From positions 137,782,351-137,846,350 of the forward strand of contig CP136062.1 in the NCBI GenBank assembly GCA_032622095.1: a stretch of 64,000 nt of DNA. The letters run 5' to 3'. Below the pieces are notes generated by a model that was not told the DNA's origin, searched no databases, and worked only from the letters and a program-made list of their open reading frames with translations. Position numbers and translations under genes: made by a program. Of this stretch, positions 1 through 64,000 are shown in pieces (position 1 is the first letter of the stretch; each line of letters begins with the position of its first letter). The DNA comes from Siphonodentalium dalli (Eukaryota > Mollusca > Scaphopoda > Gadilida > Siphonodentaliidae).

Positions 1-715
1 CTGCTCAATACATTCGATGGGTACAACACAAGAAAGTGAAAATCATCACCGGAACCTACCAAGGGGAAAACAAGGGACACAGACAGAAAGTCCTAAAAAA
101 AATTATCTCACAGGACGACAGAAATCCAGCGTATCTGAATCTCAGAAAGTTTCCAAAAATACCGAAACTGTTCAGAGAAACAGCAAGTCTGATAATCGGA
201 GAACTGCACAGATAAACACACAAGCTGATAATGGGAGAAGTACCACAAATCCGCAGAGAAACACCCAGGCTGCAACTACCCAGAGAAACACCCAGGCTGC
301 AGATAACCAGAGAAGTACCGAAACTACCCAGAAAAATACCCGGGCTGATAATCGGAGAAGTACCGAAAATCCACAGAGAAACATCCAGCCTGATAATCGG
401 AGAAGTACCGAAAATCCACAGAGAAACACCCAGGCTGCAACTACCCAGAGAAACACCCAGGCTGATAATCGGAGAATGCCAGAAAGATCTACGGTTATCT
501 ATGACAGACACGATGCTACTTCTTTACATTGCCGACTGAGTGATAACAGTAATAGCAACATAAGAAACCGCGACTTAATCACCAACCAAAATCACAACTG
601 TCGTCTTCTTATTGACACTGTTGGCAGACCTACATTTTATCCAGATGAGATGCAGACAGTCATGAGTTCCATTCAGGACCTGGCTGGGTTTATTGACACA
701 AGAACCAAATGTCAC
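1..715 (+). CDS. Exon A of SH2-like gene, low-complexity region
   Basis: The frame is open from base 2 to 715 and ends with codon CAC, followed by a consensus donor GTAAGT at 716. Reading on without splicing would reach a stop at 788-790. Bases 231-476 are an internal tandem repeat of related units encoding RNTQ, RSTE and DNRR motifs. The long antisense open frame over 56-511 is a by-product of this repeat. Confidence 0.65.
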
Positions 716-3700
716 GTAAGTGTCCTGACTATACTGGGGACAATCAACCATTTTTCAATCTCGATCCAATTTGGAATATTTTATTTCTAGGATTTTTTGT
801 TTGTTCTGGAATATTGGGGCTGGTAGACATCTTTGCTCAATGGAAATTACCTGCATTTTGTTACCTGCAAGTACTGGCTGTTTCTTGAGAGAAAAAAACA
901 TTCTTGAAACAAAATAGGATTTTTTTTGTCACCATCTGATAGATCTGATAATAAAATTGCACACGAGAAAAGTCTAATTTTGGGTACTTTCCATTGTACT
1001 TTCACCCTAGTACCGTACATGGGAAATATTTCCATGCATCACTATCGGGTTGTGAATCAATGTCAGTATTTTGTCATCTAATATCAGTGACGAAAATTCA
1101 GCTTTCTCCTGTTTTAAAGTTCAATATTACGCACTCAAACATGCCCAAATGGGATAACTGCAACGCCAAGATGTATTACACACCTTACCAGCTACTGTTG
1201 GGTTAATATAATTTATTTGCCCAAATTTAAGTGGCGAAAATTTTATTCTAAAATTTTTGAGTCTAATATACAAAATAGCACGAAAATTATTAGGTATCCT
1301 TACAATTGTGCAGTGTACTTGGGGTGTATTTACAGTGTACCTGTGGTATACACCACAATATGACAAGTCATGGTGGATGCACCACTTCTGGTGTGTATAG
1401 GTCTCTGGTACCATTTTCAGTGTTGTGTTTGGTGTACCTGGTGCGGTTTAAAGAGTATTTGTGGTGTAAATTTTGTTTGTGGTACTATAACATTTTCGGT
1501 GTACTTGTGGTACACGTCGTCCGGTGTGTCGGCAAATATTTAAATTTAGTTTAAGTATCTGACAGCGTATGAGTAAATATTTATATTGGTTGATTGGTTG
1601 GAGTTTAATGTCACTTTCAGCAACTAAGGCCATATTTCTATTGGATTGGTGGTTCATGTGTAGTGATATAAATTATTTTGATGCATTATGGTATAAGATA
1701 GGGTGTCAGACCGGTTTTCCGAAGACCTATTACTACGAAGGCCCACAACTCCGAAGACCCGATTCTCCGACGGCCCACAACTCCGAAGACCCGATTCTCC
1801 GACGGCCCATAACTCCGAAGATCCGATTCTCCGAAAGCCCATAACTCCGAAGGGCCGATTCTCCGAAGACCTATAACTCCGAAGACCTATAACTCCGAAG
1901 GGCCGATTCTCCGAAGACTTATAACTCCGAAGGCCCGATTCTCCGACGGCCCATAACTCCGAAGGTCCGATTCTCCGAAGATTTTGTTTTATCGGGGTAT
2001 TATCGTTTACTAAATAGTGTACAGTCCAGTGGCGAAGCCAAGGGGTCCCAAAATTCCCACTGCCCCTATTAAACCTCTACTTGCTATTTCAGACAATATG
2101 GGCCCCTACCAAAACATGTCCAATGTCATGTAAACGCCCGGAAATCGTTCATGGGGCATCAAAATATTCAAACTTTTCCTACTGCCCCCACCTAAATGGG
2201 AATCCTGGCCCGCCACTGACTATATACACCAGATACTATAACGTTACGTTGGCCCATGAGATGCCAGAGTAAAATGTACAGGGGTGAACGGTGAAGAACT
2301 TGTCGCCCCTGTGCATGTTAGGCTACTCTGACATTCTTGCAGCGTTTCGTTATAATATACCCGGTGCACACCAGTGGCGGAGCCAGGGTTCCCATTTAGG
2401 GGTGCACATTAATTAGCATATGTGAGGGATATGTGGGGGATATATCATGCATATGATATGCCGAAAGCATATCACGAAGGCCTGATTTGGGGAGCGCATA
2501 CATGGGAGGGGTCGCCCCCAATCGTTGGTCCTGGGGTTCCCCTGGGCAGGAACACTGTGAATATTTGAATGCCTAGGAGGGATTTCCTGACGTTTACATG
2601 ACATTTGACATGTTTTTTGGGGGCGGTCTTCCCTAGGGCCCCATTGACCCCGCCACCCCGTCCGGAGAATCGGACCTTCGGAGAATCGGCCCTTCGGAGT
2701 TATAGACCTTCGGAGTTATGGGTGTTCGGAGTTATAGGCCTTCGGAGTTATGGGCTTTCGGCGTTATGTGTCTTCGGAGTTATGGGGTTTCGGAGAATCG
2801 GGACTTCGGAGTTATGGGCTTTCGGAGAATCGGGGCGTCGGAGAATCTGACCTTCGGAGTTATGGGTCTTCGGAAAAACGCTACGTAACCATAAGATAGT
2901 GAATCTTAAGTTTGTTGTAGGTGCTCTACATTTGTACACCACGTCGTAAGACATCAACTAACCACTATGTGGTACCACGCTGAATATCCATTATGTACCT
3001 GATTAAGATAAATGATGATCAGTTAATCCTTTCCAGTGTCAATATATGGATGGTGAATACGAGGATGGATCGTTCTTCATTTGGGTTGAACAAAAAGGAA
3101 TGCTTGTGTTTATTGCAGTGTGGTGAGTAAAAATTATTCTATAATATATAAATGCCTTTCAGAAATTCCCCAGGGAGAGGTCAGAGTTTCCCCAAAATGT
3201 ATTACAGTAGTATTATAAAAATTATGTTTATTACCACAAGGTTTTATGAATGAATGATTTAAAGATCGTGAATATCTTCCCCAAACTTCCTGTATTTAGT
3301 TTTTAGTTTAGACGTATTTTATTTAACCAAAATATTGTACGGTATGATGATAGTTATTGTGCCGGAATATGTTTCTGTTGTATATCGTCCCACCCGAATG
3401 TGACAAAAGAGCCACCACCATTATCTATACCTAAACAAATCCTGTATTTTTTATTTTCGAGTTTTCCCTCATTTTGTCTGTGGATCGGGTCCAATTAATG
3501 GTACTATTTTTAGAAATTATAAACCCCTATTGAGATATGTTCTCAGCTATTTTACTGATGAATAAAATAGGTATACTTTATACCCAGTGTTTCATCTTCA
3601 GAATGCGTTTCGCACTATAGATGTACGTGCCACCAAAGACTTAAATGTTGATAATTACATGTTAACTCGCCATTTCTGAGTTAATTGTGATCTAAAGTTC

Positions 3701-5757
3701 AGCTTTCGGTAAAAATGCACTTCTGCAGCCTCTGTTCATTCAGGAAAGTTTAATATTTTTGAAGATATCTATAATTTGGCATGATGTTGTACTCGTGTTA
3801 CGGTTCCAGTACACCAAATAAAAAAATAATAAATCCCGAACCGTCACAAAACCGGTAATAGAATGACTTCCGATGTAACAGTTCCTTGACAGTGGAATTT
3901 TGACTACACATGGAAATGTCTATGATCGTAAGTGATTCAAACCGAAATTGGTACACAAAAGTGGCCTAAATCATGTAATGTCAAGATGCATGGGATCTCC
4001 ACCAACTGTGAAAGACATTATTGAGAAAAATTTTTTTACTTAGAAATATATTACCTACATTATTTCCTTGATGTTATAAGGTTCCCAGTCAAAAAAAGTT
4101 CCCAGATTTGAACTGGTGAAATGTTATCCCTACTGGCGTAGTTAGAGTAGAGATTCAGAGCATGATCTACATCTGTGTGTAAATCCCTGCGTAATATACT
4201 GGAACAAGTACTCCATTTTGCTAATTTATAAGATATCCTGTAAATGTCATATTGATCCCGAAAACAAGTAAAAATACTTTTGTAATTGATTCATTATAGG
4301 CAGACAGGTGACTGGACAGTTATGAAGGTACATAGAAGAACTGATCCAAGTAATGGAGGGAATTCATATTACATTGAGAGGACTGGGTTCAAGACCAATA
4401 ACATCAGGGATCTACTGGAATTTCATGCAGAAAACGGTATCCTAGTGACAAGATCTGGATCATTAGTGGAGCACAGTTTAAAATTCCCATGCGGTATGCC
4501 TTCTTATTAACCAGGACAAACTAGTGACAACGTCAAGCTCATACTATTTATAGTCCAGTCGCCAACCCCTGATTTTTGGCAAATGCTCATTTTCGGGTAT
4601 GAAGTCGTGTCGAAATGGAGAAATAATTTGGCAAATATGTAACTAAATTGAATGTAGTATCTTATTCCATATACTGATACTATCAATAAATAATTTGCCA
4701 AATGAAAATATTTTTTGCCAAATTCTGAAAATGCTATCCCTGATAGTATCATTTTCCGCAACATTTGAGTCTTATTTTGTGGTTTATCATACAACAATAA
4801 ACCAATCACCGAACCATAAATATTGTAGAAGGGTTGCTTCATCAGAAGGGCACATTACAAGAGGATTAGCTATGTAAACACCACTACCACACTAAATGCG
4901 GGTAATCCCTCGCCCATCAATACTAATGCTATCAGATTAACTGCATCTTAATAAAGGTGTTAACTGTTCCTAGGTCTTTGGTGTTTTAAACTTTCTTGAG
5001 GAATTAAAAAGTGACTTGCCAAAACTTTTGCCAAATGAAAATATTTTTTGCCAAATGTGAATTATTTTTGCCATTGGCAAATTTGGCAAGTGGCAGCGCA
5101 AACCCTGACTGATAGTCATTGGGAATTTATGAAAACTAAGATTTGTGGGTGTTCAAGAAGGAAGCCATCTTTGAAATCATTATCAAATATTAAGATAACA
5201 GAACTTCAGTGTGTTCCAGAAAACATAACCATTGTCTATCCTTTGCTTTTATATCGTTTTCCTACTCCATGGTGGTACAGGCCGTTGTCGTTGGGTACTT
5301 ACCAATATCCGAGCGCCTGCGGCGCATATATACTATGGGAGGCGGGATGGGGTGGTGGGTGGGTACTTACCAATATACAAGCGCCTGCGGCGCATAGATA
5401 CTATGGGAGGCGGGATGGGGTGGTGGGTGGGTACTTACCAATATACAAGCGCCTGCGGCGCATAGATACTATGGGAGCCCGGATTGGGTAGTGGGCGGGT
5501 ACTTACCAATATACGAGCGCCTGTGGCGCATAGATACTATGGGATGGGGTGGTGGGTGTGTACAATTTTGGCCATTTTGACAACCATCTTTGTTTTGTCC
5601 CGATTTCTCATATATCCCCCCCCCCCCCCCCCCCCCCAGGCTGACAGCAGGTAAGGTGGTGGATTCTTCAGAAGGAGACCCTAGACCACCAGATTACGCT
5701 GAGAAAAATATTTATACACTAAAACATGCATTGGTGGCTTGGCCGATGGACTATTAA
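1..5757 (+). CDS. SH2-like domain protein, 3' part of gene in four exons
   Basis: Exons 1-715, 3037-3122, 4300-4493 and 5648 (or 5651)-5757 join in frame with matching phases (0, 2, 1) and end at TAA 5755-5757. From ATG 17 this gives about 361 aa, but the frame is open upstream of that ATG and may begin outside the window. Residues 1-170 are a low-complexity Arg/Asn/Gln/Thr region of imperfect repeats such as RNTQAATTQ and RRSTENPQ. The C-terminal part resembles an SH2 domain: GSFFIW (strand B), NSYYIERTGF, IRDLLEFHAENG (second helix) and a closing LKFPC. SH2 domains bind phosphotyrosine peptides through an Arg at the end of the FLVR motif; here that position is Trp, so classical binding is doubtful. 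No kinase domain follows. The gene model is inferred from splice signals and phase; the SH2 call rests on motif spacing, without a search. Confidence 0.6.
716..1701. other. First part of intron A-B; degenerate GTGTAC-rich repeat
   Basis: Intronic sequence of the SH2-like gene. Around 1297-1520 a degenerate repeat built on GTGTAC, GTGGTATAC and GGTGTA recurs irregularly. No coding exon or RNA gene is apparent. Confidence 0.4.
1716..1985. repeat. Left terminal minisatellite array of FB1
   Basis: About 9-10 units of 24-40 bp mix CCGATTCTCCGAAG and CCATAACTCCGAAG blocks. The same units recur in inverse orientation at 2660-2876. Confidence 0.85.
2027..2218. repeat. CAGTGGCG...CGCCACTG inverted-repeat unit, left arm
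   Basis: The unit begins CAGTGGCGAAGCCAAG and ends CCTGGCCCGCCACTG, a terminal inverted repeat of hAT-MITE type. A diverged inverted copy occupies 2372-2656. No 8-bp duplication is visible, so it may have become part of FB1. Confidence 0.55.
2660..2876. repeat. Right terminal minisatellite array of FB1
   Basis: Units CTTCGGAGTTATGGG and CTTCGGAGAATCGG alternate in the inverse orientation to the left array. Confidence 0.85.
3037..3122 (+). CDS. Exon B of SH2-like gene
   Basis: Acceptor TTTCCAG ends at 3036 and donor GTGAGT begins at 3123. The 86 nt start in phase 0 and encode CQYMDGEYEDGSFFIW then VEQKGMLVFIAV, ending with TG that exon C completes to Trp. The exon is too short to stand out as a reading frame; it was found from its splice sites and continuity with its neighbours. 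Confidence 0.6.
3123..4299. other. Intron B-C, largely featureless
   Basis: No exon, tandem array or element boundary was recognised. Bases 3960-4170 show diverged similarity to 61780-61930 (shared ATTTGAACTGGT and ACTGTGAAA/ACCGTGAAA segments), so an old dispersed repeat is probably present. Confidence 0.35.
4300..4493 (+). CDS. Exon C of SH2-like gene
   Basis: Acceptor TTCATTATAG ends at 4299 and donor GTATGC begins at 4494. The 194 nt encode QTGDWTVMKVHRRTDP, NSYYIERTGFKTNNIRDLL and EFHAENGILVTRSGSLV, ending LKFPC. This is the C-terminal half of the SH2-like fold. The last base leaves phase 1, matching exon D. Confidence 0.65.
4494..5292. repeat. Intron C-D with TTTGGCAAAT repeats
   Basis: The block AATGAAAATATTTTTTGCCA recurs at 4701 and 5035, and TTTGGCAAAT in both orientations is scattered over 4570-4735 and 5025-5090. 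The outer ends (CAGTCGCCAACCCC near 4553 and AAACCCTG near 5099) resemble a worn hAT-type inverted repeat, without a convincing target duplication. Confidence 0.35.
5293..5561. repeat. 68-bp minisatellite, four copies
   Basis: Units start GGGTACTTACCAATAT at 5293, 5361, 5429 and 5497, an exact 68-bp period. Each unit contains the near-palindrome GCGCCTGCGGCGC. The array lies in the last intron of the SH2-like gene; the open frames across it reflect the repeat. Confidence 0.9.
5648..5757 (+). CDS. Exon D, terminal coding exon of SH2-like gene
   Basis: A 22-nt C tract (5616-5637) leads into CAG choices. Acceptors CAG at 5645-5647 and CAG at 5648-5650 form a tandem NAGNAG site, and both give the same frame. 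The exon encodes GKVVDSSEGDPRPPDYAEK and then NIYTLKHALVAWPMDY before TAA at 5755-5757. The tail contains several tyrosines (PDYAEK, NIYT, MDY). Confidence 0.55.
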
Positions 5758-7080
5758 TGCTATTCCACTGTTTCAGATATTCTGTATTCAATGTATTAAA
5801 ACATCCATATACTGTTGATATTAACAATTTATCATAATAATCATGTCAATCCAATCCATAATTCTGCTCTTGAATTAATGTTTTCTTAAGCAGAATTCAT
5901 ATTTTTCGAGAAAAATAGAATGGAAGTGGCAATTTGATTGTTGGATTTCGTAAAAGTAAGGGTGATTTTTATACAATTCCATGTCTATAACTGCATCTGA
6001 AGGGAAAATGTAATTGTTTAAGGTCATTCATTACCAGTTCAACTTCAATTCAAGTATTCTCATGTTGCATACCATCTTTTCTGAAGCATATGAATCAAGC
6101 ATAGTATTTAACATAGTAATTATCATCAGAGTCTATATTGTTATACTCCATAAGGTGACACCAATTTCAATTTCATCTCCACCCACCCCCGTTGTTAAAA
6201 TTGTGTAAGTCTTCTCACCAAACAGTTCTATCAGTCATAATAGCATGGTAAAGTCAGAATAACTGAAATATTTTAAGTGTCATTTTTCTCTCAGAACAAA
6301 TGATTTCAAGCGAATATATGACATTTGCATTCACCAGTATCGCGTGGAATAATCGCCCTACCCGGGTGTTTTTTTTCTTCTCTCCTCCATCAAGAGATCT
6401 TTCCCCTTGAGTTCGTAAACCAACCAATAAACTTGCCGTGGCCTTACTCACTTAAAGTGATACTGTACTCAAATGTTTTGTTGGTTTCTATAGTCTCCGA
6501 GTCATAGAATAAGGTAACCAGATTTCCATAATTGAAAGTCTGTTGAGTACGAAGTAATGTTACGGATGGCGAAATGCGAAAATACAAATTGTCGTTGTCG
6601 AGTAATTTTTGTACAGTTTTCAAGCAAATGTATCAAATAAATGTTATATTATATGAATAATAGTCGCATATACCCCTCATGTGTGCCACGTGTTGCCAAT
6701 CCACTATCCGTCAATTTGATTACGTCTTGTACAAGGAGATTCGTAATTTAATTTATGGCTCCAGGCATAAAATAAATTTATTTCAAATTATTAACTTTGA
6801 TTTTAAGATAACATATTAACCTGAATATTTACAGAATACATCTTCGACTCAATTTACTTATTTTTCTGTATATTATTGATATTAGATCGCGGTTATTACT
6901 GGGAATTTATTGAAAATGGAGTACAGTACCCTTTTAAACATTACCAGTTAAGTGTTTGAGGAGAAAAAATAATGCCTATCATAATCAGTATCTCAGCTGC
7001 CAATACCATGCATGGTTTGACCACACTTAACCTATCAGAGCAAAATTTGACTAGTGTAAGAAGCAACACCTGTAAATCTG
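5758..7080. other. 3' flank of SH2-like gene; nothing else recognised
   Basis: AT-rich sequence without a supportable gene or repeat. An AATAAA at 6636-6641 is a possible distal polyadenylation signal, but it is 880 bp past the stop and unproven. Confidence 0.3.
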
Positions 7081-7088
7081 TTAGTGGG

Positions 7089-7342
7089 CAAGCCTTGAAA
7101 TAGGGTGTCTGTCATTTGCAGAATGAGGTCCCCAGAGGGTGAATTTAGTGATGCTACCCCGCATAGTGGGCTATCATCACCAAATTCACCCTCTGGGAAC
7201 CTCATTCTGCTTACACATCAACAGAATGAGGCTCCCAGATGGTGAATTTGGTGATGCTAGCCCACTATGCTGGGTAGCATCACTAAATTCACCCTCTGGG
7301 GGCCTCATTCTGCAAATGACAGACACCCTATTTCAAGGCTTG
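7089..7342. mobile_element. hAT-type MITE, CAAGCCT family, copy 1
   Basis: Inverted termini CAAGCCTTGAAATAG...CTATTTCAAGGCTTG are flanked by a perfect 8-bp duplication TTAGTGGG (7081-7088, 7343-7350). Each half is itself a hairpin built on GAATGAGGTCCCCAGAGG and its complement, so the element is a double hairpin. This copy lacks the 130-200 bp centre present in copies 2 and 3. Eight-bp duplications and CA-starting termini fit the hAT superfamily. Confidence 0.9.
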
Positions 7343-7350
7343 TTAGTGGG

Positions 7351-8700
7351 TGTACATGTTCTTTAAAACAAAATAATACAATAGACAACACTGCATTGTT
7401 TTGCTTATTATATTCAGACATTTACCCACTTCGACAAACCTTTTCAAATATATATCAACTATGGCACATTAGAAATAAGAATTCATTGAACAAACTACAT
7501 CAAATATAGCCATATTGAATGTTGTACTTTTTATATGCCTGTTTATTCATTATTATTCCCATTCAATCTTTCGTCTACTGTACAGGAAATGGCCCACAAA
7601 AAGCACCATGCTTACTGCCAAATCATTTCATCGCGATATTCATAAAATAGTCATGTATTTACACAATAAAATATCTTTTAAATAAAGTATTATATATATA
7701 GTTAATGTATTGATTATGTACACAGAATTAATACATATATGGTAAAGTCAATCGAGATGCTTTATTGCTTTATTTAAAGAATCACGTTCTATATAAACAT
7801 TTTGTTTTACTTTACCATATATATATATACATTTAGAAAAATATCTGTAGTCCTACGGGCCTGAGTAATAGAAATTTTCTTCAAACTAACAAAGACCCAT
7901 CATTCTTTAATCACACAAGCTTTCAGCTATGCAGCCTTCGTGATCTTCATTAGGTACAAAAACCTTGTAGATGATGAAGTTTGTATAGCCAAAAGCTTGT
8001 ATGACTTCGTCAGGTACAAGAATAAGTGTACCCGATGAAGGCTGTGCTGATGATACCCGAAAGCTTGTATGATTAAACATTGATGAGTCTTAAAAGGTGT
8101 TAATTTAAAGAGAATTTCTATACATATATATTTGTTTATATACTGATAGAGATATCTAATCATAAGCTATTCATAAGAGGCATTTCAAATATCTTGGAAA
8201 ATTTTAGTCCGGTGACAAGTGTAATATATTGAACTCAAACCATTATGTGCTTCTGTGTTCTTGTTATACATGTATGATGTTTCACTTCAATTCTTTGTCA
8301 CGGATTCCGTGAACAGTCCTTCGCACTAACATGGGAAATTCTCCTGCTTGATTTGTTTATAAAAAATATGTGTAAAAAAAATACGAGAATATTGACTGGC
8401 TAAATGTTTTTAGTTTGTTAAAAACACTAAGATATTACAGTACAGTGTCAAGTGATTTCAGGATTGTTGTCATCACTGATGGGAGTGATCTTTCACTACT
8501 GAAAACCTAAATACAAATTCGAGAAGCCTCTTTAAAAAGCGACGATAATCTGGTCAGATTTACGTCTCTATAATTCCTATTCAGATCTCATTTCTTGGAT
8601 GACATGGCTTTCCTAAATAAGACTATGTTATAAATTGTTTCCAAATATTGAGTGCATGCCTGGAGTCATAAATGTTTATGAGAATCATAGTATTCAATAG
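7351..8700. repeat. AT-rich stretch with a GATGAAG/CCGAAAGCTTG repeat
   Basis: Bases 7690-7830 are TA-rich microsatellite-like. Bases 7916-8075 hold three related units, one inverted, each reading roughly GGTACAA...GATGAAGG...CGAAAGCTTG. Such motifs occur near the ends of some retroelements, but the family is not identified. Nothing is recognised from 8170 to 8700. Confidence 0.4.
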
Positions 8701-8702
8701 TA

Positions 8703-8895
8703 CAGTAATGCCGAAGTATATGATGCTTTAACCACAGCAGAATTATGGGAAATTTTTCAGGATTTAGTTCGAAATATGGCTTGTTGCCATTCATCGGAAA
8801 GCTCTCACCAAGATGGCAACAATTACCAACTAAATCCTGAAAAATTTCCCATAATTCTGCTGTGGTTAAAGGGTCATATACTTCGGGCATTACTG
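8703..8895. mobile_element. TA-flanked MITE, CAGTAATGCC family, copy 1
   Basis: A 193-bp palindrome has ends CAGTAATGCC...GGGCATTACTG with TA on both sides (8701-8702, 8896-8897). The arms share about 70 bp, including ACCACAGCAGAATTATGGGA. The TA target suggests Tc1/mariner-type mobilisation. Reading frames across it are by-products. Confidence 0.85.
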
Positions 8896-8897
8896 TA

Positions 8898-9345
8898 GTT
8901 ATAAAAATAACAGGATGCGAACAAGTAATCAGTATTATTGCACACCCACTGGTTTATTTGTGCAAAATACAGCAAAATACAGAAGAATTCAAAAAGCTCA
9001 ATAAAAGATTGCGTATTGTTCTTGAACAATACAAACTGATTACATCAACGTCATTGGCGACATCATCTTTAACAGACAATTTCTTCACTAAATTATGAAT
9101 TATAGCCTACATTAAGCACGCTTTGTTCAACTAAATAAAACAATATCAACCTTTACTTTTAAAATGTTAATATATTATAATCCACAATCTTCAGGGTGTG
9201 CAATAAACATAGAACAACTATTGTTAACAATAATGTTAACCAGTTCACACACTTGTGTCGTTCTATCTATGTACCGGTATTAATATATCATTGGCTGATA
9301 AAAAATTGAGGATAATGTCACATCGATTGCGATGAGTATAATGAA
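8898..9345. other. Nothing recognised
   Basis: AT-rich intergenic sequence. A short open frame (8862-9098, +) begins inside the MITE and has no recognisable domain. Confidence 0.3.
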
Positions 9346-9353
9346 TATATTGC

Positions 9354-9804
9354 CAAGCCTGCAAATAGCGTGACTGCCATTTGCAGAATGAGGTCCCCAG
9401 AGGGTGAATTTAGTGAAGCTATCCCGCATAGCGGGCTAGCATCACTATATTCACCCTCTGGGGACCTCATTCTGCTTAGGCCGTCAACTTATATGGCAGA
9501 CCTACATGTAGGATCAGATTGAAGTTCCCCAGTTGAAGTTGGTGATGTTCACCCATTGGGCACCTCAATTATGAATTTTATCTTCTGCAAATTAGGGGAT
9601 ATAGAAACTTCCTAGAAGGGAAATGTAACTAAAAACAATGTTAATTTGATACTATAGATACTTCCCAGAAGATGAGGCCTAAGCAGAATAAGGTCTCCAG
9701 AGGGTGAATTTGGTGATGCTAGCCCGCTGTGCGGGATGGCATCACTAAATTCACCCTCTGGGGACCTCATTCTGCAAATGACAGACACGCTATTTGCAGG
9801 CTTG
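9354..9804. mobile_element. hAT-type MITE, CAAGCCT family, copy 2
   Basis: Ends CAAGCCTGCAAATAGCG...CGCTATTTGCAGGCTTG are flanked by TATATTGC (9346-9353) and TATATCGC (9805-9812), 7 of 8 matching. The terminal hairpins match copy 1. The centre (about 9480-9685) is the reverse complement of that of copy 3. Confidence 0.88.
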
Positions 9805-9812
9805 TATATCGC

Positions 9813-10517
9813 CTGTATTCTGTATTATATAAATTTGTTGCATTTTGCAATGCATGGGAAAATTGTCAACACATCATTACCCTCCAATCGCACAATTAAA
9901 ACCTATCATGAAGCTGTGTTTGCAATTGTCATCGGCTTTTTATGGAGGCTGAATTTCACTTCTCAATGATCTGTTACGTCACAACCAATGAAATAGTGCA
10001 AAGTCTGAAACATGACTAATGGAATTAAGGGCATCCCATCAATACAGAAACGGAATTGGCATATGTAATTCTAGATACGTAATCCTGACATTATTGTCGG
10101 CTTTTTAAAGAGACTGAATTGCACTCCCCCTATTCCAGGACATGGACAGTTTCAATTTGATATACATGTACTTTCCAGAAAATATGAGTGACTAGCAATG
10201 TCTATTTCAATTTATTTGGTTATAATAGTTAATTCATAAAAAAAAATTATTGTTACATCATTTACATGCATGTTATATCAGAATAAATAATTATTTCATT
10301 GCTAAATAGCAGCCACATTCTTGTCTCATTATAACATTTTTAGCAACAATTCTGAAAAAATTATGTCAATAATTTCAGTTTCCAGCACAAAAGTTGAATA
10401 CATTATTTTCATATTATTTGTGCAGTAAATATACTATAGAGCGGTTGGGAAGGTTTACCAATTATAGCACTTGAGCAGTTGGCATGAGGATATCACGAGG
10501 ACCAATGGCTCAAGTGA
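9813..10517. other. Nothing recognised
   Basis: AT-rich intergenic sequence without supportable genes or repeats. Confidence 0.3.
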
Positions 10518-10525
10518 TAACCTTA

Positions 10526-11705
10526 TAGGGCCCGACGAATCGGCAATTTCAACATCGAATCGAATCTCGAATCGAATCAGGATAATGATTCAAAAAAGAA
10601 TCGAATCTCGAATCGAATCTTTTTCAAACTCTTCAGTAGATTCGCGGTACTCGGTGTAAGGTAAGAGCAAAAAATGGGGGCAAATGTCAGATGATTTTAT
10701 AACGCCAGTGAGATAACTCAGATTACGAAGGAGGTTCATTGAACTTAATTTCTATGACATGATATATATATTAATACAATATTTAATCACAGTTTAAAAT
10801 AGTTTAATATCTGAGAATGGCACAACATCATTTCATATTTTGTGTCACTGCCACTATGCGTGAAGTTCGTGAAAGTAAGCAGTTTGGAACTTCAGAGTCA
10901 ATGGAGTCAGATTCGAGTCATTGCAAACGGAAACTCTTCTGCGCATGTACGCTTCACCCTGTGAAGGCACGCGCGATATCAAAATTGCACATCGTGACTT
11001 GGGAATGGCACATTACGCAAACGGGATTACAGAGAACTATATAGTATCCCAACTTGGGCCTGTCCGTCTGAAAGCTGAATGGTTAACAATATTCCATTTC
11101 CCGGATAAGATGTTGGTCGGATTTGGAGATGACATGATGGAGCCCAATATGTTTATTTAATATATTTATATCGTTTTAATTTTGAATTAAAAAAAATATG
11201 ATATTATTTTATTGATCTGAGTAACGCAATATAGGCTTTTCTGGTAAGAATGTCAGAAACCGAGAGTCCGAGATACAAATATGTCCCACAAGAAATTCAC
11301 TAACTTCAGTATCGCGACATTGCTGGTTTTATGTGGTGGAGGAAACTGTGTGCGCTACCATTATGGTACAACTACGATGAACACGCGAACCATCACATAC
11401 CTACCTGCAGGTTGCATGACTTGCACCGACTTTCCACGCGTAACCAGCACTGGACTGGGGGCAATATATATAAACGAGCGGTGAGCTTTTGGGCAACTTT
11501 CCCTATACACATTGGACCATGGAGGTCACAGATGGTTGCGGAAGGAGACTTGTGTTAAGTATTGGGGATATAATTAATATATCCCGAATCACCCGACCGC
11601 TTCGAATCGAATCTGAATCCAGAATCACCCGACCGCTTCGAATCGAATCAAATCTGAATGTAAGATTCGAAATCGAATCGAATCTCGAAGCTTCGTCGGG
11701 CCCTA
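10526..11705. mobile_element. hAT-type element, TAGGGCCCGACGAA termini
   Basis: Termini TAGGGCCCGACGAA...TTCGTCGGGCCCTA are flanked by a perfect 8-bp duplication TAACCTTA (10518-10525, 11706-11713). Subterminal arrays of TCGAATCGAATC lie at 10555-10620 and 11595-11695 and could serve as transposase-binding sites. Internal open frames (75-83 codons, for example 10817-11044 and 11489-11740 on +) show no hAT dimerisation motif, so the copy is judged non-autonomous. Confidence 0.92.
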
Positions 11706-11713
11706 TAACCTTA

Positions 11714-12286
11714 CACCGACTAATTGTGTATGTATTGTAAATCACAAACCCACACCAAGATGAGTGTGACTTATATTTATGACATTTCCCAACCATATAA
11801 TGTATCAATACAAAAGTGTTATTCAGTATTCTTCTGATTGACAATTATTTTAACAATGATTTAGAATTTTCGAACATCAGTTCCAGTATATGTTAGCTTC
11901 AGCTACGTAAATTAATCCTTATTTTTTTTTCTAAAAACTCATTGCTGAGCGGTTCCCTTAGGAAATGTTCAGATAATAAGTTAAATAAAAGCTGAGATCT
12001 TCCCATGAATGAATTGGTATCTGCTTACACTTATATTATATTTTCACCTGTCTGCCATCTAATATTTCCTGAACATCCCTCCACTGGCCTTCAGATGAAT
12101 AATAGATCATCCCAATGTATACATTTATAACAGAATCTTAGAACACATAGTCTGGAATCAATGTATTTAATAAATTACAGAATATGGAAAAATGGCCATC
12201 AAATTTGACAGCTATGCAAAAAATATATCCTCATAAAATTTTCAGGGAGAAAAATTATTTTGTTTTGCATAGCAAGGCGCTATACA
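11714..12286. other. Nothing recognised except a short dispersed fragment
   Basis: The segment near 11950 (GGAAATGTTCAGATAATAAG) has a relative near 16400, indicating an old dispersed repeat. Otherwise featureless. Confidence 0.3.
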
Positions 12287-12288
12287 TA

Positions 12289-12413
12289 CAGTAATGCCCT
12301 AAGTAATCGCCTCCTTAACCACAGCAGAATTATGGGTAACTTTTCAGGATTTAGTCGGAAATATGGCTTGTTGCCATTCATCGGAAAGCTCTCGGCGACT
12401 TAAGGCATTACTG
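12289..12413. mobile_element. TA-flanked MITE, CAGTAATGCC family, copy 2
   Basis: Ends CAGTAATGCC...GGCATTACTG are flanked by TA (12287-12288, 12414-12415). It shares TTAACCACAGCAGAATTATG and the ATATGGCTTGTTGCCATTC centre with copy 1, but one arm is deleted. Confidence 0.85.
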
Positions 12414-12415
12414 TA

Positions 12416-13067
12416 TTACAGAATTACATACTAAGATTATCACTACGAATAACATTTTCATTATCAAAGCTTGACGAACTTGATGTTTTTAGCAAAAAAA
12501 ACATATCTAAATTACATAGTAATTTTCATAGCAAAATGCTATTTGGCTGTAGTTATTTTACCCCCTGCCTATTTTAACCGAGAAAAAGTTGTTTGAGTCA
12601 GGGTTTGAGGTGGCGGAGCAGGCCTGCAGATTTCAAAATTATGCATAACCTATTTTTCGTTTGCCTGGTTTGTGCTTAGGTAACCCATTGGTTTACACAA
12701 ACTGTTACAATTGGCATTATTAACTACAGATGGGCAACTCATAGGACTAATGTCATGAATTTGAATGTCTCATTTCGAGACTTGGTTGAGGAAAATTAAG
12801 ATGAGAATCAGTTATCACAAGAACTACATACAACTTTGCTGCGACCTATTTTTCGTTCACGGCATTTTCATTTTAGGTAACCTCCAGGCGAACTGAACTG
12901 TTGTTTGCCTCAATTTGCAGGCCTGGGGGAGGAAGATAGCCAGGCCTGAACATATTTCTCCAGTCTCTATCCTCTGCTCTACTGTCAGATGTCCACTTTT
13001 TATCAAGGCTGAGCTGCCTTGTCATCATTTCATCAGGACAACCATCGTCCTGCACCCCTCACTCCCT
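12416..13067. other. 3' flank of MED10
   Basis: Downstream of the MED10 stop on the minus strand. No AATAAA was seen on the minus strand in the first 500 bp, so the polyadenylation site is unplaced. No other gene is apparent. Confidence 0.3.
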
Positions 13068-13163
13068 TCAGGCAGGTCTATCATCACCACGCATTGCTCT
13101 GTATTTTGCCATTTCATTAGGGAATACTTTACTCAGCTCGGCTATGAGGAGGACTTTGAATTT
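13068..13163 (-). CDS. MED10: MED10 exon 4, terminal
   Basis: Acceptor TTTTCAG precedes 13163. The exon encodes KFKVLLIAELSKVFPNEMAK then YRAMRGDDRPA and ends at TGA 13070-13068. The plus-strand open frame over 12915-13235 is its shadow. Confidence 0.96.
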   Translation of the reverse strand, partial: KFKVLLIAELSKVFPNEMAKYRAMRGDDRPA

Positions 13164-16100
13164 CTGAAAAGAAAGGTGATTGCCAATTTGATCAGTGGAG
13201 TACATACACATCATAAGTCCATTCAGATCACATGACATACCTAGGTTTATTACACGCTTGCTCCTAGAAGTACAGTGTATTTGTCATTCCATATTTACAA
13301 ATATGTATGGAACGAACGTTCTATACGTATCTCATTGATGTCAAATTACGTACCTCAACCATGAAACTGGAACTATAAAATAATAGAATCATCATATAAA
13401 ATGACAAAACAAGCCACGTGTGTGCCTAAATAAACCTTTTAAGCCCATAGTTTTTAATGCACATATTCTAGGACAGTGATGTGTAATAAATGCAGAACGA
13501 CATGTGTTTTAATACAGGGTTTCCGCTATACCGGCAAAATGGACCCACTTTTGATGACCAAAACAAAATAATTTGAATCAGTATTTACTAGTAGCCTACC
13601 GGTAAATTAGCATGCCGACAGACCCGTTTAATCTCCCGCTTTGCTCATGAGTCTGCCGATTTGATCCTCGACACCCGCCTATCCCCCACAACCCTCATCT
13701 CATCTAACAGTTTGGGCAAATACATGTAAACATAAAGACAAACATTTATTTAATAAGTTTGCCATTGGTAACATTTTATAAGTCTCGCTCTTGTCGCGGC
13801 CAAGATTTTGTCAATGTCGGTGTGATCTATTGTCTATCCTAATTGGGCGCCTCAATATAATGTGTCTTAGAGCCTCCGTAGGTGTTTATTACCTTCGATT
13901 CTTGCACCTATAGATAGTTTGCGCTTGTGGCCAATTGCAATTAGAATAATGTAATGTACATATGAGTGCTGAAAATTCGTAAAGAAACACTAATTTGGTT
14001 ATGATGACATGCAGCGATAATAAGGTTGATTTTAATAGCTTGCCTCGTCCCGACTCCAGTCTATTCATCATGTACTAATAAACGAAAATGAGGAACCGAT
14101 ATATCGAAATGGGACATTTCAAATCTATTCAGCGGATATATAGACGAATACAGCTTTGACATTCATTATCCATAAAATAATTTATTTCCATCCATACATT
14201 CTGTGAAAAAATGACTGGCACATTGTAAACTGGGCATTCACTGCCGCATCCTATACATTATATGAGCGATAACTCTACATTTGCTGCTTGGGCTATTTCC
14301 GTGTCAGTACGTGACAGAGGATGCCCCGTTATTTGTGACCAGAATTTTAGCTGCTGTTTATACATTTTCAAATAATAAATAAGCCTTGGCTAAAGAGCGG
14401 TATACCACTTGCCAAATGCTAAAGAGCAATATACTACGCTTTAGCTGTATTGGCTTGACACCCTAATGAATGGTATACCGATCTTTAGCATTGATGCTAA
14501 AGAATGGTGTACCACTCATTGTGACAAACAATAAGGGCAGTATACCGCCCTTTGGCTATATGGGACTGACATGATAAAGAACGGTATACTGCTCTTTAGT
14601 GTTAGCAATGAAGAACACTATACTGCTCTTTAGTGCCAAATGCTAAAGAGCGGTATATAACCCATTAAAGGGAGGTGTACCCCCAACCCGGATACCTTCC
14701 TCAAGGGTGCCCAAACACTGGACCAGTCCCTGGTACTATAGTATTACATTGCCATATCAGCATTGGGGACTATTAACAGTAATGACACAAAAGGCTCTTC
14801 ATAATATGAATTAACGTCAAATTGTAACCATATTGTCTCAACAAATCAATGCATTTTCAGCTGGCAAATAAAACTGGCCAGTAAATATTCTGACCTGGGT
14901 ATTTTCGTATACTTCAACTTGTATTAATTTTAAATGCTTTCTTCCCCGTCCATGTTGGATAAGCAGCACACTCGTTGCCAGGATTTTTTACGCAATGCAC
15001 CAACTACATGTAGATGTTATCCGTACCGCTCTTTACTAAAGAGTCTTTAGTGCATCCGGCTAATGAGCGGTATACCGTTCTTTAGCCCCCAGCAATAAAG
15101 AACGGTATACCGGCATTTTGAAAACCCGAGAACAGACCAAGAAAACTGTTCGCAGGTTTGGATTCTCGCTCCCAGAATGAGATTCCAGATCTGATAACAC
15201 GTTGTTGGTCTGTTCCTGACCTGTTCTCGATGTTCAAATACTGACATCCGGGTCACGTCTTGGTGGTCTACTATTTGCGAACACAGAAGAATATGGATTC
15301 AAATACACCTCAAGAAACATCACCACATTATGAGAGCAGTTCTTCTTGAGGGGTTTGTTTTTTAAGCTTGTTGACGAACCTCATCTCAGAAAGTTGTGAC
15401 TTCAGACTCTTATTGATCATCACAATGCCCTAAAAGATGAAACCACTCTAAAGGACTGACCATATTGAAAGGTCGCACCACCATTTTAAATCCACAACTC
15501 TATGAGGTCACACTGGCCTATAAGGTCGCACCACTCAATTAAACAATGTAAGATCACACCATGTACAGGATGAGGACACATTATAAGGACAAACCACCAA
15601 GCCTTCAAATAGAGCATCTGTCATTTGCAGAATGAGGTCCCCAGAGGGTGAATTTAGAGATGCTATCCCGCACAGTGGGCTAGCATCACCAAATTCATCC
15701 TCTGGGGACCTCATTCTGCTAAGGCCTCATTTTCTGGGAAGTATCTACAATATTAAATGAACATCTTTCTTAGTTACTTTTTGCTTTCTGGGAAGTTTCT
15801 ATATTATAAATAGATAAAATGCATAATCGAGGTGACTAATGAGTAAATATCACCAACTTCAACTGGGGAACTTCAATCTGATCCTAGGTCTTCCTTAGCA
15901 GTTGAGGTCTAAGCAGAATTACCTGCAAATGACAGACACACTATTTGCAGACTTGCAAAGCATCCTATAAAGTCACAGCCCCCTACTGCACCCTATGAGG
16001 TCACACCATCAAATAATGTCAAACTACCCTATGAGGTAACACCATATATAAAGTCACACTGCAGTCTGTCCTTACCTTGAGGTTGTCAATCTTTCCTTTG

Positions 16101-19100
16101 ACATTCTCGTTTTTGGTAAGAGCTTTCTCAAGGCAATCTTTTGTATACAAGTTTGGATTTTTCCCACTGTCAATATACCTGAGTGAGAACAAAAATAGAT
16201 ATTACTAGCCGATAAACATACAACAAAGATTCTGCCAACAAGAGTCAATGCAAGTAAGTAATATTATAATGAGGAAGCAAATATCTAATTAGGACGAGAT
16301 TATTTGCTATCCTCTTCTGAGCACCCAAGTGGAGTGTTGAAATTCACTTTAACCCATTCTTTACAAAATACTCATGACAAGTACATGGAGTTCCCTTGGA
16401 AATGTTCGGATAATAAGTTCAACAAATGACCGTTGAACTTATTACACTCAACAATTCCAATTGTATCTCGTACATTTTTCCTGGTGTTATGTTCTGGTTT
16501 ACATATTCCATGGCCTCTATGGGTCATGATTTGCCACTTTGACCACCCCATAGGTCTCGTGACTTGGCTGACATCTTGAATTTGCACACACTGCAGACCT
16601 TTGATTTTGGCATGTGTTTAGCACTTGCGTATGTAGGGAGTAGGCAGAAATAAAAAATGGCGTGCTATTGTGTACATGCATATTGCATCACTGTAATTGA
16701 AACTTCAAAGTAATAAAAATGCTGATGCTGTGGTTCACATGCCCATAGTGCTGCTCATGTCATTGGCTGCATCTTTGATCTCGCATTGTCTGAGACTGGC
16801 CTTCATGTTTTTTCGAATAGTTGGATTACAATACTCAAATCGACAAGATGGAATCTGAATGTCAGACGAAGTTATTATTTCATGGAGTTCTGGATATGAT
16901 GAAAAAACCTCCTCGTCTGACTCTGACAATTTCTTACATTTGAATAACCAGTCATATTATGTCACATGATTGCCTAGAGAAATGCATGGTGACACTAAGG
17001 TGTTATCAACTAACTCTCTGAATTATCTACAATTTAGTTTTGTGTCAGTTTATTTTCGGTGTTACAGTGCGTAATCTGTATAAATTATAATGTTTTTTTC
17101 GTTTGTTTAACCTCATATTAAATAAATTATCAGATGAAATTATTCTCCAGTCTCTCACTTCTCCCTATTTTTCTCTCACTTCTCCCTATTTCTGCCAGAG
17201 GGAGAAGTCACTTCTCCCTATTCTCAACCTGCAAGCTGAGGCCTGTGTATAATACATTTTTAATTATACCATTCTAATGTTAAGCTTTCATTTATTCTCA
17301 CTATTTATCCAATGACAATGTACAGCCCACTCAAAACTGAAAGTATATTGGGATAGCGCTTATGAGAAAAGCGCAAACAATGTTCAAAATACGCGTGCTT
17401 TGAACAGCGCGCCCTTTGAACAGCGCGCTGGTGATTTCCCAAAATCGAAGGTCCGGCATACACATATGTCTGCATTTCCGATATATATCCAGGCCTACAT
17501 TGGAACAAATGGCTAATGTAAATATTGTATTCAGTAGCTGTTTGTATTTTTTTCAATCTTGGTAATATGTTTTGGCAATTCATTAGCAAATGTGATATAA
17601 CAGACCGTCTTGTGACCACATTTGAAAAGGTCAAATCTCGCATGGCCACTGACTGTATGTGTACATTTCACATATAATATATGATGACATAACCTGTATC
17701 ATATTAATATTGTCCACTTACATGATACATCAGGCCCATCGATAAACAACAAATAGACCAGGGACACCTCCAAATTTTGCAAATATGCACGATTGGCGTT
17801 GTATGAATAATTCGCTAAATGCTCATCAAAAGAGTTAAAAGCAAAAATATTTGTATATCAACACACTGGTATCAATCCCATCATTATGTAGCCAAAACTT
17901 ACTTAGATCAGGGGTAAAAAAAATTGGTCATATTGTCCTATACAAACTCAGTCAAGTGGACCACTACAAATTTTGTTTAGGACATCGACCTTGACTGAAT
18001 GCCAATAATCAGGTTCGCATTGAATCAACACTGAGAAATGACCTCACTATTTGAAACTTCTTGACTGGTCCCTGATGTCTATTTATTTAGTTATCGGTGT
18101 CGGGCTGTCAAATAAACTCATATTACAATATATACTCACTCGAAGACTTCCAGGGGAACATGAAAGTTCTGCATATCTGCCTTCATCTTGTCCAATTCTT
18201 GCAGTCCAGATACCATTGTTTGCCTGAGAATTAAACAAAAAGTAATCACAACATGATATTTTGATAGTTAAAGACATATTATGCATGTATGTACTTGTTC
18301 GAGTGCATGAAACTGATGAGTTAGTGTTCAGGCGCTATGCCAACTGGAGGAATGTAACATTCTACTAACATTGCCGAAAATCTGAAGCAAATTGACAGTA
18401 CCACTCCATAGAAAACATCGTCTTAAATATTTCATAGTTGTAAATTTTGCATAAATATGTATACCACAAGAGGAAAGGTGACGTAATTGGGAACTCGTAG
18501 CTATAGACAACCCTTTCCCCGAATGAAGACACAGCAACACCACCTTCTGTACCTTCAAATTTAAAGCTTTAAGTATGTTAATAAATTATATGAATTGCAT
18601 GAATTGCGGCGTATTAGATTAATCACTCGTAGCAGACAGACATGACAGACATGACTGTCAACTACGTTATTTATAAATCAGAAGTGGCTTGGGGGGGGGG
18701 GGGGGGGGGGGGGTCAGGACTGAGGAAATATGCAATGGTCAGTCCGGTAGCTTCCGGGATAATATAGCCCCCATGTTGGCTGATAAAAACTCGAAGAAGA
18801 TGATGTTGATGAATTGTCTTTTTCACGGTGTTCTGATAATCTGAACATATCCAGGAAAAGCCATTATGCGTATCAAACATTAAAAAAATACATATTTATT
18901 GTGAAATATTTTTAATACTTGTATTAGTTGTTGAAAATCGACCATAATCAAGATGGTTATTCACTTCAATTCAGAAACACCAGCGCAGGCCCTGCATTAA
19001 TATATTTTTCCAAAAAATATGTGTTCTTGAATGTGTAGCGGTCGCGTTGTAAATATAGAAGGCCGATTAATCAACAGCTCCAACGGAGCATGCTTCTTTG

Positions 19101-22100
19101 GTCCAGTGGTTAAGACGCCTTGTCTCGTCACTGAAGTTAAGCATCGTCGAGCCCGGTTAGCACTTGGATGGGTGACCGGTGGCCTGAGATTTCGGGTGAT
19201 GCCAACTTTCGGTGCGACTCCCGCATTCCACCCTTCTCCCGTTACACTGGGGGCTCGTCCGGTCCTCAGAGTCTGTGTCATGGTGCGACCGCTCTGAGAG
19301 AGGAACTTGGGTGAGGATCACTTGGTGGTGAACCTCAAAACGAGGAAGGGAGGAATGTAGCGGTCGCGTTGTAAATATAGAAGGCCGATTAATCAACAGC
19401 TCCAACGGAGCATGCTTCTTTGGTCCAGTGGTTAAGATGCCTTGTCTCGTCACCGAAGTTAAGCAACGTCGAGCCCGGTTAGCACTTGGATGGGTGACCG
19501 GTGGCCTGAGATTTTGGGTGTTGCCAACTTTCGGTGCGACTCCCGCATTCCACCCTTCTCCCGTTTCATACCGGTACACATAGTGTTTTTTCAAATCGCT
19601 CAGATTAGCCATTGAACACTGCGAAAATGACAATTAACTTTATAAACGAGAGGCCGATCACAATCGGCAGATGTTAACCCATCCCTTGACGATAAAAATT
19701 TACTATGATCGGAATCATAAATGAGAGTTTTGGTTTTGAATTATAGAGTATACTGTATGTACTATTATAGACAAATGTACATAACACAAATTATTGGAAT
19801 GTATGGGTCACAGGCATTTATATAAGAGAATGCACTGGTACAGGATATGTAATGCTAAACCACCACACCACAGCCTTGGGTTAAATGTGAAAGGTGTGAC
19901 CTGAACATGGAATAATATAGCAGAGCGTCAACAAATCTCAGGAATTGTTTATGTTGAACACTGACCTCTCTATTAAACCAATATTAAACAATTATAATGA
20001 CCTCAGACCATCTGAAGATATAACTCTGCAGCACAGATGTCCAAGTCTACTGCTAATATCATGTGATGTTTATTGTTGAATCTTTATTTTAAATTAGATA
20101 CCATAGCCTTCTTTATCAGATTATTTGCACATTGGCATAAGAGACATCAGAAAATGATATAGTCTTATCAATAGCTCCAAAGGAATGGCATGGAATTGGT
20201 GAATTTGATTTAATGTTGCTCCAAACAGATTTACCAGTACATAACACAAGATTTTGGAATGATTTAAACAAATTTGGTGTGGTGATTCGGGGGTACCCTT
20301 GGCAGAGTTATAATGGTGTTAGTTTTTCAAATTTTCAAACTTAAAAAAATAATTGTTTTTAATTATTAAAAAAAAGGAACACATTGGGAATCTTTTTAAT
20401 CAACTTGTATCATAATCATCAATATCTAAATGAAAACAAGTGGTCAATCCGGACATCACAATAAGTGTACCATACTATGGTATAGGTACACATAAAAATC
20501 AAAATAAATTAATGAATCAATAGGGGCAAAGAGGGTGTCAAAATAAACCAATATAACATGAGACATGGTATCAGACAGATGAAAGTATCAGGAATGTTGA
20601 GATGTGTTAATCTTTAACTACAGAAATCCATGCAAGTGAATGAGGAGAAACCTGGAGATATAACAGAAGAATGATTAATTGAAATTTCAAATGAGAACAT
20701 CCCTACAAATGAATAATAGATTATTCCAATTAAAACATTAGAACTGAATTGGACAGTCCATTGAATCGTGATTGTGTTACAGCTTCACCACTATCATAGA
20801 GCTATGTTGTATATACAGTGGCTAAAAATAACTAATATTTCAATAAGAGATCACTTCTGCAGTCTCTCATATTGCAGTTAAGCTGCATTATTGGTAGTTA
20901 ATTGTAATCTACCTGGGTTATCAAAAACTCAAAATCTGTTCAATTCTTAGTTGAAAAAGGGCCATAACTGTGGTATAACAAATCAGATCTAACCCATATT
21001 CGAACTTGATCTGTATTTTGAGTTGAGAAACTCACATACAAAATTTGGTTCCTATCAGTTGAAAAATTGTAGATTTATCGAAACATGCATGAATTCTATG
21101 TCAAAGGGCCATAACTCCATTAAAAAATAACTCGATATGTATTTTGGGCTGAGCAACTCGCATACCAAATTTGGTTACAATCAGATGAATTTTTTTTTAG
21201 TTATGGCAGCATGCATAAATTCTAAGTTGAAAAAGGGCCATAACTCTGTAACAAAATCTCGGACCAAACCCAAATTCGAACTCCATCTGTATTTTGGGCT
21301 GAGAAACCCATATACAAAATTTGGTTTCGATTGGATAGAAAATATTTGAGTTATCGCATTACTCGTAAAGTGTCTATGGACAGACAGACAGACGGACGAA
21401 CGACGAGTGGTCAATCCGGGCAACGACACTATGTTTACCATACTATGGTATGGGTAAACATAAAAATAACGTACTTTTTCGTAATGGCATCAGTTTGCCC
21501 AACCCGCATCATAGAAATTCAGCAGGACCACCAGAATCATAGCATATTAGCAGGATCAATTGACCGGGGGTGAGACTGACCACCACCGAGGCCTTGTGTT
21601 TAATTGTCAAACTCTATAAATATCACTAACTTTCCATGAACTGGCATACTGGTAGTTATCTTTCATGGTATGGAGAGAATTCAGAATTGTTGGAAAATGA
21701 TTGTCAATCTATATTATGCGGGTTGTCATATAGTAATATGTCTTGAAAGCCATTTGTACGTTGTAACCATGATTTTCCGGACACAGTGGATTGATTGATT
21801 TATTTATTTTTGATATAAAGACATACATGTATATTGTTTTAACAGGTTACAGGTTAACGAGAGGCCGATCACGATCGGCAGATGTTTAACCCATACCTTG
21901 GCGATAGCGACTAGCCATAACTGATAATTTGTCAAAGATATGATCACAGGAATTAATCCATATATCAGTACCCAACTTGAAATCAAAAGCTCAAATAATT
22001 TGTCTTAAGAAAGGGTTAAAGTATTTGGGTTGGGGAGGAGTAGTTTTAAATCTCATAACTCTGTCCCTATTCACACAAGGACCTCTCACTGTGAGATCCA

Positions 22101-23521
22101 ATGGTTTAGTGATTTCGGATGACATGTTTAGCAGTTTAAGTTAACTCATTGGAAGCAAAAGTGATAAATCCCTATCTTTGCCACTTTTGACATGCCAGAC
22201 ATTCAAAATTTATTATTCACTTCTAAAGAGAAATTATAATTGTTGACAAGCCAGACTGCAGACTGCTTAGAACGACATATATGTATAGGGGATTCCATCT
22301 CGTATTTAAATGGTACTTTAATTAGCCCCCCCCCCCCTTCCCCCATTCTCCCCAGTTATTTGTTTATCAAACATGGACAGATATAAGATCAGATCTGACC
22401 TGTGTATTAAATAAGATTAAGTGTTTCATAACAGGGGTGTATGGTTTTCAAAAATATATGTAGTTTATACAATTCAAAAGTATTATCTATATAATATTAT
22501 ACAGACATAATATGATGGGGATGCTGGCCCCTATGACCACTAAATCGTTCATATAAAAGAAAGTAAGTTAGCCCTCATTTGAATGGTTTCACACATTACA
22601 ATGTTTTACAAGTAGCTTGGGCACTAAAAGCCAAAACCTTCAATGTTAATCTCTAAGTGCTCTGTGGCCCCTAAAACAAGTCATCACTTACAATAGTCAT
22701 GTATATTTATCTGCTGTTTCCCATTGCATAGATAAATCATATTGGCTATCAGCTGTTGTTTTAATTTCAAATTGAAAGCACGTGTCTGAAGGGTTAATAT
22801 ATTTTTCAAAATCAATTAATCAGTCAATACCAAAATTGATAGAAGTGAATAGTGTGCAAAGATACCCAATAGATATTAAGAGATATGAGGAAGAGTCCAT
22901 GTTCATTATAGGATGTGTCTATGGAAACCTTGGAAAGGGTTACCCAATAGATATTAAGAGATATGAGGAAGAGTCCATGTTCATTATAGCATGTGTCTAT
23001 GGAAACCTTGGAAAGGGTTAATTATTTTTGAAGCAAATTAATGGAATTTAGAAGACACTTATATAGTTGAGGGGGCCCTTATCTCACCCTGTAATGAAAT
23101 TTCAAGAATAGGAAAAACACCAGTCTTGTGCAGCCATTAATCAATTTGACAATAAACAAACAGCCAGCCACCAGTGTTGTTTATCTTGCTTGACCCACCA
23201 GAGCTCTTTATCATATGTCATCACTCATTTCATAACAGATTTCACTTGGAATGACAACATCTATAAAAATCCTCTCATATACTCTGGATGTTGGATGATC
23301 ACATGGTAATTTATTGATATCATTATATTACATGAAACTATTGCAATAAAATCTTCATATTTTCAAAACAGGATATCACACCTAATTAATCGTATAAAAC
23401 TAAAATAAATGAAAGTGTCAATTTTTTTTTATTATTATTTTTTTTTTTATTGTTATTAAGGCGAGACCAATTTTATTACTTGGATTACGAACATTGAGGA
23501 TGAAAATCTGTAGATGCAGGA

Positions 23522-23561
<40 letters not shown>

Positions 23562-26500
23562 AACAAAACTTTTTGGAATTAATTATTAGTAAATCAGCTG
23601 GAATATTGGAATATCGACAGCAAATACAGACAAACATGACTATCTCACTGGTACCAGAGACAATATGGTAAGCAAATGAATGTATTCCATATCATTGGTT
23701 TAGATGAGCATTTATAAATAGGGTATTAATGCATCTTTGACCACCTCCATTTGACCCGGTATTATAATAAATGATGGTGGTCATCATGTCCTCGTTACAT
23801 TGAATTAAGAAATGAATGGCATTTATATTATGATACGCAATATTATAAAGCGTCCATAGATGCCGTCATGAATGGAAATATATACTAAGATACAGACCAG
23901 GTCTGTATTTTATAACAATATTTATATTTAATAAAAGGTTTAGTATGTTTTAATAATACATTTCATACGGAAATCGTAAACCGGATATACATGTAGTTCA
24001 GAAGTTTAAAATCTCAAACGTTTACCGGTATAAATAACGGATCGCGCGTAATACCGAAAGCCGGAAACATTAAAAAATACGGCAAAGTATCAAACAGAAA
24101 CGGACCGCACATTATACATACATCCGGAAAACATTATTTGCTTTCAAAATAATGGGGTTTTTTTTTGTGGATTTTGTTGTCGGCGCGTTCGTAATCCAAG
24201 TATAAAATTGGTCTCGCCTAAAGTTCAAACAAAATTTAATATTTGTAATTATTATGCTAAATTTAGCAAGGAGCTAAATAAAAAAAAATTGAATTTAAAA
24301 AAAAAAAAAAACAGTCTTGAAAAAGGGTCATAACTCCTTTAAAATTAATCGGATCAAACCCATATACGGACTCGAAAAATGTTTGAGTTATAGCAGAATG
24401 CGTGAATTCTAAGTCGAAAAAGGGCCATAACTCTGTAATAAAAACTCGGATCAAACCCAAATTCGAACTCGATCTGTATTTTGGGCTGAGAAACCCATAT
24501 ACATAATTTGGTTTCGATCGGATAGAAAATGTTTGAGTTATCGCATTACTCGTAAAGTGTCTACGGACAGACAGACAGACAGACAGACGGACAGACGAAC
24601 GACGAGTGGTCAATCCGGGCAACGACACTATGTTTACCATACTATGGTATGGGTAAACATAAAAAGGAGTTTTTAACATAATTTCAGTTGTTAGGCTATA
24701 TAAGAAATCGCAAATTTTGAAACAAAAATGAGGCTGTAAAGAAATCAAAGTGAATACCAATGGTATGATGGCTGAAATTTAGAAAAATCGTAGAGTACAT
24801 GTACGTCTAGATATCGGGGCTGGCACAAAAAGCACTCGAAGGCTTAATTCCATTGTGGTCCCCTGATATGCTACCGGCCACGAGGCAGACAATATAGCTA
24901 CCACGAAATTCTCCATTTTGATACTAAAAAATAATGGTAATGACATCAATGTTAATATATTGATATTTTACATTGATAAAGCCATCATCAATGTGGATAA
25001 TATAATTTATCATCATAAGTGCTACATTTACAAGTAATCTTATGATTGTGAATATGTTTATTTTAAAAGAAATGTTCTTTTCACCGACCAGGTGGATGAG
25101 ACGCCTGGCAGATCCATTTAACATAACAAATCTGACACTCGTCTCATTCACCTGGTCTATGAATACTGACCGATATAATATTATATTAATATTAATGCTG
25201 CTGCAAGAGGTGCCTGTGGGTTCTGTGTCGGTTCGGTGACTTTGTAAATGATGGATACGCACCACTGCATATACGCACCACTGCCATGTATGGCCGGTTT
25301 TGGACTGGTCTGTCCATGACCGAAAGATGGAAACCCGAAATACAGGCAGCAGTAACAATATATGCAGAGATGAGTAATTGATTGGCAAAATTTTGGTCAC
25401 AGTTTCAATTCAGTAGTACAGAAAGGGATCTTCCTCTCGGTCCTTCAGTTTAGATAAGAGATGTTTTTTTATACAAAATTTCCGGTACTTGATGTCAATG
25501 GGTAGATGTACAGTTTTGTCAAGTCTATTCCAGAGTCTTATTCCTGTGTAGAAAAAAGACTTTTTCCCATAACAACTTACATGAGGGAGGATGAATTTCA
25601 GTTTACCTGACCGGGTTTCAGATTGATCAGCCTCATTGTCCGAAACATTTATATCCCCTTCTTTATTTGATCGTTTGAAATGTTCATTAAAATATACTGG
25701 GGCTTGCTTATCTGAGATCTTCAAAACCATTGTCAATTTCCTAAAGTTAACTCTTTCACATACCGGCAGCCAATCTACTTTTAGAAATTCCGAATAGCCA
25801 ATATGTGTCCTACAATTTAGATCTAAAATGTATCTTACTAGCCTATTCTGGGTTGCTTGTAATCGGATCTTTGTTCTTTGCGTTAGACTAGTGTACCAAA
25901 AGCTTGAACTATAGTCAAAATGACATTGAATGAGGGCCACGGATAGTTCTTTTGCAGTATTGGTTCAGGTAAGATGCCTTTCTGTACAAGAATTTCAACT
26001 TAGAGTTTGCCTTCTGCAACATGTGTGCTACCATTAGCTCACCATTAAGATGGTGGTCTAAAATGGCCCCGAGATATGTTACGGAGTCACTGGGTCTGAT
26101 GCTCACGCCATCACAGCAAACACTCAGCTGGGATTTATTTTTCAATTTATGTGGTGATCCGAAAAGAATTGATTCTGTTTTTCCCAGGTGTAAAGATAGT
26201 TTATTATCCACCAGCCAAGCGCTCAGTTTGCTCAGTTCTACGCTGAGAGTTTGTTCAATGATGTGCACATCAGATCCAGCGACAATAAGGGCAGAGTCAT
26301 CTGCATATAAGAGGAGTTGACAAGACACAGCCATGGAAGCATCGTTAACATACATGTACAGTAAAAACAGTCAGCCCTCTTAATTCAGATTGTTTGGCTT
26401 CGGCAATCCGCTACGGCAACAGTATGCCGTGGCCCAGTTTGCTTCAGCAAATTGCTTCGGCAATGCTGATTGCCGTAGCCAATTATGAAGGCTGAACAGT

Positions 26501-29500
26501 AGAGGACCTAAAATGGACCCCTGGGGTACGCCACAGGAAATATCTTCAAAATCAGATAATGTACCATTTACATCAACAGCTTGGGATCTCCCATTCAGGT
26601 AGCTGTGAAACCAAAGAAGTGCGCTTTCATCCAAACCGATAACCTTAAGTTTTTGCAATAAAATTTCATGATCCACTGTATCAAAAGCCTTTTGAAGGTC
26701 TATCAGGACCATACCTGTAAGGTTACCCTTGTCCATCTCACTACGAATTTTATCTGTGAGGTATAACAGACATGTGTCTGTTGAAAACCCTGACCTAAAA
26801 CCAGATTGGTAGCCATATAATAAATTTTGTTTTTGTAAATATTCCTCAAGTTGTTTGTATACAATTCTTTCTATTATTTTTTAGGCTAAATTAAGTACGG
26901 AGACAGGTCTGTAAGTTCCAGGCTGTGTCTTCTCCCCCTTCTTATAGATTGGTATGACCCTAGCTCTTTTGAGCTCTTCTGGGACATGCCCATTGTGAAT
27001 AGAAAGATTCACTATGTGGGTGAGTGGAGATGTTAAAACAGCAGCACCATCCTTCAAAAACCTTGCCGGTATCCCATCGGGGCCCGTGGCTTTGGATGAG
27101 CACAGACTTTCTAGTATCTTATGAACTTCATCTTCATCAACAACAATGTTACAACATGGAGTTTAAGTTTGTTGATGGGATCTACTTTTCTTCTATAGTA
27201 GTTAACAAGAGTCAAGTTGTTGAAGATACCAGGAGCCTTTGGGAGTTTATTCAGAAGATTAGATGCTATATTGCAAAAGAAATTATTGAATTCTTTAGCA
27301 ATGGTCACTGCATTAAAGCAAACTTCTTCATTGATCTTTAGAGCATAGTTAGTTTTGTTACTGGTTTTTTTTTTATGGACAACCAAGTTTTTTCAATGAT
27401 TTCCATAGCTCTTTAGGTCTGTTTCTATTTGCATCTAATTGTTGGGTAAAATATGTTAACTTTGCATCCCGTATCATATGTTGGGCTTTATTTCTCAGGT
27501 TTTTATAAGACTCCAAGTCAGTAATTTCTTTTGACTTTCTGTATTTATGAAGCATTAAGTTTCTATCTTTAATAGTTGTTAGAATGTCTGAGCTCATCCA
27601 TTCCTCGGTACCCCCCTTTATCCTAACATCTTTCATAGGTGAAATATCATTTATCACGGATAGCAGATTCTTTTTAAAGAGAAGCCAGGCCTGTGTAACA
27701 TCATTACAACAAATGACTTCCATCCAGTCCACCTGTGTTTGCAGTTTATCACAAAAATCTGAAATTGAGTAGTTCTTGAGACTACGAGTCTTTATTGTGT
27801 TATGCTCATATGATCTTGCTTTAGTCTTCTTTCAATTGCAAAAAATCATGCTGTGATCACTTAGGCCAATGTCAATGACACCGGACTGTGTGATCATAGA
27901 AGGATCTGAGGCGAAAATTAAGTCAATAAGTGAGGAAGAGTTTTGACTAATTCTGGTAAAGTCTTTTATTAATTGACTAAGGCTAAAGAGCCTTTTGATA
28001 GTATCAACTTTCTTATGAAGGGAACTGTGAGTTGACTTGTTTGAGACATCAACGTTAAAATCACCCAAAAGAATTACCTCAGAATCTATGAAGTCATTTT
28101 CGAGGCCAAGCTTCTCAAGTTTATCAAAGAAATCATACTGTCTTGGTGGGCGATACCCTACCCCAATCAATAAGGGTTTACTCTTGGGGAAAAGTATGTC
28201 TACCCAGCATGCTTCTATACCCTCTGTGGTTAGGCTATCTCTAACATTAAAATTCAAAGAATCATGTATATAGAGACATACACCTCCGCCTTGTCTATTA
28301 CGGTCTTTACAAATGACAGAATATTTATCAATCTTGATTTCAGAATTTGTTACAGATGGATCTTTAGAACCAGGTTTCAGAAAATGCCAACATTTTTGCC
28401 TTTGATTCTTCCGCAAAATATCGGAGTTCGTCGATCTTATGTAAAATACTGCGGCAATTAAGATGAATCACTTTAAGACCATTTGATTTGAAAATATCAT
28501 ATGACATGTCGTGCAAATTGATGTTGATTGATTCGTTTGCGTCAATGAGTGTTTCCGACTGCAAGTCAATGACATCTTCATCAGAACAGTTTAGACCGGG
28601 TAGTTCTTTAAACAAACACGGAGTACAGCGAAAGTTCAGGTCTTCGGGGAACTCTTGATAGTGGTGGTACTTCGTATTGTTTATTCCACAGCATCTTGTG
28701 TGCGTCCAGATTCCACATCCATCACAGTCAACGGCTTTACTTGATTTTATAACGCCTTTTGAACAGACGGAGCATGGGTATTTGAGAGTTCTTCCACCTG
28801 GAACGTGCGTCGAGTTTCCCACGGCAGCGGCCAACTGAGTAAGGGCAATACATAACCAAGACAGTCCCAACATTGTCGATAAAGTTAGAACAAATCCTAA
28901 AGTTTGTTGAAGAATTTTCACATGTTGCAGCAGCAAAAACTCATGAGATAGTATCAGCCAATCAATAGGATTAAAAGTCTGTATGTAGCTTCAAAACGTG
29001 TTTCCTTTGTACTGGATTTACCAGGTAAATGAACAGTTCAACATCCAGTGGATACATCATATAAAGTAATTTAACGTAAGTATAAAAGAGCGTCAAAGTA
29101 TGAAGAATATTTCCGAAAATTCCGAAAATATGAAGGCCGCCATGTTGGATTATCATTTGATAGACCGACCTTTCAGTGCAGCAAACCACTCCAAATGTCA
29201 CGTTAATTTACAAACTTGACCACCACTCTCCCGCTATGTAGATTTCCACAAACTCTGGAGAGGCGTAGGAACATCAGTTTTTAACATTTAATGATGATAT
29301 CATCATTTGAAGACGTGATTTAGCCATGCCCAGTCCATGTTTTCATTCCAATAATGTGTAATTCCAAAAAAGACAGAGTTTAAGCCGTAGTTAATTAACA
29401 CCTTGCCGTGGTGTCAGCCTTTGTACTCCCGCTAATCTTATGCTCGTCCATCTGGTTTGTCCAGAAGATACCGCGCAGTAAGCTTTCTCGAAACAGTGCG

Positions 29501-31988
29501 CGGAAGATTCTACCACACACCCGCTCTAATGGTAATAAAACGTTAAAAAAAAATTACAAATCTCAACTGAATACTTTCTAGTACTATATATTTCACTAAT
29601 ATAAATGTTTGAGTTCAACCCCCACCTGCCCCACATGCATAATAACTGTTTTATTTGTTCTGCGCACTTCTGCGCACTGTTTTGAGTTTCCGAAATAACC
29701 GTAATGTCTAAAGTAAAGATTTACTCCATAAACTTGATAAAGTCTTATTATTAAACTTTAAAGACACAAACTTCGCAAAATGTATAAGAAATGCTAAACT
29801 CAGGTTGGGTGGACTTGGGGGAGACAGATGGCACTGTACAAAAAGTCACCCCCAAAAAATCACCTTTCGTATTTAATCCCAGATATTGCTGCTGATTTCA
29901 GCTATTACAATTTATAGCTGATTTTTCACATTTCCCAGACCTGATATTTTTTTTTAGAACTAGGCCTGCCGCCTAGTAAGTAGTATTAGTAGAACAACTC
30001 CTCTTATATGCAGATGACTCTGCCCTTATTGTCGCTGGATCTGATGTGCACATCATTGAACAAACTCTCAGCGTAGAACTGAGCAAACTGAGCGCTTGGC
30101 TGGTGGATAATAAACTATCTCTACACCTGGGAAAAACAGAATCAATTCTTTTCGGATCACCACATAAATTGAAAAATAAATCCCAGCTGAGTGATTGCTG
30201 TGATGGCGAGAGCATCAGACCCAGTGACTCCGTAACATATCTCGGGGCCATTTTAGACCACCATCTTAATGGTGAGCTGATGGCAGCACACATGTTGCAG
30301 AAAGCAAACTCTAAGTTGAAATTCTTGTACAGAAAGGCATCTTACCTGAACCAATACTGCAAAAGAACTCTATCCTTGGCCCTTATTCAATGTCATTTTG
30401 ACTATAGTTCAAGCTTTTGGTACACTAGTCTAACGCAAAGATCCGATTACAAGCAACCCAGAATAGGCTAGTAAGATACATTTTAGATCTAAATTGTAGG
30501 ACACATATTGGCTATTCGGAATTTCTAAAAGTAGATTGGCTGCCGGTATGTGAAAGAGTTAACTTTAGGAAATTGACAATGGTTATGAAGATCTCAGATA
30601 AGCAAGCCCCAGTATATTTTAATGAACATTTCAAACGATCAAATAAAGAAGGGGATATAAATGTTTCGGACAATGAGGCTGATCAATCTGAAACCCGGTC
30701 AGGTAAACTGAAATTCATCCTCCCTCATGTAAGTTGTTATGGGAAAAAGTCTTTTTTCTACACAGGAATAAGACTCTGGAATAGACTTGACAAAACTGTA
30801 CATCTACCCATTGACATCAAGTACCGGAAATTTTGCATAAAAAAACATCTCTTATCTAAACTGAAGGACCGAGAGGAAGATCCCTTTCTGTACTACTGAA
30901 TTGAAACTGTGACCAAAATTTTGCCAATCAATTACTCATCTCTGCATATATTGTTACTGCTGCCTGTATTTCGGGTTTCCATCTTTCGGTCATGGACAGA
31001 CCAGTCCAAAACCGGCCATACATGGCAGTGGTGCGTATATGCAGTGGTGCGTATCCATCATTTACAAAGTCACCGAACTGACACAGATCCCACAGGCACC
31101 TCTTGCAGCAGCACTAATATTAATATAATATTATATCGGTCAGTATTCATAGACCCGGTGAATGAGACGAGTGTCAGACTTGTTATGTTAAATGGATCTG
31201 CCAGGGGTCTCATCCACCTGGTCGGTGAAATGATCATTTCTTTTAAAATAAACATATTCACAATCATAAGATTACCGGTACTTGTAAATGTAGCACTTAT
31301 GATGATAAATTATTTTATCCACATTGATGATGGCTTTATCAATGTAAAATATCAATATATTAACATTGATGTCATTACCATTATTTTTTAGTATCAAAAT
31401 GGAGAATTTTGTGGTAACTATATTGTCTGCCTCGTGGCCGGTAGCATATAAGGGGACCACAATGGAACAATGGAATTAAGCCTTCGAGTGCTTTTTGTGC
31501 CATCCCCGATATCTAGCCGTACATGTACACTACGATTTTTTTTCTAAATTTCAGCCATCAATGCATCATATCATTGGTAATGGTATTCACTTTGACTTCT
31601 TTACAGCCTCATTTTTGTTTCAAAATTTGCGATTTCTTATATAGCCTAACAACTAAAATTATGTTAAAAACTCCTTTTTATTTGCTTGTAATTTATTATA
31701 TTTGTAACCTGTTAAAACAATATAGATTATGGTGTATTATATACGTGTACTAGTATGTCTTTATAATTTATATAAAAAAAAAATCAAATAAAAAAAAATC
31801 AAATCAAATCAAAAGACGACTAAAAGTAAGAGTAAATATAACTTAGTATGAATAAAAAGTAATCACAATTTTTGATGAAGAACTGACTGTCCTTGTGGCT
31901 GGAAATCTCCAACCAAAATGCCCAGCTGTCTTGTGTTTTCGATAAACATTTCTAACTGCTGCTCCAACGTTTCCAATTTTTCCGCCAT
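13068..31988 (-). CDS. MED10: Mediator complex subunit 10
   Basis: Four coding exons on the minus strand (31867-31988, 18140-18223, 16076-16178, 13068-13163) join at phases 2, 2 and 0 into a 134-aa protein, against 135 aa in human as I recall it. Recognisable blocks are MAEKLETLEQQLEMFIENTR and QLGILVGDFQPQGQ (exon 1), VSGLQELDKM and VPLEVFEYIDSGKNP (exons 2-3), LYTKDCLEKALTKNE and VKGKID (exon 3), and ELSKVFPNEMAKYRAMRG (exon 4). MED10 belongs to the middle module of Mediator, the nuclear coactivator that links transcription factors to RNA polymerase II. The start ATG has a favourable context (ACAATGG). Introns are 13.6, 2.0 and 2.9 kb; the first is filled with retroelements. The gene appears intact, and no frameshift or premature stop is present. 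Confidence 0.97.
13240..14362. other. MED10 intron 3, proximal part; nothing recognised
   Basis: Unique-looking intronic sequence with no supportable coding exon or repeat array. Confidence 0.3.
14373..15113. mobile_element. Foldback-like element FB2 with AAAGAGCGGTATACC arrays
   Basis: Left array 14390-14665 carries about eight copies of CTAAAGAGCGGTATAC, GGTATACCGATCTTTAG and variants in alternating orientation; right array 15020-15111 carries four more. The consensus is a 26-bp palindrome. CATTTTCAAA (14363-14372) and CATTTTGAAA (15114-15123) flank it and may be a 10-bp target duplication with one change. No transposase is visible. It lies in MED10 intron 3. Confidence 0.6.
15598..15955. 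mobile_element. hAT-type MITE, CAAGCCT family, copy 3
   Basis: Ends CAAGCCTTCAAATAGAG...CTATTTGCAGACTTG are flanked by CAAACCAC (15590-15597) and CAAAGCAT (15956-15963), 6 of 8 matching. The left hairpin is complete; the right one is largely deleted (AAGCAGAATTACCTGCAAAT). It lies in MED10 intron 3. Confidence 0.85.
16076..16178 (-). CDS. MED10: MED10 exon 3
   Basis: Acceptor CTCAG precedes 16178 and donor GTAAGG follows 16076. The 103 nt encode YIDSGKNPNLYTKD, CLEKALTKNENVKGK and IDNLK, the most conserved part of MED10. Confidence 0.97.
16179..18139. other. MED10 intron 2
   Basis: An inverted pair of the segment AATAAGTTCAAC lies near 16412-16447. A 65-codon minus frame (16735-16929, starting MSESDEEVFSSYPELHEI) has plausible composition but no recognised domain. 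Short CTTCTCCCTATT tandem copies occur at 17155-17225. No further gene is supported. Confidence 0.35.
18140..18223 (-). CDS. MED10: MED10 exon 2
   Basis: Acceptor TTCTCAG precedes 18223 and donor GTGAGT follows 18140. The 84 nt encode QTMVSGLQELDKMKADMQNF then HVPLEVF. The leading G completes Leu with exon 1. Confidence 0.96.
18295..18560. repeat. Dispersed repeat, copy 1 (pair with 56415-56600)
   Basis: About 250 bp align with 56415-56600 (shared blocks GCATTCTACTAACAT, CTCCATAGAAAACA and GGCGCTATG), both in plus orientation. Coding capacity is not convincing in either copy. Confidence 0.6.
18561..19033. repeat. MED10 intron 1 segment with G tract
   Basis: About 22 consecutive G lie near 18691-18712. 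The rest shows no gene or element boundary. Confidence 0.5.
19119..19206 (+). promoter_or_regulatory. 5S rRNA-derived pol III internal promoter, 5' LTR
   Basis: The segment corresponds to roughly positions 40-120 of 5S rRNA, with box A (AAGTTAAGCATCGTCGAGC), the intermediate element and box C (GGATGGGTGACCG). The first third of 5S rRNA is replaced by tRNA-like sequence with A box TGGTCCAGTGG, so it is not a 5S gene. Confidence 0.8.
19441..19528 (+). promoter_or_regulatory. 5S rRNA-derived pol III internal promoter, 3' LTR
   Basis: Same structure as in the 5' LTR, but closer to canonical 5S rRNA (CACCGAAGTTAAGCAACGTC). Transcription from it would run outward into 3' flanking DNA, antisense to MED10. 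Confidence 0.8.
19569..20250. repeat. MED10 intron 1; GAGAGGCCGATCAC repeat fragment
   Basis: The segment AACGAGAGGCCGATCACAAT at 19645 recurs at 21857, there directly beside a LINE tail. Bases 19818-19850 contain TATAAGAGAATGCACTGG, related to the hairpin family at 52497. No gene is seen. Confidence 0.4.
20250..20495 (+). repeat. GGTCAATCCGG repeat family, copy 1
   Basis: It starts near AAATTTGGTGTGGTGATTCG and ends with GTGGTCAATCCGGACATCAC followed by a hairpin GTGTACCATACTATGGTATA. It is the most diverged of three copies. Confidence 0.6.
20925..21463 (+). repeat. GGTCAATCCGG repeat family, copy 2, with internal tandem units
   Basis: Three degenerate units of about 130-140 bp, each with AAGGGCCATAACT and ATACAAAATTTGGTT, are followed by ACAGACAGACAGACGG, GTGGTCAATCCGGGCAACG and a terminal hairpin (TGTTTACCATACTATGG). 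No coding capacity is inferred. Confidence 0.7.
21787..21850 (-). mobile_element. LINE-A-type 3' tail fragment
   Basis: On the minus strand it reads AACCTGTTAAAACAATATA, then TATGTCTTTAT, then a TGATT/AAATA simple repeat, matching the 3' end of the LINE-A copy at 31710-31815. Only the tail is present, a heavily 5'-truncated insertion. Confidence 0.65.
21851..22860. other. MED10 intron 1; nothing further recognised
   Basis: It contains the second GAGAGGCCGATCAC fragment (21857-21910) and a short C tract near 22327. No gene or element boundary was found. Confidence 0.3.
22863..23018. repeat. 78-bp tandem duplication
   Basis: Two copies beginning TACCCAATAGATATTAAGAG at 22863 and 22941 are almost identical (one base change seen). 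They lie in MED10 intron 1. Confidence 0.9.
23019..24257. repeat. MED10 intron 1 segment with 37-nt G tract
   Basis: Bases 23524-23560 are uninterrupted G. Imperfect inverse sequences flank a larger interval: AAGGCGAGACCAATTTTATT near 23459 and ATAAAATTGGTCTCGCCTAA near 24204, so 23459-24223 may be an inverted-repeat element of about 0.76 kb. No open frame of note. Confidence 0.55.
24262..24665 (+). repeat. GGTCAATCCGG repeat family, copy 3
   Basis: AAAGGGCCATAACT units, ACAGACAGACAGACAG, GTGGTCAATCCGGGCAACG and the terminal hairpin match copy 2. It abuts the 3' end of LINE-A exactly where the inverted LINE-A copy continues with its own tail, so it probably replaced or interrupted that tail. 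Confidence 0.7.
25410..25940 (-). pseudogene. LINE-A C-terminal segment
   Basis: It encodes IQCHFDYSSSFWYTSLTQRT, RLQATQNRLVRYIL and ends LSKLKDREEDPFLYY and stop. The part beyond the reverse transcriptase is typical of jockey-group LINEs. The inverted copy encodes the same C-terminus at 30573-30899. Confidence 0.9.
26372..26494. mobile_element. 123-bp MITE inserted in LINE-A reverse transcriptase
   Basis: Inverted ends CAGCCCTCTTAATT and AATTATGAAGGCTG are flanked by the 6-bp repeat AACAGT (26366-26371, 26495-26500). Removing it with one repeat restores the sequence between the GPLLF and YVND motifs, so the insertion is clear. The interior has repeated CGGCAA motifs. A 6-bp duplication is not diagnostic of one superfamily. 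Confidence 0.88.
27832..28416 (-). pseudogene. LINE-A endonuclease segment
   Basis: Apurinic/apyrimidinic-type endonuclease features are GGGVCLYI, GVGYRPP, VILLGDFNVD, LIDLIF and IGLSDHSMIF. The Asp-x-Asn and SDH catalytic motifs are intact, although the frame breaks at both ends of the segment. Confidence 0.9.
28364..28936 (-). pseudogene. LINE-A N-terminal ORF segment with PHD finger
   Basis: The finger reads C-x2-C (CSVC), C-x2-C (CDGC), a W followed by H-x3-C (WTHTRC) and C-x2-C (CTPC), the Cys4-His-Cys3 plan of PHD domains. The segment continues into the start of the endonuclease (VIHLNCRSILHKIDELR) and shifts frame at AFSETW. Confidence 0.85.
28941..29994. other. Spacer between the inverted LINE-A copies
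   Basis: It may include the LINE-A 5' UTR, whose limit I cannot place. No gene, tandem repeat or inverted termini were recognised. Confidence 0.35.
29995..31815 (+). mobile_element. LINE-A copy 2, 5'-truncated, inverted relative to copy 1
   Basis: It starts at CAACTCCTCTTATATGCAGA just before the YADD motif (30007-30018) and runs through the C-terminus (stop 30897-30899) and 3' UTR to a simple-repeat tail of A-rich and TCAAAT units near 31760-31815. A small deletion near 30442 breaks the frame. Nucleotide similarity to copy 1 is very high by eye, indicating recent activity. It lies antisense in MED10 intron 1, about 50 bp from exon 1. Confidence 0.93.
31867..31988 (-). CDS. MED10: MED10 exon 1
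   Basis: ATG at 31988-31986 starts MAEKLETLEQ; the exon ends in ...SVLHQK plus TT, followed by donor GTGATT. An overlapping longer frame (31843-32064) is in another reading frame and is not the gene. Confidence 0.96.
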
Positions 31989-32713
31989 TGTTATTCATTG
32001 AACTCGGCCTTCCGTTACATTGTTTATTGTATGCCTTCCGGTTATCGATGATCCCGAACACCATGCAAAGGAAATATAGTAGTACTTAATGCCGAGTATA
32101 TTTTGTTTAAGTAACTTTGAAGACATTCAGATTCATACTAATTCATTCAGAGTCGGCGAAAAACTCACAATTTCAATCTTGGTACACACATAGCCGTACC
32201 GAACGAGCCATGAGGACTGGGAGGGCTGTACGTAGCCCCCAAACGTTTTGAAAGCTCAAAATTCGGGTAATTTTCTGGCAAATTAGAGATATTTTTGGTA
32301 AAATTGGGCAAATTGTATCTGCCGAGTGTGTCTGTAGATATTTCAGTGCAGGAACTTTCCGGTTATAGACACACTGTTCCAGGAGCTGCGTGGGCCTACT
32401 TCCCTAAATCGAAATTGAATGGTATTTCAGGGGAGAATTGTGGTAAATTATAGCTAGTATTTTTCAATTTTTTTGCTCGAATTTTACACATTTAAGGTTA
32501 ATTTTAATCTTCTTTTTTTTATATAATTATGTGTATACAAGGTATATTCTACAAAAACTGTATACAATCATGAGTATATCATGTAGAAATATTCGAACAA
32601 AAAGTCTCAGCTCCCTAAAAATTCTGGCACCCGTACGCGGCCATGGGTATGAATACATTATTGAAACACTGTGGATTACAAGTCACATCTTGAGAGGCTT
32701 TTCATTGGTGGGG
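31989..32713. other. MED10 upstream region
   Basis: This is the presumed promoter and 5' UTR of MED10 (minus strand). No TATA box at a sensible distance was recognised, and no other gene is apparent. Confidence 0.3.
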
Positions 32714-32723
32714 TGGTATTTAT

Positions 32724-35100
<2,377 letters not shown>

Positions 35101-35110
35101 TGGTATTTAT

Positions 35111-35574
35111 ATACGCGCATTCAATTTGTAAATCGTGGCGTAGCCGAAGGTGTCTCCGTTCAAACGACGTATCGGCCCGCAGCTCAGCACGTTGAGGTGT
35201 TTAGGAAGTTTGGAGTTTGGGAAGATTTGAAAGGGCTATCAGCCCTCTCATACAACCCGCTTTGGTTATGCACAGTGTCGCTGAAGAACGTAAGTAAAGT
35301 CTGTGAGTACCGTATATTTCTATCTGACATACACAGTAGGTCAGGAAGGGTCAGGTTACTACGTTTTCAACTTTTCGGTGAACAAAGACAAGTACCAGTC
35401 TGCCGAGCGAAATTCGACAACTGTCTAAATTTCTAGTTCATGGGCGTATAATTACATTTTAATAAATCATCTGCGTCTCAAAGTTGATACAATTGCTTAG
35501 TGAATGAAAATTGCTATCTAGCTTGGATAGCTTAAAGGTCGATTACTATCAAGTCGGATTCCCTGATTCATCAT
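35111..35574. other. Nothing recognised
   Basis: Spacer between FB3 and the TAGTCCAAG element; a 79-codon plus frame (35197-35436) shows no domain. Confidence 0.3.
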
Positions 35575-35583
35575 ACACATGGG

Positions 35584-36749
35584 TAGTCCAAGTCTTCTTG
35601 TACTAAAACCAGCTAAGATATTGGGATGGCGATGCTGGCGTTTAGTCCAAGCCCGCTTGCATACCAATCCTACCACATGAGTTACGCCCACGATCTGTGG
35701 CGGGAATTTGTGGTGTATTTTACTCGATTTACCTAGCAAATCAATACATGATGCTATATACATCGGAAAGGCTTACATCTAATGGTCATAATGGTGTATA
35801 ATAATCTAACTTTAATGTTAAATTACACATAGAATATTCCGGTTGATTGCCACAAACATCGATTTGTTTCTCTGTTTGTTTACGTTTTAACCGAAAGCCG
35901 AAGTGGTCCGAATAAGTTCGGCATAATCCGCTGTTTGTTCTGGGAATTCTACTTTCCGTTTCTATATATAGCGCGGGTTTTCCGAACAAAAATGGCGAAA
36001 ACCGATCGCCCGAAAGTCCAGTTTTCTATGTGCTTTCAGAACAATTCCCGCACTAAAAACTTAATGACATAATGGAGGATCAGAACGGTAGTTTTGTTGA
36101 CAATTATCGCAAGCAACTTGTAAAAATTATCGCAAATTAGATCTCTTGTGTCTGACTTGCCATGCGTGTGGTGTGCATTTTGACATCTGTGTTGATAAAA
36201 TAATCGGAGAACCGAATCACACAGTTTCGAAATATAGTTCTTCCGTTTTAGTGGGACTTTTCAAACTTAAGGTTCATTTATTTAGTTTATTACATTTATA
36301 TCTCCAATGTTTAATTAATCTATTTATTATTTTATTTATTGACACACATAATTACGATTACAATGGAGAATTCATCGTAATTTGCGTTGTTGTCCAAAAT
36401 CTACGGAATATTTTCAACGGAAAATGCCGAACACAGTTCGCGAGGTCAACCGAGTTCGCATACTTTAAAAAAATTGTAAACATTGAGGTAAATGTCTCTT
36501 TTCGCATTAAATTACCGTTTTAAATTCACAACTGATGTGGGTTTCAGATAAAATAGCATGTCTTCTGCGGAAAATATCCGTTTATTGTCGCAATTGTGAT
36601 ATTTTATTTCATATAATTGTGGTTTTATTTGAGCGGGTCACTAACGCTTAAGCCGTGTCATAAGCGAGCATATAGGGCGGTCTTGGACTAAACGCCAGCA
36701 TCGCCATCCCAATATCTTAGCTGGTTTTAGTACAAGAAGACTTGGACTA
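35584..36749. mobile_element. TAGTCCAAG-family DNA element, copy 1
   Basis: Inverted termini of about 65 bp start TAGTCCAAGTCTTCTTGTAC and include AAGATATTGGGATGGCGATG; the right end is the complement. A 9-bp duplication ACACATGGG flanks it (35575-35583, 36750-36758). Internal frames, including 36146-36523 (+), lack any transposase motif, so it is probably non-autonomous. A longer copy lies at 59983-61346. Confidence 0.9.
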
Positions 36750-36758
36750 ACACATGGG

Positions 36759-37492
36759 TTGACTCCATATGATCGAATGGACTCGCCAATATTAATCTAA
36801 TTTAATCACAATGAGAATTTACTATATAAAAATGTGTCAACATATTGCTCTTACATGTTTTAAGATATCGAACTTAAATTTGCTAGTGATGGGTTGTTCG
36901 ATGCGCTGAATTAGATAAAATATTGTGTCAATTATTGTGAACGTCATCCAATTTAAAGAATTCGTTAGGTTTCACTTGTCACCCCCCATCCTTGCCATAA
37001 CAAATGTTATGTTATTCAACCAGCAAAATTAATGTCTAAAACTGCACTGAATAAATTAATTTGATGGCCACATAAAACATATTTTTTATTTTACACAATC
37101 GGTGTTAATCTGAAGTTCGTTGTCATGGAAACATGAAATTTTGGAGCTATATGAGATGGCCATGTAGTACCAGACAAGGACTTTCAAGGCAGTTCGTGAG
37201 TAGGGCTTATACTAGCTATATAGCAATACCTGCTGTCAATTCGATGCTTTCCAATTTTGAAAAGTCAGACTTATCTGCTTGTAAGTGTAAACGATGGCCT
37301 TTGCCTCAGGAAACCTGGCACACAGCTATCGGTTTTCCTCAGGAAACCTGACACTGAATGAGTTATTCAGCGTACCAATCGCAATCCACTTCGTCCGAAT
37401 TTGTCGCCTAATTCGACCATTGGAACTCACTTTGTCCGAATGTGTCCTCATATTTCGACGAGCGTGTGCCAAATATCAGCGTACATACTTAA
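36759..37492. other. Nothing recognised apart from a short duplication
   Basis: CCTCAGGAAACCTG occurs twice near 37305 and 37335. No gene or element boundary is apparent. Confidence 0.3.
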
Positions 37493-37493
37493 T

Positions 37494-37718
37494 ATGGCTG
37501 AAGGGGTCACTCTCACCAAAAAATGTGCTGAAGGGTACACAGGGTTTGTGATCGGCACGATCACCATTACTTAAATTGTGTTTATGAAAGTCTGGCGCCC
37601 ATTAGCAGTTTGTTTTCAGTACATTTTAATATTCGTTGGAACGTAAACAATTATTCTCTAACAGAAATCATGGCAGATACGAAAACTGAACGTCATTTAG
37701 AACGACATTTCAAATCCT
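37494..37718. mobile_element. Mutator-like palindromic element, truncated copy
   Basis: It starts GCTGAAGGGGTCACTCTCAC and matches the complete copy at 53411-53734 (opposite orientation) up to CATTTCAAATCC, where LINE-B-derived sequence begins. The far terminus is missing. Confidence 0.75.
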
Positions 37719-40700
37719 ATATATATATATATACTAGTCTAGTAGATTAAATCGCAATAATTTATAGGATTAAATTATTGACTTATTGGCTGTAATATTT
37801 TAAAAGGATTTCTGTCAAGTTGGAATTGGTGTAAACACATAGTCTAGCTTTCACATATACATGAATATAATAATTACATTATGAGAATCTTTATAATTAC
37901 AAATTTTTCGTTTTTGTTTTTGTGTGAGTTTTTCAATTGTGATATAGTGTAAACATATTTTTATTTCCAAACCCAAACAGATAACATACTATACAGATGA
38001 TACAAATATGCAAAATAGAAGAGATAAAGAGTGGAAATGAGGATCAGACAACAAGCCTGGTGGCTTATATGGGTCTTCTCCAGTTTGGCGACACGCCCCT
38101 TCCACAATAAGTGAGGGAGGGGTATCGATCAGACGGGAAAGGATTGAAATATCGGTTTTAGGAGAAATGGAGATATATAACTAAGTTTGAGTTAGGTGTG
38201 GGCACATGGAGAAGATAGTGTTAGGGATAGCAATATGCAGGGGGAGAAAGATAGATAGAGAGATAGATAGATAGAGAGAGAGAGATAGAAAGAGAGGGGT
38301 GAGATAGTAGAAGCCAGGAGGGGACAGATGAAACGTGAAATGATGACAGCGGTGGGGAGTTTTCAATAATTGAGTTGTTGTGTGATAAAATGATGCTCGT
38401 CTATAGTAAGATCCATGCGTCAGGTACCATGGGAGGGGGTCAACCACAATGGCCAATTCCTATTTCAATGGTCTTCACTGTGAATATCACAGCATCCTTC
38501 ATGTGGAATCATTTCACGTATCAGGATAATTACAAGTAAGTAACATACAAAATATTCGTTACCGGAAGGCATTTACATATACTACATATATAATGGGTAA
38601 TATCATGCTGCCGCATAACGCGGCCAGAATCCAAAGTAATTTGTTAGCCGTACTAATATTGGAAATCTTTTTGTTAGGGCAACATATGGTAGGGAGTCGT
38701 ATAGTTCTCTCCTGGGCTCTTGATAAAATGTACATTCAAAGAGATAGTGGTAAGTTGTCTCAAGTTCCACACATGAACAGAAGGGTTTTTTTTTTTGCAT
38801 GATTAGCTGTCAGGTCACAGCTCAGGTGGCTGCAGTTCAGTCTTAACCGGGTATGCAGGATATGAGATTTACGGCATTTACTATGATAAAAAATAGGGAG
38901 GTGGACGTATATGTCGCTGTTCAGTTCCTTTTTGAAGTCTTCGATTGTACTGCTGCCCTGTGTAGTTTCCGGCAGTTTGTTCCATTCGGTAATTGCAGCT
39001 GGTAAGAAAGAATCCATGTAATAGTCATAGTTAATATTCGAGGGTAGTCTTATATGTTAAAATCTGAAGTTATATCCCGGAATTGTTTGTGGATTGGTCG
39101 TACATAATTTCTTAACATTGATGGAGCAGTTCCACGTATCATTTGTTTTAAATGGCGTAGCTTGTGTTTTCTAGGGCGTGAAGAGAGGAGTTCCCAGTCA
39201 GTTTCTGATAAAAGGTGTGCATTACTCGTACTGATGGTTGCACCTGTTACTATTCGGGCCATTTCGTACTGTACCTTTTCAATGTCATCACTAAGATAAT
39301 CAGGGCAGTTATCCCACACAGGGGAGGCATATTCCAGTATTGGTCGGATAAATGTGTAATGTATTTTTTCAAGCGTTACTCTGTATAGTCTGTATCTATA
39401 TGTTTATGTACTAAATTTAGAACGACATTTCAAATCCTATATATATATATATACTAGTCTAGTAGATTAAATCGCAATAATTTATAGGATTAAATTATTG
39501 ACTTATTGGCTGTAATATTTTAAAAGGATTTCTGTCAAGTTGGAATTGGTGTAAACACATAGTCTAGCTTTCACATATACATGAATATAATAATTACATT
39601 ATGAGAATCTTTATAATTACAAATTTTTCGTTTTTGTTTTTGTGTGAGTTTTTCAATTGTGATATAGTGTAAACATATTTTTATTTCCAAACCCAAACAG
39701 ATAACATACTATACAGATGATACAAATATGCAAAATAGAAGAGATAAAGAGTGGAAATGAGGATCAGACAACAAGCCTGGTGGCTTATATGGGTCTTCTC
39801 CAGTTTGGCGACACGCCCCTTCCACAATAAGTGAGGGAGGGGTATCGATCAGACGGGAAAGGATTGAAATATCGGTTTTAGGAGAAATGGAGATATATAA
39901 CTAAGTTTGAGTTAGGTGTGGGCACATGGAGAAGATAGTGTTAGGGATAGCAATATGCAGGGGGAGAAAGATAGATAGAGAGATAGATAGATAGAGAGAG
40001 AGAGATAGAAAGAGAGGGGTGAGATAGTAGAAGCCAGGAGGGGACAGATGAAACGTGAAATGATGACAGCGGTGGGGAGTTTTCAATAATTGAGTTGTTG
40101 TGTGATAAAATGATGCTCGTCTATAGTAAGATCCATGCGTCAGGTACCATGGGAGGGGGTCAACCACAATGGCCAATTCCTATTTCAATGGTCTTCACTG
40201 TGAATATCACAGCATCCTTCATGTGGAATCATTTCACGTATCAGGATAATTACAAGTAAGTAACATACAAAATATTCGTTACCGGAAGGCATTTACATAT
40301 ACTACATATATAATGGGTAATATCATGCTGCCGCATAACGCGGCCAGAATCCAAAGTAATTTGTTAGCCGTACTAATATTGGAAATCTTTTTGTTAGGGC
40401 AACATATGGTAGGGAGTCGTATAGTTCTCTCCTGGGCTCTTGATAAAATGTACATTCAAAGAGATAGTGGTAAGTTGTCTCAAGTTCCACACATGAACAG
40501 AAGGGTTTTTTTTTTGCATGATTAGCTGTCAGGTCACAGCTCAGGTGGCTGCAGTTCAGTCTTAACCGGGTATGCAGGATATGAGATTTACGGCATTTAC
40601 TATGATAAAAAATAGGGAGGTGGACGTATATGTCGCTGTTCAGTTCCTTTTTGAAGTCTTCGATTGTACTGCTGCCCTGTGTAGTTTCCGGCAGTTTGTT

Positions 40701-41138
40701 CCATTCGGTAATTGCAGCTGGTAAGAAAGAATCCATGTAATAGTCATAGTTAATATTCGAGGGTAGTCTTATATGTTAAAATCTGAAGTTATATCCCGGA
40801 ATTGTTTGTGGATTGGTCGTACATAATTTCTTAACATTGATGGAGCAGTTCCACGTATCATTTGTTTTAAATGGCGTAGCTTGTGTTTTCTAGGGCGTGA
40901 AGAGAGGAGTTCCCAGTCAGTTTCTGATAAAAGGTGTGCATTACTCGTACTGATGGTTGCACCTGTTACTATTCGGGCCATTTCGTACTGTACCTTTTCA
41001 ATGTCATCACTAAGATAATCAGGGCAGTTATCCCACACAGGGGAGGCATATTCCAGTATTGGTCGGATAAATGTGTAATGTATTTTTTCAAGCGTTACTC
41101 TGTATAGTCTGTATCTATATGTTTATGTACTAAATTTA
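37701..41138. repeat. 1720-bp tandem duplication
   Basis: Bases 37701-39420 and 39421-41138 are nearly identical. The only difference noticed is one T in a T run (about 38791 against 40510). The unit begins with the last 18 bp of the truncated Mutator-like element and ends inside the LINE-B coding region, so it formed after LINE-B inserted. The junction shows TTTA microhomology. A recent event or an assembly artefact would both look like this. Confidence 0.95.
40323..40736 (-). pseudogene. LINE-B C-terminal segment (second copy of the duplication)
   Basis: It encodes DSFLPAAITEWNKLPETTQG and a CSC-x-ETTYHYLFEC zinc-knuckle-like region. The first copy (38603-39017) is split by a one-base difference in a T run. 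Confidence 0.85.
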
Positions 41139-42388
41139 CTCGATTCCATGCTTTATCAAGCATAGATCTTATGTGGATACCCCATGAGCCCATGTTTTCG
41201 AAAGCAAGTCCCAGATGTTTATGATGTTTATGACTGTCAACCTCGACTGTCGCTGTTCCCATGGTCAGATGTGGGTGATATACTGGTGTTTCTTTCCTGG
41301 AGATTAAGAGAGCTTCCGTTTTCAGGGGATTGAATTTTACAAGCCATTCTGACGCCCAATACACGAGAGTTGCAAGGTCATCATTGATTAGTTTTGCGGT
41401 CACAGTAGGGTCTTCGATAGTGAGAAATAAAGAGGTATCAATAGCAAATAGTCGAATGTTATACCGTATGTTTTCGGTTATATCATTAATATAAATTAAA
41501 AACAGAAGTGGGCCTAATACTTACCATTGTGGGACACCTGCTGTTATATCTTGTAATTCCGAGTGTGTGCCGTCTACGACAATCTGTTGTTGCCTACATT
41601 CTAGATACGATTTCATTAAGTTATACAAGTTTCCATTTATACCCATGTTCGTTAGTTTGTTCAAGAGGCCACGTTGCCAGACTTTATCGAACGCTTTAAT
41701 TATGTCGCAGAATATACACTGGACCTCTTTTCCGTCGTCTAGTGATCGACATATATTGTCATATATTTCGGTAAGTTGGAAAACTGTCGAATCGTTGTGC
41801 ATGAACCAGCTTGGTAAAATGATAGGAGTTTGTTTTCATCAAGAAATTCCCATATATATTTATAAATACATTTTTCATAGACATTTGAGACGCAGCTTAG
41901 TAGGGAAATTGGTCGGTAATTTGATATGACTGGGATCACCGCTCTTGAATATCTATATGTGTAACATGGGAACGCTTCCACTGGGGTGGGTAGTAACTGT
42001 TTTCGGTAAATATTCTAAAATATAATTCAAGAGGTTCACAGAGCGAGAAGGCACAACTTTTCAAAACTCTCAGACTTATTCCGTCGGGCCCACTTGACTT
42101 AGATATTTTAAGACCTTTTAACGCTTTGTAAATGTCAGGGGCTGTGATTTTTATATCGCTTAACGTGGATATGGAGTTATCCGGTTCGAGCACTGGTAGG
42201 CGTTTCCCGATGTCATCAACTGATGAAATATTACAAAAATACGAATTGAAAGCATTTGCTTCTTCAGTTGGTGACATCAGGGAGTCGCCGATTATGTTCA
42301 AGTTGGGTATTGATCTATCACTGGTTGCAAATACTATTTTTTGGAGGGTATTCCACCAAGAATACTGGTCATTTGATGGGCTATTCAA
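41095..42388 (-). pseudogene. LINE-B reverse transcriptase segments
   Basis: Frames 41936-42388, 41739-41981, 41521-41802 and 41095-41403 together carry GPDG, NYRPIS, the first catalytic Asp block (FCDIIKAFDKV), AGVPQ and the post-catalytic part (WLVKFNPLKTEALLIS). The FAID change removes one catalytic Asp. Confidence 0.9.
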
Positions 42389-42785
42389 TGTGTTTTCATT
42401 CTTGGTGTCATAATCACGTTTGCTTTTTCTAATAGCCTATGTAGTTTCAATACGTTTATATCGAAAGTTTGCCCATGTTTGTGGTGTGTTTTGCTTTTTA
42501 GCTATCTTATGTAATCGATTTCGTTGCCTCGTCAGTTTCCGTTCATTACACGTAAGCCATTGGGGACTATACCTTTCCGGATCAGTACTATCTTATTGGG
42601 GATATTTTCACTGCATACCTTCTCAATTTTTGCAGTCAAGTTATCTGCATGAGCTGATAGTTCAAACGGTGTATTATCATCATAGTTCCAGCTCAAGAAG
42701 TCTTCGTTCATGGTATCGAAATCAGTTAGATTATAATTCCAGACACGTCTAGTGAGGGTTATAGCCGATTTATTTTTCAAAAGTT

Positions 42786-43421
42786 TTATCCGAGCAGCAA
42801 CAGTACTGGACAGTGATACCTAATTATGTTGTCGAATATGTTGCCAGGAACACAAGGGGAATCAACAATATCAGGGTTGCTAGTCATGAGCAAGTCGAGA
42901 ATAGATGAGGAATTTTCAGTAAAATGCGTTTTATCAGCGACCAGTTGGGTCAGACCTCGTTCGCTACATATGCCGTTTATTTTACCATTACCGTTGTGTA
43001 CATAGTTTTCATTGAAATCTCCACCTATTATGACATCCAGGTCGCTATCGCGCGCAAGGGAAATGTTATCATTAAATTTCGTCCACATGCTTGCGGGGGA
43101 GTTGGGAGGGCCATAAAAGCATCCTGCAAGACAACGTTTTGTGTTAATTGTAACCTCTATCCAGATAGTTTCTACTTCGACACTGTCAAGATCATCGCGT
43201 ATTGTGAATGGTATAGTGTCGCGAACGTAAATACACACACCCCTCCTGTTCTGCCATCTTTCCTGTCTTTGCGGGCAGGATCGTGGTAGCCAGGAAGATG
43301 GATTTCTGAATCCGAGATAGAATGATCGAGCCATGATTCGGCTAATAGACATAATTATGTCGTACTCGCCTCTAGATGTTTCGGCCGCAAGTATATCTAA
43401 TTTATTTCTGATACTCTGCAT
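42786..43421 (-). pseudogene. LINE-B endonuclease segment
   Basis: It retains QSIRNKLDIL at the start, RRGVCIYVRDTIPF, VIIGGDFNENYVHNG and SSSILDLLMTSNPDIV. Part near residues 25-40 is out of frame, and the Asp of the final SDH motif is lost. Confidence 0.85.
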
Positions 43422-43440
43422 GTGTATTCAGTACAAGTAC

Positions 43441-43990
43441 TGAATGACTCTGTGATATATGGAGGATCTGACAACAAGCAAGGTGTTTTTTAAGTCATCT
43501 CCTCAGTGTGTTACTTCTGAATCAGATAATATTTCATTATGGTTAAATGTCAATTACTGTATGCAGAGTTAGCTTTTTTCTCTGCTCCGGTGAGAATTAA
43601 CACATGCTTATCTATAAGCGAATGTCATGAATGTATAAAAGATTTCGAAAATATATAGTAAATGAAATTTCTCATGAACTGTATCTATACGATACTCTTA
43701 TCGGTCAATAGTATATGACTAGGATACTGTAAAGAGAAACCATAATAATTTAATATTAATACCAAACAAAAAATTTGAAAATCTCACTTGTGCTGTGATA
43801 CACGTATGTATATATGGTGCGTATATAATTGAATTTGACAGCAGTGCATTTGCCAATCTATTATATACATTTAGACCTCAGAACTAATCTAGCTGGTGTT
43901 TAGTCAGTGTCAGTATTTATGAAATCTACCAATATGTCAATGAACAGTTGAACTGCTCGAAATATTTCAACATTTTCTTCAACCTATAAG
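43441..43990. other. Nothing recognised
   Basis: AT-rich spacer between LINE-B and FB4; its first bases may be LINE-B 5' UTR. Confidence 0.3.
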
Positions 43991-43994
43991 TTCG

Positions 43995-45362
43995 TTATTC
44001 CGAAGGTTCATTATTCCGAAGGTTCCCTGTTCCGAAGGTTCATTATTCCGAAGGTTCGCTATTCCGAAGGTTTTCTACTCTGGGCGTATTTAACCAGAAA
44101 TGAATCAAAATTTTCACCCCAGCACAAAAACCACACGAGGAATGAAAAATAAGATTACGCTAGTATTCATATATAGTACATTTATTTATTATATTTTCAG
44201 TAACTTTTTCTGCCAAAATAATAATCGTATCCTCACTCCCGGAAGTGCCACGATGTTATCCTACTCCCGGAGGTTTATCCTACTCCCAGAGGTTTATCCT
44301 GTCATCATCTCGTGAGATGCGAGGATTATAATCCTGCGCATCTCACTCGAGGAGAAACTTCGTTCGTCGCTGATGAAAGTTAACTATTGTCTATACATCC
44401 ACTTCTAATTCCCAAATTGTTCTAGATATCGGTTATTAATAGCAAGAAAAGAGTATTAGTTTATCGTTCATTATGGAAAGTTAAAAACACGATGACTGAA
44501 ATAAACTACATGCAAGAGATATAGTTTTTCCGAACTGGCAATCTGTATTTGAAAAAAAAAAACATTAACATTCAAGGCCCACTTAATTTTCGAACCCCCA
44601 GATCACATATATAGACAATAGTTAACTGTCATCAGCGACGAACTAAGTTTCTCCTCGAGATGACAGTTAACTATTGTGTTTATTATATTTTACCCAACAG
44701 TTTGTCACGACACAACTCTAATAAAATGCATTGAGAAGATGTTCCGATTCTGAATATTGACCTAAATGTGTCCGTTAAATTACGCGCAATGATAATATAA
44801 CAACCCAAATAAGGTAAATCGATTACGTCACTCATTCATGATTTTTTTACTATAGCCGCGCACGCCATAGTATTTTACCCCGTATAAGGAACGTGACGTC
44901 ATTTCATTGACTGATTTCTCCTATTGCCACCAACTTCAAAGGGGATTTTTCGGAGAAATTTTTCAAACAAACAACAAACTTTATTGATTAAATTAGTAAC
45001 TGTTTGGAATGTCATTGTGTGGATAAGCCTTCCTAGTGATAATCGCATGGAAAGAGCAATTGTGTGGGCTGCCTGACGTGAATATGTATTGGAAAATAAC
45101 GTCATATATACGTATATATACATTAAATCTCAAGGAAACCCGCGAAAAAAAAAAAAAATAACATTTATTGTTTCAATGTTTTAAGTTATTTCCTTCATAA
45201 AAAAGAGTCTTCGTGATAAAGAACCCTCTCAATACTTGAATATAGAATTAACCTTTAAAAAAAAAATCTTCGGAATAGCGAACCTTCGGAATAGACAACC
45301 TTCGGAATAGCGAACCTTCGGAGTAGTGAACCTTCGGAATAGCGAACCTTCGGAATAGAGAC
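43995..45362. mobile_element. Foldback-like element FB4 with TATTCCGAAGGTTC arrays
   Basis: Left array 43995-44077 has five units of about 16 bp (ATTATTCCGAAGGTTC and variants); right array 45268-45360 has six inverse units (CCTTCGGAATAGCGAA). Nested inside is a 53-bp inverted repeat (44346-44398 and 44607-44659, CTCGAGGAGAAACTT...). No clear target duplication and no transposase. The unit shares TCCGAAG with FB1, so the two may be related. Confidence 0.7.
44346..44659. repeat. Inner inverted repeat of FB4
   Basis: Arms of about 53 bp, CTCGAGGAGAAACTTCGTTC ... AACTATTGTCTATA and the complement with few mismatches, are separated by about 210 bp. It may be a separate, nested palindromic element. 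Confidence 0.75.
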
Positions 45363-45434
45363 ATGTTCCCCCTAAATAGTCGACAGTGTAAGAGGTAGTG
45401 CTCTGCAGTTTCAACGCTTTCACATGCACATGAT

Positions 45435-47245
45435 GGCCGGGTTCGTCATCTCCGGGTTAAACCTCCGAGTTTAAACCTGGTTTAAACATACATTGGCGGT
45501 CCAGCCAAACCGGGTCTAAGGTGGCGTTTTTGTCGTTGAATTGCCAGCTAATTGACAATTCGATTCGGTGATATGATCATGCAGTCAAACTACCCTCTTA
45601 CCAATCGGAACAAAAGACAGGCCGATATAATATGATTATTGACACGTCATAAATTATCGCGAACGCGTGCACGATCATTGTATTTATTCATTGAGAAACA
45701 AGTATCGCTCATGGACCATTAATCCGATCTCAATCTAGGTTTAAATCAATCTGACATGTTTCTCAACACGAGTTTCATGCGCTATTCATCACTTTGCCTG
45801 TGATAGATTTTCTGCAAGATGCTTTACCGCAAAGACAAAATTTGGTGTATTTATATTTATATCTGTAATATTAAAGGGTATAGGAGCTGTCTATCTGTAT
45901 ACCATTTGTCTGTTCGTAACTGTTCTCGCATACCCCTGGACCGATTTCAACCAAATTGGGTGTGGTGAGTCGTATAACGGCGTTAGGTTTAAAAAAATTT
46001 GATTTAAAAATAAGAAAACTTTAAATTAAACAGAAATGAAAAAAATTGTGTTGTTAAATTGAGTAAGGAGTTGAATCTAACAAGAAAACAAATTTAAATT
46101 TAAATTAATTTTTGTTTATTTTCAATTTAATTAATTTGTTTTTTAATTAAAATGTTCAAATGATCAATATGTGCGCAAAGGTGTCTCATACTCCTATCGC
46201 ACAAAGGGGTCGCAGGTCCCTCTGACGCTGAAAAAAGGCTCCATGATCAAGAGGTCAGTCAAGTAAAGGCAATTTGCCTATGAATGCCCACCAGAAGCGG
46301 CATCTGAACTGTTGGAAGTGGGCAAGCTTTTAATAAAGAAATATATTACATGCGTTGATTTTTATCAATTTGATAAATTTCCCGTCATGAAGAAAATCAA
46401 AAAGTCCCCAGGTTTTTAATTGCTGGATATTATGGGAAATTATGGGCGAAGCCAGAGTAGAGCTTTGTGTCATGACCTACATCAATATAAGTTATCAAAT
46501 TTGATTCATATAGAAATATAAGTTTAGGATTGCAACTATGTGTATAGCATATCTGGCCATACAGTAGCATCGTTTTTGGTGTCAAAATTAAAACGTTGAA
46601 CCCTTCAAATGAATTCGTAGAAAACACCAGTATTTGTGATTACCACAAGCCCAAAAAAAACTACAAGATAGTTATAAAAATCAGATTGAAGGAACTTGTC
46701 CATGTCTGAGCAAAGCTCGCGTGCGAATGAATCAACTGTGACATGATAACACCAGTCGGCAGTCGCCACTTAGACACACCCTCACTTGAGAGATTATTTA
46801 CAGCTCCACCATTTGACTGATTGTTTGACATTTCTAAAACGAGATGAAGAAAAGTGGACCGCCGGTTTAGTTGCCGGTTTAAGCTTATAAAACGCACACA
46901 AAAAAATCGAAATTGACAAAGACTTATCCCCACACGCGATATAGGTGTGAGTGCTTCTCGCTTATAAATTTCCAATCAAAATATGCTCGCTGCCATCATT
47001 ATTGATTTTCGCAATCAATAAAACGAGGCGGTCCGCATTAGGAAAGTACGATTAATTATCTCGACGACACAGCGACACTACTACTAAACCGCTGGTCTGG
47101 CTGGACCAGGTTTAAACCAGAGATGACGAATGCGTCACTTAGACCTGCGATCTCGGGTTTAAACCACGGATTTAGCTGACTCACGGCGGTTTAAACCTAG
47201 ATGTTTACGTAGTCCAGGTTTTAACCTGAGATGACGATTCCGGCC
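45435..47245. mobile_element. Foldback-like element FB5 with GGTTTAAACC arrays
   Basis: Termini GGCCGGGTTCGTCATCTCC and the complement of GGCCGGAATCGTCATCTCA are inverted. Near each end several GGTTTAAACC-type palindromes occur (45454-45492 left; 47112-47223 right), as do GGCGGTCC blocks. A repeat of the CAAATTGGGTGTGGTGA type lies inside at 45880-46060. No transposase and no clear target duplication. Confidence 0.65.
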
Positions 47246-47580
47246 GATGGGTTACCTTTGAGGAAATTATCTTACAAATCTATATTCAAATTGCTACACT
47301 TTGTTGTATCCTGTTATGACAGATTTGTCTTTCTCTATATATACTAGTTGCTGTATAGTAATAGGATTTTTGTTCAGATGCATCTGTGCAAATACGCGAT
47401 TTGAATTCTTCTATAGTGGTACGATTTTGTTTTTCATCAGGCAATCTGTTCCATTCGATAGTTGCTGAAGGGAGATACGTGTCCCTGTAAGCATTGTAAT
47501 TATATGGAGGTACCCGTTGGGGGTATATCTCATATCACAGTTGTCTGCTGATCGTGACGTATTGGGGAATAGTTGGAATT
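47246..47580 (-). mobile_element. LINE 3' coding fragment
   Basis: The minus strand encodes YPQRVPPYNYNAYRDTYLPS, ATIEWNRLPDE and TTIEEFKSRIC before a stop near 47290. It resembles the LINE-B region DSFLPAAITEWNKLPE...STIEDFKKEL but is diverged, so it is a different family or an old copy. Confidence 0.75.
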
Positions 47581-47903
47581 GACTTCTTGGCTTTTATTAA
47601 TTAAAAAATGGCCTCTATTAATTTGGAATTGACTTATGCTTATTAGCTAACGGCTATCTATTTTTATTTGACATATTTTTTAGACCAAATGACCGCCCAC
47701 ACCAAGTTTAAATTTCACTCATTTTCTGCTGTCATATAATAACTAGGTTCAGATATGCATGATTGTCACTTATATAACCCCTGGTTCGGTGATCCTGCTA
47801 AATAAATTGCTATTGTGACAGTTATCGTTTTCGCAGTCTTTGGCTATATAATCCGAGCGATTCGTGGACAAGCCATGATCATCATGAAACAACATATTAT
47901 ATA

Positions 47904-48024
47904 GTCCAATTTTAAGATTGCTCGTACGTAATCCAGCTAGTTATATTGCTAGGCGAGGAGCATGCTGGTTTAGCAACTCGTCTACCAATATAACTAGCTG
48001 GCTTACATACGCGCAAACTTGGAC
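47904..48024. repeat. 121-bp imperfect hairpin
   Basis: GTCCAATTTTAAGATTGC... pairs with ...GCGCAAACTTGGAC, including CCAGCTAGTTATATTG and its complement. No target duplication was found. It may be a MITE or part of the 5' region of LINE-C. Confidence 0.6.
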
Positions 48025-48373
48025 AAAACATGTCCAGGAAATAGTGAGATGCGTAAAAATTCGTTAAGGAATGAAATTAATCATATGTTTAGAGAGCAAT
48101 TTTCATATTTCAGCGAAAGCTTGATGAAAAGATTCGGGAATAGCATGTAATGCTTTCGCACCACAATACTTACTTACATGTATGCCATGTATTATTATTG
48201 TTGTATATTGATATTTAATGTAAAAATCTATTCAATCCCAATCAAGCTTAACTATGCTAAGATGAAATATATACCACTATCGATTTATCAAATGCTCGAT
48301 ACACATGTAAATAGATCGAAGCGGGTGTTTTATCTCCGATGACCTAGTCCAATTTAATGATACCAATTTAAAT

Positions 48374-48952
48374 ATGTCAAATGATGTAATATCAACAATT
48401 CACTCTTTAACACACAATGTATGTTACACCGCGTTGAATGCACAAGGCATTGTTAACAAAATTAATGATTCTGATTTCATACGGCAATTAGATCGATATG
48501 ATTTCATAACTATTTCAGAAACTTGGCATCAAGACCCCGGGAATATAAGTTTAACTGGCTATCAATGTATTGATTTGAGCAGAAATACAAAAGATAACGA
48601 GAAAGGTGGAATAGCATTTTATTTTAGATCAAAGTATGCGAAGTTTGTTACACGTGTGCATAACATTCACGATATTGCGTTATGGGTAGAGTTTAACGGA
48701 GAAATATTTGGTCAAAAGTCTGATGTCATTTTCGTTTCTGTTTATCTGCCCCCACAAAATTCTACTTATTGGAAAACAAGAGATGGTTACGATTTCGTCT
48801 TTAGAGATATCGAGACAGAACTCCGCAAATATGACCCAACATCGCTTATCATTCTGGGTGGAGACTTTAATGCACGGACAGGCGGAAGGCCGGATTATGT
48901 CGCGTTTGATGAGGACAGGTTCACAACATCATCTGAAAGTTATGTCTTATAG
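48374..48952 (+). pseudogene. LINE-C endonuclease segment
   Basis: It carries the Glu motif SETW and the Asp-x-Asn motif GGDFNAR. The frame is lost at 48945-48952; the continuation IDSAKDRASLDKE is in the next frame up to 49009. Confidence 0.9.
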
Positions 48953-49008
48953 ATAGTGCGAAAGACAGGGCTAGTTTAGACAAAGAAACAAATTCGTTTG
49001 GACTTAAT

Positions 49009-50691
49009 TTGCTAAAACTCTGTAAATCGGCGTCCATGAGAATAGTGAATGGTCGCAAACCTGGTGATTCTTTTGGAAATTATACGAGTTTTCAGTATAA
49101 TGGTGCGAGTTTAGTGGATTACGTGATTATTTCAGACAGATATTTATCCGATGTGAGTTACTTTTGTGTTAAACAACCTACTGAATATTCAGATCACTGT
49201 CAACTAGCAATACATATGAACATAAAGTCACAAGATGTCAATAAAACTGCATTTAAATATCATTATACGAAACCGCACGGTGTTGCTAAATGGTCTCGAG
49301 ATAGTGATGCTAAAGTAAAACAGGCTCTGGTAGATGCTGATATGCAACACCGCTTATTGAAATTTAGATCAAACGTATACGCACGCGATAAGAACGGAAT
49401 AGAACAAGCTGTGCGCGATTATGATAATATCGTGAATTCTGTTAATGCCACCGCAACTCAATTTGTTAAAAGTAAAAATAAACAAATGCAAAGGAAACGT
49501 AAATGGTTTGATGCAAAAAGCAAAGAATTGAAAAAACATATGAAGCACGCGAGTAAAGAAATGAAGCGATACCCTCGCAATGCAGATCTCCGAAATGAGT
49601 TTTTCGCAGCTAAAAAAACTTATAAAAGAGAAACAAAAAAGAAATCAAAATTGTATTATCAGGAAATATCGGAAAACCTGGATAATATTGAGACAAGTGA
49701 CCCTTCGGAATATTGGCGTATAATTAATGGTCTTAGACCACGAAAAGTTGAAATGAATTATTTGCACCCTGATGAATGTGTAGATTTTTTTAAAGAACTT
49801 TTATGTAAAGAAATAATTCCACGAGACGAAAATGACCGTGTGCGGGGAACGCCGCGCATAGATATAGATCAAAATATTAGCGACGAAGAGATAACATCGG
49901 AAGAAATACTAAAATGCCTTAAGCTCTTGAAAAATAGGAAATCTTCTGAAAATGGAAATATTTCAAATGAATTTCTTAAATCAGTAGTACCGGAGATAAT
50001 AGATGAGACAACAAAACTGTTCAATCTAGTGTTATGTTCCGGACATTACCCTAAACATTGGAGTTTTTCACTCATAAAGACGCTCTATAAAAAGGGAGAT
50101 CGACATGATCCGAATAATTATCGCCCGATTGCTCTGACAAATAACCTAGGTAAACTTTTCAACAAAATAATTAACACCAGGATAAATAACCACCTCGAGG
50201 AGAATGATCTGATCAGTGACAATCAGTTTGGTTTTCGGACGAATCGTAGTACAATTGATAGTGCATTTGTTTTAAATACCATTGTGAAGAAATACAAGCA
50301 GAAAAATAAGCCCATTTATGCTGCATTCATTGATTTCAAAAAAGCGTTCGACTCAGTAGATAGATCGTTAATGTTACACAAAATACGTGATTATGGAATT
50401 TCTGGTAAAATAAATCAGTGTATACGTTCAATGTATCAAGCAAGCTACATAAGTGTGAAAACAGAGGCATGCGTTGGACCACAACTTCTATCAACTATTG
50501 GAGTAAGACAAGGCTGTTCAATTTCACCCACGCTGTTTAAAATGTATATTGATGACCTAAGGTATTCGTTTGACTCGACTTGTAATCCCGTTATTCTAAA
50601 TAATCGGCCGATCAGTCATTTTTTATTCGCAGATGACGTTGTAATAATATCGGAAACGAAAGAAGGTTTACAGAAATGCTTGAATGCATGA
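49009..50691 (+). pseudogene. LINE-C end of endonuclease and reverse transcriptase
   Basis: About 560 codons run from the last endonuclease motifs (SDHCQLAIHM) through a basic linker (KKTYKRETKKKSKLYYQE) to the reverse transcriptase palm with FADD. It ends prematurely at LQKCLNA, where roughly 20-40 residues are missing. Confidence 0.92.
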
Positions 50692-51797
50692 ATGCATGGT
50701 TTTTAGATCTCGCAAGTCAAAATATGAACCGAAATTCATATTTCGATCGAAGCCACTGGAAATGGTTGGGGATTATATGTATTTGGGTCTAAAATTCAGT
50801 GCAACTGGCAACACGTTAAAATCGCAGGAGCATTTGAGTGCAAAGGCATTAAAATCAATGTTTTTCCTAACACAATCTATTCCATCAAGACTTCAGCTAA
50901 CGACCCCTACAAAATGCAAGTTGTTTGATAAACTAATAAAACCAGTAATGTTGTATGGTTGTGAAGTATGGCTGGGAGATGTGCCGAATCTGCATACTGA
51001 TTCTTTACCTTGCGAGCAGGTTCAATTGAAATTCTGCAAAAATGTACTTTGTATAAATAGAAAAGCGTCGAACCATGCTTCTCGTGCAGAACTGGGTAGA
51101 TTCCCCGTATTTCATGACGCGGTTTTAAAGAGTTTCAGATATAGGAATAAAATTTCTAAGTCAAAGCGTCATACATTAGTTTATGTGGCCTACGTTGAAT
51201 CAACTAATTCGAAATTATCCACGGAATCGTGGAATGTATTACTACTGAAGCTTGGAATCGATATTGCCGAAGACAGTGGAATTCAAGAACAAGAACTGAT
51301 AAAAAAAGCTGAAAATAGATCACATTAACTGTTTTGTGAAGGACGTTTTTGATGATACGAGATCAATCGGTGGTAATAAACTAAGAACGTATCGCATTTT
51401 CAAACGCAGATATGAGGTGGAACCGTATATTACCAATACCAAATCTGCTGACGCGAGAACTCTCTTTACAAGGTTACGCGTAAGTAATCACAAGCTTGAG
51501 ATTGAGAAGGGAAGACACAAACAGCCCCCGTCAGATATAGAGGATAGAATATGTCCTGTCTGTAAGACAAACTCGGTTGAGACCGAATCACACTTTGTTA
51601 TGAATTGTTCGGCATACGAAAACATTCGCATCAGTTGTTTCGCAGCAATAGGCGAGTATAAAACCGATTTCCACAGAATGACAGAAGACAATAAATTTAA
51701 TTATATAATGGAAAATAGGCACATTGATACCATAAATATCATATGCGACATGATCCGGTCCTTCTTTGAAAAACGGAAGATTTTATCAAGTGCATAA
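50684..51797 (+). pseudogene. LINE-C thumb and C-terminal region, two frames
   Basis: Frame 50684-51328 (CMVFRSRKSKYEP, DYMYLGLKFSATGN, LIKPVMLYGCEVW) and frame 51336-51797 (VFDDTRSIGGNKLRTYRIFK, CPVCKTNS) are one protein split by a single frameshift near 51322. Confidence 0.88.
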
Positions 51798-51967
51798 TAA
51801 TTATAAGAACAACTTGTGAGTGAGTATACTGAATATAAATTTTGACTTAGTCGGGTTTTGTTTAATTCATGCTATTATTGTATATGTATGTTTTATATTA
51901 TATGTTATATGCTTGCAACTGCCAACTGAGGTGTTATTGCAATAAAATCTTGTATCTTGTATCTTGT

Positions 51968-52492
51968 ATATATTCCACAATTGTTAATAATGGCTGCTCA
52001 GCATTGTTGTTGCATGCAAAATGATCAGCATAGCCATCTTAAGAACAGGCCCCTGGGGAAAATCACTAAAATACCAATATAGACTTTACCAGTGTATACT
52101 GGTATAGTCTATAATGGTATTTTAGTAATTTTCTCCCCTGTGATCTTAAGTACGGTCGCTTTGTAACAACCAGCACAGACAATAACTTTTTTTTTTAAAT
52201 AAATATTCTTGAATGTTTTATAAAGATGATGTCAAACATTCGGATTAGCGAAAGCTAAACGTCAGTCTAAACTGACAACTTTGGTTAGTCATAATGCCTA
52301 AGTCGGAAAGTTAGTCATACTGGCGTTGTTAGTCATATAACGATTAAGATCAGCTAAGTCCAAATGACTACGACTGAGTCATAATGACTAAGTTATCTTA
52401 GTCACTGGGAAGGTGAACATGTAATTTAGTGGAAATTGTGTGCAAATAATGTTAAGAATCAACAAGATGATATATCCAGAAACAGAGATATA
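51968..52492. other. Spacer with a CTAAGT/GACTAA-rich stretch
   Basis: Bases 52240-52410 repeat short AGTCATAATGACTAAG-like motifs. A short inverted pair (ACCAGTATACACTGGTAT region, 52020-52140) is also present. No gene. Confidence 0.4.
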
Positions 52493-52496
52493 TATA

Positions 52497-52913
52497 TGTG
52501 ACCCGCCATATCAAATCCAGTCGTAAGTCGGGAATTTTTTACCCTGTGCCAATGCATTCTCTTATATATGCGAGTCGACCATAGGTCGCCTCGCATATAT
52601 AAGAGAATGCATTGGCCTAACAATTTTTTATCATGTTTTTTAAATAAATGTTTTTTACAATTTTTAGGACATAAAATAAAAAACATCCATTACCCTGCAG
52701 GGAGCCCCACACATATATAGAAGCATATAGAAGAGTGTCGTCTGCTCATGTTTGCCTGGGGCTCTGTATGGTTGAAATTATAAAATTGTTAAAGAATACA
52801 AGAAAAAATTATTAAAATTGTAAAAAATAGTTAGAGAATTTATATAAGAGAATGCATTGGCACAGGGTAAAAAAAATCCCGACTTACGACTGGATTTGAT
52901 ATGGCGGGTCACA
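52497..52913. mobile_element. Palindromic MITE with TGTGACCCGCCATATC termini
   Basis: Ends TGTGACCCGCCATATCAAAT...ATTTGATATGGCGGGTCACA extend about 75 bp with few mismatches, flanked by TATA on both sides (52493-52496, 52914-52917). Near the left end lies a 61-bp near-perfect hairpin (52558-52618, arms CATTCTCTTATATATGCGAG) shared with other loci. The TA or TATA target suggests a Tc1/mariner- or PIF-like origin. Confidence 0.85.
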
Positions 52914-53088
52914 TATAGTTAAATTGAAAGCAATTCTGCACACCACACATTCCAATACTGGTCTGTTGAGATGTATAGTACTAGTTTGTGATATAGGGTG
53001 TGTCGTTTTTTCATTTCCGAGATGTTGTGTATGTGGCGTCGATGCAATTAACCCTTTCATGATGGGAGCTGCGCTGGTGCAGCATTAA

Positions 53089-53290
53089 AGACCATGTGTC
53101 GGTGCATTCTCTTATATATGCGAGTCTCCCATAGGGAGCCTCGCATATATATGAGGATGCACTGACTTATAGTGTCAGTGTAAATATTGTTAGGCCAATG
53201 TATTCTCGTATATATGAGGATGCCCTGACTTATAATGTCAGTGTAGATATTGTTAGGCCAATGTATTCTCGTATATATGCGAGGCTCCAT
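53089..53290. repeat. ATATGCGAG hairpin family cluster
   Basis: GCATTCTCTTATATATGCGA and its complement form a hairpin at 53103-53155. It is followed by two tandem 76-bp units (GACTTATAGTGTCAGTG ... AATGTATTCTCGTATATATG). Related hairpins lie at 52558 and 54168. Confidence 0.8.
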
Positions 53291-53410
53291 ATCGGTCTTC
53301 GCAAAATTTCAGGAAGCTCCAGTGCTGGAAGGATTAAAACCTTATCCAAATAGTGTATCTCCTCCCGTCACATTCGTTCAAGTATAGACCTGTGACTAAC
53401 CCTTAGTTAG

Positions 53411-53734
53411 GCTGAAGGGGTCACTCTCACCAAAAAAAGTGTTGAAGGGTACACAGGATTTGAAAATGTGCTGAAGGGTACACAGGGTTTGAAATTTCGT
53501 TCTAAAGGACGTATAGTTTTCGTATCTGCCATGATTTCTGTTGGAGAATAATTGTTTACGTTCCAATGAACATTACAATGAACAGAAAACAAACTGCTAA
53601 TGGGCACCAGACTTTCAGAAACACAGTTTACGTAACGATGTTATTGGCGATCACAAACCCTGTGTACCCTTCAGCACATTTTCAAATCCTGTGTACCCTT
53701 CAGCACTTTTTTTGGTGAGAGTGACCCCTTCAGC
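53411..53734. mobile_element. Mutator-like palindromic element, complete copy
   Basis: Ends GCTGAAGGGGTCACTCTCAC...GTGAGAGTGACCCCTTCAGC are followed inward by GAAGGGTACACAGG repeats, two per side. A perfect 9-bp duplication CTTAGTTAG flanks it (53402-53410, 53735-53743). A truncated copy lies at 37494. The interior has no transposase. Confidence 0.9.
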
Positions 53735-53743
53735 CTTAGTTAG

Positions 53744-54113
53744 TCCTATTGACCCGAATTTTTTCTCAATGTGGGGAAAGTGTTCTCCTTTGAGCAAATT
53801 CTGTTGGCGATGTTTTGCCCTGCATGGTGACGCCAACAAACGAATTCCCCGGCCGAACTGATTTCGGTATCACTTTTGAATAATTGGCCAAACTGTACTT
53901 CCGCCTGAGGTACTGATCCAGGTGATCACACATGAATTTGTGGTCATATGCCACCATTTTCGAAATGATAATGATTGAGGAAGGGAGATTTCTGGTTTGA
54001 AAACACAGATGGCTTCAACTTTTATTTGTGGTCAGATTTCATGTACTAAAGTTTCCGAAAGTTCCTGAAAAGGGGATAAAACGAAATTAAAGTTGCCACA
54101 TTGAACTTCACCC
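53744..54113. other. Nothing recognised
   Basis: Short spacer; open frames across it show no domain. Confidence 0.3.
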
Positions 54114-54117
54114 TTAA

Positions 54118-54550
54118 CCCTTTGAGTGCCAGGTCCGATTTTTTGTATCAACCCATATACCATGTGCCAATGCATTATCTTATATATGCGAGTCGACCAT
54201 AGGTCGCCTCGCATATATTAGAGAATGCATTGGCCTAACAATTTTTCATCATTTGTTATTATTTTTTACAATTTATTACAATTTTAATAACTTTTTCTTA
54301 TATTCTTTAACAGACTTATTTTGTATGTTTAGTGCCAGGGAATCTCACGTTTTTCACGGGCATCAAAATTATTACTATGAATACTTGGTGATAGTTTTGA
54401 GTTCTAACATGCCCTATAGCATGCTTAAGCATACCCAAAAAATTCATCCAAAAAACCAAAACAATCTAAAAAAAAACATTATTTTTTTTAGGGCCGATTT
54501 TACAGAACGTAAATTAGGGCCGATGAGATCGGCCCGTGGCACTCAAAGGG
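54118..54550. mobile_element. piggyBac-type MITE
   Basis: Ends CCCTTTGAGTGCCA...TGGCACTCAAAGGG are flanked by TTAA (54114-54117, 54551-54554), the piggyBac target. Inner ends share GGxCCGAT. The hairpin of the ATATGCGAG family (54168-54233) lies inside, suggesting the hairpin is mobile or was captured. No transposase. Confidence 0.92.
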
Positions 54551-54865
54551 TTAATAGTATATCGTAATGCATTTTCATCAAACCTGTGAAAGTATTACGA
54601 CTTCCCAGTACTCGATGAAAGTATTCCATATACGGGGCCGATTGACCATGCACCCATTCCTTTTGTAAATTGGGAGCTTTAAAATTTGGAGAGGATTTAT
54701 TGCTGTTGGGAGCGCTCCACCAGATTAGAAATTCCTAGCCCTCCGACCAAAAGAACACGTATAGGTTATGCTCTAATTAATAAGCGGTTATTCCCATTTT
54801 AAGGGCCCTTCGGCCTTTAGCTTTATTCGCATATTATAATCTGTGATAATATATTTTTAGAAAGA

Positions 54866-55368
54866 TCAAATTCGCCACGGAGAGTTATCGTCTGTGTAAT
54901 AATTAACAAATGAGTTCAAAAGTTCGTCATCAACTATCACGTGGTATCCTTCTAGCGGGAAGCCGAACAGACTCATATTCCACTCATCCGGGTGCACTAT
55001 ATATCCGTCAGAGTTCAGATCCATAGCAATGACTTTCAGGGCCATGACTTCCTCGAAAAAGTCCACCAGTCGGTAACGCTCTTCTTTCCAGGCTAAATCG
55101 TCAATGAATTCTCTCAGCTTTACCTTCGATCTGCCTTCCATGACTCTGCTGAGGTAGTATAACCATTTTTTGCAATATATTTCAGCCGTCGTGGCATTTT
55201 TGCCGACGGCTGTGATATGTTCTGAGCAAGTACTCATTTTCTGCTCCGATAGTGATATGACGTCATCTTTATTCAGATCGAACGAGTGAAAAAGTTGAAC
55301 CCATCTTCTAACCAATATGAGGCCATACTCGTCACTGACTGGGTCCTGTGGTGCAGCCTCGGATTTAA
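54866..55368 (-). CDS. EF-hand calcium-binding protein, last coding exon
   Basis: The 167 codons end at a stop at 54866-54868. The 5' limit is acceptor TTCCTTATTTCAG ending at 55369, phase 1. Residues 31-42 (DLNKDDVISLSE) and 117-128 (DLNSDGYIVHPD) are EF-hand loops with acidic positions 1, 3, 5 and 12 filled by Asp, Asn, Asp and Glu/Asp. Residues 78-94 look like a degenerate third hand. Length and spacing suggest a sarcoplasmic calcium-binding or calexcitin-like protein; the exact family is uncertain. The same frame stays open upstream to ATG 55513 except for TAG at 55439-55441. That ATG would start a hydrophobic leader (MANNMILVALSFLTMVFLYY). No donor of the right phase joins the leader to this exon, so the 5' structure is unresolved. 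Confidence 0.8.
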
Positions 55369-55438
55369 CTGAAATAAGGAACGTGATATAAAGTTTAAAG
55401 TTAGCAATATGGAGTATGTCCGACAGTGCAGTCAAATT

Positions 55439-55513
55439 CTATGACTGGAACAAGTAATACAAGAAAACCATAGTCAGAAATGATAACGCCACCAAGATCA
55501 TATTATTAGCCAT
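55439..55513 (-). other. Possible signal-peptide leader with in-frame stop upstream of the EF-hand exon
   Basis: ATG at 55513-55511 opens 24 codons rich in Leu, Val, Phe and Tyr, closed by TAG at 55441-55439. They are in frame with the EF-hand exon. It could be a broken 5' end, an alternative first exon or chance. Confidence 0.35.
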
Positions 55514-56414
55514 AAATATAAATTATAATATAAAATATATTGGCTAATGGTTACATGAATGCACGGCCTCAGAATTCCGTTAAAACAACTAATCTTTCAA
55601 ATTATTACAAAAAACTACGGCTTATTACTGCAGGTTTTTCATTCACCAAACCAGAAAGCTTCTAAATGCGGATAAAAAATTGGGTTCCCGCCATAAAATC
55701 TTCAAGTGTGCATCGCCCAGCCATTGTTCATACCTAAACATCGAACGCAATTAACGCGGTCATAATAGTTACATATATACTGCAACTATAAGACATCCAG
55801 CTAATACACACCCCACGAAAACCCGAAATATGTTGTCCTGCGAGATATCCCATCGCTATAGCTCAATTTGACACGGTCAGATTAGCCTTTCTACAATATC
55901 CTAAAACAATAAAGCTTCTCAAATCATCGGCATAGTCAATAAGACTTTCACGAACTTGGACATTCCAACTACAGCTTTTACCGGACTCGGGGTCGCAGTA
56001 CAACTTTAACGCGTCCCAAAATAACCGGGAAAAAACAATTATCTACACAGGTCCACAGAATTCTAAAAATTACCCAACAGTATAAACCGGTAGCGTTAAT
56101 TAAGCATACAATTATATAGTACTTGTTATAGTTATTCTGATCGCCGGACCGGAATATATGACAATTAACGAGCATAAATCCAGGCTTCAAACAACGTATA
56201 TTATGTTGTTTTGTGTAATTGTTTCCATATGTAATAATATTATGTATATACGTATACGGTACTATTTAATTGGATAAGAACCCAATAAAGGTAGTAAATG
56301 GTAACAAATTACCAATACAATTCATAGTAAAACAATAACTAATAAATAAACACATGTGAACATGACATGCCTAGCTACCTGTATTTTATTGTGTGATGAT
56401 CATAGTATTTATTC
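55514..56414. other. Upstream of EF-hand gene; nothing recognised
   Basis: AT-rich sequence. Further 5' exons of the EF-hand gene may lie here or beyond, but none could be supported. Confidence 0.3.
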
Positions 56415-56600
56415 ATGAACTTGTTCGTGTGCGTGAAACTGATAAATTAGTACTCGGGCGCTATGGCAACTGGGGGGAATGTAGCATTCTACTAACATCG
56501 CCCAAAATCTCGAAATAAATCGACCATACAACTCCATAGAAAACACCGTCTGAACTAAGCTCAATTGTAAATATTTACATCTCGATTCGGGACGCAACAA
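56415..56600. repeat. Dispersed repeat, copy 2 (pair with 18295-18560)
   Basis: GAACTTGTTCGTGTGCGTGA, GGCGCTATGGCAACTGG and GCATTCTACTAACAT align with the segment in MED10 intron 1. It is an unidentified family. Confidence 0.6.
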
Positions 56601-57191
56601 TCGGCGATAAACTAACGCAAATGATTTCGCCATCGATATTCATTGCATTTAATAAATATATATATGACTGACGGTATGTTTTAACTTTGGAATATTATTC
56701 ATAAAAAATAACTACTTTGAGCAAGATTATTCTCCATTTCTATTTGATTACCTAACCGGAGTGTTTCACATCATTTTAAGAAGCGCCGGACAACGTTGCA
56801 TAATTTGCTACTTATATGTACGCGAGGGTTATCATTCTTCGTTGTAACATTACATTTCTGATTGTTTGACATACTTGTACAACAAGAGATCGACTGTCGC
56901 CCGGTGCATACCCCCCCCCCCCCTAGTATATATGGGCTTATACCAATAACATATATATGACCGAGATTCTCAGACAGACGGACCAAAAAATCAGCATGTT
57001 CAGATAAACAAAGATTGATAACTCTAGAACGAAAACCATGAGCAAAATGATTGAACACTCAATTGAATGTCCTCATAGTGGTGAACATCCATAAACAATT
57101 TCAGGAGGATCCGACAAACCATGGTTGAGATATCTCATCGGAAGGGAAATAAAAGGTCGGCCGACCACAGTGTCCCCCCGACAACGTGGCA

Positions 57192-57735
57192 AGTCGATGG
57201 CCGCTTTGTTAAAGTAATTTTTAAAAATGTCGATGGCCGCTTTGTTAAAGAAATTAAACCAGAGTTTCAAATCTCTACATTTAAAACTGTAGGAGGAGTT
57301 GATTACACCATGAAGGTACCCAATCTCATCCAAAAGGCAAAAATGTTCCAAATTTTCTAAGTCGAAAACCCCCCAAAAATATGGAAAAAATTAGATTTTT
57401 TATTAGCTATATAGATGTTGCAAATCATCAACATGTTAGGACCAATATCCCAGAGTTTAAAATCTCTACATTTAAAACTGTAGGAGGAGTTGATTACACC
57501 TTGAAGGTACCCAATCTCATCCAAAAGGCAAAAATGTTCCAAATTTTCTAAGTAAAAATCCCCCGAAAATATGGAAAAAATGTAATTTTTTATTAGCTAT
57601 ATAGATGTTGCAAATCACCAACATGTTAGGAACAATATCCCAGAGTTTCAAATCTCTACATTTAAAACTGTGGGAGGAGTTGATTACATCTTGAAGGTAC
57701 CCAATCTCATCCAAAAGGCAAAGGACAAAAACCCC
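57192..57735. repeat. 190-bp tandem array, about 2.7 copies
   Basis: AGAGTTT(C/A)AAATCTCTACA recurs at 57261, 57452 and 57642 (spacing 191 and 190). Units contain GGAGGAGTTGATTACACC and CCAATCTCATCCAAAAGGC. A shorter duplication GTCGATGGCCGCTTTGTTAA lies at 57193 and 57230. Confidence 0.92.
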
Positions 57736-58120
57736 CAACATAAATTTCCAGATAAACAAAGACGAATAACTCCATAGAACGGATCGAAATCCCGAACAAA
57801 ACGAACTTTGGACACTCCATATTGAATGTCATCACATTGGTGAACATCCGTACCATCATTGAGATCCGAGCACTATATACTGTTCAAGTTATGACCTGAA
57901 CAGACATTTGACGGACGATCGGACTGACATAATTATGCAAAACAGTATACCCACCCCCCCCCCCCCCATTAAAAAGGGGTTTAATTACTGTGTTATATGA
58001 ATGAATACCTGTATACGGACTCGAGCTATATAATTTATGCCATAAAAGGGCACACTATAGTATACAAATCATCGAATTAAAAATCATTCCCGACTTATAT
58101 CTTCAGTGAGAAATAATAAA
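57736..58120. other. Spacer with C tract
   Basis: A C run lies near 57953-57967, and another (56920-56932) precedes the array. No gene is recognised. Confidence 0.35.
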
Positions 58121-58399
58121 GAGCGTTACTTGATATTGTATTCCTGATATGGAAAAAATAAAGAGCGATATGTGCGATAACTGAACACAGCTAGAAATTT
58201 ACTATGTTTTTGCCAACGTTCTCAGAGTATATATAACGCCTGTGTAATCTATATTAACCTTCCTTCCAAATATATAACATATTTATGGAAGCACTGACGT
58301 TCAGATTGCGTTAAATGTGCTTGATTCAGTGAACGTGAAAAATTCTCATATCAAATCGAAATGGCCATGTATCGATCGGAATGGCACATGTCCCTCAAC

Positions 58400-58545
58400 T
58401 CAGACCAAGCTTGAAGATCGGTCCAGATTTCCACCCGTTCGTGTCGGGATTCTATATTCTAACACGCACCAACCTCGTCTGGCCCAAACTGCGATGATCT
58501 TATCCACATAGGCTGCGGGGTCATTCTTTAACTGGTTCGCTGCCA
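58400..58545 (-). repeat. SINE-like repeat copy, diverged
   Basis: On the minus strand GTGGATAAGATCATCGCAGT and TTGGGCCAGACGAGGTTGG match the copy at 63280-63370. Its B-box-like region is degenerate. Confidence 0.5.
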
Positions 58546-58671
58546 AATATCCTACATAAACACAATGAAATGTGTATATATATTTCAATAAACAGAAAAT
58601 CATTGAAATTTATGCTTGGAGTATGTAATTTACCACGCTTTCACTCTTTTTCTCGAAATTGAGATACATTT

Positions 58672-58830
58672 CGGATTAGGTTATATATGGTTATGAGTCT
58701 GGTTGTCTGATTAGGTTATGGTTATGAGTCTGGTTGTCTGATTAGGGTATGGTTGTGAGCTTGGGTATATCATTAGATTATGAGCCTGGTTGTCAGATTA
58801 GGTTATGGTTATGAGCCTGGATGTCGACAC
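58672..58830. repeat. 36-bp minisatellite
   Basis: Four to five imperfect units of GATTAGGTTATGGTTATGAG followed by TCTGGTTGTCT lie inside the ATAAAGAGCG element. Confidence 0.85.
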
Positions 58831-59175
58831 AGTTGGGCAAAACAATTTGTCATTTTCACAATAAAACTACTCTTTCTGACAATTTCGTTTCAGAAATATT
58901 CATATTAGTTCAAATCGCCATCAACAGATGGAATATTAAAATATATATAGTTTTGCTCATATGCCTAACATAATCAGCGCGTAAATAGTATATTGTCGCC
59001 AAGACGTACGATGGTGTACGACTGTACGTAAAGTTGTAAACAAGAACCTGCTCGTGTTACAGAAGTTTTGCTTCTGTTTACACAACACAGCGCAATTCTA
59101 TTGGTTAATCACACACACATGATACAAACGCTCTTTATCCATATCAGGAAAACAGAAACAAATAACGCTCTTTAT

Positions 59176-59383
59176 GTTTACCATATCCAGATCTAAACAA
59201 AAGCCAGGTGCTGTAAGTTGTTTTGCTTTTGTTTACATAACAAAGGAAAAAAACATTTGACAATAACATACTGTTTATGCCATATTTCTGATTGGTATAA
59301 GAACAAGATTTGTCTATATTTTACTATTCTTCCCGTTTATGGCGGTTTTTGACGGAGCTGAATATTTTCACAGCATACCCACC
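59176..59383. other. Spacer; nothing recognised
   Basis: Short AT-rich interval between two inverted-repeat elements. Confidence 0.3.
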
Positions 59384-59423
59384 GCCAACTATGGGAGGCC
59401 CTTTTCACATTTATTATTTATTT

Positions 59424-59498
59424 GCGCTTAAGCGCAAATCATTTGCGCTTAAGCGCAAATATGTGTCTATCAATTTATTTGCGCTTAAGCGCAAATAC
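59424..59498. repeat. Left palindrome array of FB6
   Basis: Three perfect TTTGCGCTTAAGCGCAAA palindromes lie at about 59428, 59449 and 59477. Each could form a short hairpin or be a dimer-binding site. Confidence 0.9.
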
Positions 59499-59982
59499 CT
59501 AACACTCCCTTACTTCCCTCTGATTGTGAATGATTGAGTCCATCTCATACTGAGGCATAGTATATTATGATGGGCCCATAGTAATAGCCCCATACAGACT
59601 CGAAGTTGAAGAAAAAACATATTTCCATATGCATATCAGCATCTCTGTCCCTGGTGTCCCAGGAATTGGTGTCTCACTCCCAGAGCTCTAGTATATTTTA
59701 TTAAAGGGATATCTCCTGCACAGATATATACCATTTCTATGGCCATAAAAAGGGAATTAGGGGTTACCGGGGGGCTTGCTTCCTTCATATTGTGTACTTA
59801 TTGACTTGAAATAGGGGAAAACCCCTATTTTCATATTATCAGCATCCCTGTCCCCAAGAATGTGTGTCTCCATCACAGAGATCAAGTATATTTTATAAAT
59901 GAGACATATCCTGCACAGATCTATACCATTTCCATGTCATAAAAGGGATCTAGGGTTACTGGGGGATTGCTTCCCTCATATG

Positions 59983-61346
59983 TAGTCCAAGTCTTCTCGT
60001 ACTAAAACCGGCTAAGATATTGGGATGGAGGTGCCGGTCTTTAGTCCAAGCCCGCTTCTATACGGATCCTATCACACGAGTTACGCCCACGATCTGTGGC
60101 GGGAATCTGTGGTGTATTTTACTCGATTTACCTGATGAATCAATACATGATGCTATATACATCGGAAAGAGAGACATCTTATGGTCATAATGGTGTATAA
60201 TAATCTAACTTTCATGTTAAATTACGCATAGAATATTCCGGTTGTTTGTTACCAACATCGCTGTTTTTTCTGTTTGTTTACTTAACTGAAAGCCGAACTC
60301 AGGTTCCGAAGAACTTCGGCATTGTCCGGTGTTTGTTCTGAGTATTCTAGTTTCCGTTTCTATATATAGCGCGGGGTTTTCCGAACAAAATAGCGAAAAC
60401 CGATCGCCGCAAAGTCCAGTTTCCAATGTGCTTTGAGAACAATTCCCGCACTAAAAACTTAATGACATAATGGAGGATCAGAAAGGTAGTTTTGTTGACA
60501 ATTTTCGCAAGCAACTTGTCAAAATTGGAGCAAATTAGAACTCTTGTGTCTGACTTGCCATGCGTGTGATTTTCATCCATGTGCATTTTGACTTTTGTGT
60601 TGATAAAATAATCGGAGAACCGAATCACACAGTTTCGAAATATAGTTCTTCCGTTTTAGTGGGACTTTTCAAACTTAAGGTTTAAAATTTATACAAATTT
60701 TGTTTGATTTTTTGTGTGCTTAACAAGAGCAGTATATTGCTCTGTTCGCTTAGTATATATCTTAATTTCGCTGAAGTCCACCAAATGTGGGAAATGTAGC
60801 ACCATATTATTTATTCTAATGGTCGTTGTGTTTACACTGTTTTAAACTTTGAGAGGGTTGTAATTCCCCGTAATTTATTTAATGTATTACATTTATATCT
60901 TCAATGTTTAATTAATCTATTTATTTTTTATTTATTGACACACATAATTACGATTACAATGGAGAATTCATCGTAATTTGCGTTGTCAGTCGAAAATCTA
61001 CGGAATATTTTCAACGGAAAATGCCGAACACAGTTCGCGAGGTCAACTGAGTTCGCATACTTTTAAAAATTTGTAAACATTGCGGTAAATGTCTCTTTTC
61101 GCATTAAATTACCGCTTTCAATTCACAACTGATGTGGGTTTCAGATCAAATAGCATGTCTTCTGCGGAAAATATCCGTTTATTGTCGCAATTGTGATATT
61201 TTATTTCATATAATTGTGGTTTTATTTGAGCGGGTCACTAACGCTTAAGTCGTGTCATAAGAATGCATGGGCCTGGAACTCGGACTAAAGACCGGCACCT
61301 CCATCCCAATATCTTAGCCGGTTTTAGTACGAGAAGACTTGGACTA
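59983..61346. mobile_element. TAGTCCAAG-family DNA element, copy 2, nested in FB6
   Basis: Termini TAGTCCAAGTCTTCTCGTAC...GTACGAGAAGACTTGGACTA extend about 65 bp. A perfect 8-bp duplication CTCATATG flanks it (59975-59982, 61347-61354). It is colinear with copy 1 (35584-36749) but carries about 190 extra bases at 60682-60872. No transposase motif is seen in either copy. Confidence 0.92.
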
Positions 61347-61446
61347 CTCATATGGTGGGCCTACCGGTATATAGACTTGAGTGATGTGTTTATAGGCCTG
61401 TGCCATTTAAAATTAATTCAGGGGGGAATCAATGAATATTAATTTT

Positions 61447-61566
61447 TATTTGCGCTTAAGCGCAAATCATTTGCGCTTAATCGCAAATATGATCTATTTG
61501 CGCTTAAGCGCAAATGATAGAGGTTATTTGCGCTTAATCGCAAATATTTGCGCTTAAGCGTAAATA
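61447..61566. repeat. Right palindrome array of FB6
   Basis: About five TTTGCGCTTAAGCGCAAA units lie in close succession; some read TTAATCGC in one half, which breaks the perfect symmetry. Confidence 0.9.
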
Positions 61567-61601
61567 AATAATAAATGTGAAAAGGGCCTCCCATAGCCAA
61601 C

Positions 61602-62030
61602 ACCGCCCGTATCTTTAATAATCTATTTCACAGTGTATAAAGGTGGTCCCAACTCGAGATTGCATCATTATGTTGTGACTTTTGTGAGTCGACATCGCTA
61701 ACATTGAATTGCTTACCTGGGAGCAATTCAGTGATTGTTGAAGATGCGAATACAAAAATCAAAATCGGTTCAAAAATGTCATCTAAATCATGCAATCTCG
61801 AGGTGGGACCACCACCTACCGTGAAATACATTGCAAGAAGCGTGTAATTCCATGTCAGGACATCAAACAGTTCCAAGGATTTGAACTGGTTGAGTACTAT
61901 CTCTATGGGGGTAGCCATAGTAGACATCCGTGACACATGCAACATATAGATAAATACATGCAGTACGTATATGCGAACCCCACAATTATGCATAACTACG
62001 CACCTCTTTCAACTGTTCGCACTGTGAGAT
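61602..62030. other. Diverged dispersed repeat
   Basis: Bases 61780-61930 resemble 3960-4170. A 121-codon minus frame (61628-61993) shows no domain and spans this repeat. Confidence 0.35.
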
Positions 62031-62500
62031 AAACGCTCTTTATTTATACCGCATATACGACAACGAACGGGTAAATAACGCTCTTTATTGCTACATGATG
62101 CAGAGAAACGGAAGTTTTTGCAACTTGAATCTAATTCTTGTATATATATCAGATGTATTAAGGCACGGGCTCAATGTGAGTGCCCATTACTTCATTGTAT
62201 GCGCTTAAATGCCTCAGTGAGAGTGAACAAATTCTCTTTTCTGATCGAAATGGCCATGTATCGATTGGCGTGGCAAATTTAGGCAGGGACGTGGCTAGAA
62301 TGTCTCCGTTGGGGGGGGGGGTGTCCACCTTGGGAAATTCCAACTGCACCCCTCCCCTTGAATCAGATTCGGACCAAACACAAGTTTTGTATAATTCCAA
62401 TTGCATAAATCCTAACATCTAGTGGTCTAACTCCACACGGCTACGGGCAAGATACCAGGACACATGGTTGTTCCATCCGGTGTGAGAAAATTTTGAAAAC
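62031..62500. repeat. Fragment of the ATAAAGAGCG element family
   Basis: CGCTCTTTAT occurs at 62034 and 62079 with GAAATGGCCATGTATCGATT at 62247, as in the element at 58128. The right end was not found, so this copy is disrupted. Confidence 0.55.
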
Positions 62501-62514
62501 TATACATGAAAATC

Positions 62515-63215
62515 GCAAATCCTATAGCATCTAGACTGGCCTCAACTGAAGTTTTCCTATAGTGTTGGAAATTTCTAACCTAATATTCCCCCTCAGGTTG
62601 GAAAATTCTCCAACTGATGACCATTTCAGTCCACAAGTTTGACCAAATGTAGTCAAATATTGTTTTATTAAACTAATTAGCAGTTTTTTATAGTCCACGG
62701 GGACAATGACACACCGGGGCGGCCATGGTTTTGAAATTTTGAAATCTGAACAAGAAAATCGCAAAATCCTACCATCTAGACTGGCATCGAGCCTTCCTAG
62801 AGTTGGAAATTTCAAACCTGACATCCCCACTTAGGTTAGAAAATTTCCAACTGATGACACTTCCAATGACAATGCTGACCAAATGTATGACAATATTGTT
62901 TCTTAAATTAACTAGCAGTTTTTGACTGGCCACGGGGGAGGGACCAGGACACAAGCTTTCCAAGTGTTGGAAATTTCCACCTGTCACCCCCCCCCCCCCT
63001 AAGGTTGAAAATTTCCAACTGATGACAATTTAATTCCAAAATTTTGACCAAAAATAGGAAAATATGCAAATATTGGTCCAAAAACAATTAATTCCCCCAA
63101 TAAATTGTTTGAAAATCAAACTACAAGAACATTTTCAACCTATTGTTGGTGTGTAATTTCCAACTAATATTTTGGCAGGTATGAAATTTTCAACTGTTGA
63201 AAAATTTGACCAAAG
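62515..63215. repeat. Degenerate tandem array, unit about 245 bp
   Basis: CATCTAGACTGGC recurs near 62528 and 62772, and TTGGAAATTTC.AACCTG, CCAACTGATGAC and TTGACCAAA recur two to three times. Unit length is about 245 bp with strong decay. No coding role. Confidence 0.7.
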
Positions 63216-63263
63216 TTGGGGGGTGAAACAATACCCCCAACCCCCCCCCCCCCCAGTCGCCAC

Positions 63264-63375
63264 GTTTCTGCATATAGGTCTGCACTCGCCTCCGATATGA
63301 CGGGGTTCGAACCCGTTCCAAACTCGTCTAGCCCAGACTGTGATGATATTATCCACGACACAACCACCTCCGACA
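63264..63375 (-). repeat. SINE-like repeat with tRNA-type B box
   Basis: The minus strand reads GTGGATAATATCATCACAGT, CTGGGCTAGACGAG and then GGTTCGAACCC inside a 5-bp stem (ACGGG/CCCGT), as in a tRNA T arm. A complete tRNA cloverleaf could not be folded, so a tRNA gene is not claimed. A diverged copy lies at 58400-58545. Confidence 0.55.
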
Positions 63376-63710
63376 CCGGACATAATTAAAAGCTATAGCG
63401 TTGGGAAGTGTATCAGTCTGAACATGGGTTCGAATATTGACTCATAACGGATATATACCATTATATTTTAACATCACAATAGTCCAGGAACATTAGGCAA
63501 AAAGAGCCAAATTAAGGAAATAAATACCACCGAAGAGTGTGTGTGTATCTGCTGATGTGACATAACATCACAGACAATACACTAAAAGTCTCCAAAATGA
63601 GAGGTGAGAATTTTGAGCCGAAAATACAAAAATGAGGTACAACAAAATTGCCAAAAATCAACCAAAACAAACAATTTCAGAATTGTACCGAATGCATGTA
63701 TAATATACTT

Positions 63711-64000
63711 ATTGTCCCCCGAAAAATTTATTTTTGGGGGACTATTGTAATCAGCCCCGTCCGTCCCACCGTGCGTCCGTCCGTCCGGAGTTATAACTCC
63801 AGTAATGATCATCCGAGTTGATTGAAACTTTGTATGTATGTGTCTCAACCAAGAACACAGGTGCTCTGCGATTCTGGGTTTGATCCGATGTTCTTTTATG
63901 GAGTTATTTCCCTTTTTTAATTTTTTTTTTACTAAAACATTTCTCACTTTTTCGGTTTCCGGATTATATCTCAAGTTTGGATCTTTTAATTGCAAATACC
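63711..64000. repeat. GTCCCCC hairpin repeat, truncated by window end
   Basis: A hairpin (GTCCCCCGAAAAATTTATTT and complement, 63714-63742) is followed by GTCCGTCCGTCCGGAGTTAT and diverged sequence. It resembles repeats widespread in molluscs, from general knowledge only. Confidence 0.5.

What the first reader, a model, noticed from the sequence alone, without database searches (positions are those of the whole stretch)
19034..19568. Animal TRIM whose LTRs contain a 5S rRNA promoter, resembling plant Cassandra
Two 213-bp LTRs (six differences by eye) flank only 109 bp with a tRNA-Pro primer site and a purine tract. Each LTR carries the 5S rRNA box A, intermediate element and box C. Cassandra TRIMs of plants have 5S sequences in their LTRs; the same architecture in an animal would be convergence or wide dispersal. 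I also recall TRIMs reported in bivalves, so novelty must be tested.
Basis: partly seen in the sequence, partly recalled or inferred. Interest (0 to 1): 0.88.

Follow-up and report, generated by a model that had tools for sequence, protein, structure and literature searches.

The report
Mini-retrotransposon with 5S-derived terminal repeats
A short parasitic DNA element in an unnamed animal genome copies itself like a retrovirus-type transposon but carries a piece of the host's 5S ribosomal RNA gene, and next to it a tRNA-gene-like switch, in its repeated ends; animal elements with 5S pieces were already known, so the new part is the combination.

Summary
Two 213-bp LTRs (six differences) flank 109 bp with a tRNA-Pro-type primer site and a purine tract. 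In the window's own 2.23-Gb genome it is a dispersed family: 28 of 31 other fetched copies with both outer ends have exact 4-bp target duplications, as do 8 of 10 complete solo LTRs. LTR 86-168 matches the host's 5S genes, nt 34-113; closest copies differ at 1-2 of 55 nt.

It is not the first: Kojima 2024 (PMC10886601) described Ajax (5S in LTR, nemerteans) and Helenus (tRNA in LTR, including bivalves). This family differs from both as described: a perfect tRNA-type A box just upstream of the 5S piece (67 of 71 LTRs), a B-box-like motif downstream (not preferentially conserved), and 4-bp duplications plus a tRNA-Pro site as in animal Helenus, not Ajax. I call it a new hybrid variant of TRIMp3. 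Pol III transcription and mobilisation by a Gypsy-type element are inferred. Whether 5S-free sister LTRs exist could not be tested.

The parts
19034..19246 (+). 5' LTR (TGTAGCGG...GTTACA)
   Evidence: the same ends in most fetched copies
19051..19058 (+). TATA-like AAATATAG, about -35 to -28 from the inferred start (LTR 18-25); also in 3' LTR
   Evidence: read by eye; lies in a well conserved block (conservation string); function inferred
19099..19109 (+). tRNA-type A box TGGTCCAGTGG, 5' LTR (LTR 66-76)
   Evidence: 11/11 to recalled consensus, reached by 1.9% of shuffles; exact in 67 of 71 aligned LTRs
19119..19201 (+). 5S rRNA-derived segment, 5S nt 34-113 (LTR 86-168)
19135..19149 (+). 5S box A (nt 50-64; box limits recalled)
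   Evidence: register; variants
19152..19157 (+). 5S intermediate element (nt 67-72; limits recalled)
   Evidence: identical in 64 of 71 LTRs
19165..19177 (+). 5S box C, first part (nt 80-92), followed by a 4-nt insertion relative to 5S
19211..19221 (+). B-box-like GGTGCGACTCC (LTR 178-188)
   Evidence: 10/11 to recalled consensus, reached by 0.65% of shuffles; identical in 48 of 71 LTRs, not preferentially conserved
19248..19262 (+). primer binding site TGGGGGCTCGTCCGG (tRNA-Pro 3' end complement; assignment recalled)
19247..19355 (+). internal domain, 109 bp, no recognised gene
19342..19355 (+). polypurine tract GAGGAAGGGAGGAA
   Evidence: exact, with the following TG, in 37 of 41 internal copies
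19356..19568 (+). 3' LTR (ends GTTTCA here, GTTACA in most fetched copies)
19421..19431 (+). tRNA-type A box, 3' LTR
19441..19523 (+). 5S-derived segment, 3' LTR
19533..19543 (+). B-box-like motif, 3' LTR

Best explanation
A terminal-repeat retrotransposon in miniature (TRIM) of the TRIMp3 kind, in an animal genome, whose LTR carries a piece of the host lineage's 5S rRNA gene (nt 34-113: box A, IE, box C) fused behind a tRNA-type A box. SHOWN: LTR-internal-LTR structure, TG..CA ends, primer site, PPT, 4-bp target duplications, dispersal (matches on eight of nine contigs, a truncated copy on the ninth), solo LTRs, tandem forms, 5S match to host genes. INFERRED: RNA polymerase III, recruited through TFIIIA/TFIIIC on the 5S boxes and/or TFIIIC on the A box, starts near LTR 50-55 of the 5' LTR. 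Both promoter types place the start there: the 5S register puts +1 at LTR 53, and an A box at LTR 66 puts it some 10-16 bp upstream. The RNA runs through the element, which mostly lacks a T4 stop, into the 3' LTR or the flank. tRNA-Pro primes the first strand, LTR 53-213 serves as the repeat for strand transfer, the PPT primes the second strand, and the enzymes of an autonomous LTR element (probably Ty3/Gypsy type, as Kojima argues for animal Helenus) insert the copy.
For: 44 matching rows, 40 of 1598 candidates scored; exact 4-bp TSD in 28 of 31 copies (about 24 of 27 after removing four duplicated loci, by eye) and in 8 of 10 complete solo LTRs (by eye; two of the eight share flanks); PBS and PPT conserved; 5S match to host genes; A box 67/71 and LTR 59-85 the least diverged of seven LTR segments between the three groups (uncorrected column-permutation P 0.019, 0.008, 0.007); no T4 from LTR1:53 to the 3' LTR in 22 of 27 two-LTR copies and none in the 3' LTR in 26 of 27, while 12 of 20 fetched host 5S genes have T4 or more directly behind and 7 more have it four bases on; LTR-LTR divergence median 0.019 in 30 elements, window included, zero in one.
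Against: No transcript data. Within the family the 5S boxes are not more conserved than other LTR stretches (A-to-C rank 0.485); between groups 102-146 gives uncorrected P 0.047, 0.024 and 0.34, and 86-146 gives 0.12, 0.018 and 0.91. The A box alone is significant in one of three comparisons (P 0.22, 0.21, 0.009) and its rank within the family is 0.197. The common group has drifted from host 5S (mean 4.0 errors in 55 nt). The B-box-like motif is among the more variable parts. The window copy has a T4 in its 3' LTR (19512) and no TSD; absence of T4 was not tested against chance. Rfam 5S scores stay below gathering. No autonomous partner was found.
Confidence: 0.75

Rival explanations
1. A SINE (tRNA/5S-headed, LINE-mobilised) present as tandem or paired copies that only looks like an LTR element.
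For: A box, 5S boxes and B-box-like motif are typical SINE-head material; single 213-bp units exist.
Against: Fixed LTR-109 bp-LTR units with PBS and PPT, TGT..ACA ends, nearly constant 4-bp TSDs, no A-rich or repeat tail seen at the ends.
Confidence: 0.03
2. A TRIM with an inherited 5S-derived LTR segment that is now a Pol II-driven element; the 5S and tRNA boxes are relics.
For: 5S boxes show no clear excess conservation within the family; TATA-like AAATATAG upstream could serve Pol II; B-like motif varies.
Against: LTR 59-85, which holds the A box, is the least diverged part between groups; the 5S core keeps 1-3 errors of 55 to host 5S in 13 of 14 LTRs of the two smaller groups, 9 in the other; T4 directly behind the 5S part, as in most host 5S genes, is lost.
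Confidence: 0.2
3. A true member of Ajax (Kojima 2024) in another animal lineage, by descent or transfer.
For: Same idea: TRIM under 600 bp with only the promoter part of 5S in its LTR (PMC10886601).
Against: Ajax: 5-bp TSD, tRNA-Leu primer, 421 or 434 bp (PMC10886601); here 4 bp, tRNA-Pro-type, 535 bp.
Confidence: 0.07
4. A Helenus (tRNA-in-LTR TRIM, bivalve type) that acquired a 5S segment between A and B boxes, for example by template switching. This is a view of origin and is compatible with the best explanation.
For: A box exact, B-like motif 10/11, joint hit 0 of 2000 shuffles; 4-bp TSD and, in some bivalve families, a tRNA-Pro primer are reported for Helenus (PMC10886601).
Against: No 5S-free sister LTR seen; the queries for it (pattern first sent, DNA query first sent) did not complete. 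B motif not preferentially conserved. ARAGORN finds no tRNA in the window or in 11 loci.
Confidence: 0.4

Closest known systems
Ajax (Kojima 2024, PMC10886601; two nemerteans)
   Same: Animal TRIM with box A, IE and box C of 5S in the LTR; only part of 5S; more LTRs than internal parts counted
   Different: 5-bp TSD, tRNA-Leu primer, 421 or 434 bp; a tRNA-type A box is not mentioned in the sections I read
Helenus (Kojima 2024; fungi, animals incl. bivalves, one plant)
   Same: tRNA-type A box in LTR; animal members make 4-bp TSDs; some bivalve families use tRNA-Pro
   Different: GGTTC conserved in its B box; here 5S stands between the boxes and B is degenerate; 5S in Helenus LTRs is not mentioned in the sections I read
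Cassandra (plants; known here from listings, titles, Kojima's text and recall)
   Same: TRIM with 5S-derived promoter region in LTRs; tandem arrays occur (title of PMC7215508)
   Different: Plant lineage, 565-860 bp (Kojima's text); independent origin likely
biv-TRIM (Satovic et al. 2019, PMC6934838)
   Same: Bivalve TRIM, 202-218 bp repeats, tandem forms
   Different: 77-80 bp internal part, PPT mostly GGGGAGA, no unambiguous PBS; '5S rRNA' and 'RNA polymerase' do not occur in its main text
SINE3 and 5S/tRNA chimeric SINEs such as AmnSINE1 (listing, passages, and recall)
   Same: 5S (and in AmnSINE1, by recall, tRNA) promoter pieces in one retroelement
   Different: LINE-mobilised, no LTRs, no PBS/PPT

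Membership tests
TRIM | Short (<1 kb), two LTRs 100-250 bp, no coding capacity, PBS and PPT | tested here: met
   535 bp, 213-bp LTRs, PBS, PPT; one search lists a 158-aa mechanical ORF on the - strand across it, for which 9 candidates gave no relative at E up to 10
TRIM | Target-site duplications of constant length | tested here: met
   28 of 31 exact 4 bp; one 5, one 3, one none; window copy none
TRIMp3 (Kojima) | Small-RNA-gene-derived Pol III promoter sequence in LTR | tested here: met
   5S boxes matching host 5S; A box
TRIMp3 (Kojima) | Actual Pol III transcription | not testable with these tools
   no RNA data
Ajax | 5S promoter segment in LTR | tested here: met
Ajax | 5-bp TSD | tested here: not met
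   4 bp in 28 of 31; one 5-bp match
Ajax | tRNA-Leu primer | tested here: not met
   tRNA-Pro-type site (assignment recalled)
Helenus | tRNA-derived sequence with A and B boxes in LTR | tested here: inconclusive
   A box perfect, B 10/11 and variable, no tRNA called
Helenus (animal) | 4-bp TSD | tested here: met
Cassandra | Sequence kinship with plant Cassandra outside 5S | not tested
   no Cassandra sequence held
biv-TRIM | 77-80 bp internal domain with TGATCCCAAAGGAC (in all but one of its species) and PPT GGGGAGA (in most) | tested here: not met
   internal part is 109 bp; neither string is in it (by eye on the sequence)

The most novel reading that the evidence does not exclude
A third, independent origin of 5S-bearing LTRs, made by nesting a 5S gene fragment inside a tRNA-type promoter, so that one LTR holds a composite type 1 / type 2 Pol III promoter whose two parts predict the same start site.
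Probability: 0.35. Interest if true: 0.62.

Novelty: new variant of a known kind. Interest (0 to 1): 0.47.

Why it matters
It adds a family to the few LTR elements known with 5S promoters, suggesting that capture of Pol III promoters by TRIMs is recurrent. Because the host's 5S genes and hundreds of candidate LTRs (623 first-look candidates, 40 scored) lie in one genome, one can ask whether the element's promoter tracks the host 5S gene, and whether a tRNA A box can work with a 5S control region.

Tried and rejected
Pattern scans in viral contigs and GTDB genome contigs: 0 matches each. In some searches the pattern was loose enough to catch animal 5S genes and still found none, so these collections say nothing about relatives. 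Antisense ORF protein search: 9 candidates, none at E up to 10. Host identification: the LINE reverse transcriptase gives matches of 26-47% identity in the 120 of 249 listed, the few named ones being Pinctada, Crassostrea, Saccoglossus, Prochilodus and two bacterial MAGs (that these are from bivalve symbionts is partly recalled); this fits a marine invertebrate but proves nothing. Idea that the 5S part keeps following host 5S: not supported; the common group has drifted and the two small groups keep the more host-like state. Idea of a functional B box: weakened. Autonomous partner: all 40 scored matches to the internal part are short TRIM-length matches; a pattern with an extended primer site gave two loci that share with the TRIM only 16 bp of primer site and the TTACA before it, with no LTR pair and no frame over 123 aa in the 7 kb fetched. 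The LTR at C9:86175622, followed by the primer site, has a 17-bp gap and unrelated sequence after the primer site. An RNA model, a tree and a structure prediction were not made. Six further stretches with internal parts (L092-L097) lack a complete outer LTR and were left out of the counts, as were 8 of the 39 loci in the TSD count.
Full report
Observation. The two repeats are at 19034-19246 and 19356-19568, 213 bp each, six substitutions, no gap; 109 bp lie between. The internal part starts with one base and then TGGGGGCTCGTCCGG, the complement of the tRNA-Pro 3' end (recalled), and ends GAGGAAGGGAGGAA. No other copy is in the window.

5S content. Against a recalled human 5S sequence the 5' LTR scores 83 (2000 dinucleotide shuffles: mean 22.3, max 39) and the 3' LTR 80 (mean 21.6, max 46); the best tile starting outside 18.7-19.7 kb scores 36. 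Rfam's 5S model matches the 5' LTR weakly (20.3 bits, gathering 38, E 0.18) and the 3' LTR not at E up to 1; among six further loci searched, only the three LTRs of L025 appear, at 21.1-21.6 bits. The host's own 5S genes were found with RF00001: 47 of 95474 first-look candidates scored, all 47 over the cut-off, on contigs C2, C6 and C9. I compared LTRs with the 12 of 20 fetched 5S loci that were on the right strand. LTR 86-168 of the window's 3' LTR aligns with host 5S nt 34-113; four LTRs tested score 107-124 against L048, shuffled maxima 39-47. In the group of L036/L037/L039/L043 (which I separated by hand, 92-94% identical to the window LTR) all 8 LTRs have 2 errors in the 55 nt of host nt 38-92; in that of L045-L047 the six LTRs have 1, 1, 1, 2, 3 and 9; in the common group (57 LTRs, the window's two included) the mean is 3.98, range 2-13.

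tRNA-type motifs. Just upstream of the 5S piece stands TGGTCCAGTGG, 11 of 11 to the A-box consensus (recalled); just downstream GGTGCGACTCC, 10 of 11 to the B-box consensus. 1.9% and 0.65% of 2000 shuffles of the 5' LTR reach these alone, 0 of 2000 reach the pair. Among 71 aligned LTRs the A box is exact in 67, the B motif identical in 48, with 6 more GGTGCGATTCC. LTR 59-85 is the least diverged of seven segments between the three groups (uncorrected P 0.019, 0.008, 0.007 by column permutation); the 11-bp A box alone is significant in one of three comparisons. The 5S stretch 102-146 gives P 0.047, 0.024 and 0.34. The B motif is more variable than the LTR average in all three comparisons. ARAGORN calls no tRNA in the window or in 11 loci. 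So the A box is well supported; the B box may be a relic.

Family. The own genome (2.23 Gb, 9 contigs, unnamed) gave 44 rows, with only 40 of 1598 candidates scored, 40 of 623 for LTR 1-85 and 40 of 282 for the internal part; true numbers are therefore unknown. The rows lie on C1-C8; C9 has a truncated copy. I fetched 39 stretches covering the 43 rows other than the window. Of 31 copies with both outer LTR ends, 28 have exact 4-bp duplications, one 5, one 3, one none; the other 8 loci lack an outer end by my criterion. By eye, four pairs (L009/L011, L019/L024, L029/L030, L037/L039) share flanks, so they are duplicated loci; distinct insertions are about 27, 24 of them exact. Of 13 further stretches, 10 hold a complete solo LTR; by eye, 8 have exact 4-bp duplications (L082 and L083 share flanks), L084 has 3 bp, L076 none. 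L025 and L035 are LTR-I-LTR-I-LTR tandems. LTR-LTR K2P divergence over 30 elements, window included, has median 0.019, window 0.029, L036 zero, so some insertions are recent. The window copy has no duplication (AATG/TACC), perhaps from recombination or decay.

How it would work. The 5S register places +1 at LTR 53; an A box at LTR 66 predicts a start in the same place (inference). A TATA-like AAATATAG lies at about -35 to -28; a listing abstract (PMC10137851) gives -31/-24 for such boxes in two Pol III genes. From LTR1:53 to the 3' LTR, 22 of 27 two-LTR copies have no T4, and 26 of 27 have none in the 3' LTR; the window copy, not among these 27, has one in its 3' LTR at 19512 and T6 at 19586 behind it. 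Of 20 host 5S genes, 12 carry T4 or more directly behind the match, 7 four bases on, and L053 none in the 12 bases shown. This allows read-through in the element, though I did not test it against chance. Reverse transcription from tRNA-Pro, PPT priming and 4-bp duplications point to an LTR-element machinery; Kojima assigns animal Helenus, with 4-bp TSDs, to Gypsy partners (PMC10886601, Results read). Two loci with TTACA + spacer + an extended primer site exist; they resemble each other behind the primer site but show no further kinship with the TRIM.

Comparison with print. I read the abstract, Methods, Results, Discussion and figure/table texts of PMC10886601, not its supplement; abstract, first Results part and passages of PMC6934838; passages of PMC12859917, PMC7215508, PMC7245038, PMC8010984; PMC10853983 (Cassandra mirroring 5S promoter changes) only in the listing. 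Ajax already is an animal 5S TRIM. The listings of searches showed no title or abstract start on an LTR with both tRNA and 5S boxes; several of them listed only the best rows.

Open. The key origin test, a scan for 5S-free sister LTRs, was requested many times and never answered (last). The host species is unknown.

Noticed in passing
window 48311-51797 (+): LINE-type element: a long reverse transcriptase frame (RVT_1) with an endonuclease-like frame before it (by eye) and further frames after; listed relatives 26-47% identical.
   Followed up: partly
window 37695-39419 and 39415-41138: Direct tandem duplication of about 1725 bp at 99.94% identity: very recent or an assembly artefact.
   Followed up: no
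window 24659-26319 and 29995-31681: Inverted pair, 96% identical, in a region of reverse-transcriptase frames.
   Followed up: no
window 7089-7343, 9353-9805, 15597-15919: Related self-complementary repeats in several copies on both strands, probably a foldback/MITE-like family.
   Followed up: no
window 23524-23560; also 18700-18713: Run of 37 G and a G run at 18700-18713, the start of the stretch I read.
   Followed up: no
L048-L067 (host 5S genes): At least three types of 5S genes with different flanks: a C9 array with ~1.36-kb spacing, a C2 cluster, and identical copies on C6 and C9.
   Followed up: partly
L100:1501, L101:1501: Two loci sharing TTACA + C + tRNA-Pro primer site with the TRIM and resembling each other behind it; possible remains of an autonomous partner's lineage.
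   Followed up: partly
window 54866-55438 (-): 190-aa frame that by eye has EF-hand-like loops; no Pfam or PDB match.
   Followed up: partly
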